A stretch of DNA of 60,427 bases from Oscillospiraceae bacterium (GTDB lineage Bacteria > Bacillota > Clostridia > Oscillospirales > Acutalibacteraceae), in contig SVQE01000008.1 of the NCBI GenBank assembly GCA_015065505.1, positions 1 to 60,427 on the forward strand. The letters are read 5' to 3'. This document shows, piece after piece, positions 1 through 60,427 of this stretch (within the stretch, counting starts at the first letter, position 1; every line of letters begins with the position of its first letter). The position numbers were made by a program, and so were the translations under genes. The notes beneath the pieces were generated by a model, which worked only from the letters and a program-made list of their open reading frames with translations, did no database searches and was not told the DNA's origin.

Positions 1-23
1 TCTCCTTTATTCTCATTATACAA

Positions 24-64
24 CAAAAAATGAAAGTGAACACTTTTTTGTGTCCACTTTCATT
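24..64 (-). terminator. Rho-independent terminator of the nitrogen operon
   Basis: A 15-bp stem with one G-U pair and an A6 loop is followed by a T tract in the minus direction. It lies about 35 bases past the purF stop and probably ends the whole minus-strand nitrogen operon. Confidence 0.85.
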
Positions 65-99
65 TTACACTTGCACAAAATGCTCTCTCTTTTTAAATT

Positions 100-1557
100 T
101 TAATCAAGAACCTGATAGTAATTTGAAAAATTACCGAGTTTTGTGTCAAATTTATTCTTACTGATTTGTTCGGGGACTTTCAGCGGGTAATTGCCTGTAA
201 AGCAGCCGTCGCAGAAGCAAACGCTTGCGCCCTCAGCGATTTTATGCGTTGCTTCCACTGACAGATAGCCGAGCGAATCTACGCCGATGACCTTTGCAAT
301 TTCCTCAACCGTATCATACTGACAGGCAATCAGGTTATCGCTGCTGTCGATATCCGTACCGAAATGACAGGGATGCCTAAAGGGCGGCGCAGACACGCGC
401 ATATGCACTTCTTTTGCGCCTGCTTCTCTGAGCAACTTCACAATTCTTGCGCAGGTGGTTCCCCTGACAATGGAATCGTCAATCATAACGACTCTTTTAC
501 CCTCAATGTTTTCCTTCATAACATTGAGTTTTATTCTTACTGCGTCCTCGCGCTGTTCCTGTGACGGCTGAATAAAACTTCTGCCGATATAGCGGTTTTT
601 GATAAAGCCTATGCCGTAAGGAATTTTACTTTCACGCGCATAGCCGAGCGCCGCGTCAAGCCCTGAATCGGGCACGCCGATTACGATATCGGCATCTACG
701 GGATGCTCTTTGGCGAGAAAAGCGCCTGCCCGTATTCTTGCGCTGTGTACCGAAGCGCCGTCAATCACGGAATCGGGACGGGCAAAATAGATATATTCAA
801 ACACGCAGATACTGCTTTTATCTTTGGCGCGGCAGTGGGTTGTAATTGATTTCATTCCCTTATCGGAAAAGACCACGATTTCACCCGGCTTTACATCACG
901 GATAAAGCCGGCGCCGACGGCATCAAGCGCGCAGGATTCACTGCTGATACAATACGCTCCTCCCTCGGTTTTGCCGATGCAAAGCGGACGAAAGCCGTTG
1001 GGGTCGCGAAAGGCTATCATTTTTGTTGCCGTCATAATCACGCAGGAATAAGCACCGCTGATTTTCTGCATCGTTTTTTCAACCGCTTCCTCCGTGCTTT
1101 TCGAACGAAGGCGCTCTGACACGATGGAGTAGGCAATCGCTTCCGTATCCGAGGTTCCGTGGAAAATACCGCCGGAAAGTTCAAAGTTCTTTCGTATTTC
1201 ATCGGCGTTAACGAGATTCCCGTTATGCGCAAGGGCGAGATTGCCCTTTATATGACGGATAACGAGCGGCTGAATATTATTGATATCCTTGCCGCCCGTA
1301 GTTGAATAACGAACGTGACCGAGCGCCATATTTCCCCTGCCGAGCGAGGCAAGCTTTTCGGAAGAAAACACATCCGGCACAAGTCCGCTTCCCTTATAAT
1401 GGCTGAACACGCCGTCGTCATTGACGGCAATACCGCACGCCTCCTGCCCTCTGTGCTGAAGCGCATAAAGGGCAAGATAAACGGAGTTTGCTACCGACGC
1501 GGTTCTGTTTTCAAAGATGCCGAACACGCCGCATTCTTCATGTAATGAGCTGAACAT
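100..1557 (-). CDS. purF: Amidophosphoribosyltransferase
   Basis: Glutamine PRPP amidotransferase, the first committed step of purine synthesis: glutamine plus PRPP gives phosphoribosylamine. The N-terminal class II amidotransferase domain has its likely nucleophile at Cys9 (HEECGVFGI), so an 8-residue propeptide must be cleaved, as in Bacillus PurF. The C-terminal PRTase domain carries the PRPP loop VVMIDDSIVRGTT. A late CFCDGC cluster fits the iron-sulfur form of the enzyme. The length of 485 aa is normal. A GGAG site precedes the ATG. It is the last gene of the operon, 9 bases after the glutamate synthase GXGXG gene. Its place here ties purine synthesis to glutamine supply. Confidence 0.95.
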   Translation of the reverse strand: MFSSLHEECGVFGIFENRTASVANSVYLALYALQHRGQEACGIAVNDDGVFSHYKGSGLVPDVFSSEKLASLGRGNMALGHVRYSTTGGKDINNIQPLVIRHIKGNLALAHNGNLVNADEIRKNFELSGGIFHGTSDTEAIAYSIVSERLRSKSTEEAVEKTMQKISGAYSCVIMTATKMIAFRDPNGFRPLCIGKTEGGAYCISSESCALDAVGAGFIRDVKPGEIVVFSDKGMKSITTHCRAKDKSSICVFEYIYFARPDSVIDGASVHSARIRAGAFLAKEHPVDADIVIGVPDSGLDAALGYARESKIPYGIGFIKNRYIGRSFIQPSQEQREDAVRIKLNVMKENIEGKRVVMIDDSIVRGTTCARIVKLLREAGAKEVHMRVSAPPFRHPCHFGTDIDSSDNLIACQYDTVEEIAKVIGVDSLGYLSVEATHKIAEGASVCFCDGCFTGNYPLKVPEQISKNKFDTKLGNFSNYYQVLD

Positions 1558-1566
1558 AAGCGCTCC

Positions 1567-2301
1567 TTAATTCGGGGTATAAAGATTTGCGTATGGTCTT
1601 GAGGTTGCGGGAACGAGCTTTTTGAACGGCTTTTCCATTATGCTTTCATAATCCTCGCCGAAGAATTTGCAGTAGTTTTTAACATATTCCGCAAGTTCCT
1701 TTTCATCCTCTTTTGTAAGACTTGAAACCTTTATATTGGGCGAGAGATTTTCCTTCGGGAAGCTGCCGCGAACAAAAATCTTTCCGCCGTGCATTCCCGA
1801 TGCACAGTGCGTTCCGAAAAGCTTGTCGCCCCTTTTAAGATGCAGACCGAGCAGAACTATTGTTCCGCCTGCCATATATTCGCCGAGGAACGAGCCTGCG
1901 TTCTCGCCGATAACAAGCACGGGCTTCATTTCTCTGAATTCCTTCATATGAATTCCGCCGCGGCACGAAACATTATCGCGGATATAAATCTGTCCGTCGC
2001 GCATTCCGTAGCCAAGCGCATCACCGGTGTGACCGTGAATTATTATTTCACCGCCGCCCATTGTATTTCCAACGGCATCCTGACCGTTTCCGTAAAGAAT
2101 AACCTTTCCGCCGTTGAGCATGCACGCCAGGTCGTTTCCTGCTGTGCCGTAAAGCTCAACGGTTTTGCCCTCATCAAGCGCACAGCCTATGTAGCGCTGA
2201 CCGTTAACATCCTTGATAACGGCTTTATTCTTTGAAATAAGCACCTGAGAAACCTCTTTGTTTATTTCCTCGTATCTTCTCAGTCCTGCCGTAATACTCA
2301 T
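1567..2301 (-). CDS. Glutamate synthase, GXGXG (GltB C-terminal) subunit
   Basis: Stand-alone version of the C-terminal beta-helix domain of the glutamate synthase large subunit, 244 aa. Repeated glycine turns of the GXGXG family are visible (GNDLACMLNGG, GNGQDAVGNTMGGG, GHTGDALGYGMRDG). In the fused enzyme this domain packs between the amidotransferase and FMN domains and is structural. Here it is a separate polypeptide, as in archaeal-type glutamate synthase. Its start overlaps the upstream oxidoreductase stop by 4 bases, which suggests translational coupling. Confidence 0.9.
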   Translation of the reverse strand: MSITAGLRRYEEINKEVSQVLISKNKAVIKDVNGQRYIGCALDEGKTVELYGTAGNDLACMLNGGKVILYGNGQDAVGNTMGGGEIIIHGHTGDALGYGMRDGQIYIRDNVSCRGGIHMKEFREMKPVLVIGENAGSFLGEYMAGGTIVLLGLHLKRGDKLFGTHCASGMHGGKIFVRGSFPKENLSPNIKVSSLTKEDEKELAEYVKNYCKFFGEDYESIMEKPFKKLVPATSRPYANLYTPN

Positions 2302-3566
2302 AATTCAGTTTCTCCTTTCAGCTTGCTCTGCCTTGTTTCCTTGCCGAATAAAAACAGCGAAGGCGTCCCTGTTATATCGCCGTCAAGCGTTGTTAAATCA
2401 GTTTGATTTTCAATAAGGCTTGTGTAGATTCCTGCGTTTTCGCTCGAATTAATCAAAACAAAGCCAACAAGCCTGTTTCCTTCAAAAATCAGGCGCTTAT
2501 ATTTATCGCCGTCCTGTTTTATAATGTCGCTGTATTGCTCGCCTGAAGCATTAATCAGTCCGCAGGTGCAGATGCGAAGTCCGTAAAAATCAATGGCGTT
2601 AACCGCATATGAACCGCCGAGCGTTTCATTTTTGCCAGCCATCTGAGCGCCTGCAATTTTTCCCTGCTGAACAGCATTAACCCAAAGGGCAATAATCTTT
2701 TTTGAGCCGTCGAGCATATCAACACAAACGGTGCAGTCGCCTGCGGAATAAATGCTTTTGTCGCTTGTCTGCATTGTTTTGGAATCAACAATAATTCCTC
2801 TGTCAACCTCGAGCCCTGCATTTTCTGCAAGTGCGGTTTCGGGACGAACGCCAACTGCGAGAATAAGCAAATCGCATTTAAGCTCTTTTCCGCTTTTTAA
2901 AACAACCGAGGTTATTTTTCTGCCGCTGCTTTTTGCCTCGGTTACAGTGTCGCCGAGGTGGAATTTAATATGCCCGTTTTCCTCAATATATTTCTTAACG
3001 CCCTTTGATGATTTAGCGTCGAGAATTGATGGAAGAATACGAGGAGACAGCTCAACAACATCAACGCTTTTGCAGATTTTTGAAAGTCCCTCAGCCGCTT
3101 TCATACCAATGAGCCCTGCGCCGATAACAACTGCTTTAGTAGAGCTGTTTGCCTTAGCCTTAACCGCCTTTGTGCTTTCAAGGTCGAGGAAGGTGAGCGC
3201 ATTTTCCTTGCCGATAACATTCTTCATCGGCGGAACAAAGGGCTTCGAGCCTGTGCAAAGACAGAGCTTATCGTATGAATGGGTTTTTCTGCCTGCCTTA
3301 ACTGTTTTTGCTTCGGGGTTAATTTCCTTAACCTCGGCATCCGTTATAATTTCAATGCCGTTTGCTTTATAATATGACGGCTTGCGAAGAAGCATATCCT
3401 TCTCACCAACAACGCCTTTAAGATAATAGCTGATTGACGGGCGAGAGTAGGGGAGATAGTGTTCTTTTGTTAAAACGGTTATTGCACCGCTTTTATCCTC
3501 TTTTCTGATTTGCTCGGCGCAGGCAAGCCCTGCCGCAGAGGCGCCTATAATTAGATATTTCATCAT
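2298..3566 (-). CDS. FAD/NAD(P)-dependent oxidoreductase, probable glutamate synthase electron-input subunit
   Basis: Two-dinucleotide-fold flavoprotein of 422 aa. It has an N-terminal FAD motif (IIGASAAGLACAEQ), a central NAD motif (AVVIGAGLIGMKAAEG) and a late FAD motif (IYSAGDCT). It resembles the pyridine nucleotide-disulfide oxidoreductase class (NirB and rubredoxin-reductase relatives) and lacks an obvious redox CxxxxC. It sits between the Fe-S subunit and the GXGXG subunit and overlaps both by 4 bases. I infer that it takes electrons from NAD(P)H to the FMN subunit through the neighbouring ferredoxin, in place of a classical GltD. Confidence 0.85.
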   Translation of the reverse strand: MMKYLIIGASAAGLACAEQIRKEDKSGAITVLTKEHYLPYSRPSISYYLKGVVGEKDMLLRKPSYYKANGIEIITDAEVKEINPEAKTVKAGRKTHSYDKLCLCTGSKPFVPPMKNVIGKENALTFLDLESTKAVKAKANSSTKAVVIGAGLIGMKAAEGLSKICKSVDVVELSPRILPSILDAKSSKGVKKYIEENGHIKFHLGDTVTEAKSSGRKITSVVLKSGKELKCDLLILAVGVRPETALAENAGLEVDRGIIVDSKTMQTSDKSIYSAGDCTVCVDMLDGSKKIIALWVNAVQQGKIAGAQMAGKNETLGGSYAVNAIDFYGLRICTCGLINASGEQYSDIIKQDGDKYKRLIFEGNRLVGFVLINSSENAGIYTSLIENQTDLTTLDGDITGTPSLFLFGKETRQSKLKGETEL

Positions 3567-4003
3567 TTTGCACCTCCCAAATCAACATAAACAAGCGCGC
3601 GGTTCGGGCAGTTTTTAACGCAGGCAGGTTCTGTTTCGCCCTGGCATAAATCGCATTTAACAGCGAATTTTCCTGTTTTAATGCAGCCGAACGGGCAAAC
3701 CGCAAGGCAGGTCATACAGCCGATGCACTTGCTCTCATCAACAGAAACAATGCCTGTTTTTGCATCCTTTTGCATTGCGCCCGTTATGCACGCTTCAACG
3801 CATTTCGGGTTTTCGCAGTGACGGCAGTTAACCGCCGCCGAAAGCATATTATCTCCGCACACCGATATTCTTGAAACGGGTGCGGGTTCTTCATATTTAT
3901 TAGCCTTAATAACATCCTTTGACTGTGAATGGGCGGTTTTGCAATAAACCTCGCAAAGACGGCAGTTAAGGCAAAGTTCTTCTTTTGCATATACTCTTTT
4001 CAT
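3563..4003 (-). CDS. 4Fe-4S ferredoxin-type subunit (HycB-like)
   Basis: Iron-sulfur protein of 146 aa with several CxxCxxC...C clusters (CLNCRLCEVYC, CRHCENPKCVEAC, CIGCMTCLAVCPFGC, CDLCQGETEPACVKNC), probably four [4Fe-4S] centres. This is the HycB/NrfC electron-relay type. It lies 11 bases downstream of the FMN subunit and overlaps the flavoprotein. The likely role is wiring between the flavoprotein and the FMN subunit of glutamate synthase. Confidence 0.88.
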   Translation of the reverse strand: MKRVYAKEELCLNCRLCEVYCKTAHSQSKDVIKANKYEEPAPVSRISVCGDNMLSAAVNCRHCENPKCVEACITGAMQKDAKTGIVSVDESKCIGCMTCLAVCPFGCIKTGKFAVKCDLCQGETEPACVKNCPNRALVYVDLGGAK

Positions 4004-4014
4004 AACCCTACCTC

Positions 4015-5520
4015 CTATTCGCCTGCGTGCTTAATTCCGAGGATTTCAAGCTCTTTTTCGGTGAGCCCGAGACCTCTGAGCATAAGCCTGTTTCCGCGAA
4101 GTGAGTCAACCGAGTTAATACCCATTCCGCCCATGATTTCTTTAATTTCGTGGTTCCATGCACGAATAAGATTTTCCACTCTTTCGTGCATAATATCCGG
4201 GTTAAGGCGCTTTATAAGCTCGGGACGCTGAGTTGCAATGCCCCAGTTGCACTTGCCCGTGTTGCAGGTCTGGCACATATGACAGCCCATTGCAATAAGC
4301 GGTGCGGAAGCGCAGTAGCAGGCGTCCGCGCCGAGCGCAATAGCCTTAACAATATCCGCAGAGCATCTGAAGGAGCCTGCCGCAACAAGCGAAACGCTTG
4401 AGCGTATTCCCTCATCGCGCAGTCTCTGGTCTGCGGCTGCAAGCGCGAGCTCAATCGGAATGCCGACATTATCCCTTATTCTTGTCGGCGCGGCACCCGT
4501 TCCGCCTCTGAAACCGTCGATAACAACAATATCCGCGCCTGCTCTTGCACAGCCCGAAGCGATTGCCGCAACATTGTGAACAGCGGCAATTTTAACCGAA
4601 ACGGGCTTTTTGTTTTCCGTTGCCTGCTTAAGCGACCAGATAAGCTGGCGCAAATCCTCGATTGAATAAATATCGTGGTGCGGAGCAGGGGAGATAGCGT
4701 CGCTGCCCTCGGGAATCATTCTTGCGTTTGAAACCTCAACATTAACCTTCTCGCCCGGCAGATGTCCGCCGATACCCGGCTTTGCACCCTGACCGATTTT
4801 TATTTCAATAAATCTTGCGCTTTCAAGATATTTTTTATGAACTCCGAAACGACCCGAAGCAACCTGAACAATGGCATAGTCGGTATAATCCTCAAGGTCG
4901 GGATGAAGTCCGCCTTCACCTGTGTTAAACAGCGTTCCGAGGTTCTTTGCCGCCATTGCAAGCGTTTTCTGAGCGTTAAGGCTGATTGAACCGAAGCTCA
5001 TAGCCGAAAACATAATCGGCGTTTCAAGAATAATCTGCGGCGGCATTTCAACAGTTGATTTGCCCTTCTTCTCAACGGTTATCTTTTCGGGCTTTCTGCC
5101 TAAAATTGTTCTGATTTCCATCGGCTCACGAAGGGGGTCAATGGATGGGTTTGTAACCTGGGAAGCGTTGAGCAGGATTTTATCCCAGTAAATCGGATAG
5201 GGCTTTGGCGTTCCCATACCTGAAAGAAGAACGCCGCCCGTTTCTGCCTGACGGCAGATTTCCTGCTGATACTGCGGAGTCCAGTTTGCATTATCCCTGT
5301 AGTCGCAAACATATTTTTCTATTCTCAGCGCGCCTGTGGGACATAAATCAACGCAGCGATGGCACGCAACGCAGGCGTTTGAATTAACAAGCACGGTTTT
5401 TTCATCATCTGCAAAGTAGTGGCATTCGTTGGAGCACTGGCGAACACAGCAGCCGCAGTTAATGCAAAGCTCCTTATCGCGCACTACCGTAAATCTTCGG
5501 GGGATAAAATTAATGCTCAT
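4015..5520 (-). CDS. Glutamate synthase FMN-binding subunit with ferredoxin domain
   Basis: Catalytic synthase half: 2-oxoglutarate plus ammonia plus electrons gives glutamate at FMN. The 501-aa protein starts with two [4Fe-4S] motifs (CINCGCCVRQC and CVACHRCVDLC). The FMN-binding TIM barrel of the GltS family follows (QGAKPGIGGHLPGEKV, GADIVVIDGFRGGTGAAP). A CHMCQTCNTGKCNWG segment near the end is the usual Fe-S site. I chose the ATG at 5520 because GGAGG lies 9 bases upstream. An in-frame extension upstream overlaps the preceding gene and has no better ribosome site. Confidence 0.93.
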   Translation of the reverse strand: MSINFIPRRFTVVRDKELCINCGCCVRQCSNECHYFADDEKTVLVNSNACVACHRCVDLCPTGALRIEKYVCDYRDNANWTPQYQQEICRQAETGGVLLSGMGTPKPYPIYWDKILLNASQVTNPSIDPLREPMEIRTILGRKPEKITVEKKGKSTVEMPPQIILETPIMFSAMSFGSISLNAQKTLAMAAKNLGTLFNTGEGGLHPDLEDYTDYAIVQVASGRFGVHKKYLESARFIEIKIGQGAKPGIGGHLPGEKVNVEVSNARMIPEGSDAISPAPHHDIYSIEDLRQLIWSLKQATENKKPVSVKIAAVHNVAAIASGCARAGADIVVIDGFRGGTGAAPTRIRDNVGIPIELALAAADQRLRDEGIRSSVSLVAAGSFRCSADIVKAIALGADACYCASAPLIAMGCHMCQTCNTGKCNWGIATQRPELIKRLNPDIMHERVENLIRAWNHEIKEIMGGMGINSVDSLRGNRLMLRGLGLTEKELEILGIKHAGE

Positions 5521-5521
5521 A

Positions 5522-6622
5522 TTATTCATCCTCCTTTTCATCAAGCTCAAGCTCAACAAATACGGGGTCCGCACCGCTTACCGACCAAACCTCATCGGGG
5601 TCGGGGCAAATAATTCTGATTGCGCTCTCTTCACTTGCAAAATACGCTCTGCTGCCCTTGGTTGCAGCAGTAAGCGAACGCAGCTTAAGTCTGTCGTTAA
5701 TTGCAAGCAAGCCCTTGTTTGAGCCGAGAATAACCGAAAACGGTCCGTTAACAAGCGCACCGCTGTATATTGCACGAAGGTTGGTAAAATATTCCTTCTT
5801 TTCGGGGTCCATTCTGTCTATTTCATCCCATTCGGGTGCGGTTAAAACATCTGCCGCAACATTTGCAGGCAGATTGTGATGACGGATAAGATGGTCGAAA
5901 AGATAGGTGATAACCTCGGTATCCGTTTGCATCGTGCATTTATATCCGAATTGCTCTATGTAGCGCCTGTTGGCGTCGTAGCTTGAAATCTCGCCGTTGT
6001 GAACTATGGACCAGTCGAGGATATTAAACGGGTGAGCGCCGCCCCACCAACCGGGTGTGTTCGTAGGAAATCTGCCGTGAGCAGTCCATAAATATGCATT
6101 GTATTGGTCGAGCATATAGAACTCGCCCACATCCTCGGGGTAACCAACCGCCTTGAAACAGCCCATATTCTTTCCCGAAGAAAAGATATATGCGCCGTCG
6201 TAGGCTGAATTAACCTTTGTAACGCACTGAACAACATATTCGCCCTCATCAAGACGCGAATTTTTCATACGAACGCGGTTAACTCTGCCGAAATAGCGCC
6301 AGATATCGGGTCCGTTTTCAATGCTCGGTATTGTTTTTGTAGGAATGCGCTCGGCAACATCAATATTGAAATGCCTGAATAAGAATTCCTCGCATTTTCT
6401 GTGCGCCTCGCTGTTTTCATAGAAAATATGAAAAGCGTAGTCATCCTTGTGCTCGGGATATATTCCATATGCCGCAAAGCCGCCGCCGAGCCCGTTTGAA
6501 CGGTCGTGCATCAGCGCGATTGATTTAATTATTTCAGAGCCGTTTATTAGCTCGCCCTTTCGGTCTATAATTGCTGCAATCGCACAGCCCGACGGGATTC
6601 GCACCTGTCCTTCTTTTAACAT
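5522..6622 (-). CDS. Glutamate synthase class II glutamine amidotransferase subunit
   Basis: Stand-alone glutaminase half of the split glutamate synthase, 366 aa. It should release ammonia from glutamine for the FMN subunit encoded one base downstream. The fold is recognisable from WTAHGRFPTNTPGWWGGAHP, HNGEISSYDANRRY and QTDTEVITYLFDHL. The nucleophile candidate is Cys13 in PSGCAIAAI, not residue 2, so either a short propeptide is removed or the start differs. Functional assignment rests on domain order with its neighbours. Confidence 0.88.
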   Translation of the reverse strand: MLKEGQVRIPSGCAIAAIIDRKGELINGSEIIKSIALMHDRSNGLGGGFAAYGIYPEHKDDYAFHIFYENSEAHRKCEEFLFRHFNIDVAERIPTKTIPSIENGPDIWRYFGRVNRVRMKNSRLDEGEYVVQCVTKVNSAYDGAYIFSSGKNMGCFKAVGYPEDVGEFYMLDQYNAYLWTAHGRFPTNTPGWWGGAHPFNILDWSIVHNGEISSYDANRRYIEQFGYKCTMQTDTEVITYLFDHLIRHHNLPANVAADVLTAPEWDEIDRMDPEKKEYFTNLRAIYSGALVNGPFSVILGSNKGLLAINDRLKLRSLTAATKGSRAYFASEESAIRIICPDPDEVWSVSGADPVFVELELDEKEDE

Positions 6623-6665
6623 AGTCTTACATCTCTCTTCCTGTTGTATTCGGTTTGTTTACCGA

Positions 6666-8249
6666 TTATTTTCCGCTTTCACCGTAGTTTGAAAGCACAC
6701 GCGCTGACGGGTCGTTAACATCGCAGCCGTCCCATTCCTTGTTGGGCATCCAGAAATCAACAATCATTTCAGCCTGCCCGGGATAATATTTCTCAAAGAT
6801 TTCGCGGTATAAAAGCGATTCCTTTGTGAAGGGCTTTGCGTGTTCGTATTTTGCGCTGAGCTCTTCGAATTGCGCGTCGGTGTATTTTGTTTGGGCATAT
6901 TCCTTGAGGTAGTCAACCATTGAATGACCAACCGCGTCTGAAAAGGCTGCCTTTTCACGCCATAGAATTGAATCGGGCAGTATGCCCATACCCTCAAAGG
7001 CGTGGCGAAGCAGATATTTGCCCTTGCCGTATTTGTTTATTTTGATTTCGGGGTCTAAATCCATAACATAGCGAACAAAATCAAGGTCGCCGAAGGGAAC
7101 TCTTGCTTCAAGCGAGTTTACCGAAATGCAGCGGTCAGCACGAAGAACATCATACATATGAAGCTCGCTGATTCGCTTTTCCGCTTCCTGCTGAAAGGCT
7201 TGAGCCGACGGGGCAAAATCGGTGTATTTATATCCGAAAAGCTCGTCTGAAATCTCGCCCGTTAAAAGCACGCGAATATCGGTTGTTTCGTGAATTGCCT
7301 TGCATATCAGATACATACCGACGCTTGCGCGGATAGTTGTTATATCATATGTTCCGAGAATGTGAATAAGCTCTTCAAGAGTTGAAATAACTTCCTCGGG
7401 TGTCATAAAAATTTCTGTGTGATGGCTGCCGATGAAATCCGCAACCTGCCTTGCATATTTAAGGTCTATGGCGTCCTCGCTCATTCCGATTGCAAAGGTT
7501 TCAATCGGCTTATCGCTCTCTGCCGCCACTATTGCGCAAACAAGCGAGGAATCAAGACCGCCCGAAAGCAGAAAGCCAACCTTCGCATCTGCAACAAGGC
7601 GTTTTTTAACTCCCTCTGTAAGCTTTGTTCGGATGTTTTTGCAGGCGGTTTCAACATCGTCCTTGCAGACGGTCTGCGCCGTTGCAATATCGCAGTAGCA
7701 GGTAAACTCGCCGTCAGCATAATAATGTCCCGGGGGAAACGGCATAATCTTTTTTGCAATTCCAACAAGGTTTTTAGCTTCGCTTGCAAAAAGAATTGCG
7801 CCTGAATCATCGTATCCGTAATACAGCGGACGAATGCCGATGGGGTCGCGCGCGGCAATATATCTGCCTGTTTTGCCGTCATATATTATGCAGACAAATT
7901 CCGCGTCGAGCCTTGCAAACATACCCAGCCCGTATTCGTTATACATCGGAAGAAGAATTTCGCAGTCGCTGTCTGACTGAAAGGTGTAGCCCTTTTGTTT
8001 TAATAATTCTCTTTCCTTTTCAAATCCGTAAAGCTCGCCGTTGCAAACAACATAGCTTCCGTCAAGCTCAAAGGGCTGCATTCCCGATGGGGTAAGCCCC
8101 ATAATTGCAAGACGGTGAAAGCCGAGAAATCCTTTTCCCGTATCAATAATTCTGCTGTCGTCGGGTCCGCGCGATTTAGTGCGGACAAAGCCTTTTTCAA
8201 ATACTTTATAATCAGCCTTTGGGCTGCAATATCCCATAATTGAACACAT
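6666..8249 (-). CDS. asnB: Asparagine synthase (glutamine-hydrolysing)
   Basis: Makes asparagine from aspartate, ATP and glutamine. The N-terminal amidotransferase domain begins MCSIMGYC, with Cys2 exposed after Met removal. The synthase domain carries the pyrophosphatase loop SGGLDSSLV. The length of 527 aa fits AsnB. The start at 8249 is chosen because GGAGG precedes it and because Cys must be residue 2. It lies between amt and the glutamate synthase genes, so asparagine production is tied to the same nitrogen signal. Confidence 0.95.
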   Translation of the reverse strand: MCSIMGYCSPKADYKVFEKGFVRTKSRGPDDSRIIDTGKGFLGFHRLAIMGLTPSGMQPFELDGSYVVCNGELYGFEKERELLKQKGYTFQSDSDCEILLPMYNEYGLGMFARLDAEFVCIIYDGKTGRYIAARDPIGIRPLYYGYDDSGAILFASEAKNLVGIAKKIMPFPPGHYYADGEFTCYCDIATAQTVCKDDVETACKNIRTKLTEGVKKRLVADAKVGFLLSGGLDSSLVCAIVAAESDKPIETFAIGMSEDAIDLKYARQVADFIGSHHTEIFMTPEEVISTLEELIHILGTYDITTIRASVGMYLICKAIHETTDIRVLLTGEISDELFGYKYTDFAPSAQAFQQEAEKRISELHMYDVLRADRCISVNSLEARVPFGDLDFVRYVMDLDPEIKINKYGKGKYLLRHAFEGMGILPDSILWREKAAFSDAVGHSMVDYLKEYAQTKYTDAQFEELSAKYEHAKPFTKESLLYREIFEKYYPGQAEMIVDFWMPNKEWDGCDVNDPSARVLSNYGESGK

Positions 8250-8278
8250 TTCTATCTCCTCCAAAATACGCACTATAT

Positions 8279-8298
8279 GGGCGGAATAAATTCCGCCC
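8279..8298 (-). other. Intercistronic hairpin between amt and asnB
   Basis: Perfect 8-bp GC-rich stem (GGGCGGAA/TTCCGCCC) with a 4-base loop in the 70-base gap. There is no T tract after it, so it is more likely an mRNA-processing or stability element than a terminator. Confidence 0.5.
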
Positions 8299-8319
8299 TG
8301 ATTATTACATTTTTATTAA

Positions 8320-10071
8320 TTAAATATCATCTTCACCTTGTAAAGCATCATAACCGTGTTCGCCTGTGCGAACCTTAACAACATCATCAACCTCATAGAT
8401 AAAGATTTTTCCATCGCCGATGTTGCCCGTATAAAGCACTCTGCGCGCTGCTTCAACAACCTCTGAAACGGGAACTGCCGAAACAACCATTTCAAGCTTC
8501 ATCTTCGGGTTGAGATTCATTTCCTCAATTTCAACACCGCGGTATTTTCTTATGTCGTGGCCCTTCTGAACTCCGCAGCCCATTACATTTGTAACGGTCA
8601 TACCCGTAACGCCGATACTGTTCATTGCCTCTTTAACATCCTCGAAGCGAGCAGGGCTGAACACCATAACAATTTTAGTGAGCTTCGGCTGATTTTTAAC
8701 AAGGAAGGATTCAACGGGAACCGCTCTTTCAACTGGCTCGATGGGTGCGCCCGTAACTTCCTTTGCCTCGGGCAAAGCCGCTTTCATTGAAGCGGAGGTT
8801 GCAACTGCCATTGCAGGCATAAAGTCTGCATATGCAGAGGGAAGGTTGTGCTCGGTTGCGTCAAGACCCTTGATTTCCTCTTCCTTGCTTACACGAAGTC
8901 CGTGAACCTTGTTAATAATGGTGAAAACAATAAGCATTGTGCAAACCGTCCACGATGCAACTGCAAGAAAACCGAGCGCCTGAATGCCGAGCTGATTTAA
9001 GCCGCCACCGTAGAACAAGCCCTTTCCGACTCCGTTTGTTCCTGTTGAAAACAAACCAACCGCGAAGGTTCCCCAGATGCCGTTTGCAAGGTGAACCGCG
9101 CAGGCGCCAACGGGGTCGTCAACATGCAGTTTCTTATCTATAAACTCAACTGCAACAACAACTATAATTCCCGAAACAGCGCCGATAATGATTGAGCCGA
9201 GCGCATCCGTGCAGTCGCATGGAGCTGTTATTGCAACAAGTCCTGCAAGCGAGGCGTTGAGGCTCATTGAAACATCGGGCTTGCCGTCCTTAACCCAGGT
9301 GAAAATCATTGTAACAACCGTTGCAATGGACGGTGCAAGCGTTGTTGTCAGGAATATGCTTGCAAGCATATCAATGTCTGTTGCTGCTGCGCCGTTGAAG
9401 CCGTACCAGCCAAACCAGAGAATGAATACGCCGAGCGCGCCTACGGTCAGGTTGTGACCGGGGATAGCTCTTGCAACCTTTTTGCCCGTTTTTTTATCCG
9501 TTTTATATTTTCCGATACGGGGACCGAGAATTGCAGCGCCGATGAATGCTGCAATACCGCCAACCATATGTATCGCGGTAGAGCCTGCAAAATCGTGGAA
9601 GCCGAGCTTTGCAAGCCAGCCCTCGCCGTTCCAGATCCAGCCTGCTTCAATCGGATAAACAACTGCTGAAATAACAGCAGAATAAATGCAGTAAGCCGAA
9701 AATTTTGTTCTTTCAGCCATAGCGCCAGAAACGATGGTTGCCGCCGTTGCACAGAACACAAGGTTAAACACGAAGTTCGACCAGTCGAAATGTGCATAGT
9801 CGGTGAATACGCCGAGAGTGGGTATTCCGATGAAACCGCCCAAACACTCTTCGCCCATCATCAAGCCGAAGCCGAGTAATATGAACATAACTGCGCCGAT
9901 GCAGAAGTCCATTAAGTTTTTCATTATAATATTGCCGGCGTTCTTTGCTCTGGTGAAGCCGCTTTCAACCATAGCAAAACCGCATTGCATAAAGAACACA
10001 AGCGCGGCGCCAATTAAAAACCAAACGCCGAATACGCTGTCGTTAACAGCCGTAAAAATTGAATCAGTCAT
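8320..10071 (-). CDS. amt: Ammonium transporter with fused C-terminal PII domain
   Basis: Membrane ammonium channel of 583 aa. Residues 1 to about 425 are the Amt/MEP/Rh domain (VFFMQCGFAMVESGF, FNLVFCATAATIVSGAMAERT, GSTAIHMVGGIAAF, LFYGGGLNQLGIQALG). A linker rich in Glu, Pro and Ala follows. The last about 120 residues are a PII/GlnK-like domain (KIVMVFSPARFEDVKEAM, RKYRGVEIEEMNLNPKMKLE, GNIGDGKIFIYEVDDVVKVR). PII normally gates Amt as a separate trimer, and here it is built in. The T-loop reads YRGVEIEEMNLN, without the usual uridylylation Tyr context. The gene lies between glnA and asnB. Confidence 0.93.
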   Translation of the reverse strand: MTDSIFTAVNDSVFGVWFLIGAALVFFMQCGFAMVESGFTRAKNAGNIIMKNLMDFCIGAVMFILLGFGLMMGEECLGGFIGIPTLGVFTDYAHFDWSNFVFNLVFCATAATIVSGAMAERTKFSAYCIYSAVISAVVYPIEAGWIWNGEGWLAKLGFHDFAGSTAIHMVGGIAAFIGAAILGPRIGKYKTDKKTGKKVARAIPGHNLTVGALGVFILWFGWYGFNGAAATDIDMLASIFLTTTLAPSIATVVTMIFTWVKDGKPDVSMSLNASLAGLVAITAPCDCTDALGSIIIGAVSGIIVVVAVEFIDKKLHVDDPVGACAVHLANGIWGTFAVGLFSTGTNGVGKGLFYGGGLNQLGIQALGFLAVASWTVCTMLIVFTIINKVHGLRVSKEEEIKGLDATEHNLPSAYADFMPAMAVATSASMKAALPEAKEVTGAPIEPVERAVPVESFLVKNQPKLTKIVMVFSPARFEDVKEAMNSIGVTGMTVTNVMGCGVQKGHDIRKYRGVEIEEMNLNPKMKLEMVVSAVPVSEVVEAARRVLYTGNIGDGKIFIYEVDDVVKVRTGEHGYDALQGEDDI

Positions 10072-10093
10072 TTTCTTTCTCCCATAGTTTATT

Positions 10094-10200
10094 CTTCTTC
10101 CGGGAATGCCTCACCCGTTAGTGTAAAGGCAAGAGTGGGGCACCCCCTTTTTGGAAGAGATAATGGGGCAGGAAGCCTGCGCGTCCTACCCCATTGTAAG
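10094..10200 (-). promoter_or_regulatory. Structured glnA-amt intergenic leader
   Basis: The 153-base gap holds two hairpins in the minus direction. The first starts ACAATGGGGTAGGA and closes with TTCCTGCCCCATT (about 10161-10196). The second pairs GGGTGCCCCACTC with GGGTGAGGCATTCCC. The first is preceded by CAATGG, matching the CAAYGG box of the glnA leader hairpins. It may end glnA transcripts or regulate amt. Confidence 0.45.
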
Positions 10201-10224
10201 CAAAGTTATAATATTCAAATCAGA

Positions 10225-11565
10225 TTAATGATTAATCATATATCTCTTGATTTCCCATTCGCTGATCTGTTTTCTGTATTCATCCCATTCACGCTTCTTG
10301 CCCTCAATATAGTTATCGTAAACATGAGCGCCGAGAGTTTCCTTGATGAACGGGTCTTTTTCTGCTTCCTTGATTGCTTCCTCAAGTGAACCGGGCAGGC
10401 AATCAATTCCTTCCTCTTTAAGCTCTTCATCGGTGAGAACAAAAACGTTTTCATCGTATGCAGGCTTCGGAACAAGACCTCTCTTGATGCCGTCAAGTCC
10501 TGCAGCTAAGCAGAGAGCCATTTCAAGATAGGGGTTGCAGGTCGGGTCGGGGCAGCGAAGCTCAACCCTTGTGCCTTTTCCTCTTGAAGCAGGAATTCTG
10601 ACAAGGCATGAACGGTTTGAGGTGCTCCAAACAAGATAGCTCGGTGCCTCATAACCGGGAACAAGTCTTTTATAGGAGTTAACTGTCGGGTTAGAGAAAA
10701 CTGCAATACCCTTGATGTGCTCCATAATACCTGCGATAAAGGAATATGCTTCCTTTGAAAGTCCGAGCTCGCCGCTCGGGTCGTCGAAAACGTTTGCGCC
10801 AGTTTCAACATTGTAAAGGCTCATATTTGTGTGCATACCCGAACCGTTGATACCGTAAATCGGCTTCGGCATAAAGGTTGCGTGAAGATTGTGCTTTGTT
10901 GCATAGGTTTTAACAACATGCTTGAAGGTCATAACTCTGTCGGCTGTAAGAAGTCCGTCGCCGAACTGGAAGTCGATTTCATGCTGACCCTCGGCAACCT
11001 CGTGGTGAGAAGCCTCAATGGTGTAGCCCATATCCTCAAGCGCAAGGCAGATATCGCGGCGGCAGTTTTCGCCGTGGTCAATCGGGTTGAGGTCGAAGTA
11101 GCCTGCCTTATCGCCTGTTTCAAGGGTGGGCTTGCCGTCCTCGTCGAGCTTGAAAAGGAAGAATTCGCATTCGGGACCAACGTTGAAGCCGTAGCCAAGC
11201 TTTCTTGCCTCTTCCATAACCTTAATCAAAACATTTCTCGGGTCGCCCTCAAAGGGTGTTGTGTTATCTGATTTATAAACCGAACAGATAAGGCGTGCGG
11301 TTTTATACTGATTGTGCTTTCTCCACGGAACGATTGCCCATGTGTTGAAATCGGGGTGAAGATACATATCGCTTTCATCAATACGAACAAAGCCGTCGAT
11401 TGAAGAACCGTCAAACATACACTCATTTTCGAGCGCTTTTTCAAGCTGTGAAAGTGTTATTGCAACATTCTTCATTCTTCCGAATAAATCCGTAAACTGC
11501 AATCTTACGAATTCAACATTGTTTTCTTTTGCATCTTTCAAGATTTGTTCTTTTGTCATACTCAT
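10225..11565 (-). CDS. glnA: Glutamine synthetase type I (alpha class)
   Basis: ATP-dependent synthesis of glutamine from glutamate and ammonia. The 446-aa length fits the GSI-alpha group of Bacillota. Motifs are [45 protein letters not shown] and the [12 protein letters not shown] segment. No NLYDLPPEE-type adenylylation loop is present, so control is expected by feedback and transcription. ATG at 11565 is chosen because GGAGG lies 8 bases upstream. It follows a 56-aa microprotein gene by 31 bases and is transcribed with it from an attenuated leader. Confidence 0.96.
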
Positions 11566-11596
11566 TATTATATCCTCCAAAAAAGTTATTACATTA

Positions 11597-11767
11597 TTAA
11601 TCCCACGTTGTGGTGTTTAAGCAGTATTCATGCTCAAAATTGTCGTCCGCATAAAGTGCATCCGCCTTGTCGTTGTGCTCAACAAGAATAACCGGAAGCG
11701 AAACGGCGGGCTTTGGATAAAAATTGATTCTTGCAGCCTGAAGAACCTCTGAATTATCACTATTCAT
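11597..11767 (-). CDS. 56-aa microprotein upstream of glnA, function unknown
   Basis: Small protein beginning [20 protein letters not shown] and ending CLNTTTWD. It is acidic, with no membrane segment or known motif that I recognise. The start is supported by GGAGGTG five bases before the ATG, immediately after the leader terminator. It is the first gene of the nitrogen operon and lies 31 bases before the glnA start. The position suggests a role linked to glutamine synthetase, for example as a regulator or binding partner, but nothing in the sequence proves this. Confidence 0.7.
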
Positions 11768-11782
11768 AATAACACCTCCAAA

Positions 11783-11952
11783 AAAAGAGGCGCCTTCTGT
11801 ATCAGATACAAAAGACGCCATTGTCCAAACATATTTAATTGGTATTAATATAAAGATAAAGAGTCTTTGAGATAAACCCAAAGACTCCGTTGCCCAAAAA
11901 GAATTATGAAAAATTTAAAGGGTCCTTGAGTTTCCTCAAAGACCCCGTTGCC
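11783..11952 (-). promoter_or_regulatory. glnA leader RNA: three tandem hairpins, the last a terminator
   Basis: Read on the minus strand, three hairpins follow each other. Each is preceded by a GGCAACGG or GGACAATGG box. Hairpin 1 (11920-11947) has an 11-bp stem and a GAAA loop. Hairpin 2 (11861-11888) has an 11-bp stem. Hairpin 3 (11789-11819) has a stem of about 14 bp followed by T6 and is a rho-independent terminator just before the microprotein ribosome site. The stems share GTCTTT sequence on the 5' side. This looks like an attenuation leader in which a nitrogen-responsive factor overrides the terminator. The factor is not identified. Confidence 0.75.
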
Positions 11953-11964
11953 TTACAAGTAAAG

Positions 11965-11992
11965 GTTACACTATGTGCACCTGCTTTGTCAA
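11965..11992 (-). promoter_or_regulatory. Promoter of the nitrogen operon
   Basis: TTGACA (11987-11992), a 16-base spacer, then TGTAAC (11965-11970, 4 of 6 matches). It lies directly before the first leader hairpin. Confidence 0.6.
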
Positions 11993-12165
11993 TAATCAAA
12001 ATCATTTTTGTGAAATATGCTGTTATTTTTTTAATAATCTGATTTGATGATATGCAATTTCCCTAATAATCCGCGTCGAAAACGAAAGTGCTTTTTCCGC
12101 AACAAGAAGCGTGCTTATATTCCTTTCAGCCCCTTTAATAATGCCTATTCACTTTGTTTTTTATA

Positions 12166-13308
12166 TTATTGCTCGCTGAAATCGGTGTCCATAATTGCCT
12201 GAATTTCAAAATCGGGGAATGCCTTTTGCACCTCGGAAAAGGCGTTATTGAATGCCTCGCGGCGATTCGGCGCATCGAAGCTAACAACTAAATCAAAGCG
12301 CATTTTCTTTGCTTCAAAATCAATATAAAAGCCGTGTATCTGCAAAATATAATCGTGTTTCAGAACAATGCTTCTAACCTTTTCTCTTGCAGCCGCAGCC
12401 TCGGGCTCTTTTGTGTTAACCGAATAAACGCCGACAGCAGTAAGAATAACATTGTGCTTTGCAAAAACATCCTCGCTGACCTTGCGTATAAGCAAATCAA
12501 GCTCATCAGCCGAAAGCGTATCGGGAACCTCAATGTGAACAGAACCCTGATAGGAATCGGGTCCGTAGTTATGCAGAACTAAATCGTATGCACCCGTAAT
12601 TTCGGGGTGGGCAATAACGGTTTGCTTTATTTCCTTTGCCAAATCCGAATCCGTTCGCTCGCCGAGTATTTTTGAAAGGGTTTCGCGCAGCATATCAACG
12701 CCCGATTTGATAATAACAAGCGCGATAATTGCACCGAGATATGCTTCAAGTGAAATGCCGAAAATAAGGTATATTCCTGCCGCAACAAGTGTTGAAGCCG
12801 AGATAATTGAATCAAGCGTTGCATCAGCGCCCGAATTGATAAGCGAATCCGAATTAACCTTCCTGCCAACGCTTTTAACATACCAGCCGAGCACGATTTT
12901 AACAACAACCGCAACCGCAACAATAATAAGCGAAACATTTGAATAATCGGGTGTGTCGGGGGTTATTATTTTTTTAACCGATTCAACAAAAGCGGTTATG
13001 CCTGCATAGAGCACAAGCACGGAAATAACCATTGCGCTGAGATATTCTATTCTGCCGTAGCCGAAGGGGTGTTTTTTGTCCGCTTCCTTGCCTGCAAGCT
13101 TTGTTCCTACTATGGTGATAACCGAGCTTGCCGCGTCCGAAATATTGTTAACCGCATCCATTGTAATAGCAACGGAATGCGAAATCGTTCCTATAATTGC
13201 TTTAAACGCAGCGAGAAAAACATTGGCAACAATGCCTATAATACTTGTTCTGATAATTGTTTTATCTCTTGAAACTGCCTTGTTCATACATTCAGTTTTT
13301 TCAGACAT
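12166..13308 (-). CDS. Cation diffusion facilitator (CDF) metal exporter
   Basis: Inner-membrane divalent metal/proton antiporter of 380 aa. It has the six-helix CDF domain (VAITMDAVNNISDAASS in TM2, KKHPFGYGRIEYL after TM2, NSGADATLDS in TM5) and a long C-terminal cytoplasmic ferredoxin-like domain, apparently doubled. The metal positions in TM2 and TM5 read NxxxD, where zinc CDFs have HxxxD. Asparagine there is typical of manganese exporters, so Mn(II) is a reasonable but unproven substrate. GGAGCGC precedes the ATG. It forms its own transcription unit beside the nitrogen operon. Confidence 0.9.
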   Translation of the reverse strand: MSEKTECMNKAVSRDKTIIRTSIIGIVANVFLAAFKAIIGTISHSVAITMDAVNNISDAASSVITIVGTKLAGKEADKKHPFGYGRIEYLSAMVISVLVLYAGITAFVESVKKIITPDTPDYSNVSLIIVAVAVVVKIVLGWYVKSVGRKVNSDSLINSGADATLDSIISASTLVAAGIYLIFGISLEAYLGAIIALVIIKSGVDMLRETLSKILGERTDSDLAKEIKQTVIAHPEITGAYDLVLHNYGPDSYQGSVHIEVPDTLSADELDLLIRKVSEDVFAKHNVILTAVGVYSVNTKEPEAAAAREKVRSIVLKHDYILQIHGFYIDFEAKKMRFDLVVSFDAPNRREAFNNAFSEVQKAFPDFEIQAIMDTDFSEQ

Positions 13309-13393
13309 AATGTGCGCTCCTTGTTTTTGATGATATACTATTATAATACAAGGGTTTGGATAAGTAAAGGGATGTTTATTTTATCTTAAAAAC

Positions 13394-13660
13394 GATGGGG
13401 ATACTCTCGCCGAGAAACAGTTTAAAACAGCCGGGTCGTCAAGAAGCTATCAAAAGCCCCACTGGGGCTTTCTCCCGAAGCCGAGCTGCTGGCACGACAA
13501 AAACAAGACAACGCAGGATACTTGTACCTGCGTTGAGAGGAAAAACATTCGCAGTGATTATTATATATTGCTCAGAACAGATAACAAAGAGCAATATATT
13601 CAATCACGGAGAGTGTTTTGACGAGGAGCTTCTTGTTCTCATCCCTTCCGGTTCGTAGAA
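13394..13660. repeat. Structured intergenic repeat, copy A (variant with replaced hairpin)
   Basis: It starts with the family box GGGGATACTCTCGCCGAGAA plus ACAGTTTAAAAC. The outer stem AAGAAGC (13441-13447) / GCTTCTT (13627-13633) and hairpin AAGCCCC/GGGGCTT follow. The second hairpin of the other copies is interrupted by about 130 bases holding two different hairpins: AACGCAGG/CCTGCGTT, and GTGATT..ATATATTGCTC / GAGCAATATAT..AATCAC. No clear tRNA-like tail is left. Confidence 0.7.
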
Positions 13661-13731
13661 TGGCTCGGCTCTCTGAATGTAGCGCTTTCGTACGAATTTG
13701 GCGCTCTTGTCCAGACTTTTTGGCGAGCATT

Positions 13732-14931
13732 TTACGTTCGGCGCTCTTCTGCGCTGTTGTCCAGATTTCCGTTGTGGTCAAAATTGTGGTCAATTGGAAC
13801 TATTGATAATGATTTATAATTATTAAGAGTGTCCGCTCTTACAATATAATCAAAAATATCTAGTTTTCCTTTTAACATTGTTTCACATGTCAAAAAGATA
13901 CTAGTAGACACTTCAATAGTTTCTTTATTTGTTGATAACGGATCAATGAAATAGCGGATATAATTGTCTTTACTGTTTTGAGCATTCTTTTTTGCAAACT
14001 CCACAGAAATATCAAACGCCCTTTTAATAATATTATTAATAAAAAGAAAAGTCTTTTTTTGTAGTTTGATAATATCAGTAAATGTTAAATTTATATTTTC
14101 AGATAAAATATAATTACATAATTCATCAGAAAAAAATACAAATCTACTTTCATATAGTAAGATTTGATTTTTTGTATGCGTACGTAAGTATTCTTTACCA
14201 TATGGCATACTAACGGCAAATATACCAGCAATTTTTATAAAACAAATGGCGCAAAGTAAAGCAGAATACGCCTCAATCACGTCTTGTATTTTGTCGGGAT
14301 TGGCTTGAATAAGCGTTTTAACGGCAAACCAATCACAAAGAGCTTCTTCAATAAACTCTTTATTTATATCGCCTTCGAAATCTTCTTTCATATATTTTTC
14401 TATTGTTTTTTTAGCGCTTTCAAATTCTCTATTATATGTATCTTGAAACTTGTTTTTGCTTTGTAAATAAATGGAACGATGATACAGTTCATGTCCAAGC
14501 AATATCATGTTTTGCAATTCTCCCATATCCATACATCTAGAGAAATTAAAATTTTTCCAGAACTCAGGCACTATTGGTTCCAGCATATATTCCTCATAGA
14601 GTTGCATAGTAGATACAGTAACATCAAGCATATGATCTAAAGTACATTTGTTAAGCATAAAAAGATAAAAGAGTGCATTGTAGTAATTTGAATATTCAAT
14701 ATTTTTATCAAGCACTAGTGAGTTGCATCTCACAATATATCTTGGAAATTGAGTGTTAAATATGATACAATCGTTCTTCTTATCGTAATGCGTATTACAA
14801 TTGATCGAGTCTTGATAAATTATATTTATATTTTTTACATCCATATTTAGTTTATTGCAGAAATTTTGTAAGCATTCCCTATACACATAATAGTTTTTCC
14901 AAGTTTCAAATTTGTTTCCTGCAACTTTCAT
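13732..14931 (-). CDS. HExxH metallopeptidase-like protein of a conflict module
   Basis: Protein of 399 aa, AT-rich. It contains HELYH at residues 147-151, a zinc-peptidase HExxH motif in a helical context (LLGHELYHRS). EEALCDWFA at 195-203 could supply the third zinc ligand and the Asp seen in M48-like gluzincins. No signal peptide is visible. It starts two bases after the stop of the small EACC1-like gene, so the two are coupled. I infer a protease effector whose partner controls it. The C-terminus ends just before a structured repeat and may have been reshaped by it. Confidence 0.75.
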   Translation of the reverse strand: MKVAGNKFETWKNYYVYRECLQNFCNKLNMDVKNINIIYQDSINCNTHYDKKNDCIIFNTQFPRYIVRCNSLVLDKNIEYSNYYNALFYLFMLNKCTLDHMLDVTVSTMQLYEEYMLEPIVPEFWKNFNFSRCMDMGELQNMILLGHELYHRSIYLQSKNKFQDTYNREFESAKKTIEKYMKEDFEGDINKEFIEEALCDWFAVKTLIQANPDKIQDVIEAYSALLCAICFIKIAGIFAVSMPYGKEYLRTHTKNQILLYESRFVFFSDELCNYILSENINLTFTDIIKLQKKTFLFINNIIKRAFDISVEFAKKNAQNSKDNYIRYFIDPLSTNKETIEVSTSIFLTCETMLKGKLDIFDYIVRADTLNNYKSLSIVPIDHNFDHNGNLDNSAEERRT

Positions 14932-14933
14932 AA

Positions 14934-15323
14934 CTACTTTTTCATGCTTATAAATTCATTAATTGTTTTCTGAATCTTTAAAGATATTGCATTAATATCA
15001 TTTCCTTTTAATGATGAGATATCTGAATTCCTTAAAACGATATATTCTGCACCAGCGGGCGATTTGATAGTAATTGCAATTTCCCCATCATCTTCGTTAC
15101 TTTTTTTGTGTTCTAATTTGTAACTTATCCAATCAGATAGAATTGCAAATAATCCCGTCATTACAGCAGGCGAAAGAGCAATGATTAGTTGAAATATTAT
15201 GCTACCGTCAGCACCAATATTCTGTTCTTCTGTGAAGTATGTACAATAGTTTTTCTCTAATTCTTCAATAAAACGTTCATCAAACCCTTTATCATTGATA
15301 ATAAGTTCATAATGTTCTTGCAT
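14934..15323 (-). CDS. Small membrane protein resembling EACC1
   Basis: Protein of 129 aa with an N-terminal soluble part and one hydrophobic segment (about residues 42-64, IIFQLIIALSPAVMTGLFAI). A DWISYKLEHKK stretch follows, then a predicted beta hairpin (EIAITIKSPAGAEYIVLRN) and a helix. This order (small-residue membrane helix, basic W..L segment, beta hairpin) matches EACC1, the effector-associated constant component 1 described in NTPase-dependent conflict systems. The match is by eye only. The ribosome site is a GGAGG-like stretch. It sits directly before the HExxH gene. Confidence 0.7.
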   Translation of the reverse strand: MQEHYELIINDKGFDERFIEELEKNYCTYFTEEQNIGADGSIIFQLIIALSPAVMTGLFAILSDWISYKLEHKKSNEDDGEIAITIKSPAGAEYIVLRNSDISSLKGNDINAISLKIQKTINEFISMKK

Positions 15324-15490
15324 ATTTAACCTCCAAATAATTTAACTTTTGCCTTCAATAAAAAAATTTAATTATATAGTCTGTATTCTTTACATACAAT
15401 TATTTATGTATCATTACCGTTTGTCAATACAAAAAGCAAAAATATGCATAATAAACGCAAAAAATGATATATAATATTTACAAATGAGGG

Positions 15491-15951
15491 TTGACAAATG
15501 AAAATTAGTTGTTCTCAGTGATGACCTGTGGGATTAAAACTTAGGCTACCTCCGGTATATAATTTAATACTCTAACAATATAAAAGCATTCAAAATATGT
15601 AACGATATTAAAGTTCAAAATTTGAGCATACCCATGCTCACCAAATGGTCATAAACGACTTAAAAGGGTTTTTGAAAAATTTTGTGCGCATTTTGTAACC
15701 GAAAAAGTAACAAAAATTCGGTTCCCGAAAGGCAAGTTTTCACGCCTGACGAGAACCTTTTTTACACTTTTTTCAAAAACTTAAAACTTTTGGTTTACAT
15801 CAGAAATTTTTGCAATTCATCCGATAACACTCCTCTGATGGTGAGTTACACGCAAAACGAAAACTGAACGGATAAATCGCAAATTTGCCAAGTGTAGACC
15901 AAAACTTTTTTGCAGAAAATCGCCTTATAAATCTTGAAAAGATTTTTTCAA
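15491..15951. repeat. 461-bp duplicated noncoding element, left copy
   Basis: It runs from TTGACAAATGAAAAT to GATTTTTTCAA and matches 18390-18850 over the same 461-base length with few or no net indels and roughly 80-85 percent identity by eye. It includes hairpin GAGCAT/ATGCTC, a GGTTC..GAACC hairpin followed by T6, and an end hairpin AATCTTGAAAA/TTTTTTCAAGATT with a T run reading in plus. It lies about 170 bases upstream of the EACC1-like gene. It may be a regulatory region, a noncoding RNA, or a mobile repeat. Confidence 0.8.
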
Positions 15952-16143
15952 GATTTTTTATAAAGGACCTTTTTATGTTAATATCTAGGCAAAAATATAT
16001 AAAAAATATGAGCCATAAACCCACATTATATGTGTTTTTATGGCTCATAAATGGTCTATAATAACTAAAAAGGGATTTTGAAAAATAGTGTACAATTTTT
16101 ACAATTTAAAGAACAGAACAGTATTTTCTAATTATTTTGCTTG
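15952..16143. other. Spacer with partial third copy of the 461-bp element
   Basis: Downstream of the NTPase gene. About 16044-16100 (AAATGGTCTATAATAACT, then AAAAAGGGATTTTGAAAAAT) resembles the middle of the 461-bp element. No gene is seen. Confidence 0.45.
16008..16048 (-). terminator. Terminator of the NTPase-DUF4062 gene
   Basis: Hairpin ATGAGCCATAAA/TTTATGGCTCAT with an inner CACA/TGTG pairing. On the minus strand it is followed by ATTTTTTAT. It lies about 95 bases after the stop. Confidence 0.6.
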
Positions 16144-18270
16144 TTACCAATCAAAGTATTCTTCCAGTGCTTTTGTAATGTCATCAAATTTGTAATAAAA
16201 ATTATGAACCCATGTGTTTTTATCAACAAATTCAGCAAAATAGTATGTTCTTAAATCACGCACAAACGGTCTGTAAATTTCAATGCCTCGTTTCTTATTT
16301 TCGATATAAATGTGTCTTTCGTCCCATAGTTTTCTTAAAATAAATGTAAAAATCGTCTTGCCTGTTTCTAACGCTCTAATAAATTCACACCATGTTATAC
16401 TTAATTCTTTTTCTAAGTTATCATCTTTTATGAATTTATTTGCGTACTCTGCAGCTTTGTCTTGATATAAACTCCCTGAGTACCTACCTCCATATTCTTC
16501 ATTAACAATTAAAATAACAATATCCATTTGCTCTATAGTTCTTAAACATTTGTCATGATTATTTAATCCAGTTTCATCAAATGCAGAATTATCTTCTTCA
16601 TTTATGTAAACATTTTTGAAACCTTTTTCAATTAAGTACTTTTTTAGTTGTGCTCTTTTGGTTTCCATATCTCCACGGCATACAGAACTTATTAGTATTT
16701 TTCTGTCAGTTAGTATTGACTTTTTATCAATATTAGACCTATAGATTATATTATCGCCTACAATAAAGTTAGAGTGTATTGAAAACTCAAGTTTTTTTCT
16801 GTTTCTTATTTCTTGAATATATGAATCTAATGAAGGGTGAATGAAATAAAAATTAGATCTTGGAATATGTAGTTTGTCCAATACAATACCTGTTCCGCAA
16901 GGTAAAAATGTTTGCTTTTTTTCAGTCTCAAAGTTTTGTTGGAATATATATCCTAATAGCCCCATCTTGTATAAAGTGCAAAATGGATGAAAATTATCAG
17001 TATCACAAGACGTTTGGCAATCATTATTACAATTGTTACCATTTAGATAATTAAACTTTCTGCAGATTTCATTAATATCTCTATAACTCAATACATTTGA
17101 ATAGATTAGAGAAAATAGAGTGTCTAATTGTTCCAAAGACAATTCATTTATGAATTTTTCAGTTCTCTCAAGATATTTTTTACATATCTCTGCTGATTTT
17201 TCATTAACAATTTTTCTGAATTCAGATATTTCTATAACTTCTGAACGCAAATAAATACTTTTAAGCATTTCCATGATGTCTCGAGGATTCTTGAGAGTAT
17301 GTCTATAAATATAGTCAAACACAGGTTCTTTTTCACAAGTTTGGATGTGTTCTACATAAGATATGTTTTCTAATGGATTTACAAGATTGTTTTCGTTATA
17401 ACCGATTAATGAAATGTAGTTATTATAAATATTTTTTAAATCATTATATGTATATTCGATTCTTACAATATGGTTTTCCATTTGCTGATTTAATTCGTTT
17501 TCTTTTCCAATTGTAGCCTCGTGTCTAATGGAACAAAAAATTTTAATGTGCTGTGAGAATTTGTGCAATTTTGATATTGCTTCAATTAAACTCGTTTGAG
17601 CATAAGTCCAAAAGATGCGTTTGTATTTACCATGTGTTACTTGCATACTAGGGTCATTTTCGAGACAAACAACCATTGATTCATCTATATTATCGATAAA
17701 CATACACATTTGAAAATGAATCTGTTGATATACAATTATCAGTTTTGGTAACTCCTTAAAAAGCTTATTTAAATCTTTTATACTTAATTGATAAAGAAAA
17801 TTAAAATATTGACAAGGTGTAGTATAAAGTTTATTGTTTAAATACATCTTGCAATCATCATTTAATTCTTCAACATAATCGTTTATTCCTTGATTCTTTA
17901 AAATTGCATTTTTTATTGCAGACAGAGTAATAGAAACTTGCCACAAATCTACCCAATTTTTGTAGTCGGATAAAAAATTGGTAGTAGTTGAATTATACCT
18001 AATACTAGCAATTGAATCAAGCTCTTGGTTTTCAGGTATTAGTAGTGTACCTCTATTTTGCTGCATTAGGACTTTTTTAGCTTTTAGCACAAATGTTTTA
18101 CCGTATCCTTTTGGAGACGAAACGGCAAATATACTACTTTTTGTGAAATCATTGTTTGACAAAAATGTCTTAATAGGGTCAGTTCTATATAATACTTTCA
18201 ACAAGCTTTCATCTAAAGGCATATCGTTAGCATCTACAACAAAATAATTTGATAAAATCTGGTCTATCAT
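16144..18270 (-). CDS. P-loop NTPase with C-terminal DUF4062 (TIR-like) domain
   Basis: Large protein of 708 aa, AT-rich. The N-terminal NTPase has a Walker A-like SSPKGYGKTF at 51-60 and a Walker B-like MFIDNID at 190-196. FCSIRHEA later resembles a sensor motif. The middle is helical with a Cys-rich patch (CNNDCQTSCDTD). Residues about 523-708 match the DUF4062 pattern: ILISSVCRGDMETKRAQL, CLRTIEQMDIVILIVNEEYG, and TWCEFIRALETGKTIF. DUF4062 is a TIR-related fold found in bacterial immune NTPases. I infer a sensor-switch-effector defence protein in the cytoplasm. It faces the same way as the EACC1/HExxH pair. Confidence 0.85.
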   Translation of the reverse strand: MIDQILSNYFVVDANDMPLDESLLKVLYRTDPIKTFLSNNDFTKSSIFAVSSPKGYGKTFVLKAKKVLMQQNRGTLLIPENQELDSIASIRYNSTTTNFLSDYKNWVDLWQVSITLSAIKNAILKNQGINDYVEELNDDCKMYLNNKLYTTPCQYFNFLYQLSIKDLNKLFKELPKLIIVYQQIHFQMCMFIDNIDESMVVCLENDPSMQVTHGKYKRIFWTYAQTSLIEAISKLHKFSQHIKIFCSIRHEATIGKENELNQQMENHIVRIEYTYNDLKNIYNNYISLIGYNENNLVNPLENISYVEHIQTCEKEPVFDYIYRHTLKNPRDIMEMLKSIYLRSEVIEISEFRKIVNEKSAEICKKYLERTEKFINELSLEQLDTLFSLIYSNVLSYRDINEICRKFNYLNGNNCNNDCQTSCDTDNFHPFCTLYKMGLLGYIFQQNFETEKKQTFLPCGTGIVLDKLHIPRSNFYFIHPSLDSYIQEIRNRKKLEFSIHSNFIVGDNIIYRSNIDKKSILTDRKILISSVCRGDMETKRAQLKKYLIEKGFKNVYINEEDNSAFDETGLNNHDKCLRTIEQMDIVILIVNEEYGGRYSGSLYQDKAAEYANKFIKDDNLEKELSITWCEFIRALETGKTIFTFILRKLWDERHIYIENKKRGIEIYRPFVRDLRTYYFAEFVDKNTWVHNFYYKFDDITKALEEYFDW

Positions 18271-18389
18271 ATTTTCACCTCAAAAATAGTTTTTTTATAT
18301 TGTAAATTTAACAGAATACTATTCAATAGAAAATGCAAAAATGTACAAAAAAACGACAAAAAAAGACATTCAAGAACAAAAATTAGGAC

Positions 18390-18850
18390 TTGACAAATGA
18401 AAATCATTTGTTCTCAGGGACAAGCTAGGGGATTAAAATTTAGACCACCCCCCAGTATAAATTTTAATACTCTAACAATATAAAAGCATTCAAAAATGCA
18501 ATGGGATTAAGCTCAAAATTTGGGCATACCATGGGTCACCAAATGATCATAAACAACTTAAAAGGGTTTTTGAAATTTTTTGTGCATATTTTGCAACTGA
18601 AAAAACACCAAAAAATCGACTCCCGAAAGGCAGATTTTCACACATGACGAGAGCCGTTTTATACACTTTTTTCAAAAACATAAAACTTTTGGTTTACATC
18701 AGTAATTTTTACAATTCAGCCGATAACGCTCCTCTGACGGATAGTTATACGTAAAACGAAAACTGAACAGACAAATCGCAAATTTCACAGGTGTAGACCA
18801 ATACTTTTTTGCCGAAAATCGCCTTATAAATCCTGAAAAGATTTTTTCAA
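18390..18850. repeat. 461-bp duplicated noncoding element, right copy
   Basis: Second copy, about 120 bases upstream of the NTPase-DUF4062 start. It has the same orientation relative to its gene as the left copy has to the EACC1 gene. Start, internal T-rich segments and end (GATTTTTTCAA) agree. The GAGCAT hairpin is degenerate here. The remaining bases in 18271-18389 hold the NTPase 5' leader and no gene. Confidence 0.8.
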
Positions 18851-18874
18851 TAAAATTTTGAAAAAGCTACTTAG

Positions 18875-18903
18875 TTGACAAATAATTACAACTGTGGTAT
18901 TCT
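18875..18903 (+). promoter_or_regulatory. Promoter for leader peptide and kinase-like gene
   Basis: TTGACA (18875-18880), a 17-base spacer, then TATTCT (18898-18903). It starts a transcript that carries a leader peptide and an attenuator. Confidence 0.75.
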
Positions 18904-18933
18904 AAACAAAATACTTGAAAGGAACAGCAAATT

Positions 18934-19023
18934 ATGTTTATCTCATCTTATGCAATGAATAGACGAGATCACTCTGCTAGATATATGGTCAGGGTTAGTT
19001 TGCTGTACTCATTTTCGGAATAG
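18934..19023 (+). CDS. 29-aa leader peptide of an attenuator
   Basis: It opens MFISSYAMNRRDHSARYM and ends LLYSFSE, then TAG. AAAGGA lies upstream. Its 3' codons cover TGCTGTAC (19001-19008), which is complementary to GTACAGCA (19058-19065) in the following terminator. A ribosome stalled early in the peptide would free 19001-19008 to pair and weaken the terminator. This is the architecture of antibiotic- or amino-acid-responsive attenuators. Confidence 0.6.
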   Translation: MFISSYAMNRRDHSARYMVRVSLLYSFSE

Positions 19024-19048
19024 TATTATCAGTAAAAGATTTTACAAT

Positions 19049-19083
19049 GCCGTTGGTGTACAGCACCGATGGCTTGTTTTTTT
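19049..19083 (+). terminator. Attenuator terminator before the kinase-like gene
   Basis: The 10-bp stem GCCGTTGGTG/CACCGATGGC (two wobble pairs, loop TACAG) is followed by TTGTTTTTTT. It ends right at the GGAGG ribosome site of the next gene, so termination would silence that gene. Confidence 0.8.
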
Positions 19084-19095
19084 GGAGGCGAGAAA

Positions 19096-19644
19096 ATGAA
19101 ATTAGTATTTATTATCGGCAATGCAGCAGTCGGTAAAATGACGGTAGGACAAGAACTGACAAAAATAACAGATTTAAGACTTTTTCATAATCATATGAGC
19201 ATAGAACCTATATTGGAAATTTTCGGTGATTTTAATGGGAATGCAATTAAAAGATTTCGTGAAATAATCTTTGAAGAATTTGCTAAAAGCGGTAAATACG
19301 GATTAATCTTCACTTATATGTGCGCATTTGACCATCAGGATTGGGATTATATTGAGCATATAAAAAGCATTTTTGAGCCGTATAATACTGAATTTTATTA
19401 TGTTGAGCTTGTTGCTCCGCAGAGCGTAAGGCTTGAGAGGAACAACAGCGAAAACCGATTGAAAAACAAACCGTCAAAGCGAAATATCGAATTGTCGAAC
19501 AAAAGGTTAATTGATGATGACAGCAATTACCGTATTGAAAGTTACGATGGGGAAATAGCATTTGATAATTATATCAAGATTGATAATACAAATCTTTCAG
19601 CGGAAGAAACTGCAAAAATGATTAAAGAACGATTTGATTTATAG
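19096..19644 (+). CDS. P-loop kinase-like protein (AAA_33/shikimate kinase-like)
   Basis: Cytoplasmic protein of 182 aa. Its Walker A is GNAAVGKMTVG, close to the N-terminus. A later RLERNNSENRLKNKPS stretch resembles the LID of nucleotide or small-molecule kinases. ATG at 19096 is chosen from GGAGG seven bases upstream. Substrate unknown. The leader peptide plus attenuator ahead of it is typical of inducible drug-resistance genes, so phosphorylation of an inhibitor is one possibility. Other small-molecule kinases are equally compatible. Confidence 0.8.
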   Translation: MKLVFIIGNAAVGKMTVGQELTKITDLRLFHNHMSIEPILEIFGDFNGNAIKRFREIIFEEFAKSGKYGLIFTYMCAFDHQDWDYIEHIKSIFEPYNTEFYYVELVAPQSVRLERNNSENRLKNKPSKRNIELSNKRLIDDDSNYRIESYDGEIAFDNYIKIDNTNLSAEETAKMIKERFDL

Positions 19645-19655
19645 GAAGTGATATA

Positions 19656-19790
19656 ATGAATTACACTTTTAGGAATTGCACAAATAATGATATTGAGTTT
19701 ATATTAAATTTAAAAGAGTTGTGTCTTAAATGGTACATTGAAAAAATATACGGTTGGGACAAAGAAGTTCAACGCCAAAAAACAGTTTAA
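19656..19790 (+). pseudogene. Truncated GNAT acetyltransferase N-terminus
   Basis: 44 codons from ATG, 11 bases after the kinase-like stop, with AGGAAGTG upstream. The protein MNYTFRNCTNNDIEFILNLK continues with KWYIEKIYGWDKEVQRQ. This is the usual start of a GNAT protein (beta1-alpha1-alpha2, Y..KI.GWD...Q). The frame then enters the structured repeat array at ACAGTTTAAAAC and stops. The acetyl-CoA site is missing. The repeat therefore replaced or displaced the rest of the gene. Confidence 0.7.
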
Positions 19791-20297
19791 AACATCAGGC
19801 ACGTCAAGAAGCTATCAAAAGCCCCACTGGGGCTTTCTCCCGAAGGCGAGCTGCTCACACAGCTCGCCTTCGGAGCTTCTTGTTCTCGTCCCTTCCGTTG
19901 CGTACCAAAAAACAGGTCATCGAATGAACTTAAAAACGAAGGGGATACTCTCGCCGAGAAACAGTTTAAAACGTTAGGCACGTCAAGAAGCTATCAAAAG
20001 CTCCACCGGAGCTTTCTCCCGAAGCCGAGCTGCTCACACAGCTCGCCTTCGGAGCTTCTTGTTCTCGTCCCTTCCGTTGCGTACCAAAAAACAGGTCATC
20101 GAATGATCTTAAAAACGCAGGGGATACTCTCGCCGAGAAACAGTTTAAAACATCAGGGTCGTCAAGAAGCTATCAAAAGCCCCACCGGGGCTTTCTCCCG
20201 AAGCCGAGCTGCTCACACAGCTCGCCTTCGGAGCTTCTTGTTCGAGTCCGCTTCCGGCGTACACAAAAACGAGGCATCGATTGATGCCTCGTTTTTG
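19773..20297. repeat. Tandem array of the structured repeat (179-bp period, about 3 copies)
   Basis: ACAGTTTAAAAC recurs at 19782, 19961 and 20140, a 179-base period. Each unit has outer stem AAGAAGC/GCTTCTT enclosing hairpin 1 (AAGCCCC/GGGGCTT, or AAGCTCC/GGAGCTT in unit 2) and hairpin 2 (CGAAG.CGAGCTG/CAGCTCG.CTTCG). A tail like a tRNA 3' end follows (GTCCCTTCCGTTGCGTACCA, or GTTCGAGTCCGCTTCCGG in unit 3). Units 2 and 3 open with GGGGATACTCTCGCCGAG. Unit 1 lacks that part because it abuts the GNAT fragment. No protein is encoded. 20298-20520 holds no convincing gene. Confidence 0.85.
20265..20296 (+). terminator. Terminator closing the repeat array
   Basis: AAAAACGAGGCATC/GATGCCTCGTTTTT with a 4-base loop, symmetrical on both strands. 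It sits where a tRNA gene would have its terminator, just after the tRNA-like tail. Confidence 0.75.
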
Positions 20298-20521
20298 GTA
20301 CAGTTAATGACTCAGTATTGAAACAGGCTGCATTACCTTGTAGCAGGTTCAATTCGACGATTATATTATCATCTTTGCAATACTGCACATGATTAAAGAG
20401 CTTAAAGGCAGCCGAACCAATGTTGTTGAATTAGATAATGGTGGGGTTGAAATTACCATAGGAAATTCAGTTTACTCAGTTGAGAGAGATTTTTAATTAT
20501 CACAGCATTAAGCAGTTAGTA

Positions 20522-21556
20522 TTATCCTAAAAAGTATGATGATACCGCTTTAATCTCTTCTGTTTCACCGAATTTGCTCCTTGCAAGTTCATAACAAGAT
20601 TTCTCAAAGGGGAATTTTTGAATTAATGACACTAATGCTGGTGTAAGTTTATCTTCAGGAAACATCGGGTTTTGAAGATTTAATATCATTGTTTCAAATT
20701 TCTTATCGGTTTTTGTTTCTATTCCTGCTATAATTCCACTACTTTTAAGAGTATTAATCAGGGTGTAGAATGTGTTGAAATAATCATTATAAACCTCTTG
20801 GAAAAATACATCTTGTTTAAACTTTGAAAATACTTCTGCTTTTTCCTCTTGTGTCATTCTTGAATTAATCTCAGCAAGTTTACCCACTAACCCCATTCCG
20901 ATATTAAAAGCTTCTGCTTGTGCAGCACCTTTCATTGCACCTTTAAAGCCGAAACCACCGCCAGTCATTTGTACTGAGCCACCAACAGCGTTTCCTAAAT
21001 TCTTTGCATTTTGATTTTTGGTTGCTTCAATGCCTGCAAGTGTTGCATATGAAATAGCTGCTTGATTGTAATTATCACAATGATTACCTGTGAATGTTTC
21101 AATATCACTATTAAATACACCAAAAGGAAGAAGTAAACTATAAGCCCTGCCTGCCATTGGTGTTAATCCCTCAAGATACATATCAGCAAAGAAATTTACA
21201 AATGAATCAAAATCATTTACACAGTTATAGTATTTGAATTTGAATCTATTTGTGTAGTATTCTGCAGCTTCTGCAAATTTTAATTTGTACATCAAACAAG
21301 TGTCAAGCTCAGCAGATACCTTGATTGTACTTCCGTTAATTGAGAATTCTTTTTCAGAACCTTGAAGAGGTGACCACTGCGCTGGTTCAGGCACATCATA
21401 TTGAGGGAATGAATCATACGGAGGAAATGTTTTTGGTTCTTCAAGATGTTTTGCCTCCTGGAAAAAATCTTTTCCTATTACATTGTTCATAGTTTTTCCT
21501 AATTTGTTGCTTACATCAACATATTTATTAAAACCGTCTCTTAAATTAAATGCCAT
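20522..21556 (-). CDS. Hypothetical protein with Gly-rich central segment
   Basis: Protein of 344 aa that I do not recognise. The N-terminal third is polar and Pro/Asp-rich. Residues about 195-240 hold a small-residue stretch (GNAVGGSVQMTGGGFGFKG, then AFNIGMGLVGKL) that could insert in a membrane or form a glycine-zipper helix. The C-terminal part is helical. No signal peptide. It lies 13 bases after a 65-aa XRE repressor in the same direction, so it is probably controlled by it. A toxin or phage-derived role is possible but unsupported. Confidence 0.7.
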   Translation of the reverse strand: MAFNLRDGFNKYVDVSNKLGKTMNNVIGKDFFQEAKHLEEPKTFPPYDSFPQYDVPEPAQWSPLQGSEKEFSINGSTIKVSAELDTCLMYKLKFAEAAEYYTNRFKFKYYNCVNDFDSFVNFFADMYLEGLTPMAGRAYSLLLPFGVFNSDIETFTGNHCDNYNQAAISYATLAGIEATKNQNAKNLGNAVGGSVQMTGGGFGFKGAMKGAAQAEAFNIGMGLVGKLAEINSRMTQEEKAEVFSKFKQDVFFQEVYNDYFNTFYTLINTLKSSGIIAGIETKTDKKFETMILNLQNPMFPEDKLTPALVSLIQKFPFEKSCYELARSKFGETEEIKAVSSYFLG

Positions 21557-21569
21557 AATAAAAACTCCT

Positions 21570-21767
21570 TTATTTTAATTCAATAAATAATTCAGGACTT
21601 ACATCTAACGCTATGCATATAGCCTTTAAATCTTCTGCATATAAAGTCCTTTTACCGTTCATAATTGCATTGAATGTAACAGGGGATATGCCTGCCTTAT
21701 CTGCAATTACCTTTTGTTTATATCCGTTTTTGTCTATGTATTCTCGTACTTTCTCATAGACAAGCAT
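21570..21767 (-). CDS. Small XRE-family HTH repressor (65 aa)
   Basis: Single Cro/CI-type helix-turn-helix (KQKVIADKAGISPVTFNAIM, then GKRTLYAEDLKAICIALD). It has no other domain. It is transcribed with the Gly-rich hypothetical gene from a promoter overlapped by repeated TACAGGAWTTCT boxes, and it probably binds those boxes. Confidence 0.85.
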   Translation of the reverse strand: MLVYEKVREYIDKNGYKQKVIADKAGISPVTFNAIMNGKRTLYAEDLKAICIALDVSPELFIELK

Positions 21768-21788
21768 ATATAAACATCACTTCCTTTC

Positions 21789-21858
21789 AGAATTCCTGTA
21801 TTTTATTTAATTGTAATATAGATTTCCTGTATTGTCAATATTTATATACAGGATTTCT
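21789..21858. promoter_or_regulatory. Three operator-like iterons in the divergent region
   Basis: ATACAGGAATTCTG (minus, about 21788-21801), ATACAGGAAATCT (minus, about 21819-21831) and ATACAGGATTTCT (plus, about 21846-21858) overlap or flank the minus-strand promoter. The spacing of about 30 bases suggests repressor dimers on neighbouring helical faces. Confidence 0.55.
21810..21838 (-). promoter_or_regulatory. Promoter of XRE/Gly-rich operon
   Basis: TTGACA (21833-21838), 17-base spacer, TACAAT (21810-21815). Confidence 0.75.
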
Positions 21859-21869
21859 TGATTAAAATA

Positions 21870-21897
21870 TTGATTTTTACAGTATACCGTGTATAAT
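21870..21897 (+). promoter_or_regulatory. Promoter of the divergent XRE regulator
   Basis: TTGATT (21870-21875), 16-base spacer, TATAAT (21892-21897). The spacer contains TACAGTATACCGTGTA, a near-palindrome that could be a second operator. Confidence 0.7.
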
Positions 21898-21916
21898 CAA
21901 ACAAGAGGTGATTATA

Positions 21917-22225
21917 TTGAGGTATGAAATCGGCGCACGAATTCGTCAGTACCGCGAACTGAGAGGTTTAAGCCAAAAAGAACTTGCTGAAATGATTAAT
22001 ATCAGCAACAATCGGCTTTCCAATTGGGAACAAGGAATTAACAGACCCAACGCAGATATACTTGCTTCTCTTTGTAAAGCCTTAGAAGTATCTCCAAGTG
22101 AATTACTAAACATTCATCTTGATACTGACAATCTAACCGAACAAGAACGAAGACTAATTACAGCGTACCGTTCAAAACCTGATTTACAAAAATCAGTCAA
22201 TATCTTACTCGGCATTGAAGAATAG
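21917..22225 (+). CDS. XRE-family transcriptional regulator (102 aa)
   Basis: N-terminal HTH (YRELRGLSQKELAEMINISN, then RLSNWEQGINRPNADILASL) and a short helical C-terminus for dimerisation. I favour a TTG start at 21917 because GAGGTG lies six bases upstream. A GTG at 21908 overlaps that ribosome site. It is divergent from the other repressor, giving a two-repressor arrangement like a lysogeny switch. Confidence 0.85.
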   Translation: MRYEIGARIRQYRELRGLSQKELAEMINISNNRLSNWEQGINRPNADILASLCKALEVSPSELLNIHLDTDNLTEQERRLITAYRSKPDLQKSVNILLGIEE

Positions 22226-22345
22226 TTATGTATACCTTTCCGTTTTAATATCGGAAAGGTTTAATTTATTTGAAAGCTTTTGAAAACTAATTATAAATGT
22301 AGTGATATGTGGAAATTTTAAAGAATTATGTATTATATAATTAAA

Positions 22346-22371
22346 AAAGAGAGTCCGAAGACTCTCTTAGA
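22346..22371 (-). terminator. Terminator downstream of the tRNA-Arg/repeat unit
   Basis: GAGAGTC/GACTCTC stem with a TTCG loop on the minus strand, followed by T6. Confidence 0.7.
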
Positions 22372-22383
22372 TGCCAAAACGCA

Positions 22384-22613
22384 GGGGATACTCTCGCCGA
22401 GGAACAGTTTAAAACATCGGGGAACAAAGCAAATCAGGCAGGGCGTCGAACCCTGCCTGATTTGAACGCCGGAAGGGACTCTCTTCTCAACTATCGAAAG
22501 GTCCACCGGACCTTTCTCCCAATCGCGGCACTTTCTGCGCCGCTCTTGGAGTTCGTTTCGAGCCCCTTCCTGGAGGCGCACCAAAAAAGGATACCCGTTT
22601 GGGTATCCTTTTT
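22384..22613. repeat. Structured repeat, copy E, facing tRNA-Arg
   Basis: The box GGGGATACTCTCGCCGAGGA with ACAGTTTAAAAC is followed by a perfect 14-bp hairpin (CAAATCAGGCAGGG/CCCTGCCTGATTTG). An outer stem GGAAGGG.CTC/GAG.CCCTTCC encloses AAAGGTCC/GGACCTTT and GCGGC/GCCGC. The end TTTCGAGCCCCTTCC plus GGCGCACCA mirrors the tRNA-Arg 3' end across the shared terminator. The spacer 22226-22345 holds no gene. Confidence 0.75.
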
Positions 22614-22614
22614 T
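22583..22614 (-). terminator. Terminator of tRNA-Arg (bidirectional)
   Basis: AAAAGGATACCC/GGGTATCCTTTT with a 4-base loop, directly after the encoded CCA. Confidence 0.85.
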
Positions 22615-22690
22615 GGTACGCCGGAAGGGACTCGAACCCCCGACCTTCTGGTTCGTAGCCAGACACTCTATCCAACTGAGCTACCGGCGC
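22614..22690 (-). tRNA. tRNA-Arg (anticodon ACG)
   Basis: 77-base cloverleaf on the minus strand. The acceptor is GCGCCGG/CCGGCGT (first pair G-U). The D-arm is AGCTCAGTTGGATAGAGT, the anticodon arm TCTGG-CTACGAA-CCAGA gives ACG, and the T-arm is GGGGGTTCGAGTCCC. CCA is encoded. ACG is usually edited to ICG by TadA. Confidence 0.96.
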
Positions 22691-22826
22691 ATACGCTTTA
22701 TAACGCCTAACTAATATAACACAACTAAAATAAAAATGCAAGAAATATTTTGCTCTATCTTAAAACTTATTGTCTGAGCGAAGCGAGTAACCGGAATTCT
22801 TCACTTTTCATTCTTAACTCTTAATT

Positions 22827-22859
22827 AAAAACCTGCTGTCAAAGGACAGCAGGTTTTTA
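22827..22859 (-). terminator. Terminator of zinc-ribbon membrane protein gene
   Basis: AAACCTGCTGTC/GACAGCAGGTTT with A/T runs on both sides. The stop codon overlaps its edge. The AT-rich stretch 22740-22826 contains TTAACTCTTAA-type short repeats and no gene. Confidence 0.75.
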
Positions 22860-23552
22860 ATCTTCATCGTCGCCGATATTTTCAACTTCGCTCTCTTCGG
22901 GGTTATAAATAGAGAAGATTGCTTTAAGTGAAACATTCTTTGTTATTGTGAAGGTGTATGCCTCGCTTGATGAAACCTTTGTTGTTCCGTCGTACCAGCC
23001 ATCGAAGGTGTAGCCGTCGTCGGGGCGGGCAATTATTGTAACATTTTCGCCGAGGCTGTATTCGCCGTCGCCCTCAACCTCGCCGTTATCATTGAACGAA
23101 AGAGTAACCTTGAGCTTTTCTTCCTTAGTTGTTGCTTCGGTTGTTGTTTCGGTTGTTGTTGTAGCTTCGGTTGTAACATCGTTAACCGTGTTGTTTGTTG
23201 TTGGCTCGGTTGTTGTTTTCATAGTTGTTGAAACCTGAGTCAGTGAAGATGTTTCGTCGCTTTTTTTGTTTTTAGCGGCAACAACGGCAATAACGGTTCC
23301 TGCGATTATTGCAACAAGAACAACGCAGAGAACAATTATTATAATTGTTGTTTGCTTCTTCTTTTTATCATCAGCATTCTCCTCGGGGCGAACGGGCGCC
23401 GGCTTGTTTTCAGGCATTTTCTGTGCAGAAAAAACCTTGGTTGAGCCGAGGTCCTTCTCGGGAGTTTCCTCTTCATCATAGAGCGGCGAGCCGCAATTCT
23501 GGCAAATATATAAGCTTTCGTCGTTTTCCGAACCGCAATTCTTACATCTCAT
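22857..23552 (-). CDS. Zinc-ribbon membrane-anchored protein with InlB-type repeat
   Basis: Protein of 231 aa. The N-terminus has paired CxxC (CKNCGSENDESLYICQNCG), a zinc ribbon. A single TM helix at about 70-93 (TIIIIVLCVVLVAIIAGTVI) is followed by a Thr-rich linker. The end is a Listeria-Bacteroides (Flg_new/InlB B-type) repeat: IIARPDDGYTFDGWYDGTT, then ITKNVSLKAIF. Topology is probably zinc ribbon inside, beta repeat outside. Function unknown; this domain set is common in gut Clostridia. Own promoter region, no operon partner. Confidence 0.85.
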   Translation of the reverse strand: MRCKNCGSENDESLYICQNCGSPLYDEEETPEKDLGSTKVFSAQKMPENKPAPVRPEENADDKKKKQTTIIIIVLCVVLVAIIAGTVIAVVAAKNKKSDETSSLTQVSTTMKTTTEPTTNNTVNDVTTEATTTTETTTEATTKEEKLKVTLSFNDNGEVEGDGEYSLGENVTIIARPDDGYTFDGWYDGTTKVSSSEAYTFTITKNVSLKAIFSIYNPEESEVENIGDDED

Positions 23553-23658
23553 TTTATTTACCTCCTTTTTTACAGATTATATCACATTGTTTTGTTTTGA
23601 ACAACACATAATTTACATTTCAAATTTAAACCTTTTGTTAACAATATGTGTTTTACTA

Positions 23659-23687
23659 TTGACTTTTTTGTTAAATTATAATAAATT
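23659..23687 (+). promoter_or_regulatory. Promoter of the 322-aa lipoprotein
   Basis: TTGACT (23659-23664), 17-base spacer, TAAATT (23682-23687, 4 of 6). Confidence 0.5.
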
Positions 23688-23726
23688 TATGATGTATATT
23701 AATGACTGCGAAAGGGGAATCCCACA

Positions 23727-24695
23727 ATGAAAAAAACTATGAAGAGAATCTTTTGCATTGCACTTGTAGCAGCGCTTGTTGCTTCTCTTGCCGGTTGTGC
23801 AAAGCTTAACTACATCACTAACGGCACAATTAAGGCTATTAATGAAGTTAAATCGGGCGACTGGCAGAACGCTAATGCAGTTGAGGAAGATAACTCTGAT
23901 AAAATTGTTATCGATGAACTCACTCCCGGCACATACGGCGGTATTGATTTCCAGTCACTTGAGGATGTTGCAGCTTTCTATAAAGAAGCATACGACTACA
24001 CCAAGTCTTTAACTGCTGATTATATCGATGACCAGGGCAATACCTGCAAATTCTATAAGCTTCTCGGCGATGAAAAGATGGAAATCGGTGATGTTATTAT
24101 CGACGGTTCCGCTAACGCAATCGTAAACAAGCTTGTTCCCGGTATTGTTGACAGTATGTTCAAGCCCAACACCTACGGTCTTGTTCCCTGCTACAACAGA
24201 AACCCCGACCTCGACAACAACAGCGAGGATGAGCACAAGAAGAGCGACCGTGATTTCAGAACAACCGAAATCACTGCTGAAGATATTCTTGCAGCTAATG
24301 TAACCGATAACGGCGACGGCACTATCACTCTTGTTATCCAGCCCAAGATGGCTGAAATGAGTATGCGCGGTGAAGACTCTCAGGGTAGATTCTTCGAGGT
24401 TCTCGGCGACATCAGCGGCGTTGTTGCAGACATCAGCGCAGTATCCTTCACAGAGGGCACAGCAGAAGAAAATGTTAAGGTATTCTATAAGGGCGGAACA
24501 GTAACCGTTAAGGTAGACGCTAAGTCAAAGGAAGTTCTTGAAGCTGAATACAAGATGGAAACAACCGTTCAGGTTACTCACGCTTCCATCGCAGTTATCA
24601 AGGATAAGAGCGCAACTCTTACAATCACCTACACAAACACTTATCCCGCATCAGACGATTACCTTATGAGCTCAAAGGGAATCAAGAGAAAGTAA
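23727..24695 (+). CDS. Predicted lipoprotein, function unknown
   Basis: 322 aa. It has a lipoprotein signal peptide with lipobox LAGC (Cys near residue 25) after a KR-rich start (MKKTMKRIF). The mature part is acidic and beta-rich and ends YLMSSKGIKRK. I recognise no family. It stands alone between the zinc-ribbon gene and feoA and has its own terminator, so it is probably expressed independently on the cell surface. Confidence 0.85.
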   Translation: MKKTMKRIFCIALVAALVASLAGCAKLNYITNGTIKAINEVKSGDWQNANAVEEDNSDKIVIDELTPGTYGGIDFQSLEDVAAFYKEAYDYTKSLTADYIDDQGNTCKFYKLLGDEKMEIGDVIIDGSANAIVNKLVPGIVDSMFKPNTYGLVPCYNRNPDLDNNSEDEHKKSDRDFRTTEITAEDILAANVTDNGDGTITLVIQPKMAEMSMRGEDSQGRFFEVLGDISGVVADISAVSFTEGTAEENVKVFYKGGTVTVKVDAKSKEVLEAEYKMETTVQVTHASIAVIKDKSATLTITYTNTYPASDDYLMSSKGIKRK

Positions 24696-24708
24696 TTTAA
24701 CAAAATCA

Positions 24709-24739
24709 ATGCCGAGTCGAAAGACCCGGCATTTTTTTG
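24709..24739 (+). terminator. Terminator of lipoprotein gene
   Basis: ATGCCGAGTC/GACCCGGCAT (one mismatch) with GAAA loop, followed by T7. Confidence 0.75.
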
Positions 24740-24780
24740 TTTGTAATAAATTTCGCAGGGGGCTCTCCCGAGCCTCCCAA

Positions 24781-24813
24781 ATTGACGAAAGGGGTCAGAC
24801 CCCTTTCGTCAAT
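24781..24813. repeat. REP-like palindrome, arm ATTGACGAAA
   Basis: Perfect palindrome around core GGGGTCAGACCCC. Solitary; its arms match neither RAYT in the window. Confidence 0.8.
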
Positions 24814-24853
24814 CGGTGCAGTTGCTCATAAATAATCCGAAATTAAGCCATTT

Positions 24854-24894
24854 TCAAACTGACGTAAGGGGTCAGACCCCTTACGTCAGTTTGA
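24854..24894. repeat. REP-like palindrome, arm TCAAACTGACGTAA
   Basis: 41-base palindrome around GGGGTCAGACCCC, 40 bases after the previous one and just upstream of feoA. Confidence 0.8.
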
Positions 24895-24943
24895 ATAATT
24901 AACATCAATTCCGCCTCTGCATAGGATGCAATGAGGTGGTTTT

Positions 24944-25165
24944 ATGTTTTTGAGTGATTTGAAGGAAAACCAGAGTGCTGTTATAGTTTTTTCCGAAGGT
25001 GAAAGCGTTTTCGGAAGAAGGCTTTGCGATATGGGCTTTTGTGAGGGCGAAAAGGTTTTGTGCGTTAAGAGAGCGTTATTCGGCTCACCCGTTTTATACA
25101 GGGTTAAGGAAAGCAATGCCGCACTAAGAACAGCCGACGCAAAAAGAATTGAGGTGGTTCTTTGA
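24944..25165 (+). CDS. feoA: Ferrous iron transport protein A
   Basis: Small SH3-fold cytoplasmic protein of 73 aa (LSDLKENQSAVIVFSEGE, FGRRLCDMGFCEGEKV). It is thought to modulate FeoB. GAGGTGG precedes the ATG. Its stop overlaps the TTG start of feoB. Confidence 0.92.
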   Translation: MFLSDLKENQSAVIVFSEGESVFGRRLCDMGFCEGEKVLCVKRALFGSPVLYRVKESNAALRTADAKRIEVVL

Positions 25166-26952
25166 GCAGAAGGCTTGTTGTGCTTGCAGGGAATCCGAAT
25201 GTAGGCAAAAGCACCGTGTTTAACGAGCTTACGGGAATGCATCAGCATACGGGGAACTGGATTGGCAAAACGGTTGAATCAACAAAATCCCGTTTCTATT
25301 ATAAATATAACGATTATGATATTGTTGACCTGCCGGGAACATATTCGCTCAACAGCTCTTCAAAGGAGGAAGAAATTGCGCGCGATTTTCTTAATAATTC
25401 AAATCCCGACTGCACAGTTTGCGTTATAGACGGCGCAGTTCTTGAACGCTCGCTCATTCTTGTTTTTCAGCTGATGAAGCTAACCGATAAGCTCGTTGTT
25501 GTATTAAATCTCTGCGATGAAGCAAAGAAAAAGGGCATATTCATTGATGAGGATAAGCTTTCAATGATGCTCGGTGTGCCCGTTGTTAAAACAACTGCAA
25601 GGTCGGGCAGGGGAATTAACCGCCTGCTTGAGCAGATACATCTTGTTTCAACAAATGCCGTCGCACCGAAACCGAAAATAATACTGGAAAAAGGCGACAG
25701 GGGATATAGCAAGGCAAAGGAAATATCCTCGGCAGTTGTAAGCAGAAGCGGCAGCTTTTCGCTCGGCTTGGCAGACAGATTGCTGCTTGGAAGATTTACC
25801 TCGTTTGTTGCGCTGATTATTGTTTTCGGTGCGGTTTTATATTTAACAATTATAGCTTCAAACTATCCCTCAATGCTTCTTAAAAGCTTTTTTGATTTTC
25901 TTGAAATAAAAATTGCAAACCTGCTTGAAGTTTGGGGCGCGGCTGATTGGGCTGTTAATCTCTTTGTTTACGGAATGCTCAGAGTTTTATTCTTCGTTGT
26001 TTCGGTTATGCTGCCGCCGATGGCAATATTCTTTCCGCTTTTTTCAATTCTTGAGGATTTCGGCTTGTTTTCAAGAATTGCGTTTAATCTTGATTATCCG
26101 TTTCAAAAATGCTCCTCCTGCGGCAAGCAGGCGCTTTGCTGCTGTATGGGTCTGGGTTGCAACGCAGTCGGCGTAACGGGCGCAAGAATTATTGATTCGC
26201 CTCGCGAAAGACTGATTGCAATAATAACTAATTCTCTGACTCCCTGCAACGGAAGATTTCCGCTTTTGATTGCGATTATAACCATATTCTTTGCAAAAAA
26301 CAGTTTGCTCTCGGCAGGAATGCTTCTGCTGATGCTCGGCTTATCGTTTTTTATGACAATGCTTTCATCAAGAATACTGGGCAAAACCGTTCTTAAGGGA
26401 ATGCCGAGCTCGTTTGTTATGGAAATGCCGCCGCTCAGAAAACCTCAGTTTATTAAAACAACGCTTAACAGTTTGAGGGAAAAGGTACTTTTTGTTTTAA
26501 TGCGCGCCGTTTGCATTGCCGCTCCTGCAGGCGTTGTTATATGGATTCTTGCAAATATTAAAATTGCGGATATAAGCATACTTACTCATATGGCAAATGC
26601 GCTTGACCCCGTTGGCAGAATAATGGGGCTCGACGGCGTTATTCTTCTTGCCTTCATTCTCGGCTTTCCTGCAAATGAAATTGTTTTGCCGATTGCGCTG
26701 ATGGTTTATCTTTCTTCCTCGTCGCTTTCGGATTATTCATCGCTCGAATCGCTCGGCAGTGTTCTGATTGCAAACGGCTGGACTGCAAAAACAGCGCTCT
26801 GCACCTGTGTTTTTTCGCTCTTCCACTTCCCATGCGGAACAACTCTGCTTACAATATATAAGGAAACAAAAAGTAAAAAATGGACCATTCTTTCGGTTTT
26901 GCTGCCGCTGCTTCTCGGCTTTTCGCTCTGCGCGGTGATTAACAAATTATGA
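25162..26952 (+). CDS. feoB: Ferrous iron transporter B
   Basis: Fe(II) uptake protein of 596 aa, shorter than the about 770 aa of E. coli FeoB. The N-terminal G domain has G1 GNPNVGKST, G2 region TGNWIGKTVE, G3 DLPGTYSL and G4 NLCDE. The membrane part contains two Gate/Nucleos-like halves, with CSSCGKQALCCCMGLGCNAV in the Cys-containing FeoB_C region. It starts at TTG, overlapping feoA by 4 bases. Likely used for iron uptake in an anoxic habitat. Confidence 0.94.
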   Translation: MSRRLVVLAGNPNVGKSTVFNELTGMHQHTGNWIGKTVESTKSRFYYKYNDYDIVDLPGTYSLNSSSKEEEIARDFLNNSNPDCTVCVIDGAVLERSLILVFQLMKLTDKLVVVLNLCDEAKKKGIFIDEDKLSMMLGVPVVKTTARSGRGINRLLEQIHLVSTNAVAPKPKIILEKGDRGYSKAKEISSAVVSRSGSFSLGLADRLLLGRFTSFVALIIVFGAVLYLTIIASNYPSMLLKSFFDFLEIKIANLLEVWGAADWAVNLFVYGMLRVLFFVVSVMLPPMAIFFPLFSILEDFGLFSRIAFNLDYPFQKCSSCGKQALCCCMGLGCNAVGVTGARIIDSPRERLIAIITNSLTPCNGRFPLLIAIITIFFAKNSLLSAGMLLLMLGLSFFMTMLSSRILGKTVLKGMPSSFVMEMPPLRKPQFIKTTLNSLREKVLFVLMRAVCIAAPAGVVIWILANIKIADISILTHMANALDPVGRIMGLDGVILLAFILGFPANEIVLPIALMVYLSSSSLSDYSSLESLGSVLIANGWTAKTALCTCVFSLFHFPCGTTLLTIYKETKSKKWTILSVLLPLLLGFSLCAVINKL

Positions 26953-27150
26953 TTTATCGCGGAGGCGATAAATCATAATTCAGTGACCAGTGACCAGTGG
27001 ACAGTGACCAGTGGACAGTGACCGGTTATATAATTGCCGTGCGCAGCACCAAATACTGACCACTGACCACTGACAACTAAATTGTGATTTGCGAGCCCAA
27101 ATGGCTCGACAAATCACAATTTATTAACTTTTAAACAATAAACCAATAAT
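26953..27150. repeat. Nested palindromes and CAGTGACC tandem repeats after feoB
   Basis: Three layers. GATTTATCGC/GCGATAAATC sits at the feoB stop. CAGTGACCAGTGGA tandem units face inverted ACTGACCACTGACC units across about 45 bases. AAATTGTGATTTG/CAAATCACAATTT has an inner CGAGCC/GGCTCG. No gene is seen. Confidence 0.6.
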
Positions 27151-27153
27151 GTC

Positions 27154-27182
27154 TTGTATTAAATTCTCTTTTCTGTTAGAAT
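27154..27182 (+). promoter_or_regulatory. Promoter of the GPH symporter
   Basis: TTGTAT (27154-27159), 17-base spacer, TAGAAT (27177-27182). Confidence 0.6.
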
Positions 27183-27212
27183 GAAGATAATAAACTGAAA
27201 AGGAGAAAAAGT

Positions 27213-28844
27213 ATGGGAACGAAAAATGTTAATACCTATACAAAAAAAGAACTTTCAGGATTTCTGGTCGGTATGTTCGGTCAGAACATGATTTACCAGA
27301 TAGTTGCAACCGGTTTATACTTCTATTTCCAGAATGTTATATTTCTTGATGCAATGGCTATCGGCGTAATCTTTACGATTGCCAGAATATGGGATGCAAT
27401 CAACGACCCGATGATGGGAACAATCGTTGATAAAACCAGAAGCAAATGGGGCAAATGCAGACCTTATCTTATAATTTTCCCCGGTATTATCGGTGCAATA
27501 ACAATTGCTGCATTTATCAACGGCATTTATCCCGATGCAAAAACAGAACTCGGAAGAGTTCTTATAGTCGGTTGGGCTGCAGCATCATACATTCTTTGGG
27601 GAATGTGTTTCACCGTTTGTGATATTCCGCTCTGGGGTATAACTTCTCTTATGACAGAGGATGAAAACGACCGTTCAAAGATTCTCAGCCTTGCAAGAAT
27701 TGTTGCAGGCTTTGCAGGAATCGGAACACTTATAACAATGGTTGCCCAATTTGTTGCAGGAATTTTTGAAAACAAATTAGGATATCCTTATAAAACTGCA
27801 ATGCAGTATGGCTTCATTGCAACGGTTGTTGTTTTAACGGTTATAAACTCACTTCTTTTTGAAGTTGCAGGACTGACAACAAGGGAACGCGTTGAGCAGA
27901 CCACCGAAAAGAAATACAGCTTTATTGAGAATTTCAAGATTATGTTCGGTAACAGACCGTTCAGGCAGATTCTTATTTCCGGTATTCTTCGTTCTCCGAT
28001 TCAGCTTCTTATGCTGATTGCAATGACTTTTATAACCTTCTATTATGCAAACGGAAACCTTGCAAATATTCTTGCTGACGGAAAGCTTAATGTGGGTATG
28101 TTAATCCGTCTCGGAATTATCGGATTTTGCTTCTTTATGGGTCAGTTTATCTGCATGGCAATAACGCCTAATCTTATGAAGAAATTTGAAAAGAAATCGC
28201 TTTATAATTTCTATTCCGTTGCAGGCGCTGTTCCTTATGCACTAATATATGTTTTATATAAGATTTCAGGCGGCAATTTAAGAGACAGCATTTTCTGGGT
28301 TATCTTGACAGGAATTTGCTTCTTCTTTGCAAGTGCTGCGATGGGCGGTATCAATGTTTTGCAGTCTGTAATGATTGCTGACTGCGTTGACTATGAAGAA
28401 TATCATAACGGTGTCAGAACAGACGGAGTTTTCTTCTCGGGTCAGTCATTTATCACAAAGCTTTCGGGAGGTATTGCTTCAATCCTTTCGGCATTTGCAT
28501 ATAAAGCGGTCGGCTATAGCGACAGTAATGTTGAAAAAATGACATCTTTGCTTAATGAGGGCAAGGACTTCTTAACCTACGACGGCGGTTCGGGAGCAGG
28601 AAAATATGCCGCAACCATGGTTTTCCTTATCTCAATTCCTCCTGCAATCGGTATGCTTTTATCCGCTGTTCCGACATTCAGATATGCAATGTCTGATAAA
28701 GAACACGAAAAAATCTTGGCTGCTCTTGTTGAGAAAAGACATACATCTGAAGCTGAAGCAACAGAAGAAACTCCCGATGAAAACACTCAGGCTCTCATCG
28801 ATAATATGGATGAGATAGTTGATGAAATAAAACAACTTGATTAA
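27213..28844 (+). CDS. GPH-family sugar:cation symporter (MelB-like)
   Basis: 12-TM major facilitator of 543 aa in the glycoside-pentoside-hexuronide family. The signature DAINDPMMGTIVDKTRSKWG at the TM2-3 loop and GKCRPYLI match MelB/XylP-type carriers. A hydrophilic acidic tail of about 50 residues follows the last helix. No glycosidase is adjacent. The GH36 alpha-galactosidase at 57564 is a possible functional partner but is 29 kb away. GGAG ribosome site; own promoter and terminator. Confidence 0.9.
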   Translation: MGTKNVNTYTKKELSGFLVGMFGQNMIYQIVATGLYFYFQNVIFLDAMAIGVIFTIARIWDAINDPMMGTIVDKTRSKWGKCRPYLIIFPGIIGAITIAAFINGIYPDAKTELGRVLIVGWAAASYILWGMCFTVCDIPLWGITSLMTEDENDRSKILSLARIVAGFAGIGTLITMVAQFVAGIFENKLGYPYKTAMQYGFIATVVVLTVINSLLFEVAGLTTRERVEQTTEKKYSFIENFKIMFGNRPFRQILISGILRSPIQLLMLIAMTFITFYYANGNLANILADGKLNVGMLIRLGIIGFCFFMGQFICMAITPNLMKKFEKKSLYNFYSVAGAVPYALIYVLYKISGGNLRDSIFWVILTGICFFFASAAMGGINVLQSVMIADCVDYEEYHNGVRTDGVFFSGQSFITKLSGGIASILSAFAYKAVGYSDSNVEKMTSLLNEGKDFLTYDGGSGAGKYAATMVFLISIPPAIGMLLSAVPTFRYAMSDKEHEKILAALVEKRHTSEAEATEETPDENTQALIDNMDEIVDEIKQLD

Positions 28845-28846
28845 TG

Positions 28847-28877
28847 AAAAAAGACGGTCAGCTGACCGTCTTTTTTT
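28847..28877 (+). terminator. Terminator of the GPH symporter
   Basis: AAAGACGGTCA/TGACCGTCTTT followed by a T run. Confidence 0.9.
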
Positions 28878-28989
28878 AGTGAATAGTGAAAAATGAAGAG
28901 TGAAGAGTGTTGGTTACTCGGCGCGTTGCGCCTCAGACAATATAATATAATCGCCGGCTGCAAGCCCCTCAACTCTTCACTCTTACCTC

Positions 28990-29793
28990 TTAACTCTTAA
29001 CTTTAATCCATTGTGCCCAAACGCCTAAAACCTCTCTTGTGAAGAAGGTTGGCTTTCCTCTGGGCGAGGAAGGAGCAGGGATTGATGAAGCGGTGAGTCC
29101 GTTTTTTTTGCAAATCAGCGAGGCGCGGTATTCGTGGTATTCATTGGTTGCGATTGCAACATTATAATCAAGACCCTTTTCATCCATTATCTTTTTTGCG
29201 TTTGCAATATTTTCGTCGGTGCTTGTTGATTTATCCTCAATAATAATTCTGTCGGGTGAAATGCCCTTTTCGGTCATAAGATTATAAATGCACTGCCCTT
29301 CGCTTAAATCCTCGTCGCTGCCCTGACCGCCCGTTGCGATTGCAATGGCGTCGGGGTGCTCTTCAAGGTATTTAACCGCCGCGTTTGTTCTCTGAACAAG
29401 CGACATTGAGGGCACGCTGCCCCTTATCTGACAGCCGAGAACTATAACGGTGTTTTCGTTTGAAGCTGTGTAGCCCGAATGGCTTATAACATTGCCGAGG
29501 GTTACGAAGAAAACAGAGAAAAATATAACGGCAAGCGCAATAACAACGGCTGAACAGGAATAAATTATTTTTCCTTTTCCTGCTTCAACGCCAAGCCTAA
29601 TCAGCTCGGTTATTTTATTAAAGAATATTCCGAGAATAATCAATCCGCCGCCAACGGCAAAGCCGAATAAATTGCCTGCGTTTATAACCCCGAGGGAAAC
29701 AAGGGGTGGAATATATAACAGGATAATTGCAATACCAAGCAGTATTAAAATCAGTCTGATAATCAAATTTATCACCTTATTTTTAGTTTTCAT
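28990..29793 (-). CDS. ElyC/SanA/YdcF-family membrane protein
   Basis: 267 aa. Two N-terminal hydrophobic segments and a third near residue 90 precede a DUF218 domain: VIVLGCQIRG, ERTNAAVKYL-type helix, IATGGQGSDEDLSEGQ, IIEDKSTSTDENIANAK. The family acts at the cell envelope (ElyC affects peptidoglycan precursor metabolism in E. coli). ATG at 29793 follows GGAGAG by six bases. The last codons (IKVKS) are written in the TTAACTCTTAAC repeat, so the original C-terminus may have been replaced. Confidence 0.85.
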   Translation of the reverse strand: MKTKNKVINLIIRLILILLGIAIILLYIPPLVSLGVINAGNLFGFAVGGGLIILGIFFNKITELIRLGVEAGKGKIIYSCSAVVIALAVIFFSVFFVTLGNVISHSGYTASNENTVIVLGCQIRGSVPSMSLVQRTNAAVKYLEEHPDAIAIATGGQGSDEDLSEGQCIYNLMTEKGISPDRIIIEDKSTSTDENIANAKKIMDEKGLDYNVAIATNEYHEYRASLICKKNGLTASSIPAPSSPRGKPTFFTREVLGVWAQWIKVKS

Positions 29794-29959
29794 AATTATC
29801 TCTCCTTTAATGATTATATAATAAATCTTTAAAAGATTCAATACAATCCGCGGACTGTGGAATTTATCTATGATATAAAGAAAAAATACACTTGTATAAA
29901 CATTTACAAATTAATATTAATGTGTTATTATATTTACTAATTTGATTTGCTTAACTACT

Positions 29960-30008
29960 ACCCCTCATCAGTCAGCTTGCGCTGACAGCTTCCCCTCGAG
30001 GGGAAGCC
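29960..30008. repeat. Palindromic intergenic element before the ABC pair
   Basis: Two adjacent hairpins, GTCAGC/GCTGAC and GCTTCCCC/GGGGAAGC, in a CCCCTCATCAGTCAGCTTGC context. I recall similar elements from gut Clostridia genomes. Confidence 0.5.
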
Positions 30009-30048
30009 TTGATAGGTTTGATTGATTTTATCTTGGAGGTGATTATAT

Positions 30049-31878
30049 ATGGCTCGGCACTGGATGCCGCTCCACGAGGACATAAAGGTTCCCGTTTTCA
30101 AGAACATACTTTTTGCAATAAAAATCTGCTTTAAGGCTGATAAATCCCTTATGCTTTCGGCAATTCTGGCGCAAACCTCTTTTTCGGTTTTCTCGCTGTT
30201 TATTCAGGGTGTGCTGTTTCTGAAAGTGCTTCTTAATCTTATAGAGGGCAATGCAAGCTTTGAATACTTTGTTAAAATGCTTTTGCTCTTTCTCGGCGTT
30301 GCGCTGATAAACGAGGTTATAATCATCACCTGCGATTATCTGCAGAATGTCGGAATGAAGAAGGTTACAAAGGGACTCAACGACCTTATTTTTGAAAAGG
30401 CGGCTAATGTTGATGTAAGCTGCTATGAGGACCCCGAATTCTACGATAAATACCAGAGGGCAACCGAAATTATAACCCACAGCTATTTCTTTATGTTCTG
30501 TATGGATATATCGAATTTAATCGGCTCGGTTATTTCGTTCTTCCTTGTAATCGGTATTGTGTCCTCGATTGACCCTGCATATCTTATATTCTTATCACCC
30601 GTGCTCTTTATCTTTGTTTTTGAAATAGTTAAAAGCAAAATTATGTATAAGCGCAACTATTCAATGACAACGAATAACCGTATTAAAAACTATTCGCAGA
30701 GAACGGTTTTCCTCAAGGATTTTTCAAAGGATATAAGAACCTCAAACATCTTTTCGGTTATTATCAACCGTTTCAGAAGAGCGGTTGAGGATAATATAAG
30801 AATTATCAAAAACTACGGCTGGAAGCTGTTTTTCTACACAATGCTCAGCTCTCTTTTCGGCGAGTTGATTCCGATTGTCGGAACATATTCCTTCGCTTCC
30901 TATCAGTTTATTAACAACAGCGGACTTGATATTTCGGGCTTTTCGGTTGTTTTAAGCTCGATAAACTCGGTGAGAACAACAACCCGTCAGATTGCGGATT
31001 CACTTGCATCGCTTTCAAATGTTGCGCTCTATTTCCAGAATCTGCGCGATTTCTTTGACTATGAATCAAAGGTTGTTTCGGGCGATGTTGAAGCAGGCGA
31101 GTTTGAAAGCATTGAATTTAAAAATGTTTCTTTCAAATATCCCTCTGCAAAAAAGTTTTCACTCAGAAATGTTAATTTGAAAATAAACAAGGGCGAAACC
31201 GTTGCCATAGTCGGCGTTAACGGCGCAGGCAAAACAACCTTTGTTAAGCTGCTTTTAAGATTCTACGACCCAACCGAGGGCGAAATCCTCTATAACGGCA
31301 GAAACATTAAGGATTATAATGTTGAATCGCTGCACAGCCGATTTGCAACTGTTTTCCAGGATTATAAAACCTTTGCGCTTTCGGTTAATGAAAATGTTAT
31401 CTGCCACAAATGCAGCGAGGAAGAAAAGAAGCTTGCCGAAAAAGCATTGAAGCAGAGCGGCGCCTGGAACAAAATCAAAACCCTTCCCAACGGCGCGGAT
31501 ACCGTTTTAACAAGGGAATTTGATGAAACGGGCGCAGGTCTTTCGGGCGGTGAAACCCAGAAAACCGCAGTTGCAAGAATGTTTGCAAAGGATTTTGATG
31601 TTGCAATTCTCGACGAGCCCTCGTCGGCGCTCGACCCGATTGCCGAATACAATATGTATGAAAATCTGATTAAGGCAACAAAGAATAAAACTGTTTTATA
31701 TATCTCTCACAGGCTTTCCTCGGCCGTGCTCAGCGATAATATCTTTGTTCTGAAAAACGGAACTGTTGTTGAAAGCGGAGCACACAGCGAGCTTATGGAG
31801 CTGGGCGGCGATTACTGCTCGATGTTCACCCTTCAGGCTTCGCGCTATAAGAATGAAGGGGGTGAGCAGTATGCATGA
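30049..31878 (+). CDS. ABC exporter half-transporter A
   Basis: 609 aa: an about 330-residue six-helix exporter domain, then a nucleotide-binding domain. Walker A is GVNGAGKTTF, signature LSGGETQKTAVAR, Walker B region VAILDEPSSALDP and switch His ISHR. It probably exports a lipid, peptide or drug. GGAGGTG lies seven bases before the ATG. It overlaps half-transporter B by 8 bases, so the two should form a heterodimer. Confidence 0.92.
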   Translation: MARHWMPLHEDIKVPVFKNILFAIKICFKADKSLMLSAILAQTSFSVFSLFIQGVLFLKVLLNLIEGNASFEYFVKMLLLFLGVALINEVIIITCDYLQNVGMKKVTKGLNDLIFEKAANVDVSCYEDPEFYDKYQRATEIITHSYFFMFCMDISNLIGSVISFFLVIGIVSSIDPAYLIFLSPVLFIFVFEIVKSKIMYKRNYSMTTNNRIKNYSQRTVFLKDFSKDIRTSNIFSVIINRFRRAVEDNIRIIKNYGWKLFFYTMLSSLFGELIPIVGTYSFASYQFINNSGLDISGFSVVLSSINSVRTTTRQIADSLASLSNVALYFQNLRDFFDYESKVVSGDVEAGEFESIEFKNVSFKYPSAKKFSLRNVNLKINKGETVAIVGVNGAGKTTFVKLLLRFYDPTEGEILYNGRNIKDYNVESLHSRFATVFQDYKTFALSVNENVICHKCSEEEKKLAEKALKQSGAWNKIKTLPNGADTVLTREFDETGAGLSGGETQKTAVARMFAKDFDVAILDEPSSALDPIAEYNMYENLIKATKNKTVLYISHRLSSAVLSDNIFVLKNGTVVESGAHSELMELGGDYCSMFTLQASRYKNEGGEQYA

Positions 31879-33667
31879 TTTCAGAACTGATAAGCTTCAG
31901 CATTCAATCATTTCAAATGTTTTCTATTTCTTGAAAATAATGTTTAAAATTTCGCCCGTGCTTGTTATATGCGAGTGCATTTTCGGAATTTTAACAAGGC
32001 TTCCGACAAGGCTTATTTCGGTTATCGGCGTTAAATATGTTATTGATGTTATTTCAAGCGGCGATGATAAAATGAAAATAGTTTATGCCGTTATTGCGAT
32101 TGCGGCAATACTGCTTTTCAATGAGGTTGCAAACGCCCTTTACCGTGAGCTTTATTTCAGCGTTAATTTTGAAAAGCTCTCCTCGGGCATTCTTGAAATG
32201 CTGTTCAAAAAAGCCAAGGAGCTCGACCTTGAAAGCTACGACGACCCCGATTTTTACAACAATTTCATTCTTGTTATAGATTCCTCGGGCGGCAGAATAA
32301 CAAGGGTTTTAGGTCTTGTTCAGGGCTATATCGGCGAGGTGTTCTCGCTTATTGCAATAGGCTCGATTCTCTTTGCCATAGACCCGATTTGCCTTGTTAT
32401 CATTCTTGCGGTTGTTGCAATATTTACCCCCGTAAGCAAGAAAATAGGTATGCTTCAGTCCAAAAGGCAGATTGAAAACAACAAGCTCCACAGAAGAGCG
32501 GATTATTTTGCACGAGTTTTCTATCTTCAGGACTATGCAAAAGAGGTAAGAATGAACAACATCAAGCCGCTGCTTCTGGGTAAATACGATGAGGCAGCCG
32601 ACGCGGTTGTTGATAATCAGAAAAAATATGTAAGCAAAATTGATTTAATCTATTTCTTCCAGGAAACGGGAGTACAGATTGTCGGCTTTATGTTTTTGCT
32701 TCCGCTCTATCTCGGCTACTGCGTGCTGAAAACAAAAACGCTTTCGGCAGGCGATTTCGTTGCAACCTTCAACGGTGCGTTTTCGATTGCAACCTCGTTT
32801 TCGTTCTTAACCGTCGGCGTTGTTCGTAATTTCTCCGAGCAGGCAAAGCTTATCGAGAAATACAGGGAATTCTTATCAAGGGGCAAAAAGATTTACGGCG
32901 GCGAAAACGAAACAAAGTCAGCCGAGCCGAAAACCATTGAAATTAAAAATGTTTCATTTACTTATCCCGGCAACGACCACCCAACGCTTAAAAACATCAA
33001 TTTAACCATCCGCCCGAAAGAAAAAATAGCCCTCGTCGGCTATAACGGGGCAGGTAAAACAACGCTCACCAATCTTATGATGAGGCTCTATGATGTTTCG
33101 GACGGTGAAATTCTGATTGACGGCAAGGATATACGCGACGAAACGCTTGAATCGCATAAAAACAGATTTGCCGCGGTGTTCCAGGACTTCCAGATTTTTG
33201 CCGCAACAATAGGCGAAAATGTTGCGCTTGATTATAATGTTGATGAAGAGGGCGCAAGAAAAGCGCTTGATAACAGCGGCTTTTCAAAGGAGCTTCCGAA
33301 CGGAATGAAGTCAAATCTTCTGCGCGAATTTGACGACGACGGAATGATGATGAGCGGCGGTGAAGGGCAGAAGGTTGCAATAGCAAGAGCCTTCTATAAG
33401 CACTGCCCCTATGTTATTCTTGATGAGCCCTCGGCAAACCTCGACCCGATTGCGGAATATAATCTCAATCAGGCAATGATGAGCGCTGCGGAGGATAAAA
33501 CGGTTGTTTTCATTTCGCACAGACTTTCAACAACGGTTAATGCCGATGTTATCTATGTTATGGAAAACGGCGAAATCATCGAACGCGGCAGCCACGAAGA
33601 GCTTATGAAGCTCGGCGGAACATATGCATATATGTTCAACCTCCAGGCTGAGAAATATCAGCAATAG
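31871..33667 (+). CDS. ABC exporter half-transporter B
   Basis: 598 aa, same layout as its neighbour. Walker A is GYNGAGKTTL, signature MSGGEGQKVAIAR, Walker B region YVILDEPSANLDP and HRLS switch. ATG at 31871 is chosen for the GGGGGTGAG ribosome site inside the end of gene A. An earlier in-frame start inside gene A would add an unrelated N-terminus. Substrate unknown. Confidence 0.92.
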   Translation: MHDFRTDKLQHSIISNVFYFLKIMFKISPVLVICECIFGILTRLPTRLISVIGVKYVIDVISSGDDKMKIVYAVIAIAAILLFNEVANALYRELYFSVNFEKLSSGILEMLFKKAKELDLESYDDPDFYNNFILVIDSSGGRITRVLGLVQGYIGEVFSLIAIGSILFAIDPICLVIILAVVAIFTPVSKKIGMLQSKRQIENNKLHRRADYFARVFYLQDYAKEVRMNNIKPLLLGKYDEAADAVVDNQKKYVSKIDLIYFFQETGVQIVGFMFLLPLYLGYCVLKTKTLSAGDFVATFNGAFSIATSFSFLTVGVVRNFSEQAKLIEKYREFLSRGKKIYGGENETKSAEPKTIEIKNVSFTYPGNDHPTLKNINLTIRPKEKIALVGYNGAGKTTLTNLMMRLYDVSDGEILIDGKDIRDETLESHKNRFAAVFQDFQIFAATIGENVALDYNVDEEGARKALDNSGFSKELPNGMKSNLLREFDDDGMMMSGGEGQKVAIARAFYKHCPYVILDEPSANLDPIAEYNLNQAMMSAAEDKTVVFISHRLSTTVNADVIYVMENGEIIERGSHEELMKLGGTYAYMFNLQAEKYQQ

Positions 33668-33759
33668 TGGACAGTGAATAGTGGTTAGTGGACAGTGGAT
33701 AGTGGTTAGTGGATAGAAAAAAGAGGACGGATGCTTCCGTCCTCTTTTTGCAACATTAA

Positions 33760-33792
33760 AACGTATACAGGGGTCAGACCCCTGTATACGTT
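33760..33792. repeat. REP-like palindrome, arm AACGTATACA
   Basis: Core GGGGTCAGACCCC with GTATACA arms, upstream of RAYT 1. Confidence 0.85.
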
Positions 33793-33837
33793 AGTGAAAA
33801 TATCGTTAAAAACAGCTATATAATGCGCTTTTAATTT

Positions 33838-33864
33838 GTATACAGGGGTCTGACCCCTGTATAC
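33838..33864. repeat. REP-like palindrome, arm GTATACA
   Basis: Core GGGGTCTGACCCC with GTATACA arms, 66 bases before RAYT 1. Confidence 0.85.
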
Positions 33865-33930
33865 GTTGCAAAAAGTGAGTTGACACAAGCCATATGAAAT
33901 GGTATGATAATTATATATTGAGGTGATGAA

Positions 33931-34680
33931 ATGGCAAGACAAAAACGTGCAAAGAGCGAAACCGGAATATATCATGTTATGCTGCGCGGAATTAACAAAC
34001 AACAGGTGTTTTACGATAATGACGATTACTGTATGTTCATTGATATTCTTTCCAAGGTTAAGAACACATCGGGTTTTAAACTCTATGCTTACTGTTTAAT
34101 GAATAATCATGTTCACTTATTAATACAGGAAGGCGACGAGCCTCTTGAAAAGGTGTTTCAGCGATTTGGAGATGCTTTCATATATTGGTATAATATAAAA
34201 TATGACCGAATTGGCGGAATATTCCAGGGAAGATATAAGAGCATTCCGGTTAACGATGATGAGTACTTCATATCGGTATTAAGATACATTCATCAGAATC
34301 CGGTGAAGGCAGGAATTGCAAAGCGTTGTTCCGACTATGAATTCAGCAGTTATAATGCGTATTTTAACAACAGCCATTTTGTTAATACCGGATTTGCACT
34401 CGAACTTATTGGCGTCAGCGAGTTTAAACGTATTCATACTGAAATGTGTGATGCTGTGCACCTTGATATTTCAGATGAACCTAACGTAAGGATTTCGGAT
34501 GCATTGGCAAAGCAGCTTATCCTCAGAAGAACAGGCTGTGCGTCGTTGGAAGAGTTTAAACAGCTTCCGATACAAACGCAAAAAGAATATTCAAAATACT
34601 TGCGCAAAGAGGGAATTGCTGCCCGTCAGATAATGAGGCTGACAGGCGTTTCGCAAAGAATAGCATTAAGTGAAGATTAA
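33931..34680 (+). CDS. REP-associated tyrosine transposase (RAYT) 1
   Basis: 249-aa Y1 (IS200-like HUH) transposase. It has the MARQKRAKSETGIYHVMLRG start, the HUH motif NNHVHLLIQE, GRYKSIPV, and the YFISVLRYIHQNPVKAGIA helix that carries the catalytic Tyr. A long C-terminal helical extension is typical of RAYTs. GAGGTGATGAA precedes the ATG. GTATACA-armed palindromes stand on both sides. RAYTs nick and move cognate hairpins; they are domesticated single-copy transposases in many bacteria. Confidence 0.92.
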   Translation: MARQKRAKSETGIYHVMLRGINKQQVFYDNDDYCMFIDILSKVKNTSGFKLYAYCLMNNHVHLLIQEGDEPLEKVFQRFGDAFIYWYNIKYDRIGGIFQGRYKSIPVNDDEYFISVLRYIHQNPVKAGIAKRCSDYEFSSYNAYFNNSHFVNTGFALELIGVSEFKRIHTEMCDAVHLDISDEPNVRISDALAKQLILRRTGCASLEEFKQLPIQTQKEYSKYLRKEGIAARQIMRLTGVSQRIALSED

Positions 34681-34686
34681 TACAGA

Positions 34687-34721
34687 GGGACTGAGTTCAA
34701 AACAATTCAGTCCCATTTTTT
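34687..34721 (+). terminator. Terminator of RAYT 1
   Basis: GGGACTGA/TTCAGTCCC followed by ATTTTTT. Confidence 0.75.
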
Positions 34722-34759
34722 AAAACGTATACAGGGGTCTGACCCCTGTATACGTTTTA
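34721..34759. repeat. REP-like palindrome, arm TAAAACGTATACA
   Basis: Core GGGGTCTGACCCC; downstream mate of the two palindromes before RAYT 1. Confidence 0.85.
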
Positions 34760-34902
34760 AAAATGAAAAAATGCCGAGGGCTTTCGCGCTCGGCAACATT
34801 AATATTATAACAAAAAAATATTCATATTTCAATACTTTTATTAATGGGCTTTTGGGAATATAATATACTTGTAGAAATATTATACCAAGGAGGTATTTTG
34901 TT

Positions 34903-35451
34903 ATGATTAACATTACAGCAAGAGGCTTTGAACTGAAGCAGGGCGCGAAGGACGGAATTGAGAAGGAGCTGAGAAGAATTGAAAAAATGCTTCCCGAGAA
35001 TGCCTCGTTCGACGTAACGCTGAAAAAAGAAAAGGAGGGCTACAGCTGCGATATAACCGTTAAGCATTTCGGCTCGTTCATCAGAGGCGAATCCTTTGAA
35101 AGAAAGATTGAGCCTGCAATCGATGCAGCAGTAGACGATTTAAAGAGAAAGCTTCGCAAGCTTAAGACCTATTTTGTTGATAAAAAGCGCAAGGGCGGAA
35201 TTGATGAAATTGCACTTGCCATTGACGAGCTCAGCGATGAGGTTACAATGGATAACTTTGATGAGGCATATTTTGAGAGCGTTGATATAACAAGAAAAAA
35301 GACCATCACCCCGAATATGATGACGGATGATGAGGCAATCGTTCAGATGGAAATGCTCGGCCACAATTTCTTCATTTTCCTCGGTATCGACGGCGAAACA
35401 AGAATTGTTTATAAGAGAAAGAAAGGCTACGGCTTGATTATATGTGAATAA
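34903..35451 (+). CDS. hpf: Ribosome hibernation-promoting factor, long form
   Basis: 182 aa. The N-terminal RaiA/YfiA domain (MINITARGFELKQGAKDGIE, RIEKML, ESFERKIEPAIDAAVDDL) binds the 30S subunit. The C-terminal dimerisation domain (DDEAIVQMEMLGHNFFIFLG) makes 100S ribosomes. AAGGAGG precedes the ATG. A TATAAT at 34859-34864 may be its -10 box, preceded by GGGA, so stress-sigma control is possible but not shown. Confidence 0.95.
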   Translation: MINITARGFELKQGAKDGIEKELRRIEKMLPENASFDVTLKKEKEGYSCDITVKHFGSFIRGESFERKIEPAIDAAVDDLKRKLRKLKTYFVDKKRKGGIDEIALAIDELSDEVTMDNFDEAYFESVDITRKKTITPNMMTDDEAIVQMEMLGHNFFIFLGIDGETRIVYKRKKGYGLIICE

Positions 35452-35469
35452 TAATAAGGACTGCTGCAG

Positions 35470-35586
35470 CAGTCCTTTTTCGTGGTGCGTGGTTCGTGGT
35501 TCGTGCTCAGTGGTCAGTGGTGGGCGCTGCGCACGGCTATTGTATTACTGTAACTCTTCACTCTTAACTTTTAATTCTTCACTATA
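35470..35586. repeat. Short tandem GTGGTTCGTGGT-type repeats
   Basis: Degenerate GTGGTTCGTGGTTCGTG and CAGTGGTCAGTGG units facing AACTCTTCACTCTTAAC units across GCGCTGCGCACGGC. Noncoding gap after hpf. Confidence 0.5.
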
Positions 35587-35833
35587 CTATATTTTGCAAT
35601 AAAAATTAGATTCCCACGCAGGGATGTATTTTGAATGGCGGAAAAAGATTTTATAATCGGGACTTAGTTCCCATATTTTAAGCGGAAGCGAGAACAAATC
35701 CTCGTTTCGGTGATACGCGCAGACATAGAGCTTCGGCGCGTATTTTTTTATTGTTTTTTCCGCGCCGCAAAGCGCCTTTAGCTCCGCGCCCTCAATATCC
35801 ATTTTAATAAAGGTCGGAGCAAGCTCAAGAGCG
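35587..35833 (-). pseudogene. Duplicated 3' fragment of the FkbM methyltransferase gene
   Basis: Encodes about 82 residues nearly identical to the end of the intact gene at 36742-37803 (from LELAPTFIKMDIEGAEL to AWESNFYC). Differences are few (for example NEDL for NDDL). It has no start or SAM-binding region of its own. It lies on the far side of the HepT/MNT pair from the intact gene. Confidence 0.85.
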
Positions 35834-35865
35834 TTAAAGTAACAGTAAAATAAATACCTGCAAAA

Positions 35866-35898
35866 CAAAAAGGCGCAATCCCGAAAGGGGCTGCGCCT
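35866..35898 (-). terminator. Terminator of the mntA-hepT operon
   Basis: GGCGCAGCCCC/GGGATTGCGCC with a TTTC loop, followed by T5 on the minus strand. Confidence 0.85.
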
Positions 35899-35919
35899 AT
35901 CTTTTATGCATTTGAAGTT

Positions 35920-36258
35920 TTACTCAATGATTGCTTTCACTGAACTAACAAAATCGTCCATTTCATCAAAGATAACATCAACAATAATTGTCCAGTTGAT
36001 TCCCTCATAGTCGTGAACTAAGCGGTGCCTCAGACCTGAAACAACGCTCCAAGAAATTTCGGGATGTGCTGCTTTCATCTCCGAACTGATGTTATATACC
36101 TGTTCGCCGATGTTATAAAGAGGCGTGGTTACTGCCCATTGAGAGAATTCATCATCAAGCAGCTTTTCTTTTGTGATTTTGTGTTCGGTAATCTGCTTTT
36201 GAAGGGCTTCCCAAGTGCCGATAATCTTTTTAATTCGCTCTTTGTCAGATTTAATCAT
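35920..36258 (-). CDS. hepT: HepT-like HEPN ribonuclease toxin
   Basis: 112-aa helical HEPN-domain protein with the RX4-6H motif RHRLVHDY, the RNase active site of HepT toxins. It overlaps its MNT antitoxin by 4 bases, antitoxin first. In this family the nucleotidyltransferase partner adds AMP to a Tyr of HepT, here probably the Tyr of RHRLVHDY, and blocks it. Confidence 0.9.
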   Translation of the reverse strand: MIKSDKERIKKIIGTWEALQKQITEHKITKEKLLDDEFSQWAVTTPLYNIGEQVYNISSEMKAAHPEISWSVVSGLRHRLVHDYEGINWTIIVDVIFDEMDDFVSSVKAIIE

Positions 36259-36545
36259 GCTATTTTAACTCCCTCCTTCATAACGCTGTTATAGAAAGGA
36301 GTTCCAAGCTTTAATTCACATATTTCAAATGCGTCAACTTCTTTTCCAGTCATTGCGCGCAAATCTTCAGCAAAAGCAAAAATATTTGATTTTTTGAAGC
36401 TGTCGCCGCCGAAAACAATTACATCAACATCGGAATTCGGCGTTTCTTCGCCACGAGCATACGAACCGAATAATAACGCATATTCAGCATTATATTTAGC
36501 AAGAAGAATTTGTATTGCATTTTCAATTTCCGTTTTTGTTGGCAT
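36255..36545 (-). CDS. mntA: MNT-domain nucleotidyltransferase antitoxin
   Basis: 96-aa minimal nucleotidyltransferase with LFGSYARGEETPNSDVDVIV, the GSx10DxD active site. ATG at 36545 is chosen from AGGAG eight bases upstream. It is the antitoxin of the HepT/MNT type VII-like module. Confidence 0.9.
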   Translation of the reverse strand: MPTKTEIENAIQILLAKYNAEYALLFGSYARGEETPNSDVDVIVFGGDSFKKSNIFAFAEDLRAMTGKEVDAFEICELKLGTPFYNSVMKEGVKIA

Positions 36546-36658
36546 ATGAGCAACTCCTTTCATAATTATTTCAATATTATTATAACTAAAAACTGTAAAA
36601 AATGCAACTGTCAGTATTCTTTGTAAAAACAGATGTTATTCAATATTCCACATTCATA

Positions 36659-36690
36659 ATTGTATATGGGGTCAGACCCCTGATGCAATT
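36659..36690. repeat. Degenerate REP-like palindrome
   Basis: AATTGTATATGGGGTCAGAC followed by CCCTGATGCAATT. The core is intact but the arms are mismatched. It is next to the FkbM/TA region. Confidence 0.6.
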
Positions 36691-36741
36691 ATATAATCGT
36701 CGCTTGCGACCCTCAATTCCTAACTCCTACATTCTCACTCC

Positions 36742-37803
36742 TCATTCTTGATGAATTGTGCAGTAAAAATTGCTTTCCCACGCAGGAATGTATTTTGAAT
36801 GGCGGAAGAAAATTTTATAATCGGGGCTTAGTTCCCATATTTTAAGCGGAAGCGAGAACAAATCATCGTTTCGGTGATACGCGCAGACATAGAGCTTCGG
36901 CGCGTATTTTTTTATTGTTTTTTCCGCGCCGCAAAGCGCCTTTAGCTCCGCGCCCTCAATATCCATTTTAATAAAGGTCGGAGCAAGCTCAAGCGAGTCA
37001 ACATCAATGACTTCAACGCTTCTTCCCTCGGCAGAAAGCTTTGAGTTTCTGCCTGCCTTGCCTGCAAAAATAAGCGTGTCTTTTTTATCCCAGGCGCCCA
37101 TATTAAGACAGGCGATATCAAAAAGCTCCTCAGTGTTTTTAAGCAGCTTTGCGTAGTTTTTTTCATCGGGCTCAAGCGCTGTTATGTAGGAATATTCACC
37201 GCCCGTAAAGGCTAAAAATTCCCTTATTGTGTCGCCGTCGTAAGCGCCGAGGTCTATTATATTTTCAAAGGAATTGAGCTTTAGTATATTGCGGTATATT
37301 TCATCCTTATCGGCAAAGGAGTTTAAAAGATATTCAATTTTTCCGCTCACCTTGAAATTAAGTATATCAAGATATGTTTTTTTGCTTTCTTCATCGGCGA
37401 GATTGTTATAAACAAAATCGAATTTTTCCTCATTTTCGGCAATAAATTCCCTGCTGAAAAGTCCGCCGCCTGCAACGGGAACATCGGGCGCAAAAACTGT
37501 GTGTTCTTTATTTATTTGCTTTATCTTTTCAATAACCTCGTCAAGACGGGACGCAAAGCATAAAACAACATTGAAATCCTCGTATTTTTTGCAGACCTCG
37601 CTGTATTTCAGCACCTTGAATCCGCGAAAGGAATGCCCCCTCACAAATTCATCGGAAGCAAAAATATCGCAAACCTCAACGCCGTACTGAGAAAGCGTAT
37701 CCATAATCTTTTCAGCACCCAGCCCCATACCGTAAAGCACAGTCGGCTTTTCGCTTTGCTTCAATATATCCCAAACATTTTGTTCTTTAATTAAATCTAA
37801 CAT
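36742..37803 (-). CDS. FkbM-family methyltransferase
   Basis: 353 aa. The N-terminal Rossmann-like part (TVLYGMGLGAEKIMDTL) may bind a nucleotide. The C-terminal FkbM SAM-methyltransferase has motif I NIIDLGAYDGDT, acidic EPDEKNY, and the TFIKMDIEGAE motif. It probably methylates a glycan or small metabolite. ATG at 37803 follows AGGTG by six bases. Its 3' end is duplicated at 35587-35833. Confidence 0.88.
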   Translation of the reverse strand: MLDLIKEQNVWDILKQSEKPTVLYGMGLGAEKIMDTLSQYGVEVCDIFASDEFVRGHSFRGFKVLKYSEVCKKYEDFNVVLCFASRLDEVIEKIKQINKEHTVFAPDVPVAGGGLFSREFIAENEEKFDFVYNNLADEESKKTYLDILNFKVSGKIEYLLNSFADKDEIYRNILKLNSFENIIDLGAYDGDTIREFLAFTGGEYSYITALEPDEKNYAKLLKNTEELFDIACLNMGAWDKKDTLIFAGKAGRNSKLSAEGRSVEVIDVDSLELAPTFIKMDIEGAELKALCGAEKTIKKYAPKLYVCAYHRNDDLFSLPLKIWELSPDYKIFFRHSKYIPAWESNFYCTIHQE

Positions 37804-37814
37804 AATAATCACCT

Positions 37815-37975
37815 AACCTTATTGCCTCCCTTGCTAAAGGGAGGGGGACCGCTTGCGGTGGAGGGATGGTCATTGAGGTTCAGAACGCTTTACTGTAATA
37901 CATTCTAAAAATCCGCGACCATCCCCTCGCCACTACGTGGCCCTCTCCCCTTTGACAAGGGGCGCAAATAAGTTT
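37815..37975. repeat. Palindromic CTCCCTT...AAGGGAG intergenic element
   Basis: CTCCCTT/AAGGGAG and ACCGC/GCGGT hairpins, then GGAGGGATGGTC facing GACCATCCCCTCGCC, then CCCCTTTG/CAAGGGGC. An inverted pair of one repeat type. No gene. Confidence 0.55.
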
Positions 37976-38080
37976 CTCGCTTCGCTCATTCAATTCTATC
38001 ATAAATGCCCCCACTTTACAAACCCTAATAAATATTATATAATATTAGATAATATTTTTATTTTGGAGGGATTTGCCTTT

Positions 38081-38884
38081 ATGGGCAGCGGCAGTTTTAG
38101 AAAATTATTCAGAAGAGAAAGTTCAACCGAAGAGGAAATCAAGCAGCTTGTTGATGAGGACGAGGGCGAGCTTGAAATTTCGCAGCGCGAAATGATTAAC
38201 GCAATTTTTGAGTTTGACGATATCACGGCAGGTGATATTATGACTCACAGAACTGACATTGTTGCAGTTCCCGATGACGGAACGCTTTACGATGTTGTTA
38301 ACCTCGCTATTGAAGAGGGCGTTTCACGAGTTCCTGTTTTCCACGACGACCTTGATGATATTCTGGGAATAGTTTATGTTAAAGACCTTCTGAAATTCAT
38401 CGGCAAGGAAATTTCAAAGGATGAAAAGCTCAGCGACTATATCCGCGAGCCCCTTTATGTTCCCGAAACAATCGCCTGCGGAAAGCTTTTTGCAAAGATG
38501 ACCGAATCAAGGGTGCAGCTTGCCATTGTTGTTGATGAATACGGCGGAACTGCAGGGCTTGTTACTCTTGAGGATATTCTTGAAGAGCTTGTCGGCGATA
38601 TTGAGGATGAATACGACGAGGAAGAGGAAAGCGTCAGAAAGATTGACGATAAAACCTATATCTTCGAGGGAATAACCGATATTGAGGATGCAGGCGAGGC
38701 GCTCGGTATTGAATTTCCCGAGGGCGACTGGGATACTCTTGCAGGCTTTGTTATCAGCCGTCTCGGCTTCCTTCCAACCAAAGAGGATAAGAATTTAACT
38801 GTTGAATATAACAATATAACTTTCACCGTGCTTGAGCTTGATGAAAGAAGAATAGAAAAAATAAAGGCGGAAATAAATGATTGA
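38081..38884 (+). CDS. corC: CorC/HlyC-family CBS-domain protein (YbeX-like)
   Basis: 267 aa. Two CBS domains (MTHRTDIVAVPDDGT, GVSRVPVFHDDLDDILGIVY, VDEYGGTAGLVTLEDILEEL) precede a CorC_HlyC transporter-associated domain. There is no DUF21 membrane domain, as in E. coli YbeX. ATG at 38081 has GGAGGG upstream, slightly far. It overlaps phoH by 8 bases, as in the ybeZYX set linked to rRNA maturation and magnesium homeostasis. Confidence 0.88.
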   Translation: MGSGSFRKLFRRESSTEEEIKQLVDEDEGELEISQREMINAIFEFDDITAGDIMTHRTDIVAVPDDGTLYDVVNLAIEEGVSRVPVFHDDLDDILGIVYVKDLLKFIGKEISKDEKLSDYIREPLYVPETIACGKLFAKMTESRVQLAIVVDEYGGTAGLVTLEDILEELVGDIEDEYDEEEESVRKIDDKTYIFEGITDIEDAGEALGIEFPEGDWDTLAGFVISRLGFLPTKEDKNLTVEYNNITFTVLELDERRIEKIKAEIND

Positions 38885-39839
38885 ACAAAACATAACCTTT
38901 GACGCTGTTGAACAGGCGGTTTCGCTTTTCGGCTCATTTGATGAAAATATCAGAATGATTGAAAGGGAATACTCGGTTTCAATAGTTTCAAGGGGCTCGG
39001 ATTTAAAAATAATGGGCGATGAAGAGAATGTTTCAAAAGCCGTTCGCGCTATCAATTCTCTTCTTGTTCTGATTAATAAGGGCGAAGCGCTTTCCGACCA
39101 GAATGTTCGCTATGTTATGTCGCTTGTCAGCGAGGGAAACGAGGATAAGCTCTCTTCAATGACAACCGATTCAATCTGCATAACCTCAAAGGGCAGACCG
39201 ATTAAGCCGAAAACGCTCGGTCAGAAGAAATACACTCAGGCGATTGAGGATAACACAATAACCTTCGGCGTCGGTCCTGCAGGAACGGGTAAAACCTATC
39301 TTGCCGTTGCAATGGCGGTAACCGCATTCCGCGCAAAAGAGGTTAACAGAATTATCTTAACGCGCCCCGCAGTTGAGGCAGGCGAGAAGCTCGGCTTTCT
39401 TCCGGGCGACCTTCAGAGCAAGGTTGACCCCTATCTGCGTCCGCTTTATGACGCGCTGTTTGATATGCTCGGCGCCGAGAATTTTCAAACCTATCAGGAA
39501 CGCGGCGCTATCGAGGTTGCGCCTCTTGCATATATGCGCGGAAGAACTCTTGACGACAGCTTTATTATTCTCGACGAAGCGCAGAACACAACACCCGAAC
39601 AGATGAAGATGTTTTTAACCCGTCTCGGCTTCCGTTCAAAGATGGTTGTTACGGGCGATATAACTCAGATAGATTTGCCCGACGGAAAGAAATCGGGACT
39701 CAAAACAGTTTTGAATATTCTCAAGGATGTTGACGGCATTGCAATAACCTATTTCAATCAGAAGGATGTTGTTCGCCACCGTCTTGTTCAGGATATTATC
39801 AAGGCATATGAGAAGTATGAGGAGAAAATCAGAAAATGA
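38877..39839 (+). CDS. phoH: PhoH-family ATPase (YbeZ)
   Basis: 320 aa. Residues 1 to about 95 are a KH-like domain. The PhoH P-loop is GPAGTGKTYLAVA, with Walker B-type FIILDEAQNTTPEQMKMF and VTGDITQIDLP. Likely an RNA-linked ATPase or helicase acting with YbeY. Stop and start overlap (ATGA) with ybeY. Confidence 0.93.
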   Translation: MIEQNITFDAVEQAVSLFGSFDENIRMIEREYSVSIVSRGSDLKIMGDEENVSKAVRAINSLLVLINKGEALSDQNVRYVMSLVSEGNEDKLSSMTTDSICITSKGRPIKPKTLGQKKYTQAIEDNTITFGVGPAGTGKTYLAVAMAVTAFRAKEVNRIILTRPAVEAGEKLGFLPGDLQSKVDPYLRPLYDALFDMLGAENFQTYQERGAIEVAPLAYMRGRTLDDSFIILDEAQNTTPEQMKMFLTRLGFRSKMVVTGDITQIDLPDGKKSGLKTVLNILKDVDGIAITYFNQKDVVRHRLVQDIIKAYEKYEEKIRK

Positions 39840-40339
39840 TTCAGGCAAGGGTTTTAATAACCGATGAGCAAAAGGCAATACCGCTTCCGCGAGGAACAAA
39901 GCTGCTTGTACGCCGTTGCTGCAAGGCAGTGCTTAACGAAGAAAAGCTGGACGGCAAGGCTGAAATCAGCGTAACATTTGTTGATAACGAGGCTATCCAC
40001 GAGCTCAATAAGCAGCACAGGAATATCGACAGGGAAACCGATGTGCTCTCTTTTCCGCTCGGTGAAAACGGTGAATATGATATCAACCCGTCAAACGGCG
40101 CAAAGCTGCTCGGCGATATTGTTATAAGCGCCGAAAAGGCAGTTGAGCAGGCAAAGCTCTATAATCATTCGCTGCAGCGCGAAATAGGCTTTTTAACTGT
40201 TCATTCAATGCTTCACCTTCTCGGCTACGACCACGAGCTCGGCGGCATTGAAGAGGTCAGAATGCGCGAAAAGGAAGAAAAGGTTTTAACCAAGCTCGGA
40301 CTTAAGCGCGATAATTCATACTATAACGGAGAAAACTAA
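39836..40339 (+). CDS. ybeY: Endoribonuclease / rRNA maturation factor YbeY
   Basis: 167 aa. The UPF0054 zinc site HSMLHLLGYDH (HxxxHxxGxxH) is present, plus REIGFLTVH. It works in 16S rRNA 3' processing and ribosome quality control. It overlaps phoH and is followed by era after 4 bases. Confidence 0.94.
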   Translation: MIQARVLITDEQKAIPLPRGTKLLVRRCCKAVLNEEKLDGKAEISVTFVDNEAIHELNKQHRNIDRETDVLSFPLGENGEYDINPSNGAKLLGDIVISAEKAVEQAKLYNHSLQREIGFLTVHSMLHLLGYDHELGGIEEVRMREKEEKVLTKLGLKRDNSYYNGEN

Positions 40340-40343
40340 ATCT

Positions 40344-41231
40344 ATGACCAAAACTGCTTTTATTGCCATTGTGGGCTGCCCGAATGTGGGTAAGTCCTCG
40401 CTTTTAAATAAAATGCTCGGAACAAAAATCGCAATCGTTTCATCAAAGCCCCAGACAACGCGCACAAAGATTATGGGCGTTTTAACAAACGGCGATATTC
40501 AGCTTGTTTTCACAGATACCCCGGGTTACCATAAGCCCCATAACAAGCTCGGCGAGAATATGAACAGAGCTGTTGGCGAATCAATAGGCGGTGTTGACGC
40601 CTGCCTTTTTGTAACCGAATCAAAGGGCGAAATAAAGAAGGGCGAGCTTGAACTGATTGAAAAATTCAAATCGCTTAAGGTGCCCGTTATTCTTGCAATC
40701 AATAAAATTGATATGCTCGGCGATAAAACCCAGCTGCTTGAAAGAATTGCAGAGTTTTCAAAGCTCTATGATTTTGAGGCAGTTGTTCCCGTATGTGCCG
40801 AAACGGGCGAGAATGTTGATGAAATGATTAAGGAAATGGAAAAGCTTTCCTTTGAATCACCCCATTTCTTCCCCGACGACACCTTAACCGACCAACCCGA
40901 AAGGGTTCTTGCGGCGGAGATTATAAGAGAAAAAATCCTTCGCCTTATGGATAAGGAAATACCTCACGGTATTGCGGTTTCAATCGAAAAAATGCGCGAA
41001 AGAGATAATGCCGATATTCTTGATATTGAGGCAATTATCTATTGCGAAAGAGAAAACCATAAGGGAATGGTTATCGGCAAAAAGGGCGCAATGCTTAAAA
41101 AGATTTCAACCTTCGCGCGCCAGGATTTGGAAGCCTTCTTTGAAATCAAGGTAAACCTTCAGACATGGGTTAAGGTTAAAGAGGACTGGCGCAACAGGGA
41201 AGGGCTGATACATAATTTCGGATTGGATTGA
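40344..41231 (+). CDS. era: GTPase Era
   Basis: 295 aa. G1 GCPNVGKSSL, G2-region TRTKIMG, G3 DTPGYHKP, G4 NKIDML. The C-terminal KH domain (GMVIGKKGAMLKKIS) binds the 16S rRNA 3' end during 30S assembly. Normal length and position. Confidence 0.96.
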   Translation: MTKTAFIAIVGCPNVGKSSLLNKMLGTKIAIVSSKPQTTRTKIMGVLTNGDIQLVFTDTPGYHKPHNKLGENMNRAVGESIGGVDACLFVTESKGEIKKGELELIEKFKSLKVPVILAINKIDMLGDKTQLLERIAEFSKLYDFEAVVPVCAETGENVDEMIKEMEKLSFESPHFFPDDTLTDQPERVLAAEIIREKILRLMDKEIPHGIAVSIEKMRERDNADILDIEAIIYCERENHKGMVIGKKGAMLKKISTFARQDLEAFFEIKVNLQTWVKVKEDWRNREGLIHNFGLD

Positions 41232-41640
41232 TAAATTATGATTTGCAGGGCAAATCATAATTTAGTGTGGAAAGTGAAGAGTGGAGAGTGAAGTTTCGGG
41301 GCACGACCAACGGTTCCCAAAATTTGTTTCGGCTTGGAGCGCCGACAAATTTTGACCGTTCGGCAGTTCTTATTGCTCCCTTCATCTGCCACAGGCAGCG
41401 GTCGCAAACGAACCACTTCGCTCCGATTATATTATCGGCGAACGAATTGGGCGTTCCCTCCACAGCACACGGGGACGTTCCTCCACCGAACCATTCTTAT
41501 TTATTGCGCGCTCGGAGGTGCGTCCCCATGGCGCACGAATAGACGCGACCTCTTTACTTCAGTTCCTGCAACTCAGCGATAAATCATAATTTGCAAAAAC
41601 TTCCACAAATACATCACCCCTATCCGCGCAAGATAATAAG
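41232..41640. repeat. Repeat-filled gap: GGGGACG hairpin element, copy 1, and AAATCATAATTT palindromes
   Basis: 41232-41265 is hairpin AATTATGATTTGC/GCAAATCATAATT. GTGAAGAGTGGAGAGTGAAG tandem units follow. 41440-41545 matches 59236-59340 (GGGCGTTCCCTCCACAGCAC, GGGGACGTTCC, GGAGGTGCGTCCCCATGG, CGAATAGACG) and forms the stem GGGGACG.TTCCTCC/GGAGG.TGCGTCCCC. The AAATCATAATTT motif recurs at about 41581. No gene. Confidence 0.65.
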
Positions 41641-41649
41641 GGTGATAAA

Positions 41650-41811
41650 ATGGATGAACTGTGGCATAATTTTCTAATCAGCGGCAAGGCTGAGGATTAT
41701 ATTAAATATGTTAACGGCTACTATAAAAGCTTAGAACAAAACAAGGATTCTCAAAATGAGATTAACAACGAAGGGCTTAATAATCAAAGAACAGACAGTT
41801 GGGGAGAGTGA
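41650..41811 (+). CDS. yqzL: YqzL-like small protein
   Basis: 53 aa, starting MDELWHNFLISGKAEDYIKY. It matches the short W..F..tG....Yl.Y pattern and the era-recO position of Bacillus YqzL. It overlaps recO by 56 bases in another frame. Function of the family is unknown. Confidence 0.75.
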   Translation: MDELWHNFLISGKAEDYIKYVNGYYKSLEQNKDSQNEINNEGLNNQRTDSWGE

Positions 41812-42496
41812 CAGACTTGTCACTCTTCTTACTGCTGATTTCGGGCTTGTTAAGGCGTTTGTGAGAAGGGCAAAAAATTTCAAAAATCAGAATGTTTCAT
41901 CAACCTCGCTCTTTGTTTATGCGGATTTTGTTTTATATAAGGGCAAGGATGCCTATGTTATAGACAGCGCAACGCCCATCGAGGTGTTTTTTGATTTGAG
42001 AAATGATATTGAAACGCTTGCGCTTGCACAGTATTTCGCGCAGCTTACATATTTTCTTGCTTCCGAGGAAAACCCTGCGCCCGAAGCCTTAAGGCTCATT
42101 CTCAATGCGCTTCATCTGCTGTGCAAGGGAAACAAAAGCAAAAAGCTGATAAAATCGGCGTTTGAAATGCGTATGCTCTGCCTCGGCGGATATATGCCAA
42201 ATCTGCTTGCGTGCTATCGCTGCGGCGTTTATGAAACTGATTTAATGTTCTTTGATGTTGAAGAGGGCTGTATTTACTGCAAGGATTGTTTCAGAAACAA
42301 TGCGCTTGAAGCGTCTCTCGGCGTTATAACCGCGCTGAGATTTATCTGCCTTTCGGATATTTCAAAGGTTTATTCCTTCTCTTTGGGTGAAGAAAACCTT
42401 AACACTCTTTCAAACATCTGTGAAAAATATCTGCTTTCAAGGGTTGATGCAAAGCTTCTGACTCTTGAATTCTATAAAACATTGGTAACGGAATAG
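41756..42496 (+). CDS. recO: DNA repair protein RecO
   Basis: 246 aa. The N-terminal OB fold (LTTKGLIIKEQTVGESDRLV) precedes the helical domain with zinc finger CYRCGVYETDLMFFDVEEGC, then YCKDC. It loads RecA with RecR in gap repair. It starts inside the yqzL gene. Confidence 0.94.
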   Translation: MRLTTKGLIIKEQTVGESDRLVTLLTADFGLVKAFVRRAKNFKNQNVSSTSLFVYADFVLYKGKDAYVIDSATPIEVFFDLRNDIETLALAQYFAQLTYFLASEENPAPEALRLILNALHLLCKGNKSKKLIKSAFEMRMLCLGGYMPNLLACYRCGVYETDLMFFDVEEGCIYCKDCFRNNALEASLGVITALRFICLSDISKVYSFSLGEENLNTLSNICEKYLLSRVDAKLLTLEFYKTLVTE

Positions 42497-42497
42497 A

Positions 42498-44873
42498 ATG
42501 AAAATGGATAAAAACTACGAAGCACTTGAACTTGATAAAATACTGCAAATGCTCTCGGAAGAAGCCTCGTGCGATGATGCGCGCGAGCTTGCGCTTGAAA
42601 TAAAACCAACAAGCGATTTCGTTTCTGTTTGCACTCTTTTAAACCAGACCGAGGACGCGTGTTCTCTTCTGGCTCGTTTCGGTGCGCCCTCTTTTTCGGG
42701 GCTGAGAAATATAAATAATCCGCTTGCGCGTGCAAACGCAGGCGGTGCGCTCGGTCAGGGCGAGCTTCTCAGAGTTGGCTGCACTCTGCGCTCAATCAGA
42801 ACGCTTTATGAGTGGCGAAGCCATTGCAGCGGCGTTAACACCTCGCTTGATTTTCTGTTTGAGAGCATAAGCGTTAACAAATATCTTGAGGATAAGATTT
42901 TTTCGTGCATAATCAGCGAGGATGAAATTGCAGATAAGGCAAGCGAGCTGCTTTATGATATAAGAAAGAAAATCCGCGCAAAAAGCGCTTCCGTGCGCGA
43001 GAAGATGGATTCAATTATCCACAGCGCGCACTATGCAAAATTCCTGCAGGAGCCCATTGTAACCCAGCGCAACGGGCGCTATGTTGTTCCCGTTAAGAGC
43101 GAGCACAGGGGCGATGTTGCAGGTCTTGTTCACGATACCTCGTCAAGCGGTGCAACGGTTTTCATCGAGCCCGTTTCGGTTGTTGAGGCGAACAACGATA
43201 TTAAAATGCTCGAGGGCAGGGAAAGGGAAGAAATTGCAAGAATTCTCTATGAGCTCTCAAGCGAAGCAGGCAGCTTTGCCGATTCCATAAAAATAAGCTA
43301 TGATGCGGCGGTTTCGCTTAATCTTATTTTTGCAAAGGCGCATCTTGCCGATAAAATGAAGGCGCTCAAGCCCATAGTTAATACCGAGGGCGAAATTAAT
43401 CTTAAAAAAGCGCGCCATCCGCTGATTGATAAAAAAAGGGTTGTTCCGATTGATATTTCACTCGGCGAGGAATTCGATACCCTTGTTATAACAGGTCCGA
43501 ATACGGGCGGTAAAACCGTTTCGATTAAAACAATCGGACTGCTTACACTTATGACGATGTGCGGTTTGTTAATTCCTGCATCGGATAAATCGAAGATTTC
43601 AATTTTTGATAACATACTTATTGATATCGGCGACGAGCAGAGCATAGACCAGAGCCTTTCAACCTTCTCCTCCCATATTACAAATATAATAGATATAATG
43701 AATAAGGCGGATGAATCGTCACTTGTTTTAATTGATGAGCTCGGTGCAGGCACCGACCCCGTTGAGGGCGCTGCGCTTGCTGTTTCTATTATTGAATACC
43801 TCAGAAGCAGGGGAGCAAAGATTGCCGCAACAACCCATTATGCCGAGCTTAAGGCATATGCGCTTGATACCGACGGCGTTACAAACGGCTGCTGTGAGTT
43901 TGATGTTGAAACCTTAAGCCCTACCTACAGACTTCTTATCGGCGTTCCCGGAAGGTCCAACGCTTTTGCAATATCAAAAAGGCTCGGAATGGAGCAGAGC
44001 GTCATTGATAATGCAAGCAGAATTGTCGGCTCCGATAACCGCGATTTTGAGGGCGTGCTTGAAAAGCTTGAGGAAACAAGGCAGGAGCTCGAGGAAGAGA
44101 AAAAGGAAGCCGAGATTGCAGGCGAAAGGGCAAAGGAGCTGCAGAAAAAAGCTCAGAGCGAAAAGGATAAAATTGAAGTGCTTCGCCAGAGAGAGCTTGA
44201 AAAAGCAAAAAGGGAAGCCGAAAAGCTTATTTCGCAGGCAAAGCAGCAGGCTTCAATGTTCCTGCTTGAGCTTGAAAAGCTGAAAAAAGAGCAGGATTCC
44301 TCAAACGCAACCGAAATTGCAAAGAAAACGCGCCGAATAATAAAATCCCAGATGGGCGAAATGGATGATTTAATCAATCCGCAGGAGCTCGCGGATAACT
44401 GGGACTATGATTATAAGCTGCCGCGCGAGCCCGTTGCAGGCGATGCCGTAATCATAAGGGGCATAGGCGAGGGCGAAGTGCTTGAGGTGAGCGATAACAA
44501 GGTGCTTGTTAAATCGGGAATGCTTAAAACAAGGGTTAAGCTTTCGGATATCAGAATAATTGAAAAGAAGAAAAAGCCGATTAAGCAAACACGCAGCGTT
44601 TACCGAACATCATCGCGCGCCGATGAGGATGTTAAAAGCGAGCTTGATTTAAGAGGGCAGAGCACCGAGGAAGCGCTTGCCAATCTTGGAATATTCATTG
44701 ATAAATGCGTTTTAAACGGCATAGGTGAAATAAGAATAATTCACGGCAAAGGTCTCGGTGTTCTGAAAAAAGCCGTTGCCGAAGAATTAAAACACCATCC
44801 CAATATCGCTGAATACCGCCTCGGCAGATACGGCGAGGGCGAGGACGGCGTAACAATAGCAAAATTGAAATAG
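42498..44873 (+). CDS. mutS2: MutS2 nuclease/ribosome-rescue ATPase
   Basis: 791 aa. The ATPase has GPNTGGKTVSIKTIG and LIDELGAGTDPVEGAALA, a long coiled coil (about residues 520-625), a KOW-like segment, and a C-terminal Smr domain (ELDLRGQSTEEALANL, IRIIHGKGLGVLKKAV). It acts against recombination intermediates, and in Bacillus on collided ribosomes. One base after recO. Confidence 0.95.
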   Translation: MKMDKNYEALELDKILQMLSEEASCDDARELALEIKPTSDFVSVCTLLNQTEDACSLLARFGAPSFSGLRNINNPLARANAGGALGQGELLRVGCTLRSIRTLYEWRSHCSGVNTSLDFLFESISVNKYLEDKIFSCIISEDEIADKASELLYDIRKKIRAKSASVREKMDSIIHSAHYAKFLQEPIVTQRNGRYVVPVKSEHRGDVAGLVHDTSSSGATVFIEPVSVVEANNDIKMLEGREREEIARILYELSSEAGSFADSIKISYDAAVSLNLIFAKAHLADKMKALKPIVNTEGEINLKKARHPLIDKKRVVPIDISLGEEFDTLVITGPNTGGKTVSIKTIGLLTLMTMCGLLIPASDKSKISIFDNILIDIGDEQSIDQSLSTFSSHITNIIDIMNKADESSLVLIDELGAGTDPVEGAALAVSIIEYLRSRGAKIAATTHYAELKAYALDTDGVTNGCCEFDVETLSPTYRLLIGVPGRSNAFAISKRLGMEQSVIDNASRIVGSDNRDFEGVLEKLEETRQELEEEKKEAEIAGERAKELQKKAQSEKDKIEVLRQRELEKAKREAEKLISQAKQQASMFLLELEKLKKEQDSSNATEIAKKTRRIIKSQMGEMDDLINPQELADNWDYDYKLPREPVAGDAVIIRGIGEGEVLEVSDNKVLVKSGMLKTRVKLSDIRIIEKKKKPIKQTRSVYRTSSRADEDVKSELDLRGQSTEEALANLGIFIDKCVLNGIGEIRIIHGKGLGVLKKAVAEELKHHPNIAEYRLGRYGEGEDGVTIAKLK

Positions 44874-45070
44874 TGCATAGTGCAAACGAGCGCTTGCGCT
44901 CGACAATGAATTGCGTGAACGCATGAATTGCATAAATGCATGAATTGACCTACGGTCATGAATTGCCTGTCGGCATTATTGTTCGGCAATTCAATTCATG
45001 GAGCAAAGCGAGAATTCATGGCAAGCCTATTCATGATGCGCAGCATCAATTCATTATAGTGCATAGTTAT
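44874..45070. repeat. Multi-hairpin cluster joined by ATGAATTG / CAATTCAT
   Basis: The left half repeats ATGAATTG between small stems (CGAGCG/CGCTCG, GCGTGAACGC, GCATAAATGC, GACC/GGTC). The right half carries CAATTCAT and ATTCATG (GGCAATTCAATTCATGG, ATTCATGATGCGCAGCATC). GTGCATAGT occurs at both outer ends. It could fold as one large multibranch structure. No gene. Confidence 0.65.
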
Positions 45071-45075
45071 AACCG

Positions 45076-45102
45076 ACCGAAGGGACTTCTCTTCGGTTTT
45101 TT
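45076..45102 (+). terminator. Terminator of the corC-mutS2 run
   Basis: ACCGAAG/CTTCGGT with an 8-base loop and T6. Confidence 0.75.
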
Positions 45103-45109
45103 AATTTTC

Positions 45110-45138
45110 TTGACTATTCGTTACGAATATCATATAAT
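45110..45138 (+). promoter_or_regulatory. Promoter and operator of the AbrB/HipA-like module
   Basis: TTGACT (45110-45115), 17-base spacer, TATAAT (45133-45138). The spacer holds a perfect palindrome ATTCGTTACGAAT (45116-45128), a likely autoregulation site. Confidence 0.8.
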
Positions 45139-45153
45139 ATTAACGGTGATATT

Positions 45154-45684
45154 ATGGAAATAAGAGCTGCAAAGCTGATAGTAAATCAATCCGGCGGAAA
45201 TTCTTCAAAAAACGCCGAAACTTTCAGAGTTACGCTTCCCAATGCATGGGTTAACGAGCTCGGACTTGATTTTGATAACAGAAATCTTGAGCTTCGTTTC
45301 GACGGTGAAAAAATAATAATAACAAAGAAGCCCGATATTAACGAATTTATCAGAAAGAAACAATGCAATAATCTTTTGAAGCTGGAATACTTTAATTTTG
45401 ATGATTTGTGCACTGTTATTATTGCCGATTATACCGATTATGAAATAATTATCGAAAACAAAACAAATGATTTTCTTCACTGCGCCTTTGGTAAAAACAA
45501 TAATCCCGACTGGGCGGATTATCTTGAATTTATTAAATCAAGATGCGTTCCCGAAAGCCGCGACAGAATAAGAAATTATCTTGAAGCAATCGGGCTTAAC
45601 TCATATGACCCGATTGAAATAATCAAGAAAACAAATGGCAAAATGGCAGAGGATAATCAGTGGCTGAGGGTGACATTATTATGA
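45154..45684 (+). CDS. AbrB-type antitoxin with HipA-like N-domain
   Basis: 176 aa. Residues about 1-60 look like a SpoVT/AbrB swapped-hairpin DNA-binding domain (ETFRVTLPNAWVNELGL, LELRFDGEKIIITK). The C-terminal part has NYLEAIGLNSYDPIEIIKKT and GKMAEDNQWL, which resembles segments that in other modules sit next to HipA/CtkA-like kinases. Its stop overlaps the kinase start (ATGA). I infer an autoregulating antitoxin. Confidence 0.75.
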   Translation: MEIRAAKLIVNQSGGNSSKNAETFRVTLPNAWVNELGLDFDNRNLELRFDGEKIIITKKPDINEFIRKKQCNNLLKLEYFNFDDLCTVIIADYTDYEIIIENKTNDFLHCAFGKNNNPDWADYLEFIKSRCVPESRDRIRNYLEAIGLNSYDPIEIIKKTNGKMAEDNQWLRVTLL

Positions 45685-46493
45685 CAACAAAACTTGTTTC
45701 AAATGAAAAAATAGCCGAAACCTCTTCAAAGGGAAATCAGGAAAAGTGGTTTGATGGCGGACTGTGGTATAAGGTTGATGAATTCGGGTATGAGGCGTTG
45801 ACGGAAGTTTTTGTTTCAAAAATTCTTGAAAAAAGCAATATTGAAAAAGAAACGCCGTTTTCGTTTGTTCGATATGATATGCAAAAGGTTGGCGTTCACG
45901 GCATTGAAAGATGCGCCTGTGTGAGCAATAATTTTTTGGAAAAAGAATCTTCAATAATAACGCTTGGCACCCTTTTGTCGAAAAACATTAAAACCCCGCT
46001 TAATTCGAAGCTTGAAAGCCTCGGCAGTGATAAAAAAAGGCTGATTTATCTTGTTGAAACGACAAAGGAAATAACGGGCTTATCTGATTTTGATAAATAT
46101 TTAACCCTGCTGTTTGAAATTGATTCATTAATTCTGAACGACGACAGACACCTGAACAACATAGCCGTTATCGAAAAACAGGGCGGATATTCGTATTGCC
46201 CGATATTTGATAACGGGGCAGGTCTTTTATCAAATATGCAGTTTTACAGAACTGATATCGAACCTAAAGCGTTAATAAAGATTCCAAAAGCAAGCCCGTT
46301 TAATATGACTTTTAACAGGGAAATAATTGCAATGCGTAATTTATATGGCTCGGTTTTAGCCCTTGTGAAATTCAGCAGGGAAGAGCTGAACAAAATGCTT
46401 TTGCCCCTTCTTGAATACTATCCTAAACGCGACAGGGGAATAATGGCTGACAGAGTTATTACCTGCATTCTTGAAAGACAAAAATATTTATAA
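45681..46493 (+). CDS. HipA/CtkA-like Ser/Thr kinase toxin
   Basis: 270 aa. A nucleotide-binding N-lobe (SSKGNQEKWFDGGLWYKVD), a catalytic loop NDDRHLNN at 153-160 (HipA consensus NxDxHxxN) and a metal-binding FDNGAG at 176-181. It is shorter than HipA (about 440 aa), since the HipA N-terminal domain appears moved to the partner. ATG at 45681 is chosen for GAGGGTG upstream. Likely phosphorylates a translation component; the target is unknown. Confidence 0.78.
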   Translation: MTTKLVSNEKIAETSSKGNQEKWFDGGLWYKVDEFGYEALTEVFVSKILEKSNIEKETPFSFVRYDMQKVGVHGIERCACVSNNFLEKESSIITLGTLLSKNIKTPLNSKLESLGSDKKRLIYLVETTKEITGLSDFDKYLTLLFEIDSLILNDDRHLNNIAVIEKQGGYSYCPIFDNGAGLLSNMQFYRTDIEPKALIKIPKASPFNMTFNREIIAMRNLYGSVLALVKFSREELNKMLLPLLEYYPKRDRGIMADRVITCILERQKYL

Positions 46494-46508
46494 ACAAAAT
46501 TCACATTT

Positions 46509-47135
46509 TTACCATCCGTCCTGCGCAGCCCACTTTTTAACGAGCATATATCTGTTGCTGTAATCGGGATTGTTTAACAGCCTTTGCATATATCTTCCGA
46601 AATAATCAAGCGGCATTCGCATTTTCAGCGATTCAAATTCCTCAGATGTTAAACCAAGCTTATCGTTGAAATAATAAATGCTCGATAAGTTTTCAACATT
46701 TTTTGAAAAATCATCGCTAAAATTATTATTCTCGTTTATTTTTGCTTCGTCAATATCAAAGTCATTGTCATTGTCATTATCAATTTCATTATCATTATCA
46801 TTATCATTATCATTATCGGTATAATTCGTATCGCTTCGTATACAATCGTATACGGGCGTATCGCTTTTTTGCTTTTCCCACCGTTTTTTTATGTTTTCTC
46901 TGTTATGACGGCAGGTTTCAAGATATTTTTCTTCATTGTAGTCAAAAACCTGCTTTACGGTTGACCATATAACCTGAAGAAGAACATCATCGGGTTCAAA
47001 GGGCCTTTTATCGCATTGATATTCATACATAGCCCAGAGCAGCCTGCCTTTTTGCTCATCGCTCAGAAAAGCAATCTGCTCCTTCCACTGCTTTTGAAGC
47101 ACAAAGGAATTCTTTCTGTTTGTTGATATTTCCAT
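46509..47135 (-). CDS. DUF6291-like protein with Asn/Asp repeat
   Basis: 208 aa. Residues 1 to about 100 (QKQWKEQIAFLSDEQKGRLL, YEYQCDKRPFEPDD, WSTVKQVFDYNEEKYLE) match DUF6291, seen in phage and plasmid replication-type proteins. An Asn/Asp repeat (DNDNDNDNDNEIDNDNDNDF) coded by a hexamer run separates it from a C-terminal helical part ending MLVKKWAAQDGW. AGGAGG precedes the ATG. It converges on the kinase gene. Confidence 0.75.
   Translation of the reverse strand: MEISTNRKNSFVLQKQWKEQIAFLSDEQKGRLLWAMYEYQCDKRPFEPDDVLLQVIWSTVKQVFDYNEEKYLETCRHNRENIKKRWEKQKSDTPVYDCIRSDTNYTDNDNDNDNDNEIDNDNDNDFDIDEAKINENNNFSDDFSKNVENLSSIYYFNDKLGLTSEEFESLKMRMPLDYFGRYMQRLLNNPDYSNRYMLVKKWAAQDGW
46760..46825. repeat. 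Hexanucleotide ATTATC microsatellite inside the DUF6291-like gene
   Basis: Repeated TCATTA/TCATTG units. Changes by whole hexamers keep frame and alter only the Asn/Asp linker length. Confidence 0.8.
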
Positions 47136-47150
47136 TTATAATCCTCCTAA

Positions 47151-47195
47151 TGCGTAACGCAATAATATTTTAGCAATTAATGTTGCGTTTGTCAA
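47151..47195 (-). promoter_or_regulatory. Promoter with palindrome of the DUF6291-like gene
   Basis: TTGACA (47190-47195), 17-base spacer, TAAAAT (47167-47172). A perfect 11-base palindrome TGCGTTACGCA lies just downstream (47151-47161) and shares CGTTACG with the HipA-module operator. Confidence 0.75.
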
Positions 47196-47241
47196 TACTT
47201 TTTCTTGCGAAAAGCAGTCAAATTTTTAACATACAGCTAAT

Positions 47242-47266
47242 CACAAAGGGGTCTGACCCCTTTGTG
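47242..47266. repeat. REP-like palindrome, arm CACAAA
   Basis: CACAAA arms around GGGGTCTGACCCC. Solitary. Confidence 0.8.
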
Positions 47267-47295
47267 TGCATTACTATGAACGACCAATAATATAC

Positions 47296-47324
47296 TTGAC
47301 AAATAATTATAATGTAATTATAAT
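47296..47324 (+). promoter_or_regulatory. Consensus promoter of brnTA
   Basis: TTGACA (47296-47301), exactly 17 bases, TATAAT (47319-47324). The ATG of brnT starts at 47331, about where transcription should begin, so the mRNA may be leaderless. Confidence 0.8.
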
Positions 47325-47330
47325 ATAATT

Positions 47331-47636
47331 ATGGATATGATAAGATTTGAGTGGGATAATAATAAAAACGAGATTAACAAGAAAAAACATAAAATTTCTT
47401 TTGAAGAAGCAAAAACAGTGTTTTATGATGACAACGCAATTCTGTTTGATGATCCCGATCACTCGGAATTTGAAGAAAGGTTTTTGATTTTAGGTATATC
47501 TCAAACAGAAAAGCTTTGCATTGTCAGTCACTGTTATCGTGATAACGATAATGTTATAAGAATTATTTCTGCAAGAAAAGCAACAAAGAATGAAACAAAA
47601 GTATATAATGAAGGTATAGGAGGTGCGTTGAAATGA
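47331..47636 (+). CDS. brnT: BrnT-family RNase toxin
   Basis: 101 aa, with FEWDNNKNEINKKKHKISFE, LGISQTEKLCIVSHCYRDND and IRIISARKATKNETKVY, the BrnT/RelE-like fold that cleaves RNA. No ribosome site is visible; the -10 box ends 6 bases before the ATG. The stop overlaps brnA by 4 bases. Confidence 0.9.
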   Translation: MDMIRFEWDNNKNEINKKKHKISFEEAKTVFYDDNAILFDDPDHSEFEERFLILGISQTEKLCIVSHCYRDNDNVIRIISARKATKNETKVYNEGIGGALK

Positions 47637-47848
47637 GAGAAGAATACGATATTAAAAACTTAAACCCGAGGAAGAATCCTTATACAAAGAAGCTTAAAAA
47701 GCAAATCACAATAAATATTGATAATGACACTATAGAGTATTTTAAAGCTTTGTCAGCTCAAAATGGCATTCCCTATCAAACGCTTATCAATCTTTATTTA
47801 ACCGATTGCGCAGAGCATAATATTAAACCTCAGATTGCATGGTCATAA
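47633..47848 (+). CDS. brnA: BrnA-family antitoxin
   Basis: 71 aa with a ribbon-helix-helix C-terminus (KKQITINIDNDTIEYFKALS, GIPYQTLINLYL) that binds DNA and autoregulates. AGGAGGTG precedes the ATG, unlike brnT, so antitoxin may be made in excess. Confidence 0.88.
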   Translation: MREEYDIKNLNPRKNPYTKKLKKQITINIDNDTIEYFKALSAQNGIPYQTLINLYLTDCAEHNIKPQIAWS

Positions 47849-47850
47849 TC

Positions 47851-47883
47851 AAAAACCCCGACTCCGCAGAGTCGGGGCTTTTT
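47851..47883 (+). terminator. Terminator of brnTA
   Basis: CCCCGACTC/GAGTCGGGG with CGCA loop and flanking A and T runs. Confidence 0.9.
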
Positions 47884-47886
47884 ATG

Positions 47887-47930
47887 TAACAAAGGGGTCT
47901 ATCCCCCTTGTGATAGGGGTCTGTTGATAT
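47887..47930. repeat. Degenerate REP-like palindrome
   Basis: AACAAAGGGGTCTATCCCCC then TTGTGATAGGGGTCTGTTG. The core is decayed and partly duplicated. Confidence 0.55.
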
Positions 47931-47949
47931 AACAGGCTGTGCAAAAAAA

Positions 47950-47981
47950 GTATACAGGGGTCGTGTCAGACCCTTGTATAC
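47950..47981. repeat. REP-like palindrome with expanded core, arm GTATACA
   Basis: GTATACAGGGGTCGTGTCAG then ACCCTTGTATAC. RAYT 1-type arms with extra bases at the centre. Confidence 0.65.
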
Positions 47982-47990
47982 GGTTTTGGG

Positions 47991-49592
47991 CTATTTCTTT
48001 TTGATATCGGAAGCCTTGAATTCTTTTTCTGCAAGCTTTTTACCGCTGATTGAATCGTAGGTAACGACTTTGTAAGCATAGCTGTAATCATAAGCTGTTC
48101 CGTAGTAAATGCTTGTGCTGAAGTGAGAAGAATCCGAACGGTTTGCATATCCCACTTTGCTTAAATCTTCGTTTATTTCCCAGGATGAACTGCTGCTTTC
48201 TTTGGTATAATGCTTGATTTCAACCGGTAATTGATTACCGGGGTGGTTTGATTTGATTTCTATATTGAATCCGAGATCGTCTACTGCATATTCATCGTAT
48301 ATCGTCATAATTCTTCGTGAGGTATCAAAGACGGAAACCTTGACGGAGGAGACTTTATATAACTTATTATAGACTTTCTTTAATTCTTCGCTTTTGTAGT
48401 TATTTGAGATTAAATCGGTAAGGTATAAATATGTTGTTTTGTCTTTTGCGTTCTGATTCGCCAGAATATATTGATACATACATTCTTTGATTTGTTCGCT
48501 GTAGTCTTTTTCGGCGTCTTCTGAATTGTTTAGTTCACTATAAATTGCAAATGCTTCATCAAACTTTTTGTCTTTGATAAATTCTTCTGCTTTTAATTCA
48601 TTGCACTTTATAATTAATTCCTTTGAATCCTTATAATACCGATTCTCATTGAAAACATTTATTGCCTCGTCATATTTTCCAGAATCCATTAAATATTTCG
48701 CTTCAAGATAACTGCTGTTATTTATTTGGTCTTCCGAATCCTTAAAGCTGCCAAGCTCTTCATAGATTTTTCTTGCCTCATCATATTTGTGTTCGGTTAC
48801 CAGCTGAGCTGCGTCGTTATAAAGACTGTTTTTGTGGAGGTATATTCCCCCGAAAACCGAGGCAACGGTTATGCCGATAACTGCCGCAACGATTATTGTG
48901 ATTAAAAGGTTTTTCTTAAATTTTTTAGCGTTTTCTTCTTGCTGTGCAGCTATTTCCGCATAAACCTCGTCCATCGATTCTCTTCCCGATAACCAACTGA
49001 CGATTCTGAGGCAATCCTCTTCTGTAGGATAACCCGCAGCCTCTTCTTTTTCCCTAAGAGTTAAAGCAGCGCCGGTCTGTCCCATTGACATTAATGAAAC
49101 GAATTCCTGCGAAGGGGGGATTTCCTGAACAACTATAATTTTGTTGCCGTCAAGGTAGTTTTTAATATAAGAGTCCGAGGCAGCTTTTGCAAGCTCGGGT
49201 GAAAGGCGGATTTCTTTGATTTCATTTTCAATGATGAATTTGCCGTCTTTAACAGTTTTGTATATCAGCTTGAATCTGCTGCTGGCAGAACTCCTTACGG
49301 TGTAGTCTCCGCCTGTTTTGTAGACTCCGCCTGTTGTAACTCCTCCGACAGTAACTGCGCCGACATGAAGTTCCTCCTTGTTATACTTGTAGGAACTTAT
49401 TTTGTGTTGCTTAGTGTCAAAAACGTTTTTAAACTGCGGATTTCTTTCTTTGACGGTAAGAGTTGTGTCTTTTAATTTACAATTATTTATATTTGCGTGC
49501 ACTATATTGAGTTTATTTTTATTTTTGGTCTGGATGATTCCAACTATTCCTGCAATTACTCCGACAATTATTATCCCGAAAAATAATTCCAT
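47991..49592 (-). CDS. Membrane protein with TPR-like repeats, function unknown
   Basis: 533 aa. TM1 is at residues 2-20 (ELFFGIIIVGVIAGIVGII). A beta-rich part includes GAVTVGGVTTGGVYKTGG. TM2 is at about 230-255 (LLITIIVAAVIGITVASVFG). At least three TPR-like helical pairs follow (YDEARKIYEELGSFKDSED, YDEAINVFNENRYYKDSKE, FDEAFAIYSELNNSEDAEK), then a C-terminal beta domain. The repeats probably lie outside. Single gene, no operon. Confidence 0.8.
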   Translation of the reverse strand: MELFFGIIIVGVIAGIVGIIQTKNKNKLNIVHANINNCKLKDTTLTVKERNPQFKNVFDTKQHKISSYKYNKEELHVGAVTVGGVTTGGVYKTGGDYTVRSSASSRFKLIYKTVKDGKFIIENEIKEIRLSPELAKAASDSYIKNYLDGNKIIVVQEIPPSQEFVSLMSMGQTGAALTLREKEEAAGYPTEEDCLRIVSWLSGRESMDEVYAEIAAQQEENAKKFKKNLLITIIVAAVIGITVASVFGGIYLHKNSLYNDAAQLVTEHKYDEARKIYEELGSFKDSEDQINNSSYLEAKYLMDSGKYDEAINVFNENRYYKDSKELIIKCNELKAEEFIKDKKFDEAFAIYSELNNSEDAEKDYSEQIKECMYQYILANQNAKDKTTYLYLTDLISNNYKSEELKKVYNKLYKVSSVKVSVFDTSRRIMTIYDEYAVDDLGFNIEIKSNHPGNQLPVEIKHYTKESSSSSWEINEDLSKVGYANRSDSSHFSTSIYYGTAYDYSYAYKVVTYDSISGKKLAEKEFKASDIKKK

Positions 49593-50217
49593 AACTTATC
49601 TCCTTTTCTCATTTCAGTTATCAAAGCCGGGCAAAACGGATGATTAGTTGTTTGCCGCTTTTGAAAACAGCTTCAGACAGTTTCATTTTAGCATACAGAA
49701 TAAAGAAATGCAATTTAAAAAAGGACAGTTTTTCTGTCCGCTAAATGAAGTTCACCTTACTTAATGTATAACAAAGGGGTCTGTCCCCCTTGTTATGAAA
49801 GCGCTCCCTCGTAGCGGAGGGCGAAGCGCCCGCGTTACGACACGAATCGGGGTTTCCAAAGGGGAATTGAAGAAACTGTGGGGTTCAGCAACCTTCTATC
49901 GGTTCTTGTTTTTCGATTGCTTCAAGAGGTTGCGAACACCGCGTTCTTCACTCCTCTTTGGTTGCTTTCTTGGCTCCACCATTCTTTCGCAACCCGAAAG
50001 AATGGTGGAAAAACAATATAAAATATTCATTTCATTTACAAACTTTTTAAAATGATAGTAATACTTGCGGAGCGTCCAGGGGGTCGCTCCCTACATTCAA
50101 AACGGAAGACATTTCCTTTCTGAAATATCGGATTGCTTATAGATCGCCTCTTTTGTTTTTACTAAAGCGTTTTTATTCCCCAGTAGAACTGCGGGTTTAG
50201 TCTGTGCTTAAGACCAA
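49593..50217. other. Gene-poor gap between the TPR protein and luxS
   Basis: It holds the REP-like palindrome at 49768-49796 and a perfect 14-bp hairpin CCACCATTCTTTCG/CGAAAGAATGGTGG at about 49975-50007 in a GCTTTCTTGGCTCCACC context. Low-complexity AT-rich sequence follows. I see no gene. Confidence 0.6.
49768..49796. repeat. REP-like palindrome, arm ATAACAAA
   Basis: ATAACAAAGGGGTCTGTCCC then CCTTGTTAT. The core has one changed base. Confidence 0.65.
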
Positions 50218-50246
50218 TAAAAAGAGGATTTACCGCGGTAAATCCC
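50218..50246 (-). terminator. Terminator of luxS
   Basis: GGATTTACCGCGGTAAATCC palindrome followed by TCTTTTT on the minus strand. Confidence 0.7.
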
Positions 50247-50263
50247 TTTAATAATTTATTATT

Positions 50264-50788
50264 TTATGAATCAAAGAAGTTTAAACCGTCGTCGGTGATG
50301 AGGCGTTCGGTTTTTGGGTATTCAAAAATTGCGGTGTTATCCCTGTTTTCTTCAAGATAATCTGCAAATTCCTTTGCATACCATTTTGCCATTGCGAGAT
50401 TATGCAGAAGATAGTTTCCGCAGTTAACCTCGGCAGCGCCCGGAACTTCGTCGTATTCCTCAACAGCTCTGAAAGCATCGAGCAAAAGCGCGTGCAGCTC
50501 CTCTGGTGCGCGGCTGCCCTTTAAAATAAGATAAAAGCCCGTTAAACAGCCCATCGGTCCCCAATAGATAACATCGTTTTTCCAATCATCATTGTTTCTG
50601 AGGAAGGTTGCAATGATATGCTCAAGCGAATGCATTGCCGCAACATCTATTGCAGGCTCTCTGTTCGGCTTTTTCAGCCTTATATCATAGGTTGTAACCG
50701 TATCTCCGCCAACATAATCAACCCTGCTTGTGAAAATACCGGGAACGATTTTTGTGTGGTCAACGGAAAAGCTCTGAATTAATTCCAT
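50264..50788 (-). CDS. luxS: S-ribosylhomocysteine lyase
   Basis: 174 aa. Cleaves S-ribosylhomocysteine to homocysteine and the AI-2 precursor DPD. Zinc ligands HSLEH and the Cys of CGNYLLHN are present, with GPMGCLTGFY carrying the catalytic Cys. ATG at 50788 follows GGAG by six bases. It lies just downstream of an amino-acid ABC importer operon. Confidence 0.96.
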   Translation of the reverse strand: MELIQSFSVDHTKIVPGIFTSRVDYVGGDTVTTYDIRLKKPNREPAIDVAAMHSLEHIIATFLRNNDDWKNDVIYWGPMGCLTGFYLILKGSRAPEELHALLLDAFRAVEEYDEVPGAAEVNCGNYLLHNLAMAKWYAKEFADYLEENRDNTAIFEYPKTERLITDDGLNFFDS

Positions 50789-50800
50789 AATGTTCTCCTT

Positions 50801-50836
50801 AAAAAGACGGACACTATGCAACAATGCGCAGTGTCC
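50801..50836 (-). terminator. Hairpin-T run between ABC operon and luxS
   Basis: GGACACTGCGCA/TGCATAGTGTCC (one mismatch) followed by GTCTTTTT, ending at the luxS ribosome site. It could end the importer operon or attenuate luxS. Confidence 0.65.
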
Positions 50837-50883
50837 TTTTATTAATAGAATTTCTATTGAGAAGTCCTTATTGTAATTATTAT

Positions 50884-51627
50884 TTACAACACTTTTGACA
50901 AAAAGTCAACAAGTCTCGGGTCTTTCGGATTATCAAAAATATCGCTCGGGGTGCCCTGCTCAAGAATCTTTCCGTCAGCCATGAACACAACCCTTGTTGC
51001 AACCTCTCTTGCAAAGCCCATTTCGTGGGTTACAACAACCATTGTCATACCCTCTTTTGCAAGGGACTGCATAACCTGAAGAACCTCGCCGACCATTTCG
51101 GGGTCGAGCGCCGAGGTGGGCTCATCAAAAAGCATAACCTCGGGTTCCATGCAGAGTGCGCGCACTATTGCAACTCTCTGCTTCTGACCGCCCGAAAGCT
51201 GCGAGGGATAAGCGTCCGCTCTGTCGTCAAGACCAACCTTCTGAAGCAGGTCGTAAGCCTTTGCCTCTGCCTCTTCCTTTGATTTGCCGAGAAGCTTCAT
51301 CGGCGCAATAGTTAAGTTTTTAAGAACGGTCATATTCGGGAAAAGATTGAAATGCTGAAAAACCATTCCCATTTTCTGACGGTGCTTGTTTATATCAAGC
51401 TTCGGGTCTGTTAAATCGTCGCCGTCGAAAACAATGCTGCCGCCCGAGGGGATTTCAAGAAGGTTTAGTGAGCGCAGAACGGTTGATTTACCCGAGCCCG
51501 AGGGTCCTATGATAACAACAACCTCGCCCCTGTCTATTTCAAGGTCTATACCGTCAATAGCCTTAACGGTTCCTGCAAGATAGTGCTTTTTTAGCCCTGT
51601 AACATTAATTAAGCAATTATCTTTCAC
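50884..51627 (-). CDS. Polar amino-acid ABC transporter, ATP-binding protein (system 1)
   Basis: 247 aa GlnQ/ArtP-type ATPase. Walker [12 protein letters not shown], signature [15 protein letters not shown], Walker [14 protein letters not shown] and VTHEMGFA. It overlaps the permease gene by 11 bases. Confidence 0.94.
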
Positions 51628-52351
51628 TCTTCTTCAGCCTCCTTTCAATAATTCCAACAAGATAGGTGAGAAGCATAACGGTTGCAAGATAAATAAGTGC
51701 AACTATGCCGAGCGGAATGAAGTATTCAAAAATTCGTCCGCCGATGATGTTTCCTGCTTTTGTGAGCTCAATAACACCAACATAACCTGCAACTGAGGTT
51801 TCTTTTAAAAGGGCAATGAACTCGTTGAGCAGTGTGGGCAGTACTGCCTTGAACATCTGGGGAATAATTATGTATCTCATAGTCTGAACATAGTTGAAGC
51901 CGATTGAGCGCCCTGCTTCAAACTGACCTTCATCAATGCTCATAATTCCCGCTCTGAATATCTCGGCAACGTATGCGCCCGAGTTAATACCGAATGCGAG
52001 TATTGCAACAAAGATTCCGTTGCTTGAAAATGCAAAAACAACGAAATACATAATCATAAGCTGAACAACAACGGGTGTTCCGCGGATAACGGTTAAATAA
52101 ATCTTGCATATTCCGTTGAGGAAGGCAAGCAGATAGTATCCGAAGCCGCCCTTCATTTTCATTGCGTCCTTGTTCTTATCAAACGAAGTACGAACAGCTG
52201 CAATCAAAACGCCGATGATGATGCCCACAAGCAGCGCACCGCCCGTTATTTTCAGCGTGTTTAAGAAGCCCTTTATATACTGAATATATCTTTGCTCTTC
52301 GATAAATGCATTTAAAAATTTTTCGGAGATTGATAGTGTGATGGGATTCAT
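51617..52351 (-). CDS. Polar amino-acid ABC transporter, permease (system 1)
   Basis: 244-aa HisM/GlnP-type permease. The EAA loop is in the [20 protein letters not shown] region. Five or more TM helices; [18 protein letters not shown] is typical. It pairs with the ATPase encoded next. Confidence 0.93.
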
Positions 52352-52413
52352 ATTCTTTCCTCTAATTCCTAATTAAAAAGGGCGGATGATATCCGCCCCT
52401 ACATTAATAATAA

Positions 52414-53190
52414 TTAGTCAGCCTTGATATACTTAGCAACGATTTTCTGAACGGTTCCGTCTGCGATGAGTTTCTGAAGTGCTGCATTAACTTTGGTCTG
52501 AAGCTCTTCGTCATCCTTATTGAAGCAGATTGCATAATCCTCTTCAACATAAGCTGTTTCAAGAATCTTAAGTCCTTCGTTTGCTGCAACATAGCTCTTT
52601 GCAGGCTCGTTGTCGATGATAACGCAGTCAACCTTGCCCGTGAGAAGTGCCTGAACTGCAACAGCGCCGTTATCGTATCTTGTGATGTTTTCCTCGCCGT
52701 AGTCACCTGAAGCGTAGATGTCGCCTGTGGTTGAGGTCTGAACACCGATTTTCTTGCCGTTTACATCGTCAAGAGTAGCAATGCTGCCGCCGTCCTTAAC
52801 GATAACAACCTGAACGCCCTTTGCATATGAGGTTGAGAAATTAACGCTCTTTTCTCTTTCTGCAGTTACGGTCATGCCTGCCATACCCATATCGTATTTG
52901 CCTGCCTGAACGCCGGGGATGATTGAATCGAATGCAACGTCTTCAATAACAAGCTCCATGCCGAGCTCATCTGCGATTGCCTGAGCAATCTCTGCGTCGA
53001 TACCAACAATAGCGTCGCCCTCGTGGTATTCATAAGGAGGGAATTCAGCATTTGTTGCCATAACAAGCTTTTCTTTTGCATCTTCTGCTGCCTTAGTAGT
53101 TGTTTCATCTGCGTTTTTGCCGTTGCTGCATCCTGCAAAAGCAAAAACAACCATTAATGCCGCAAGAACAATTGCTAATACTTTTTTCAT
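52414..53190 (-). CDS. Amino-acid-binding lipoprotein (system 1)
   Basis: 258-aa SBP family 3 lipoprotein. Signal peptide with lipobox FAGC. The ligand fold is seen in NAEFPPYEYHEGDAIVGIDA and GMAGMTVTAEREKSVNFS. First gene of the importer operon. The ligand cannot be told from sequence. Confidence 0.94.
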   Translation of the reverse strand: MKKVLAIVLAALMVVFAFAGCSNGKNADETTTKAAEDAKEKLVMATNAEFPPYEYHEGDAIVGIDAEIAQAIADELGMELVIEDVAFDSIIPGVQAGKYDMGMAGMTVTAEREKSVNFSTSYAKGVQVVIVKDGGSIATLDDVNGKKIGVQTSTTGDIYASGDYGEENITRYDNGAVAVQALLTGKVDCVIIDNEPAKSYVAANEGLKILETAYVEEDYAICFNKDDEELQTKVNAALQKLIADGTVQKIVAKYIKAD

Positions 53191-53240
53191 AATTATTTCT
53201 CCTTTAAATTTTAATTATATACAATTTTTTGTATGCAGTT

Positions 53241-53269
53241 ACAATAGCATAAAGGAAAACCACTGTCAA
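53241..53269 (-). promoter_or_regulatory. Promoter of importer system 1
   Basis: TTGACA (53264-53269), 17-base spacer, TATTGT (53241-53246). Confidence 0.65.
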
Positions 53270-53353
53270 CAAATATTTTCGTTTATAAGTAAATTTCATA
53301 ATTATGCATAAATATGTATGTTAAAACATTTTTTCGTTTTAGCAAATTAACAC

Positions 53354-53382
53354 TTTACTTTGCTAAACAAATAAAGTATAAT
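53354..53382 (+). promoter_or_regulatory. Promoter of importer system 2
   Basis: TTTACT (53354-53359), 17-base spacer, TATAAT (53377-53382). Confidence 0.65.
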
Positions 53383-53424
53383 AGCCTCATCCCAATTTTA
53401 AAAATTATGAAAGAGGTATTAAAA

Positions 53425-54228
53425 ATGAAAAAGATTTTAGCAGTTTTACTTGCAGTTTTAACAGTTGCATTCAGCTTTGCGGCATGTTCAAGCAAGAGCG
53501 ACCTTGATTATGTTAAGGGTAAGGGCAAGCTTGTTATCGGCATCACATATTTTGAGCCGATGGACTATATTGATGATAACGGCGAGCTTACAGGCTTTGA
53601 GGTTGAATTCGGTAAGGAAGTTTGTGCAAGACTCGGCGTTGAGCCCGAATTCCAGGAAATTTCCTGGGAAGCAAAGGAAACAGAGCTTGCATCAAAGAAT
53701 ATTGACTGCATCTGGAACGGTATGACTATCACTCCCCAAAGAAAAGAAGCAATGTCAATTTCAGACCCCTATATGAACAATAAGCAGGTTATTGTTTGCA
53801 AGGCAGAAAATGCAGAGGCTTTTGCAAAGGCAGGCGGACTCGACGGCAAAACAGTTGTTGCAGAAAAAGAATCAGCAGGTGAAGAGGCTGTTGCAGATGC
53901 AGCTTATGCAGATTTCTTCGGCAAGGCAAACTATGTTGCAGTTGACGCTATGAAAACCGCATTAATGGAAGTTAAGGCAGGCACAGCAGATGCAGCAGTT
54001 ATCGACTATGTAACAGGTATCGGCTCTCTCGGCGCAGGCTCAAGCTATGAGGACCTTGCAATCGTTGATAAATCCTTTGCAGACGAGCAGTACGGCATCG
54101 CATTCCGCAAGGGCAGCGACATCACCGACGAGGTTGACGAAATTATTGAAGACCTTATTGAAGACGGAACTCTTCAGAAAATTGCCTATAAATACGGTCT
54201 CGGCGAGCTTCTTGTATTAGACGACTAA
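53425..54228 (+). CDS. Amino-acid-binding lipoprotein (system 2)
   Basis: 267-aa SBP family 3 protein. Signal peptide with lipobox FAAC. Ligand fold motifs are YFEPMDYIDDNGELTGFEVE and NGMTITPQRKEAMSIS. ATG at 53425 is chosen for AGAGG upstream; an earlier in-frame start would place the signal peptide internally. Divergent from system 1. Confidence 0.94.
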   Translation: MKKILAVLLAVLTVAFSFAACSSKSDLDYVKGKGKLVIGITYFEPMDYIDDNGELTGFEVEFGKEVCARLGVEPEFQEISWEAKETELASKNIDCIWNGMTITPQRKEAMSISDPYMNNKQVIVCKAENAEAFAKAGGLDGKTVVAEKESAGEEAVADAAYADFFGKANYVAVDAMKTALMEVKAGTADAAVIDYVTGIGSLGAGSSYEDLAIVDKSFADEQYGIAFRKGSDITDEVDEIIEDLIEDGTLQKIAYKYGLGELLVLDD

Positions 54229-54346
54229 TTAAGAAAAAATTCATAACCTTAGGGGAGGGCGTGCGTGCCCTCCCATTAAATTGATAAAACATAAACGGCG
54301 CGGAAAGCGCATTAATTATTATCTGCGTTTTCCACAGGAGAAATAA

Positions 54347-54991
54347 ATGGATTTTTCAACTATTACACTCGAACTGTTAAAAGGCTTCTGGGACAACCTG
54401 AAGCTTTTCGGTTCAACACTTGTTTTTGCAATGCCTTTGGGACTGCTTATCTGCTTTTGCTCAATGTCAAAGTTCAAGCCCCTTAAATGGCTTTCAAAAA
54501 CCTTTGTATGGATTATTCGCGGAACTCCGCTTATGCTTCAGCTATTTGTTGTTTTATATGTTCCCGGAATACTTTTCAGCATTCCGATTAAAACAAGATT
54601 CTTAGCGGCGCTGATTGCGTTTGTTATAAACTATGCGGCATATTTTTCAGAGATATACAGGGGCGGAATCGAAAGTGTTCCGATAGGTCAGCACGAAGCG
54701 GGAATGGTTCTCGGTATGACCAAGAAGCAGATATTCTTCAAAATAACCCTTATGCAGGTTGTTAAGAAAATAATTCCGCCGATGAGCAACGAAATAATCA
54801 CTCTTGTTAAGGATACCTCGCTTGCAAGAGTTATTGCGGTTTCCGAGGTTATTATGGTTTCTGAAAGATTTTCGGCAAGAGGACTTATATGGCCGCTTTT
54901 CTATACGGGCGTATTCTTCCTTGTTTTCAACGGACTGCTTACCGTTATCTTCGGCAAAATCGAAAAGAAACTAGATTACTACAAAGGTTAA
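54347..54991 (+). CDS. Amino-acid ABC transporter, permease (system 2)
   Basis: 214 aa with IIRGTPLMLQLFVVLYV and the EAA-type loop GQHEAGMVLGMTKKQIFFKI. AGGAG ribosome site. The next gene's ATG follows directly after the stop. Confidence 0.93.
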   Translation: MDFSTITLELLKGFWDNLKLFGSTLVFAMPLGLLICFCSMSKFKPLKWLSKTFVWIIRGTPLMLQLFVVLYVPGILFSIPIKTRFLAALIAFVINYAAYFSEIYRGGIESVPIGQHEAGMVLGMTKKQIFFKITLMQVVKKIIPPMSNEIITLVKDTSLARVIAVSEVIMVSERFSARGLIWPLFYTGVFFLVFNGLLTVIFGKIEKKLDYYKG

Positions 54992-55762
54992 ATGGGTGTG
55001 GATATGGCAGTATTGGAAATTAGAAACATACATAAAACCTTTGGCAATACCGAGGTTTTAAAGGGAATTGATTTCGAGCTCGAAAAGGGCGAGGTTTTAT
55101 CCATTATCGGCTCTTCGGGTTCGGGCAAAACAACCCTGCTTCGCTGCATAAACTTTTTGGAGTTTGCAGAGCGGGGAACAATAACCGTTAACGGCGAAAC
55201 GATATATAACGGCGCAGACAATATAACCCATAAGGAAAAGGAGCTCAGACTCAAAAGGCTTCATTTCGGGCTTGTTTTCCAGTCGTTCAATCTGTTTCCG
55301 CAGTATAATGTTATGCAGAATTTAACGCTTGCGCCGTCGCTGCTTGATATGGGAACAAAGGAAGAGCTTGAAAATGAGGCAAGGGATATTCTTGAAAGAG
55401 TAAACCTTTCCGAAAAGGCGCTTTCATATCCCTGCGAGCTTTCGGGCGGTCAGCAGCAGCGAGTTGCAATCGCAAGAGCGCTTATGCTCAAACCCGATAT
55501 TCTCTGCTTTGATGAGCCAACCTCTGCGCTCGACCCCGAGCTTACGGGCGAGGTTCTCAAGGTTATCAAGGGACTAAAAGACAGCGGCAGCACAATGATT
55601 GTTGTAACCCATGAAATGGAATTTGCAAAGAATGTTTCTGATAAGGTTATCTTCATGGCGGACGGCGTTGTTGAGGAAATGGGAACACCCGAAGAGGTTT
55701 TCGATAATCCCAAAAGCGAGAAAACAAAAGCATTTCTTACTACAAGTTTGGAAAAATTCTAA
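54992..55762 (+). CDS. Amino-acid ABC transporter, ATP-binding protein (system 2)
   Basis: 256 aa. Walker [12 protein letters not shown], signature [15 protein letters not shown], Walker [25 protein letters not shown] at 54992 or the in-frame ATG at 55004 (MAVLEIRNI) could start it; the second has GGGTGTGG upstream. Confidence 0.93.
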
Positions 55763-55786
55763 AAAGAGGCGAAAGCCTCTTTTTTT
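55761..55786 (+). terminator. Terminator of importer system 2
   Basis: AAAGAGGC-GAAA-GCCTCTTT followed by T run. Confidence 0.9.
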
Positions 55787-55815
55787 GTGGTCAATGGTCA
55801 GAATGAGAAAAACAA

Positions 55816-55852
55816 CAAGCGTATACAGGGGTCAGACCCCTGTATACGCTTG
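55816..55852. repeat. REP-like palindrome, arm CAAGCGTATACA
   Basis: Core GGGGTCAGACCCC with RAYT 1-type GTATACA arms, but near RAYT 2. Confidence 0.85.
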
Positions 55853-55886
55853 AAATATAATCGGAACGAAGTGGTTCGTTTGCGAG

Positions 55887-55915
55887 TGTCAATAGGGGTC
55901 AGACCCCTATTGACA
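55887..55915. repeat. REP-like palindrome, arm TGTCAATA
   Basis: Core GGGGTCAGACCCC with TGTCAATA arms, RAYT 2 type. Confidence 0.85.
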
Positions 55916-55987
55916 TTACCCATGTATACATAAAAAAGCAGACGCTATGCCTCTGCTATACTATTTGTAAGTATCTGTTATTTCAGA

Positions 55988-56635
55988 TTAATAATTATAA
56001 TAAAAGTCGGCATCATCAACATAGAATTGATAAGGTGTATCGTCAAACTTATCTATCATATAAGATGCTTCCAATTCATATTCGTCAACAACCAAAGTAC
56101 CTGATACCTTGATTTCTTTTCCGATTACGTCGGTGTCCCATTCTTCTTTATAGTAATCTTCGTGCACTACATCTCTCTTATCAATGAATTCTTCAAGATA
56201 AAATCCTCTTTCTGTCTGAACGTATCCGTAGTAGTAATCTCCAAAGTAAGCTGTACTCATCAAAGACGACAGCTCCAAGTCTTTAATTCTGTCTATGAAA
56301 GATATTGTATATCCGTCATAGTTTCTATACTCTTTGCAAAACTCCTCATAATCGAGAGATACTACTTCGTCTGTATCCGGATTTGTTAAGCAAATTTGCT
56401 CACTGCGTTGTTCCAAGACTGATGTAAGAATGCCCAATACTATAGGAGCCAACGCAAAAATCACCGCTAAAACTATTACTACAATAAATGCAGGCGTTTT
56501 TACAAACGGCTTTTTGTCAATAGGGGTCTGACCCCTATTGACATTTAAATGCTTTGTTGGTATACTAAAAATAGAATATGAGGTGATTTTATGGCTAGAC
56601 AAAAAAGAATTAAAAGTGAAAGCGGAATATACCAT
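55988..56635 (-). CDS. Single-TM hypothetical protein with 5' end disturbed by a REP palindrome
   Basis: The last about 170 residues look genuine: one TM helix (FIVVIVLAVIFALAPIVLGI), then an acidic, Tyr-rich exterior ending DDADFYYNY. The first about 45 residues are read through the RAYT 2 5' end and the palindrome at 56515-56543 (NVNRGQTPIDKK). No ATG with a ribosome site exists before the TM helix. The true start was probably lost, so this may be a pseudogene. Coordinates show the full open frame. Confidence 0.5.
   Translation of the reverse strand: MVYSAFTFNSFLSSHKITSYSIFSIPTKHLNVNRGQTPIDKKPFVKTPAFIVVIVLAVIFALAPIVLGILTSVLEQRSEQICLTNPDTDEVVSLDYEEFCKEYRNYDGYTISFIDRIKDLELSSLMSTAYFGDYYYGYVQTERGFYLEEFIDKRDVVHEDYYKEEWDTDVIGKEIKVSGTLVVDEYELEASYMIDKFDDTPYQFYVDDADFYYNY
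56515..56543. repeat. REP-like palindrome, arm TGTCAATA
   Basis: Core GGGGTCTGACCCC, 47 bases before RAYT 2 and inside the disturbed hypothetical gene. Confidence 0.85.
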
Positions 56636-57337
56636 GTTATGTTACGCGGTATCAATAAACAGCAGGTGTTTTTTGATGACGATGACTATTATGTGTTTTT
56701 GAATTCACTTTCAAAATGCAAAACTGTTTCGGGGTTTAAACTCTATGCATATTGTTTTATGAATAATCATGTGCATCTTCTTATTCAGGAATGCGATGAA
56801 CCAATTGATAAGATTTTTAAAAGATTGGGAGATAGTTTTATTTATTGGTATAACTTAAAATATGACAGAATAGGTGGGGTGTTTCAGGGAAGATATAAAA
56901 GCATACCTGTTGAAGGGGATGAATATTTTATATCCGTATTAAGATATATTCATCAGAATCCCGTAAAGGCAGGTATTGTAAAACGTTGTTCAGACTATGA
57001 ATTCAGCAGCTATAATGCTTATTTTGAAGAAACTGAGATTGTAGACACAGAATTTGCAAAAGAATTAATCGGGATTAAAGAATTTAAAAGAATTCACAAG
57101 GAAATATGTAACGAACATCATCTTGATATTGACGATAAACATTCATTAAAGCTTTCGGATATGGATGCAAAACGGATTATTTATAAACGTACGGGTTGTA
57201 AATCACCGGAAGAGTTTGTGCGCTTATCCGTGCCTAAACAAAAAGAATATGTAAGAACACTTCGTGATGAAGGCGTTTCAGTGAGACAGATAATTCTTTT
57301 TACCGGAGCATCACAAAGAACAGCTACTCTCAGATAG
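56591..57337 (+). CDS. REP-associated tyrosine transposase (RAYT) 2
   Basis: 248 aa, close paralogue of RAYT 1. MARQKRIKSESGIYHVMLRG, HUH motif NNHVHLLIQE, GRYKSIPVEGDEYFISVLRY and IHQNPVKAGI. The C-terminal helices differ more between the paralogues than the catalytic half. GAGGTGA precedes the ATG. Flanked by TGTCAATA-armed palindromes, not GTATACA ones. Confidence 0.92.
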   Translation: MARQKRIKSESGIYHVMLRGINKQQVFFDDDDYYVFLNSLSKCKTVSGFKLYAYCFMNNHVHLLIQECDEPIDKIFKRLGDSFIYWYNLKYDRIGGVFQGRYKSIPVEGDEYFISVLRYIHQNPVKAGIVKRCSDYEFSSYNAYFEETEIVDTEFAKELIGIKEFKRIHKEICNEHHLDIDDKHSLKLSDMDAKRIIYKRTGCKSPEEFVRLSVPKQKEYVRTLRDEGVSVRQIILFTGASQRTATLR

Positions 57338-57345
57338 TAATTAAA

Positions 57346-57374
57346 TGTCAATAGGGGTCAGACTCCTGTTGACA
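57346..57374. repeat. REP-like palindrome, arm TGTCAATA (one mismatch pair)
   Basis: TGTCAATAGGGGTCAGACTC then CTGTTGACA, just after RAYT 2. Confidence 0.75.
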
Positions 57375-57405
57375 TTTTTTCAGCCTTTTATTGGTTTAAT
57401 GGTAA

Positions 57406-57448
57406 TGTCAATAGGGGTCAGACCCCTATTGACAGACCCCTATTGACA
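57406..57448. repeat. REP-like palindrome plus extra half-site, arm TGTCAATA
   Basis: A full palindrome at 57406-57434 followed by a duplicated half (GACCCCTATTGACA). Confidence 0.8.
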
Positions 57449-57563
57449 CATAAGGCATAGTGCATGGTTAAGGGTGATTTTTGAGACTCTGAAAAATAAA
57501 GTCTTTAATTATTAACTGATATAGTGTATAATTGGTTTAAAGGCTTTCATAAGGAGAAAAACG

Positions 57564-59201
57564 ATGGACTTAAAATTCAGCTTTAACTATATTGCAAACG
57601 GCAATATTAAGAGTGCAAGAGGGGATAACGACGATTTCACGCTTGATGTTCAGCAGGATGAAAACGGACTTAAAATAACCCTTAATCCCAAAACCGATAT
57701 AAGAATTCAGAAATTCCTTGTAACAAGGGACTATGATTTTTCTGCAGATTCAAAATTCTTTGCAAACGGCTTCCAGTCCTGGACCGATACAAAGGAGTTT
57801 TCCATGACTGACAGAATGGCAGGGCTCGGTCTTGTCGGCAAGAGCCTTTTCGGCAAGGTTTTCGGTCTTAACAATGTCGGCGACTATAATTTCGTTGAGG
57901 CTGAAAAAGAGGCGGGCGAATTCCATTCGCATTCCTTTGCCTATGTAAGAAACGGCGAAAGCATTGATTTCTTCGGCTCTTTAACGGACAGAACGGGCTA
58001 CACGATTATTTATGCCGATATGAATAATAACACCCTGAAGTTTTCTAAGGATTTAGAGGGCTTAACCATTAGCGAGCCATATGATATTCTTGATTTGTTC
58101 TTCACAAAGGGAACATATGACGAGGTTTTTGATAAATATTTCAGCGCTCTAGGAATTAAGCCTTTAACCGATGAAAAAATAAAGGGCTATACCTCGTGGT
58201 ATAATTATTATCAGAACATTAGCGAGGAAATTATTCTTCGCGATTTGGAATCGCTGTATAAGCACAGGGAATTTGTTAACACCTATCAGATTGACGACGG
58301 TTATCAGACCGCAGTCGGCGACTGGTTTTCAATCAACAAGGAAAAATTCCCCAACGGAATGAAGGTGCTTGTTGATTCAATCCACGAAAAAGGCTTCACC
58401 GCAGGTCTTTGGCTTGCACCCTTCGGCGCTCAGAAGGGCTCAAAGCTTGCAAAAAGCCATCCCGACTGGCTTATTAAAAACAAACACGGCAAGCCCATTC
58501 CCGTCGGCGCAAACTGGGGCGGCTTCTATGCTCTTGATATATATAATGAGGACGCGCGCAATTACATTAAGAGCGTTTTCAACGAGGTTCTTAATGTCTG
58601 GGGCTTTGATTTGGTTAAGCTCGATTTCCTCTACGCCGCATCAATTATCCCGATGTACGGCAAAACAAGGGGCGAGATTGCCTACGATGCAATAGACCTT
58701 CTCAGTGAATGCGTAGGCGATAAAAAGATTCTCGGCTGCGGCGTTCAGCAGATGCCCTGCTTCGGCAAGGTTGAATATATGAGAATCGGTCCCGATATGG
58801 CGCTTTGGTGGAAGCATAATCTTCTTCGCAGAAATATGCACCGCGAGGATGTTTCAACCCCGAATGCGGTTGGCAACAGCATTTACAGAAGATGCCTCAA
58901 CGGCAGAGCCTTCCTCTGCGACCCCGATGTTTTCCTCCTCAGAAGAACAAATATCAAGTTCACACCCGAACAGCAGCAGCTTCTCGGAAAATTCATCAAG
59001 CTCTTCGGCGGCGTTCTGTTCATGAGCGATAATGTTGCCGAATACGATGAAAAACAGCTTGCAACCTTCAGGGATATTCTCACCGATAATGCAAGGATTA
59101 CCGCAATTAATGTAACGAATAACACCGCGTTTATTGATTATGTTCAGGACGGAAAAGAGGATGTTCTGAAATTCAATGTTACGGACGGTACGATTTATTA
59201 G
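57564..59201 (+). CDS. GH36-like alpha-galactosidase
   Basis: 545 aa, cytoplasmic (no signal peptide). An N-terminal beta domain has NGFQSWTDTKEF. The catalytic barrel has GYTSWYNYYQNISEEII, YQIDDGYQTAVGDWF, GLWLAPFGA and the nucleophile motif VKLDFLYAA. The acid/base Asp is probably in MRIGPDMALWW. It hydrolyses alpha-galactosides such as raffinose-type sugars, though GH36 also holds other specificities. GGAG precedes the ATG. Single gene. Confidence 0.88.
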   Translation: MDLKFSFNYIANGNIKSARGDNDDFTLDVQQDENGLKITLNPKTDIRIQKFLVTRDYDFSADSKFFANGFQSWTDTKEFSMTDRMAGLGLVGKSLFGKVFGLNNVGDYNFVEAEKEAGEFHSHSFAYVRNGESIDFFGSLTDRTGYTIIYADMNNNTLKFSKDLEGLTISEPYDILDLFFTKGTYDEVFDKYFSALGIKPLTDEKIKGYTSWYNYYQNISEEIILRDLESLYKHREFVNTYQIDDGYQTAVGDWFSINKEKFPNGMKVLVDSIHEKGFTAGLWLAPFGAQKGSKLAKSHPDWLIKNKHGKPIPVGANWGGFYALDIYNEDARNYIKSVFNEVLNVWGFDLVKLDFLYAASIIPMYGKTRGEIAYDAIDLLSECVGDKKILGCGVQQMPCFGKVEYMRIGPDMALWWKHNLLRRNMHREDVSTPNAVGNSIYRRCLNGRAFLCDPDVFLLRRTNIKFTPEQQQLLGKFIKLFGGVLFMSDNVAEYDEKQLATFRDILTDNARITAINVTNNTAFIDYVQDGKEDVLKFNVTDGTIY

Positions 59202-59377
59202 TGCATAGTGCATAAGGCATAGTGCATAGTCGGCGGACGAAATGGGCGTTGCCTTCACAGCACACGGGGACGTTCCTCCGCCGAACCTTAATTATTTGAA
59301 TTGCGTTCTGAGGTGCGTCCCCATGGCGGACGAATAGACGTATATTTAAAAGCACAGTTGAGAAAAAGGAAGTTTAT
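59202..59377. repeat. GTGCATAGT repeats and GGGGACG hairpin element, copy 2
   Basis: GTGCATAGTGCATAAGGCAT tandem units, then 59236-59340 matching 41440-41545. Its stem is GGGGACG.TTCCTCC/GAGG.TGCGTCCCC with different loop bases. It ends 37 bases before rmuC. Confidence 0.65.
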
Positions 59378-60427
59378 ATGACAGATATTTTAATTATTAT
59401 TGCAATAGTTTTGCTTATTGTTAACATTATTCTTGTTCTGGTGAACAAGCCAAAGAAGGATAACAGCGTTGAAATGCTCTCTCAGCAGCTCAGTATGATG
59501 AACGCTGAACACAGACGCGATATGGATAAGCTCAGCGCCACGATGAACGAGCTTACGAATAAGAACTACGAGCAGCAGATAAAGCTTATGGAAACGCTTA
59601 ACGAAAATTCGGATAAGCAGACCAAAGCCGTAAGCGATGCGATTTCTTCAATGCAGAAAAGCAACGAGGAAAAGCTCGAAACAATGCGTAAAACCGTTGA
59701 TGAAAAGCTGACCGAAACGCTCAATAAAAGGCTTAATGCGTCGTTTGAAACCGTTTCAAAGCAGCTTGAAAATGTTTATAAATCCCTCGGCGAAATGAAG
59801 GAGCTTTCGGGCGGAGTTACCGACAGTGTTAAGGGACTTAACAGGGTTTTAACCAATGTTAAAAGCCGCGGAACCTGGGCTGAGGTTCAGCTCGGCAATA
59901 TCCTCGACCAGACCATTCCCGGTATGTATGAAACCAATGTTAAAACAAATCCTAAATACAACGGTCAGGTTGAATTTGCAATTAAAATTCCGAGTGCCGA
60001 GGATGATTCCGTAACCTGGCTTCCGGTTGACTCGAAATTCCCGATGGAAGATTATGCAAGGCTTGCAGCGGCTTCCGAAGCAGGGGATTTGGAAAGTGTT
60101 GCAAAGGCTAAAAAAGCCCTTGAACAAAGAGTCAAGGACGAGGCAAAGCTTGTTATGCAATATGTTTCAACCCCCGAAACAACGCCGTTTGCAATTCTTT
60201 ATCTTGCAACCGAAGGTCTTTATGCAGAAATAATGAGCTCGCAAAGCGGAGTTGCCGAGCAGCTTCAGGCGCAGGGTATTATGCTTGCAGGACCGAGCAC
60301 AATAACCGCGCTTCTCAACTCGCTTGCAATGGGCTTCCGCTCAATAGCAATCAATCAGAAAGCAAACGAGGTCTGGAAGGTTCTCGGTGCGGCAAAAGCG
60401 CAGTACGAAAAATTCGGCGGTCTGCTT
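59378..60427 (+). CDS. rmuC: DNA recombination protein RmuC (partial, runs off the window)
   Basis: 350 codons present. An N-terminal TM helix (LIIIAIVLLIVNIILVLV) is followed by a coiled coil (about residues 30-150, EMLSQQLSMMNAEHRRDMDK). The RmuC nuclease-like domain follows (SRGTWAEVQLGNILDQTIPG, WLPVDSKFPMEDYARL, TPFAILYLATEGLYAEI). ATG at 59378 follows AAAGGA. The C-terminus lies beyond 60427. Confidence 0.93.
   Translation, partial: MTDILIIIAIVLLIVNIILVLVNKPKKDNSVEMLSQQLSMMNAEHRRDMDKLSATMNELTNKNYEQQIKLMETLNENSDKQTKAVSDAISSMQKSNEEKLETMRKTVDEKLTETLNKRLNASFETVSKQLENVYKSLGEMKELSGGVTDSVKGLNRVLTNVKSRGTWAEVQLGNILDQTIPGMYETNVKTNPKYNGQVEFAIKIPSAEDDSVTWLPVDSKFPMEDYARLAAASEAGDLESVAKAKKALEQRVKDEAKLVMQYVSTPETTPFAILYLATEGLYAEIMSSQSGVAEQLQAQGIMLAGPSTITALLNSLAMGFRSIAINQKANEVWKVLGAAKAQYEKFGGLL

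Follow-up and report, generated by a model that had tools for sequence, protein, structure and literature searches.

Introduction

Eukaryotic SINEs and the retrotransposons that target tRNA genes are short repeats linked to tRNA, and insertion near a tRNA gene is regarded as a safe haven. MITEs carry no genes, are dispersed and are accompanied by a target duplication, and integron attC sites and the terminal hairpins of parvoviruses are single-strand DNA hairpins with internal arms. In bacteria, the REP and REPIN sequences are described in a section of PMC3733652 as small non-coding DNA hairpins of high copy number, found mostly downstream of genes; the REPs are given there as palindromes of 20-40 bp with a GTAG or CGTC tag, the CGTC-tagged class being apparently without a dedicated transposase (parts of PMC3116915 and PMC8266576 are further sources on REP and RAYT). 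Genomic islands and phages residing in tRNA genes use the 3' part of the tRNA and regenerate the target, according to sections of PMC4383910 and PMC1762012, and the latter reports that phage Ms6 recombines in the T-loop of tRNA-Ala.

Here we describe a family of structured repeats which is widespread in one group of gut bacteria, is mobile, and is tied to the ends of tRNA genes by copied arms. It was encountered in a stretch of 60,427 nt from an Oscillospiraceae bacterium (contig SVQE01000008.1 of assembly GCA_015065505.1), called the window throughout, in which an earlier note had pointed to a repeat array of three-way-junction fold and had proposed for it either a structured RNA or a SINE-like mobile repeat.

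Results

The array and the other copies within the window

The array consists of three units with a 179-nt period, as the earlier note had reported; Tandem Repeats Finder gave 2.9 copies of this period at 19773-20284, with 92% matches. Its features are:

19773..20297, + strand: array of three elements of subfamily B, period 179 nt (Tandem Repeats Finder, covariance-model matches)
19801..19885, + strand: core of unit 1, hairpins H1 and H2 (covariance-model match, E 4.6e-15)
19980..20064, + strand: core of unit 2 (covariance-model match, E 9.7e-15)
20159..20243, + strand: core of unit 3 (covariance-model match, E 8.8e-15; fold z -5.8)
20240..20263, + strand: 3' arm of unit 3, in which T-loop, T-stem and acceptor end of tRNA-Arg(ACG) recur almost unchanged in sense orientation (GTTCGAGTCCGCTTCCGGCGTACA vs GTTCGAGTCCCTTCCGGCGTACCA)
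20265..20296, no strand assigned: terminator-like palindrome 3' of the array (read from the sequence)

The core of the element is formed by the two hairpins set in a junction, about 70-80 nt in all, and energy folding of unit 3 returned a three-way junction of -51.1 kcal/mol. H1 reads GCCCC/GGGGC in units 1 and 3, GCTCC/GGAGC in unit 2 and GGTCC/GGACC in the element at 22480, exactly the versions that had been listed before. A single C:C mismatch is present in H2 of units 2 and 3 (CCGAAGCCGAGC vs GCTCGCCTTCGG). No opposite-strand tRNA gene is located within 450 nt of the array at 19773-20297, and none adjoins it now. The conserved 5' box, which had been thought to frame the element as such, marks one subfamily only, and its first bases look, from their sequence, like a decayed tRNA-derived arm. 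The boxes of subfamily B were also considered as protein-coding, and inspection by eye revealed no conserved frame.

Both further copies that had been placed at 13394 and 22384 were found as well, in a less simple form than assumed: the former is a decayed copy starting at 13383, and the latter belongs to a composite site at 22376-22583, composed in turn of a 5'-box relic, another hairpin and an element of subfamily A.

13383..13657, + strand: decayed copy of subfamily B with interrupted H2 (blast-type match and covariance model)
22376..22422, + strand: relic of the subfamily-B 5' box (blast, 96%)
22467..22481, + strand: 5' arm of the subfamily-A element, 15 nt exactly reverse-complementary to the 3' part of tRNA-Arg
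22480..22561, + strand: subfamily-A core facing tRNA-Arg (covariance-model match, E 3.1e-20)
22560..22583, + strand: 3' arm of the subfamily-A element, repeating the 3' end of tRNA-Arg in sense with some changes, ACCA included
22614..22690, - strand: tRNA-Arg(ACG), the intact target gene (Rfam tRNA match in the window)

The 15-nt 5' arm of the element at 22480, CGCCGGAAGGGACTC, occurs also at 22619, inside the tRNA-Arg gene, and the DNA fold of this element together with its arms has a z of -4.0. The main part of the decayed copy spans 13383-13490, its 3' end 13625-13657; a fragment of the tRNA-Arg anticodon loop (GGTTCGTAG at 13650) directly adjoins its 3' arm. This fragment is followed by GAATGGCTCGGCTC at 13657, and the same junction is present in loci L038 and L106. 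The region from about 13650 to 22690 is a possible genomic island in tRNA-Arg(ACG); it encloses a gene for a DUF4062-domain protein of 708 aa (16144-18270, - strand). Elsewhere in the window, Tandem Repeats Finder detected 7-base minisatellites with the related units CAGTGAC, ATAGTGG and TAGTGCA (26981-27023, 33664-33716 and 59199-59230).

Distribution of the family

A covariance model, the approach recommended in the earlier note, was built from 37 cores, and it detects 37 copies in the source genome (2.3 Mb, 89% complete). Among 40 genomes of the genus, each at least 90% complete, 23 gave matches at E 1e-4 and 17 gave none, the highest copy counts being 22, 19, 17 and 16. With filters stricter than those of the genus scan, at which weak matches are lost, matches were obtained in 5 of 295 genomes sampled from the order (the source genome and four genomes from three other families) and in 4 of 391 sampled from the class (the source genome and three others with one weak match each, at E 1.7e-6 to 5.1e-5). 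ARAGORN found a tRNA in 9 of the 20 loci taken from the four order genomes, and the same arm design recurs, as judged by eye, in many of these 20 loci.

A core pattern matched 75 stretches in named genomes, whose titles read Eubacterium, Ruminococcaceae, Oscillospiraceae, Clostridia or similar and, once, Paludibacteraceae; the animals named as sources in such titles are all ruminants (roe deer, red deer, sheep, goat). The match in the MAG labelled Paludibacteraceae (L119) is perhaps due to a binning error. No match was obtained with an exact core pattern among viral contigs, with the array as query among plasmids, or with the copy at 22470-22600 as query among phages. The Rfam check, which had likewise been recommended, returned only tRNA for the whole window at the gathering threshold; for eight loci, one of them that of the array, searched at E up to 1, tRNA alone passed the gathering score, and the other families stayed far below theirs (the best was MIR9563, E 6.4e-4). 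A literature search that mostly lacked coverage of subscription journals brought up no account of such an element.

Paired changes in the core

Covariation in the core is very strong. In the 37 aligned cores 98.1% of cells pair, and 120 two-sided changes were counted with no one-sided change, at a covariation score of 0.507, compared to 0.132 +/- 0.014 for shuffled alignments and at most 0.124 for slid ones; in 34 rows of this alignment the extraction had imposed pairing on four of the seven H2 pairs (columns 40-43), but not on H1. The joint changes that had been noticed by inspection are borne out for H1, whereas in H2 the C:C mismatch of units 2 and 3 departs from them.

This covariation is weaker ground than it seems for the conclusion previously drawn from it, namely direct evidence for a selected structure. 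In 135 copies, 670 of 675 H1 pairs are Watson-Crick, the remainder being one G.U, one A.C and three others, while in 122 tRNAs taken from these loci the acceptor and T stems together contain 117 G.U in 1464 pairs (8%). In energy folds of whole cores (52 of 56, four long ones being left out) G.U accounted for 10 of 1071 pairs on the + strand and for 43 of 1108 on the opposite strand, against 327 of 2979 for tRNAs, a contrast milder than that in H1. One position of H1 is G-C in 67 copies and C-G in 59. The near-pure Watson-Crick composition of H1 speaks for DNA hairpins or template switching rather than for a selected RNA, and it fits a hairpin that is recognised or copied as DNA. Template switching in replication has been proposed, in a part of PMC8794818, to create and maintain perfect stems; since it can keep stems perfect, covariation alone is no proof of a selected RNA. 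A hammerhead-type ribozyme was considered too, and its motif was seen neither by eye nor by Rfam.

Position relative to tRNA genes and origin of the arms

An opposite-strand tRNA or tmRNA is present within 450 nt downstream of 25 of the 37 source-genome copies, the element lying antisense behind the 3' end of the RNA gene, and in 18 of these 25 the gap between the end of the model and the RNA gene is 52-64 nt. The copy at C77:21436-21524 of the source genome (L178) faces the tmRNA, the 3' end of which is tRNA-like. No intact opposite-strand tRNA or tmRNA was found within this distance for the other 12 copies: two are at tRNA 3' halves (L172, L173), the 13383 copy is at the tRNA-Arg fragment, one is at gyrB, two are at contig ends, three are the array units and three are relic-like. 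A larger set comprised 110 distinct cores from 120 loci and the window. In 70 of them the nearest tRNA is on the opposite strand and at most 400 nt downstream, and in four it is further off; three cores were scored as having it upstream, and these also have an opposite-strand tRNA just downstream. There was no tRNA gene in the locus of the remaining 33, several of which continue into the 3' portion of a tRNA. For the 77 cores with a tRNA in the locus, the nearest one was never on the element's own strand.

While the core of H1 and H2 is constant, the outer arms vary with the adjoining tRNA. The 5' arm was compared with the terminal 20 nt of the adjoining tRNA in 76 copies where that tRNA ends in CCA: on average 17.0 positions agree, compared to 10.4 for other types; 52 copies reach 18-20 matches, and in 68 the own tRNA is matched at least as well as every other type. 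The eight copies with a better match to another type include L050, with 9 of 20 to its own. The 3' arm, read in sense from position 59, shares with the own tRNA an exact run of 6.4 nt on average (1.3 nt with other tRNAs) and fits it best, ties counted, in 54 of the 76 copies; in 10 there is no run of at least 4. In the subfamilies of loci L238-L241 the 3' arm reaches inward past position 57 and includes the whole T-arm. Some copies are located at the 3' ends of protein genes, named by eye from the reading frame as groEL (L027), lepA (L033), gyrB (L211) and serC (L242), and there the 3' arm repeats the end of the adjoining gene. The tRNA-like 3' end described in the earlier note does match tRNA, but as a copy of the adjoining gene, changing from copy to copy, and not as an inherited part. 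A 3' guide RNA of the TnpB type was considered and put aside, as the match between 3' arm and target is in most copies no longer than 5-10 nt.

Insertion scars, empty sites and movement

A second copy of the last 20 nt (at most 2 mismatches) was found within 420 nt of 67 tRNA genes; a looser count gave a second 3'-end copy in 68 of 146 tRNA genes, 13 of them without the core pattern, both counts referring to fetched loci, most of which were chosen for holding an element. The native flank outside the outer repeat is available for three insertions, L031, L084 and L142. Their direct repeats, of 49, 51 and 46 nt respectively with one mismatch each in L084 and L142, span position 57 through CCA and the terminator, and the T-loop is interrupted at position 56/57. 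Because the tRNA 3' end and terminator are duplicated, the tRNA survives the insertion. The inserts measure 89, 89 and 97 nt and end in an inverted copy of the T-stem of about 8-9 nt, after which L142 has a few unmatched bases; in L142 this copy is the true complement of the 3' strand of the T-stem (CAGGG), not its 5' strand (CGGGG). L077 and L130 are similar, but lie within a truncated outer element, whose arm is in the left flank, and other loci have shorter repeats or tandem units. In L034 two whole elements stand tail to tail as a long palindrome.

Sites with and without the element can be compared at 20 tRNA-Met loci beside a gene that we take to be yhhN-like: six are filled, 12 are empty, one (L144) bears a short scar and one is too short. 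The tRNA and the gene have the same direction in 16 of them (four filled, ten empty, the scarred and the short one) and are convergent in four (two filled, two empty). Loci L142 (filled), L129 (empty) and L144 (scarred) look like one and the same site, because the start of the following gene, compared by eye, is common to all three.

Relationships between cores were analysed on a 70-nt segment of 65 copies from 22 genomes and 29 tRNA types. For 20.0 of the 65 copies the closest core was in the same genome at a different tRNA type, compared to 5.1 +/- 2.4 (maximum 12.2) with shuffled genome labels. For 8.8 it was at the same tRNA type in another genome (1.6 +/- 1.4 when shuffled), which indicates that part of the family is inherited in place. 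The tRNA-Thr(GGT) and tRNA-Gly(GCC) copies of the source genome have an identical H2 and differ in H1 and in the arms.

Loci L007-L009, with insertions in H2, were considered as autonomous forms and set aside; L008 has about 120 extra nt and no gene in them, and the insertions of L007 and L009 leave the contig. Other structured inserts, with a CCGGTGG-type hairpin and a different, often longer body, were seen behind tRNA genes in L127 (about 2460-2650), L133 (about 2434-2640), L020, L057, L153-L155 and L196; these are possible sister families.

Candidate enzymes

Fifteen carriers with at least 5 copies were compared with the 17 genomes without a match, nine genomes with 1-4 copies being left out. 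Reverse transcriptase (PF00078, RVT_1, E 1e-5) was found in 4 of the 15 carriers and 6 of the 17 non-carriers, and it is absent from the source genome with its 37 copies, an absence which is not absolute in a genome 89% complete; the retro-route implied by the comparison with SINEs finds no support here. Y1_Tnp occurs in 8 of 15 and 8 of 17, its long-frame, RAYT-like form of about 220-300 aa in six carriers and two non-carriers. Cas1 (PF01867; 1 of 15 and 4 of 17) does not point to casposon or Cas1 integration, nor does the DEDD transposase of IS110 (PF01548; 0 of 15 and 1 of 17) point to a bridge-RNA system. None of the four tracks the element across these genomes. The window itself contains two RAYT-like genes, at 33931-34680 and 56591-57337, both on the + strand (NF047646, 79.3 and 71.4 bits, cut-off 80). 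They are flanked by GGGGTCAGACCCC palindromes, not by the element.

Discussion

We interpret the family as a non-coding, non-autonomous mobile hairpin element with arms copied from its target, and we put the probability of this reading at roughly 0.7. It is based on the target-matching arms, the direct repeats, the fixed orientation, the filled and empty sites and the spread between tRNAs; the 17 of 40 genus genomes that do without the element and the nearly pure Watson-Crick pairing of H1 are further points in its favour. Points against it are that none of the four enzyme families compared tracks the element, that 12 of the 37 source-genome copies have no intact opposite-strand tRNA or tmRNA within 450 nt, that some arms fit another tRNA type better than their own, and that part of the family is inherited in place. 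As no enzyme was found, we file the element as a variant of miniature mobile DNA.

None of the systems compared here offers a complete parallel. Like REP and REPIN, the element is a small non-coding hairpin present in many copies, mostly 3' of genes, and several subfamily-B copies bear CGTC at the foot of a stem; in contrast to a tagged palindrome of 20-40 nt, it folds into a three-way junction, its core measures about 70-80 nt and contains two hairpins, and it has target-copied arms, a preference for tRNA and direct repeats of about 50 nt, and neither the two RAYT-like genes of the window nor the Y1_Tnp counts reveal a RAYT gene flanked by it. With the islands and phages of tRNA genes it shares the use of the tRNA 3' part including the T-loop and the regeneration of the target gene, as seen in the junction at 56/57 and the duplicated 3' end, but there is no integrase or cargo inside, one core serves many tRNAs, and an inverted target copy is present. 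The tRNA sequence of SINEs is ancestral, whereas the arms of the element come from the target, matching the local tRNA and not a common one, and no association with reverse transcriptase was seen. MITEs differ by their fixed terminal inverted repeats, in place of which the element has outer ends that follow the target, and by a duplication of few nucleotides instead of about 50; attC sites and parvovirus hairpins differ by the cassette or replicon that they serve. Of the earlier proposal, what stands is a structured, dispersed, mobile repeat tied to tRNA; the retro-route and the inherited tRNA part find no support.

In a plausible course of events, the moving part would be the core, a segment of about 70-80 nt in which a short stem bears the two hairpins. 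Oriented antisense to the tRNA gene, it would split the T-loop (sense ...TTC / RA...) at the junction of positions 56 and 57. A duplication of about 50 nt, starting at position 57 and taking in CCA and the terminator, would leave the tRNA with a complete 3' end, and through this preservation the end of a tRNA gene would serve as a safe haven. At the far end of the core the T-stem of the target would be repeated once more, in inverted form and mostly over 5-10 nt, sometimes over more, so that the target supplies the stem of a hairpin and the element its loop. We infer that a nicked or broken end at position 57 may be extended over the core, that the extended end may snap back and copy its own freshly made arm, and that it may re-enter the chromosome about 50 nt upstream, near the terminator; a DNA rather than an RNA intermediate, and the participation of any enzyme, would likewise be assumptions of this scheme. 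Extension, snap-back and re-entry together would explain how the element is oriented, where its arms and the direct repeat come from and why the tRNA stays intact; a simple snap-back from position 57 does not explain the 3' arms of L238-L241, which extend beyond it. That target-templated hairpin copying constitutes a new class of mobile DNA, in which only the core travels, the stem is built from each new target and the 3' end of that target is duplicated, is a tentative proposal, to which we would give somewhat less than even odds; it would allow one gene-less element to colonise many tRNA genes, the tmRNA and some protein-gene 3' ends and leave them unbroken.

Part of the same evidence could be produced without any dedicated enzyme. 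Forks stalled, or ends broken, at the hairpins of tRNA genes and terminators might copy the core passively, switching through T-stem microhomology into an existing element and then back with new arms. This process would yield perfect Watson-Crick stems, inverted copies of the target and repeats whose length varies somewhat (its proposed part in creating and maintaining perfect hairpins is set out in a section of PMC8794818), and it agrees with the failure of the four candidate enzyme families to track the element; it leaves unexplained why one specific core with conserved feet and loop occupies 37 sites, and why its presence within one genus is patchy, and we hold it to be a possible but doubtful account. 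Cassettes moved in trans by tyrosine integrases, with the tRNA T-loop as the attachment site, would suit direct repeats running from the T-loop to the 3' end, and the use of T-loops by integrases has a precedent in Ms6 in tRNA-Ala (PMC1762012, in part). Against them, each tRNA kind would need its own att core, and 29 tRNA types are represented among 65 copies; moreover, copies with the same H2 carry different arms, and an inverted target copy is not known to be an integrase product, which makes this explanation unlikely.

The unchanging orientation, the regular distance to the RNA gene (52-64 nt for 18 of the 25), the conserved fold and some inheritance at the same tRNA would also be expected of a functional structured RNA or cis-element acting on the adjoining tRNA, through terminator insulation or antisense control. 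Such a function is difficult to reconcile with the lack of a match in 17 of 40 genus genomes and the empty sites, with tandem and decayed copies, with an H1 nearly devoid of G.U pairs, and with copies at the 3' ends of gyrB, serC, groEL and lepA, as these genes were named by eye; we consider it improbable. Least can be said for a SINE-like retroelement inserted by target-primed reverse transcription. Target duplications of about 50 nt would agree with it, and the arms start with TGG opposite the CCA end of the tRNA, which resembles a retroviral primer-binding site; yet no PF00078 match (E 1e-5) was found in 11 of 15 carriers, including the source genome with 37 copies at 89% completeness, and we regard this route as very unlikely.

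If the reading as a mobile hairpin element with target-copied arms is correct, the element would be a bacterial safe-haven parasite of tRNA genes, convergent with the tRNA-targeting transposons of eukaryotes and far simpler. Its scar, a direct repeat of about 50 nt together with an inverted target copy, fits no transposition class compared here, and a demonstration of target-templated hairpin copying would establish a new kind of mobile DNA. The family would also carry a warning, as processes at the DNA level can give rise to perfect 'compensatory' covariation, which is then not necessarily a proof of functional RNA. Should the proposed interpretation hold, the element would provide a testable case for how hairpin DNA spreads, and the polymorphic sites in dozens of related species are material in which the process may be caught.
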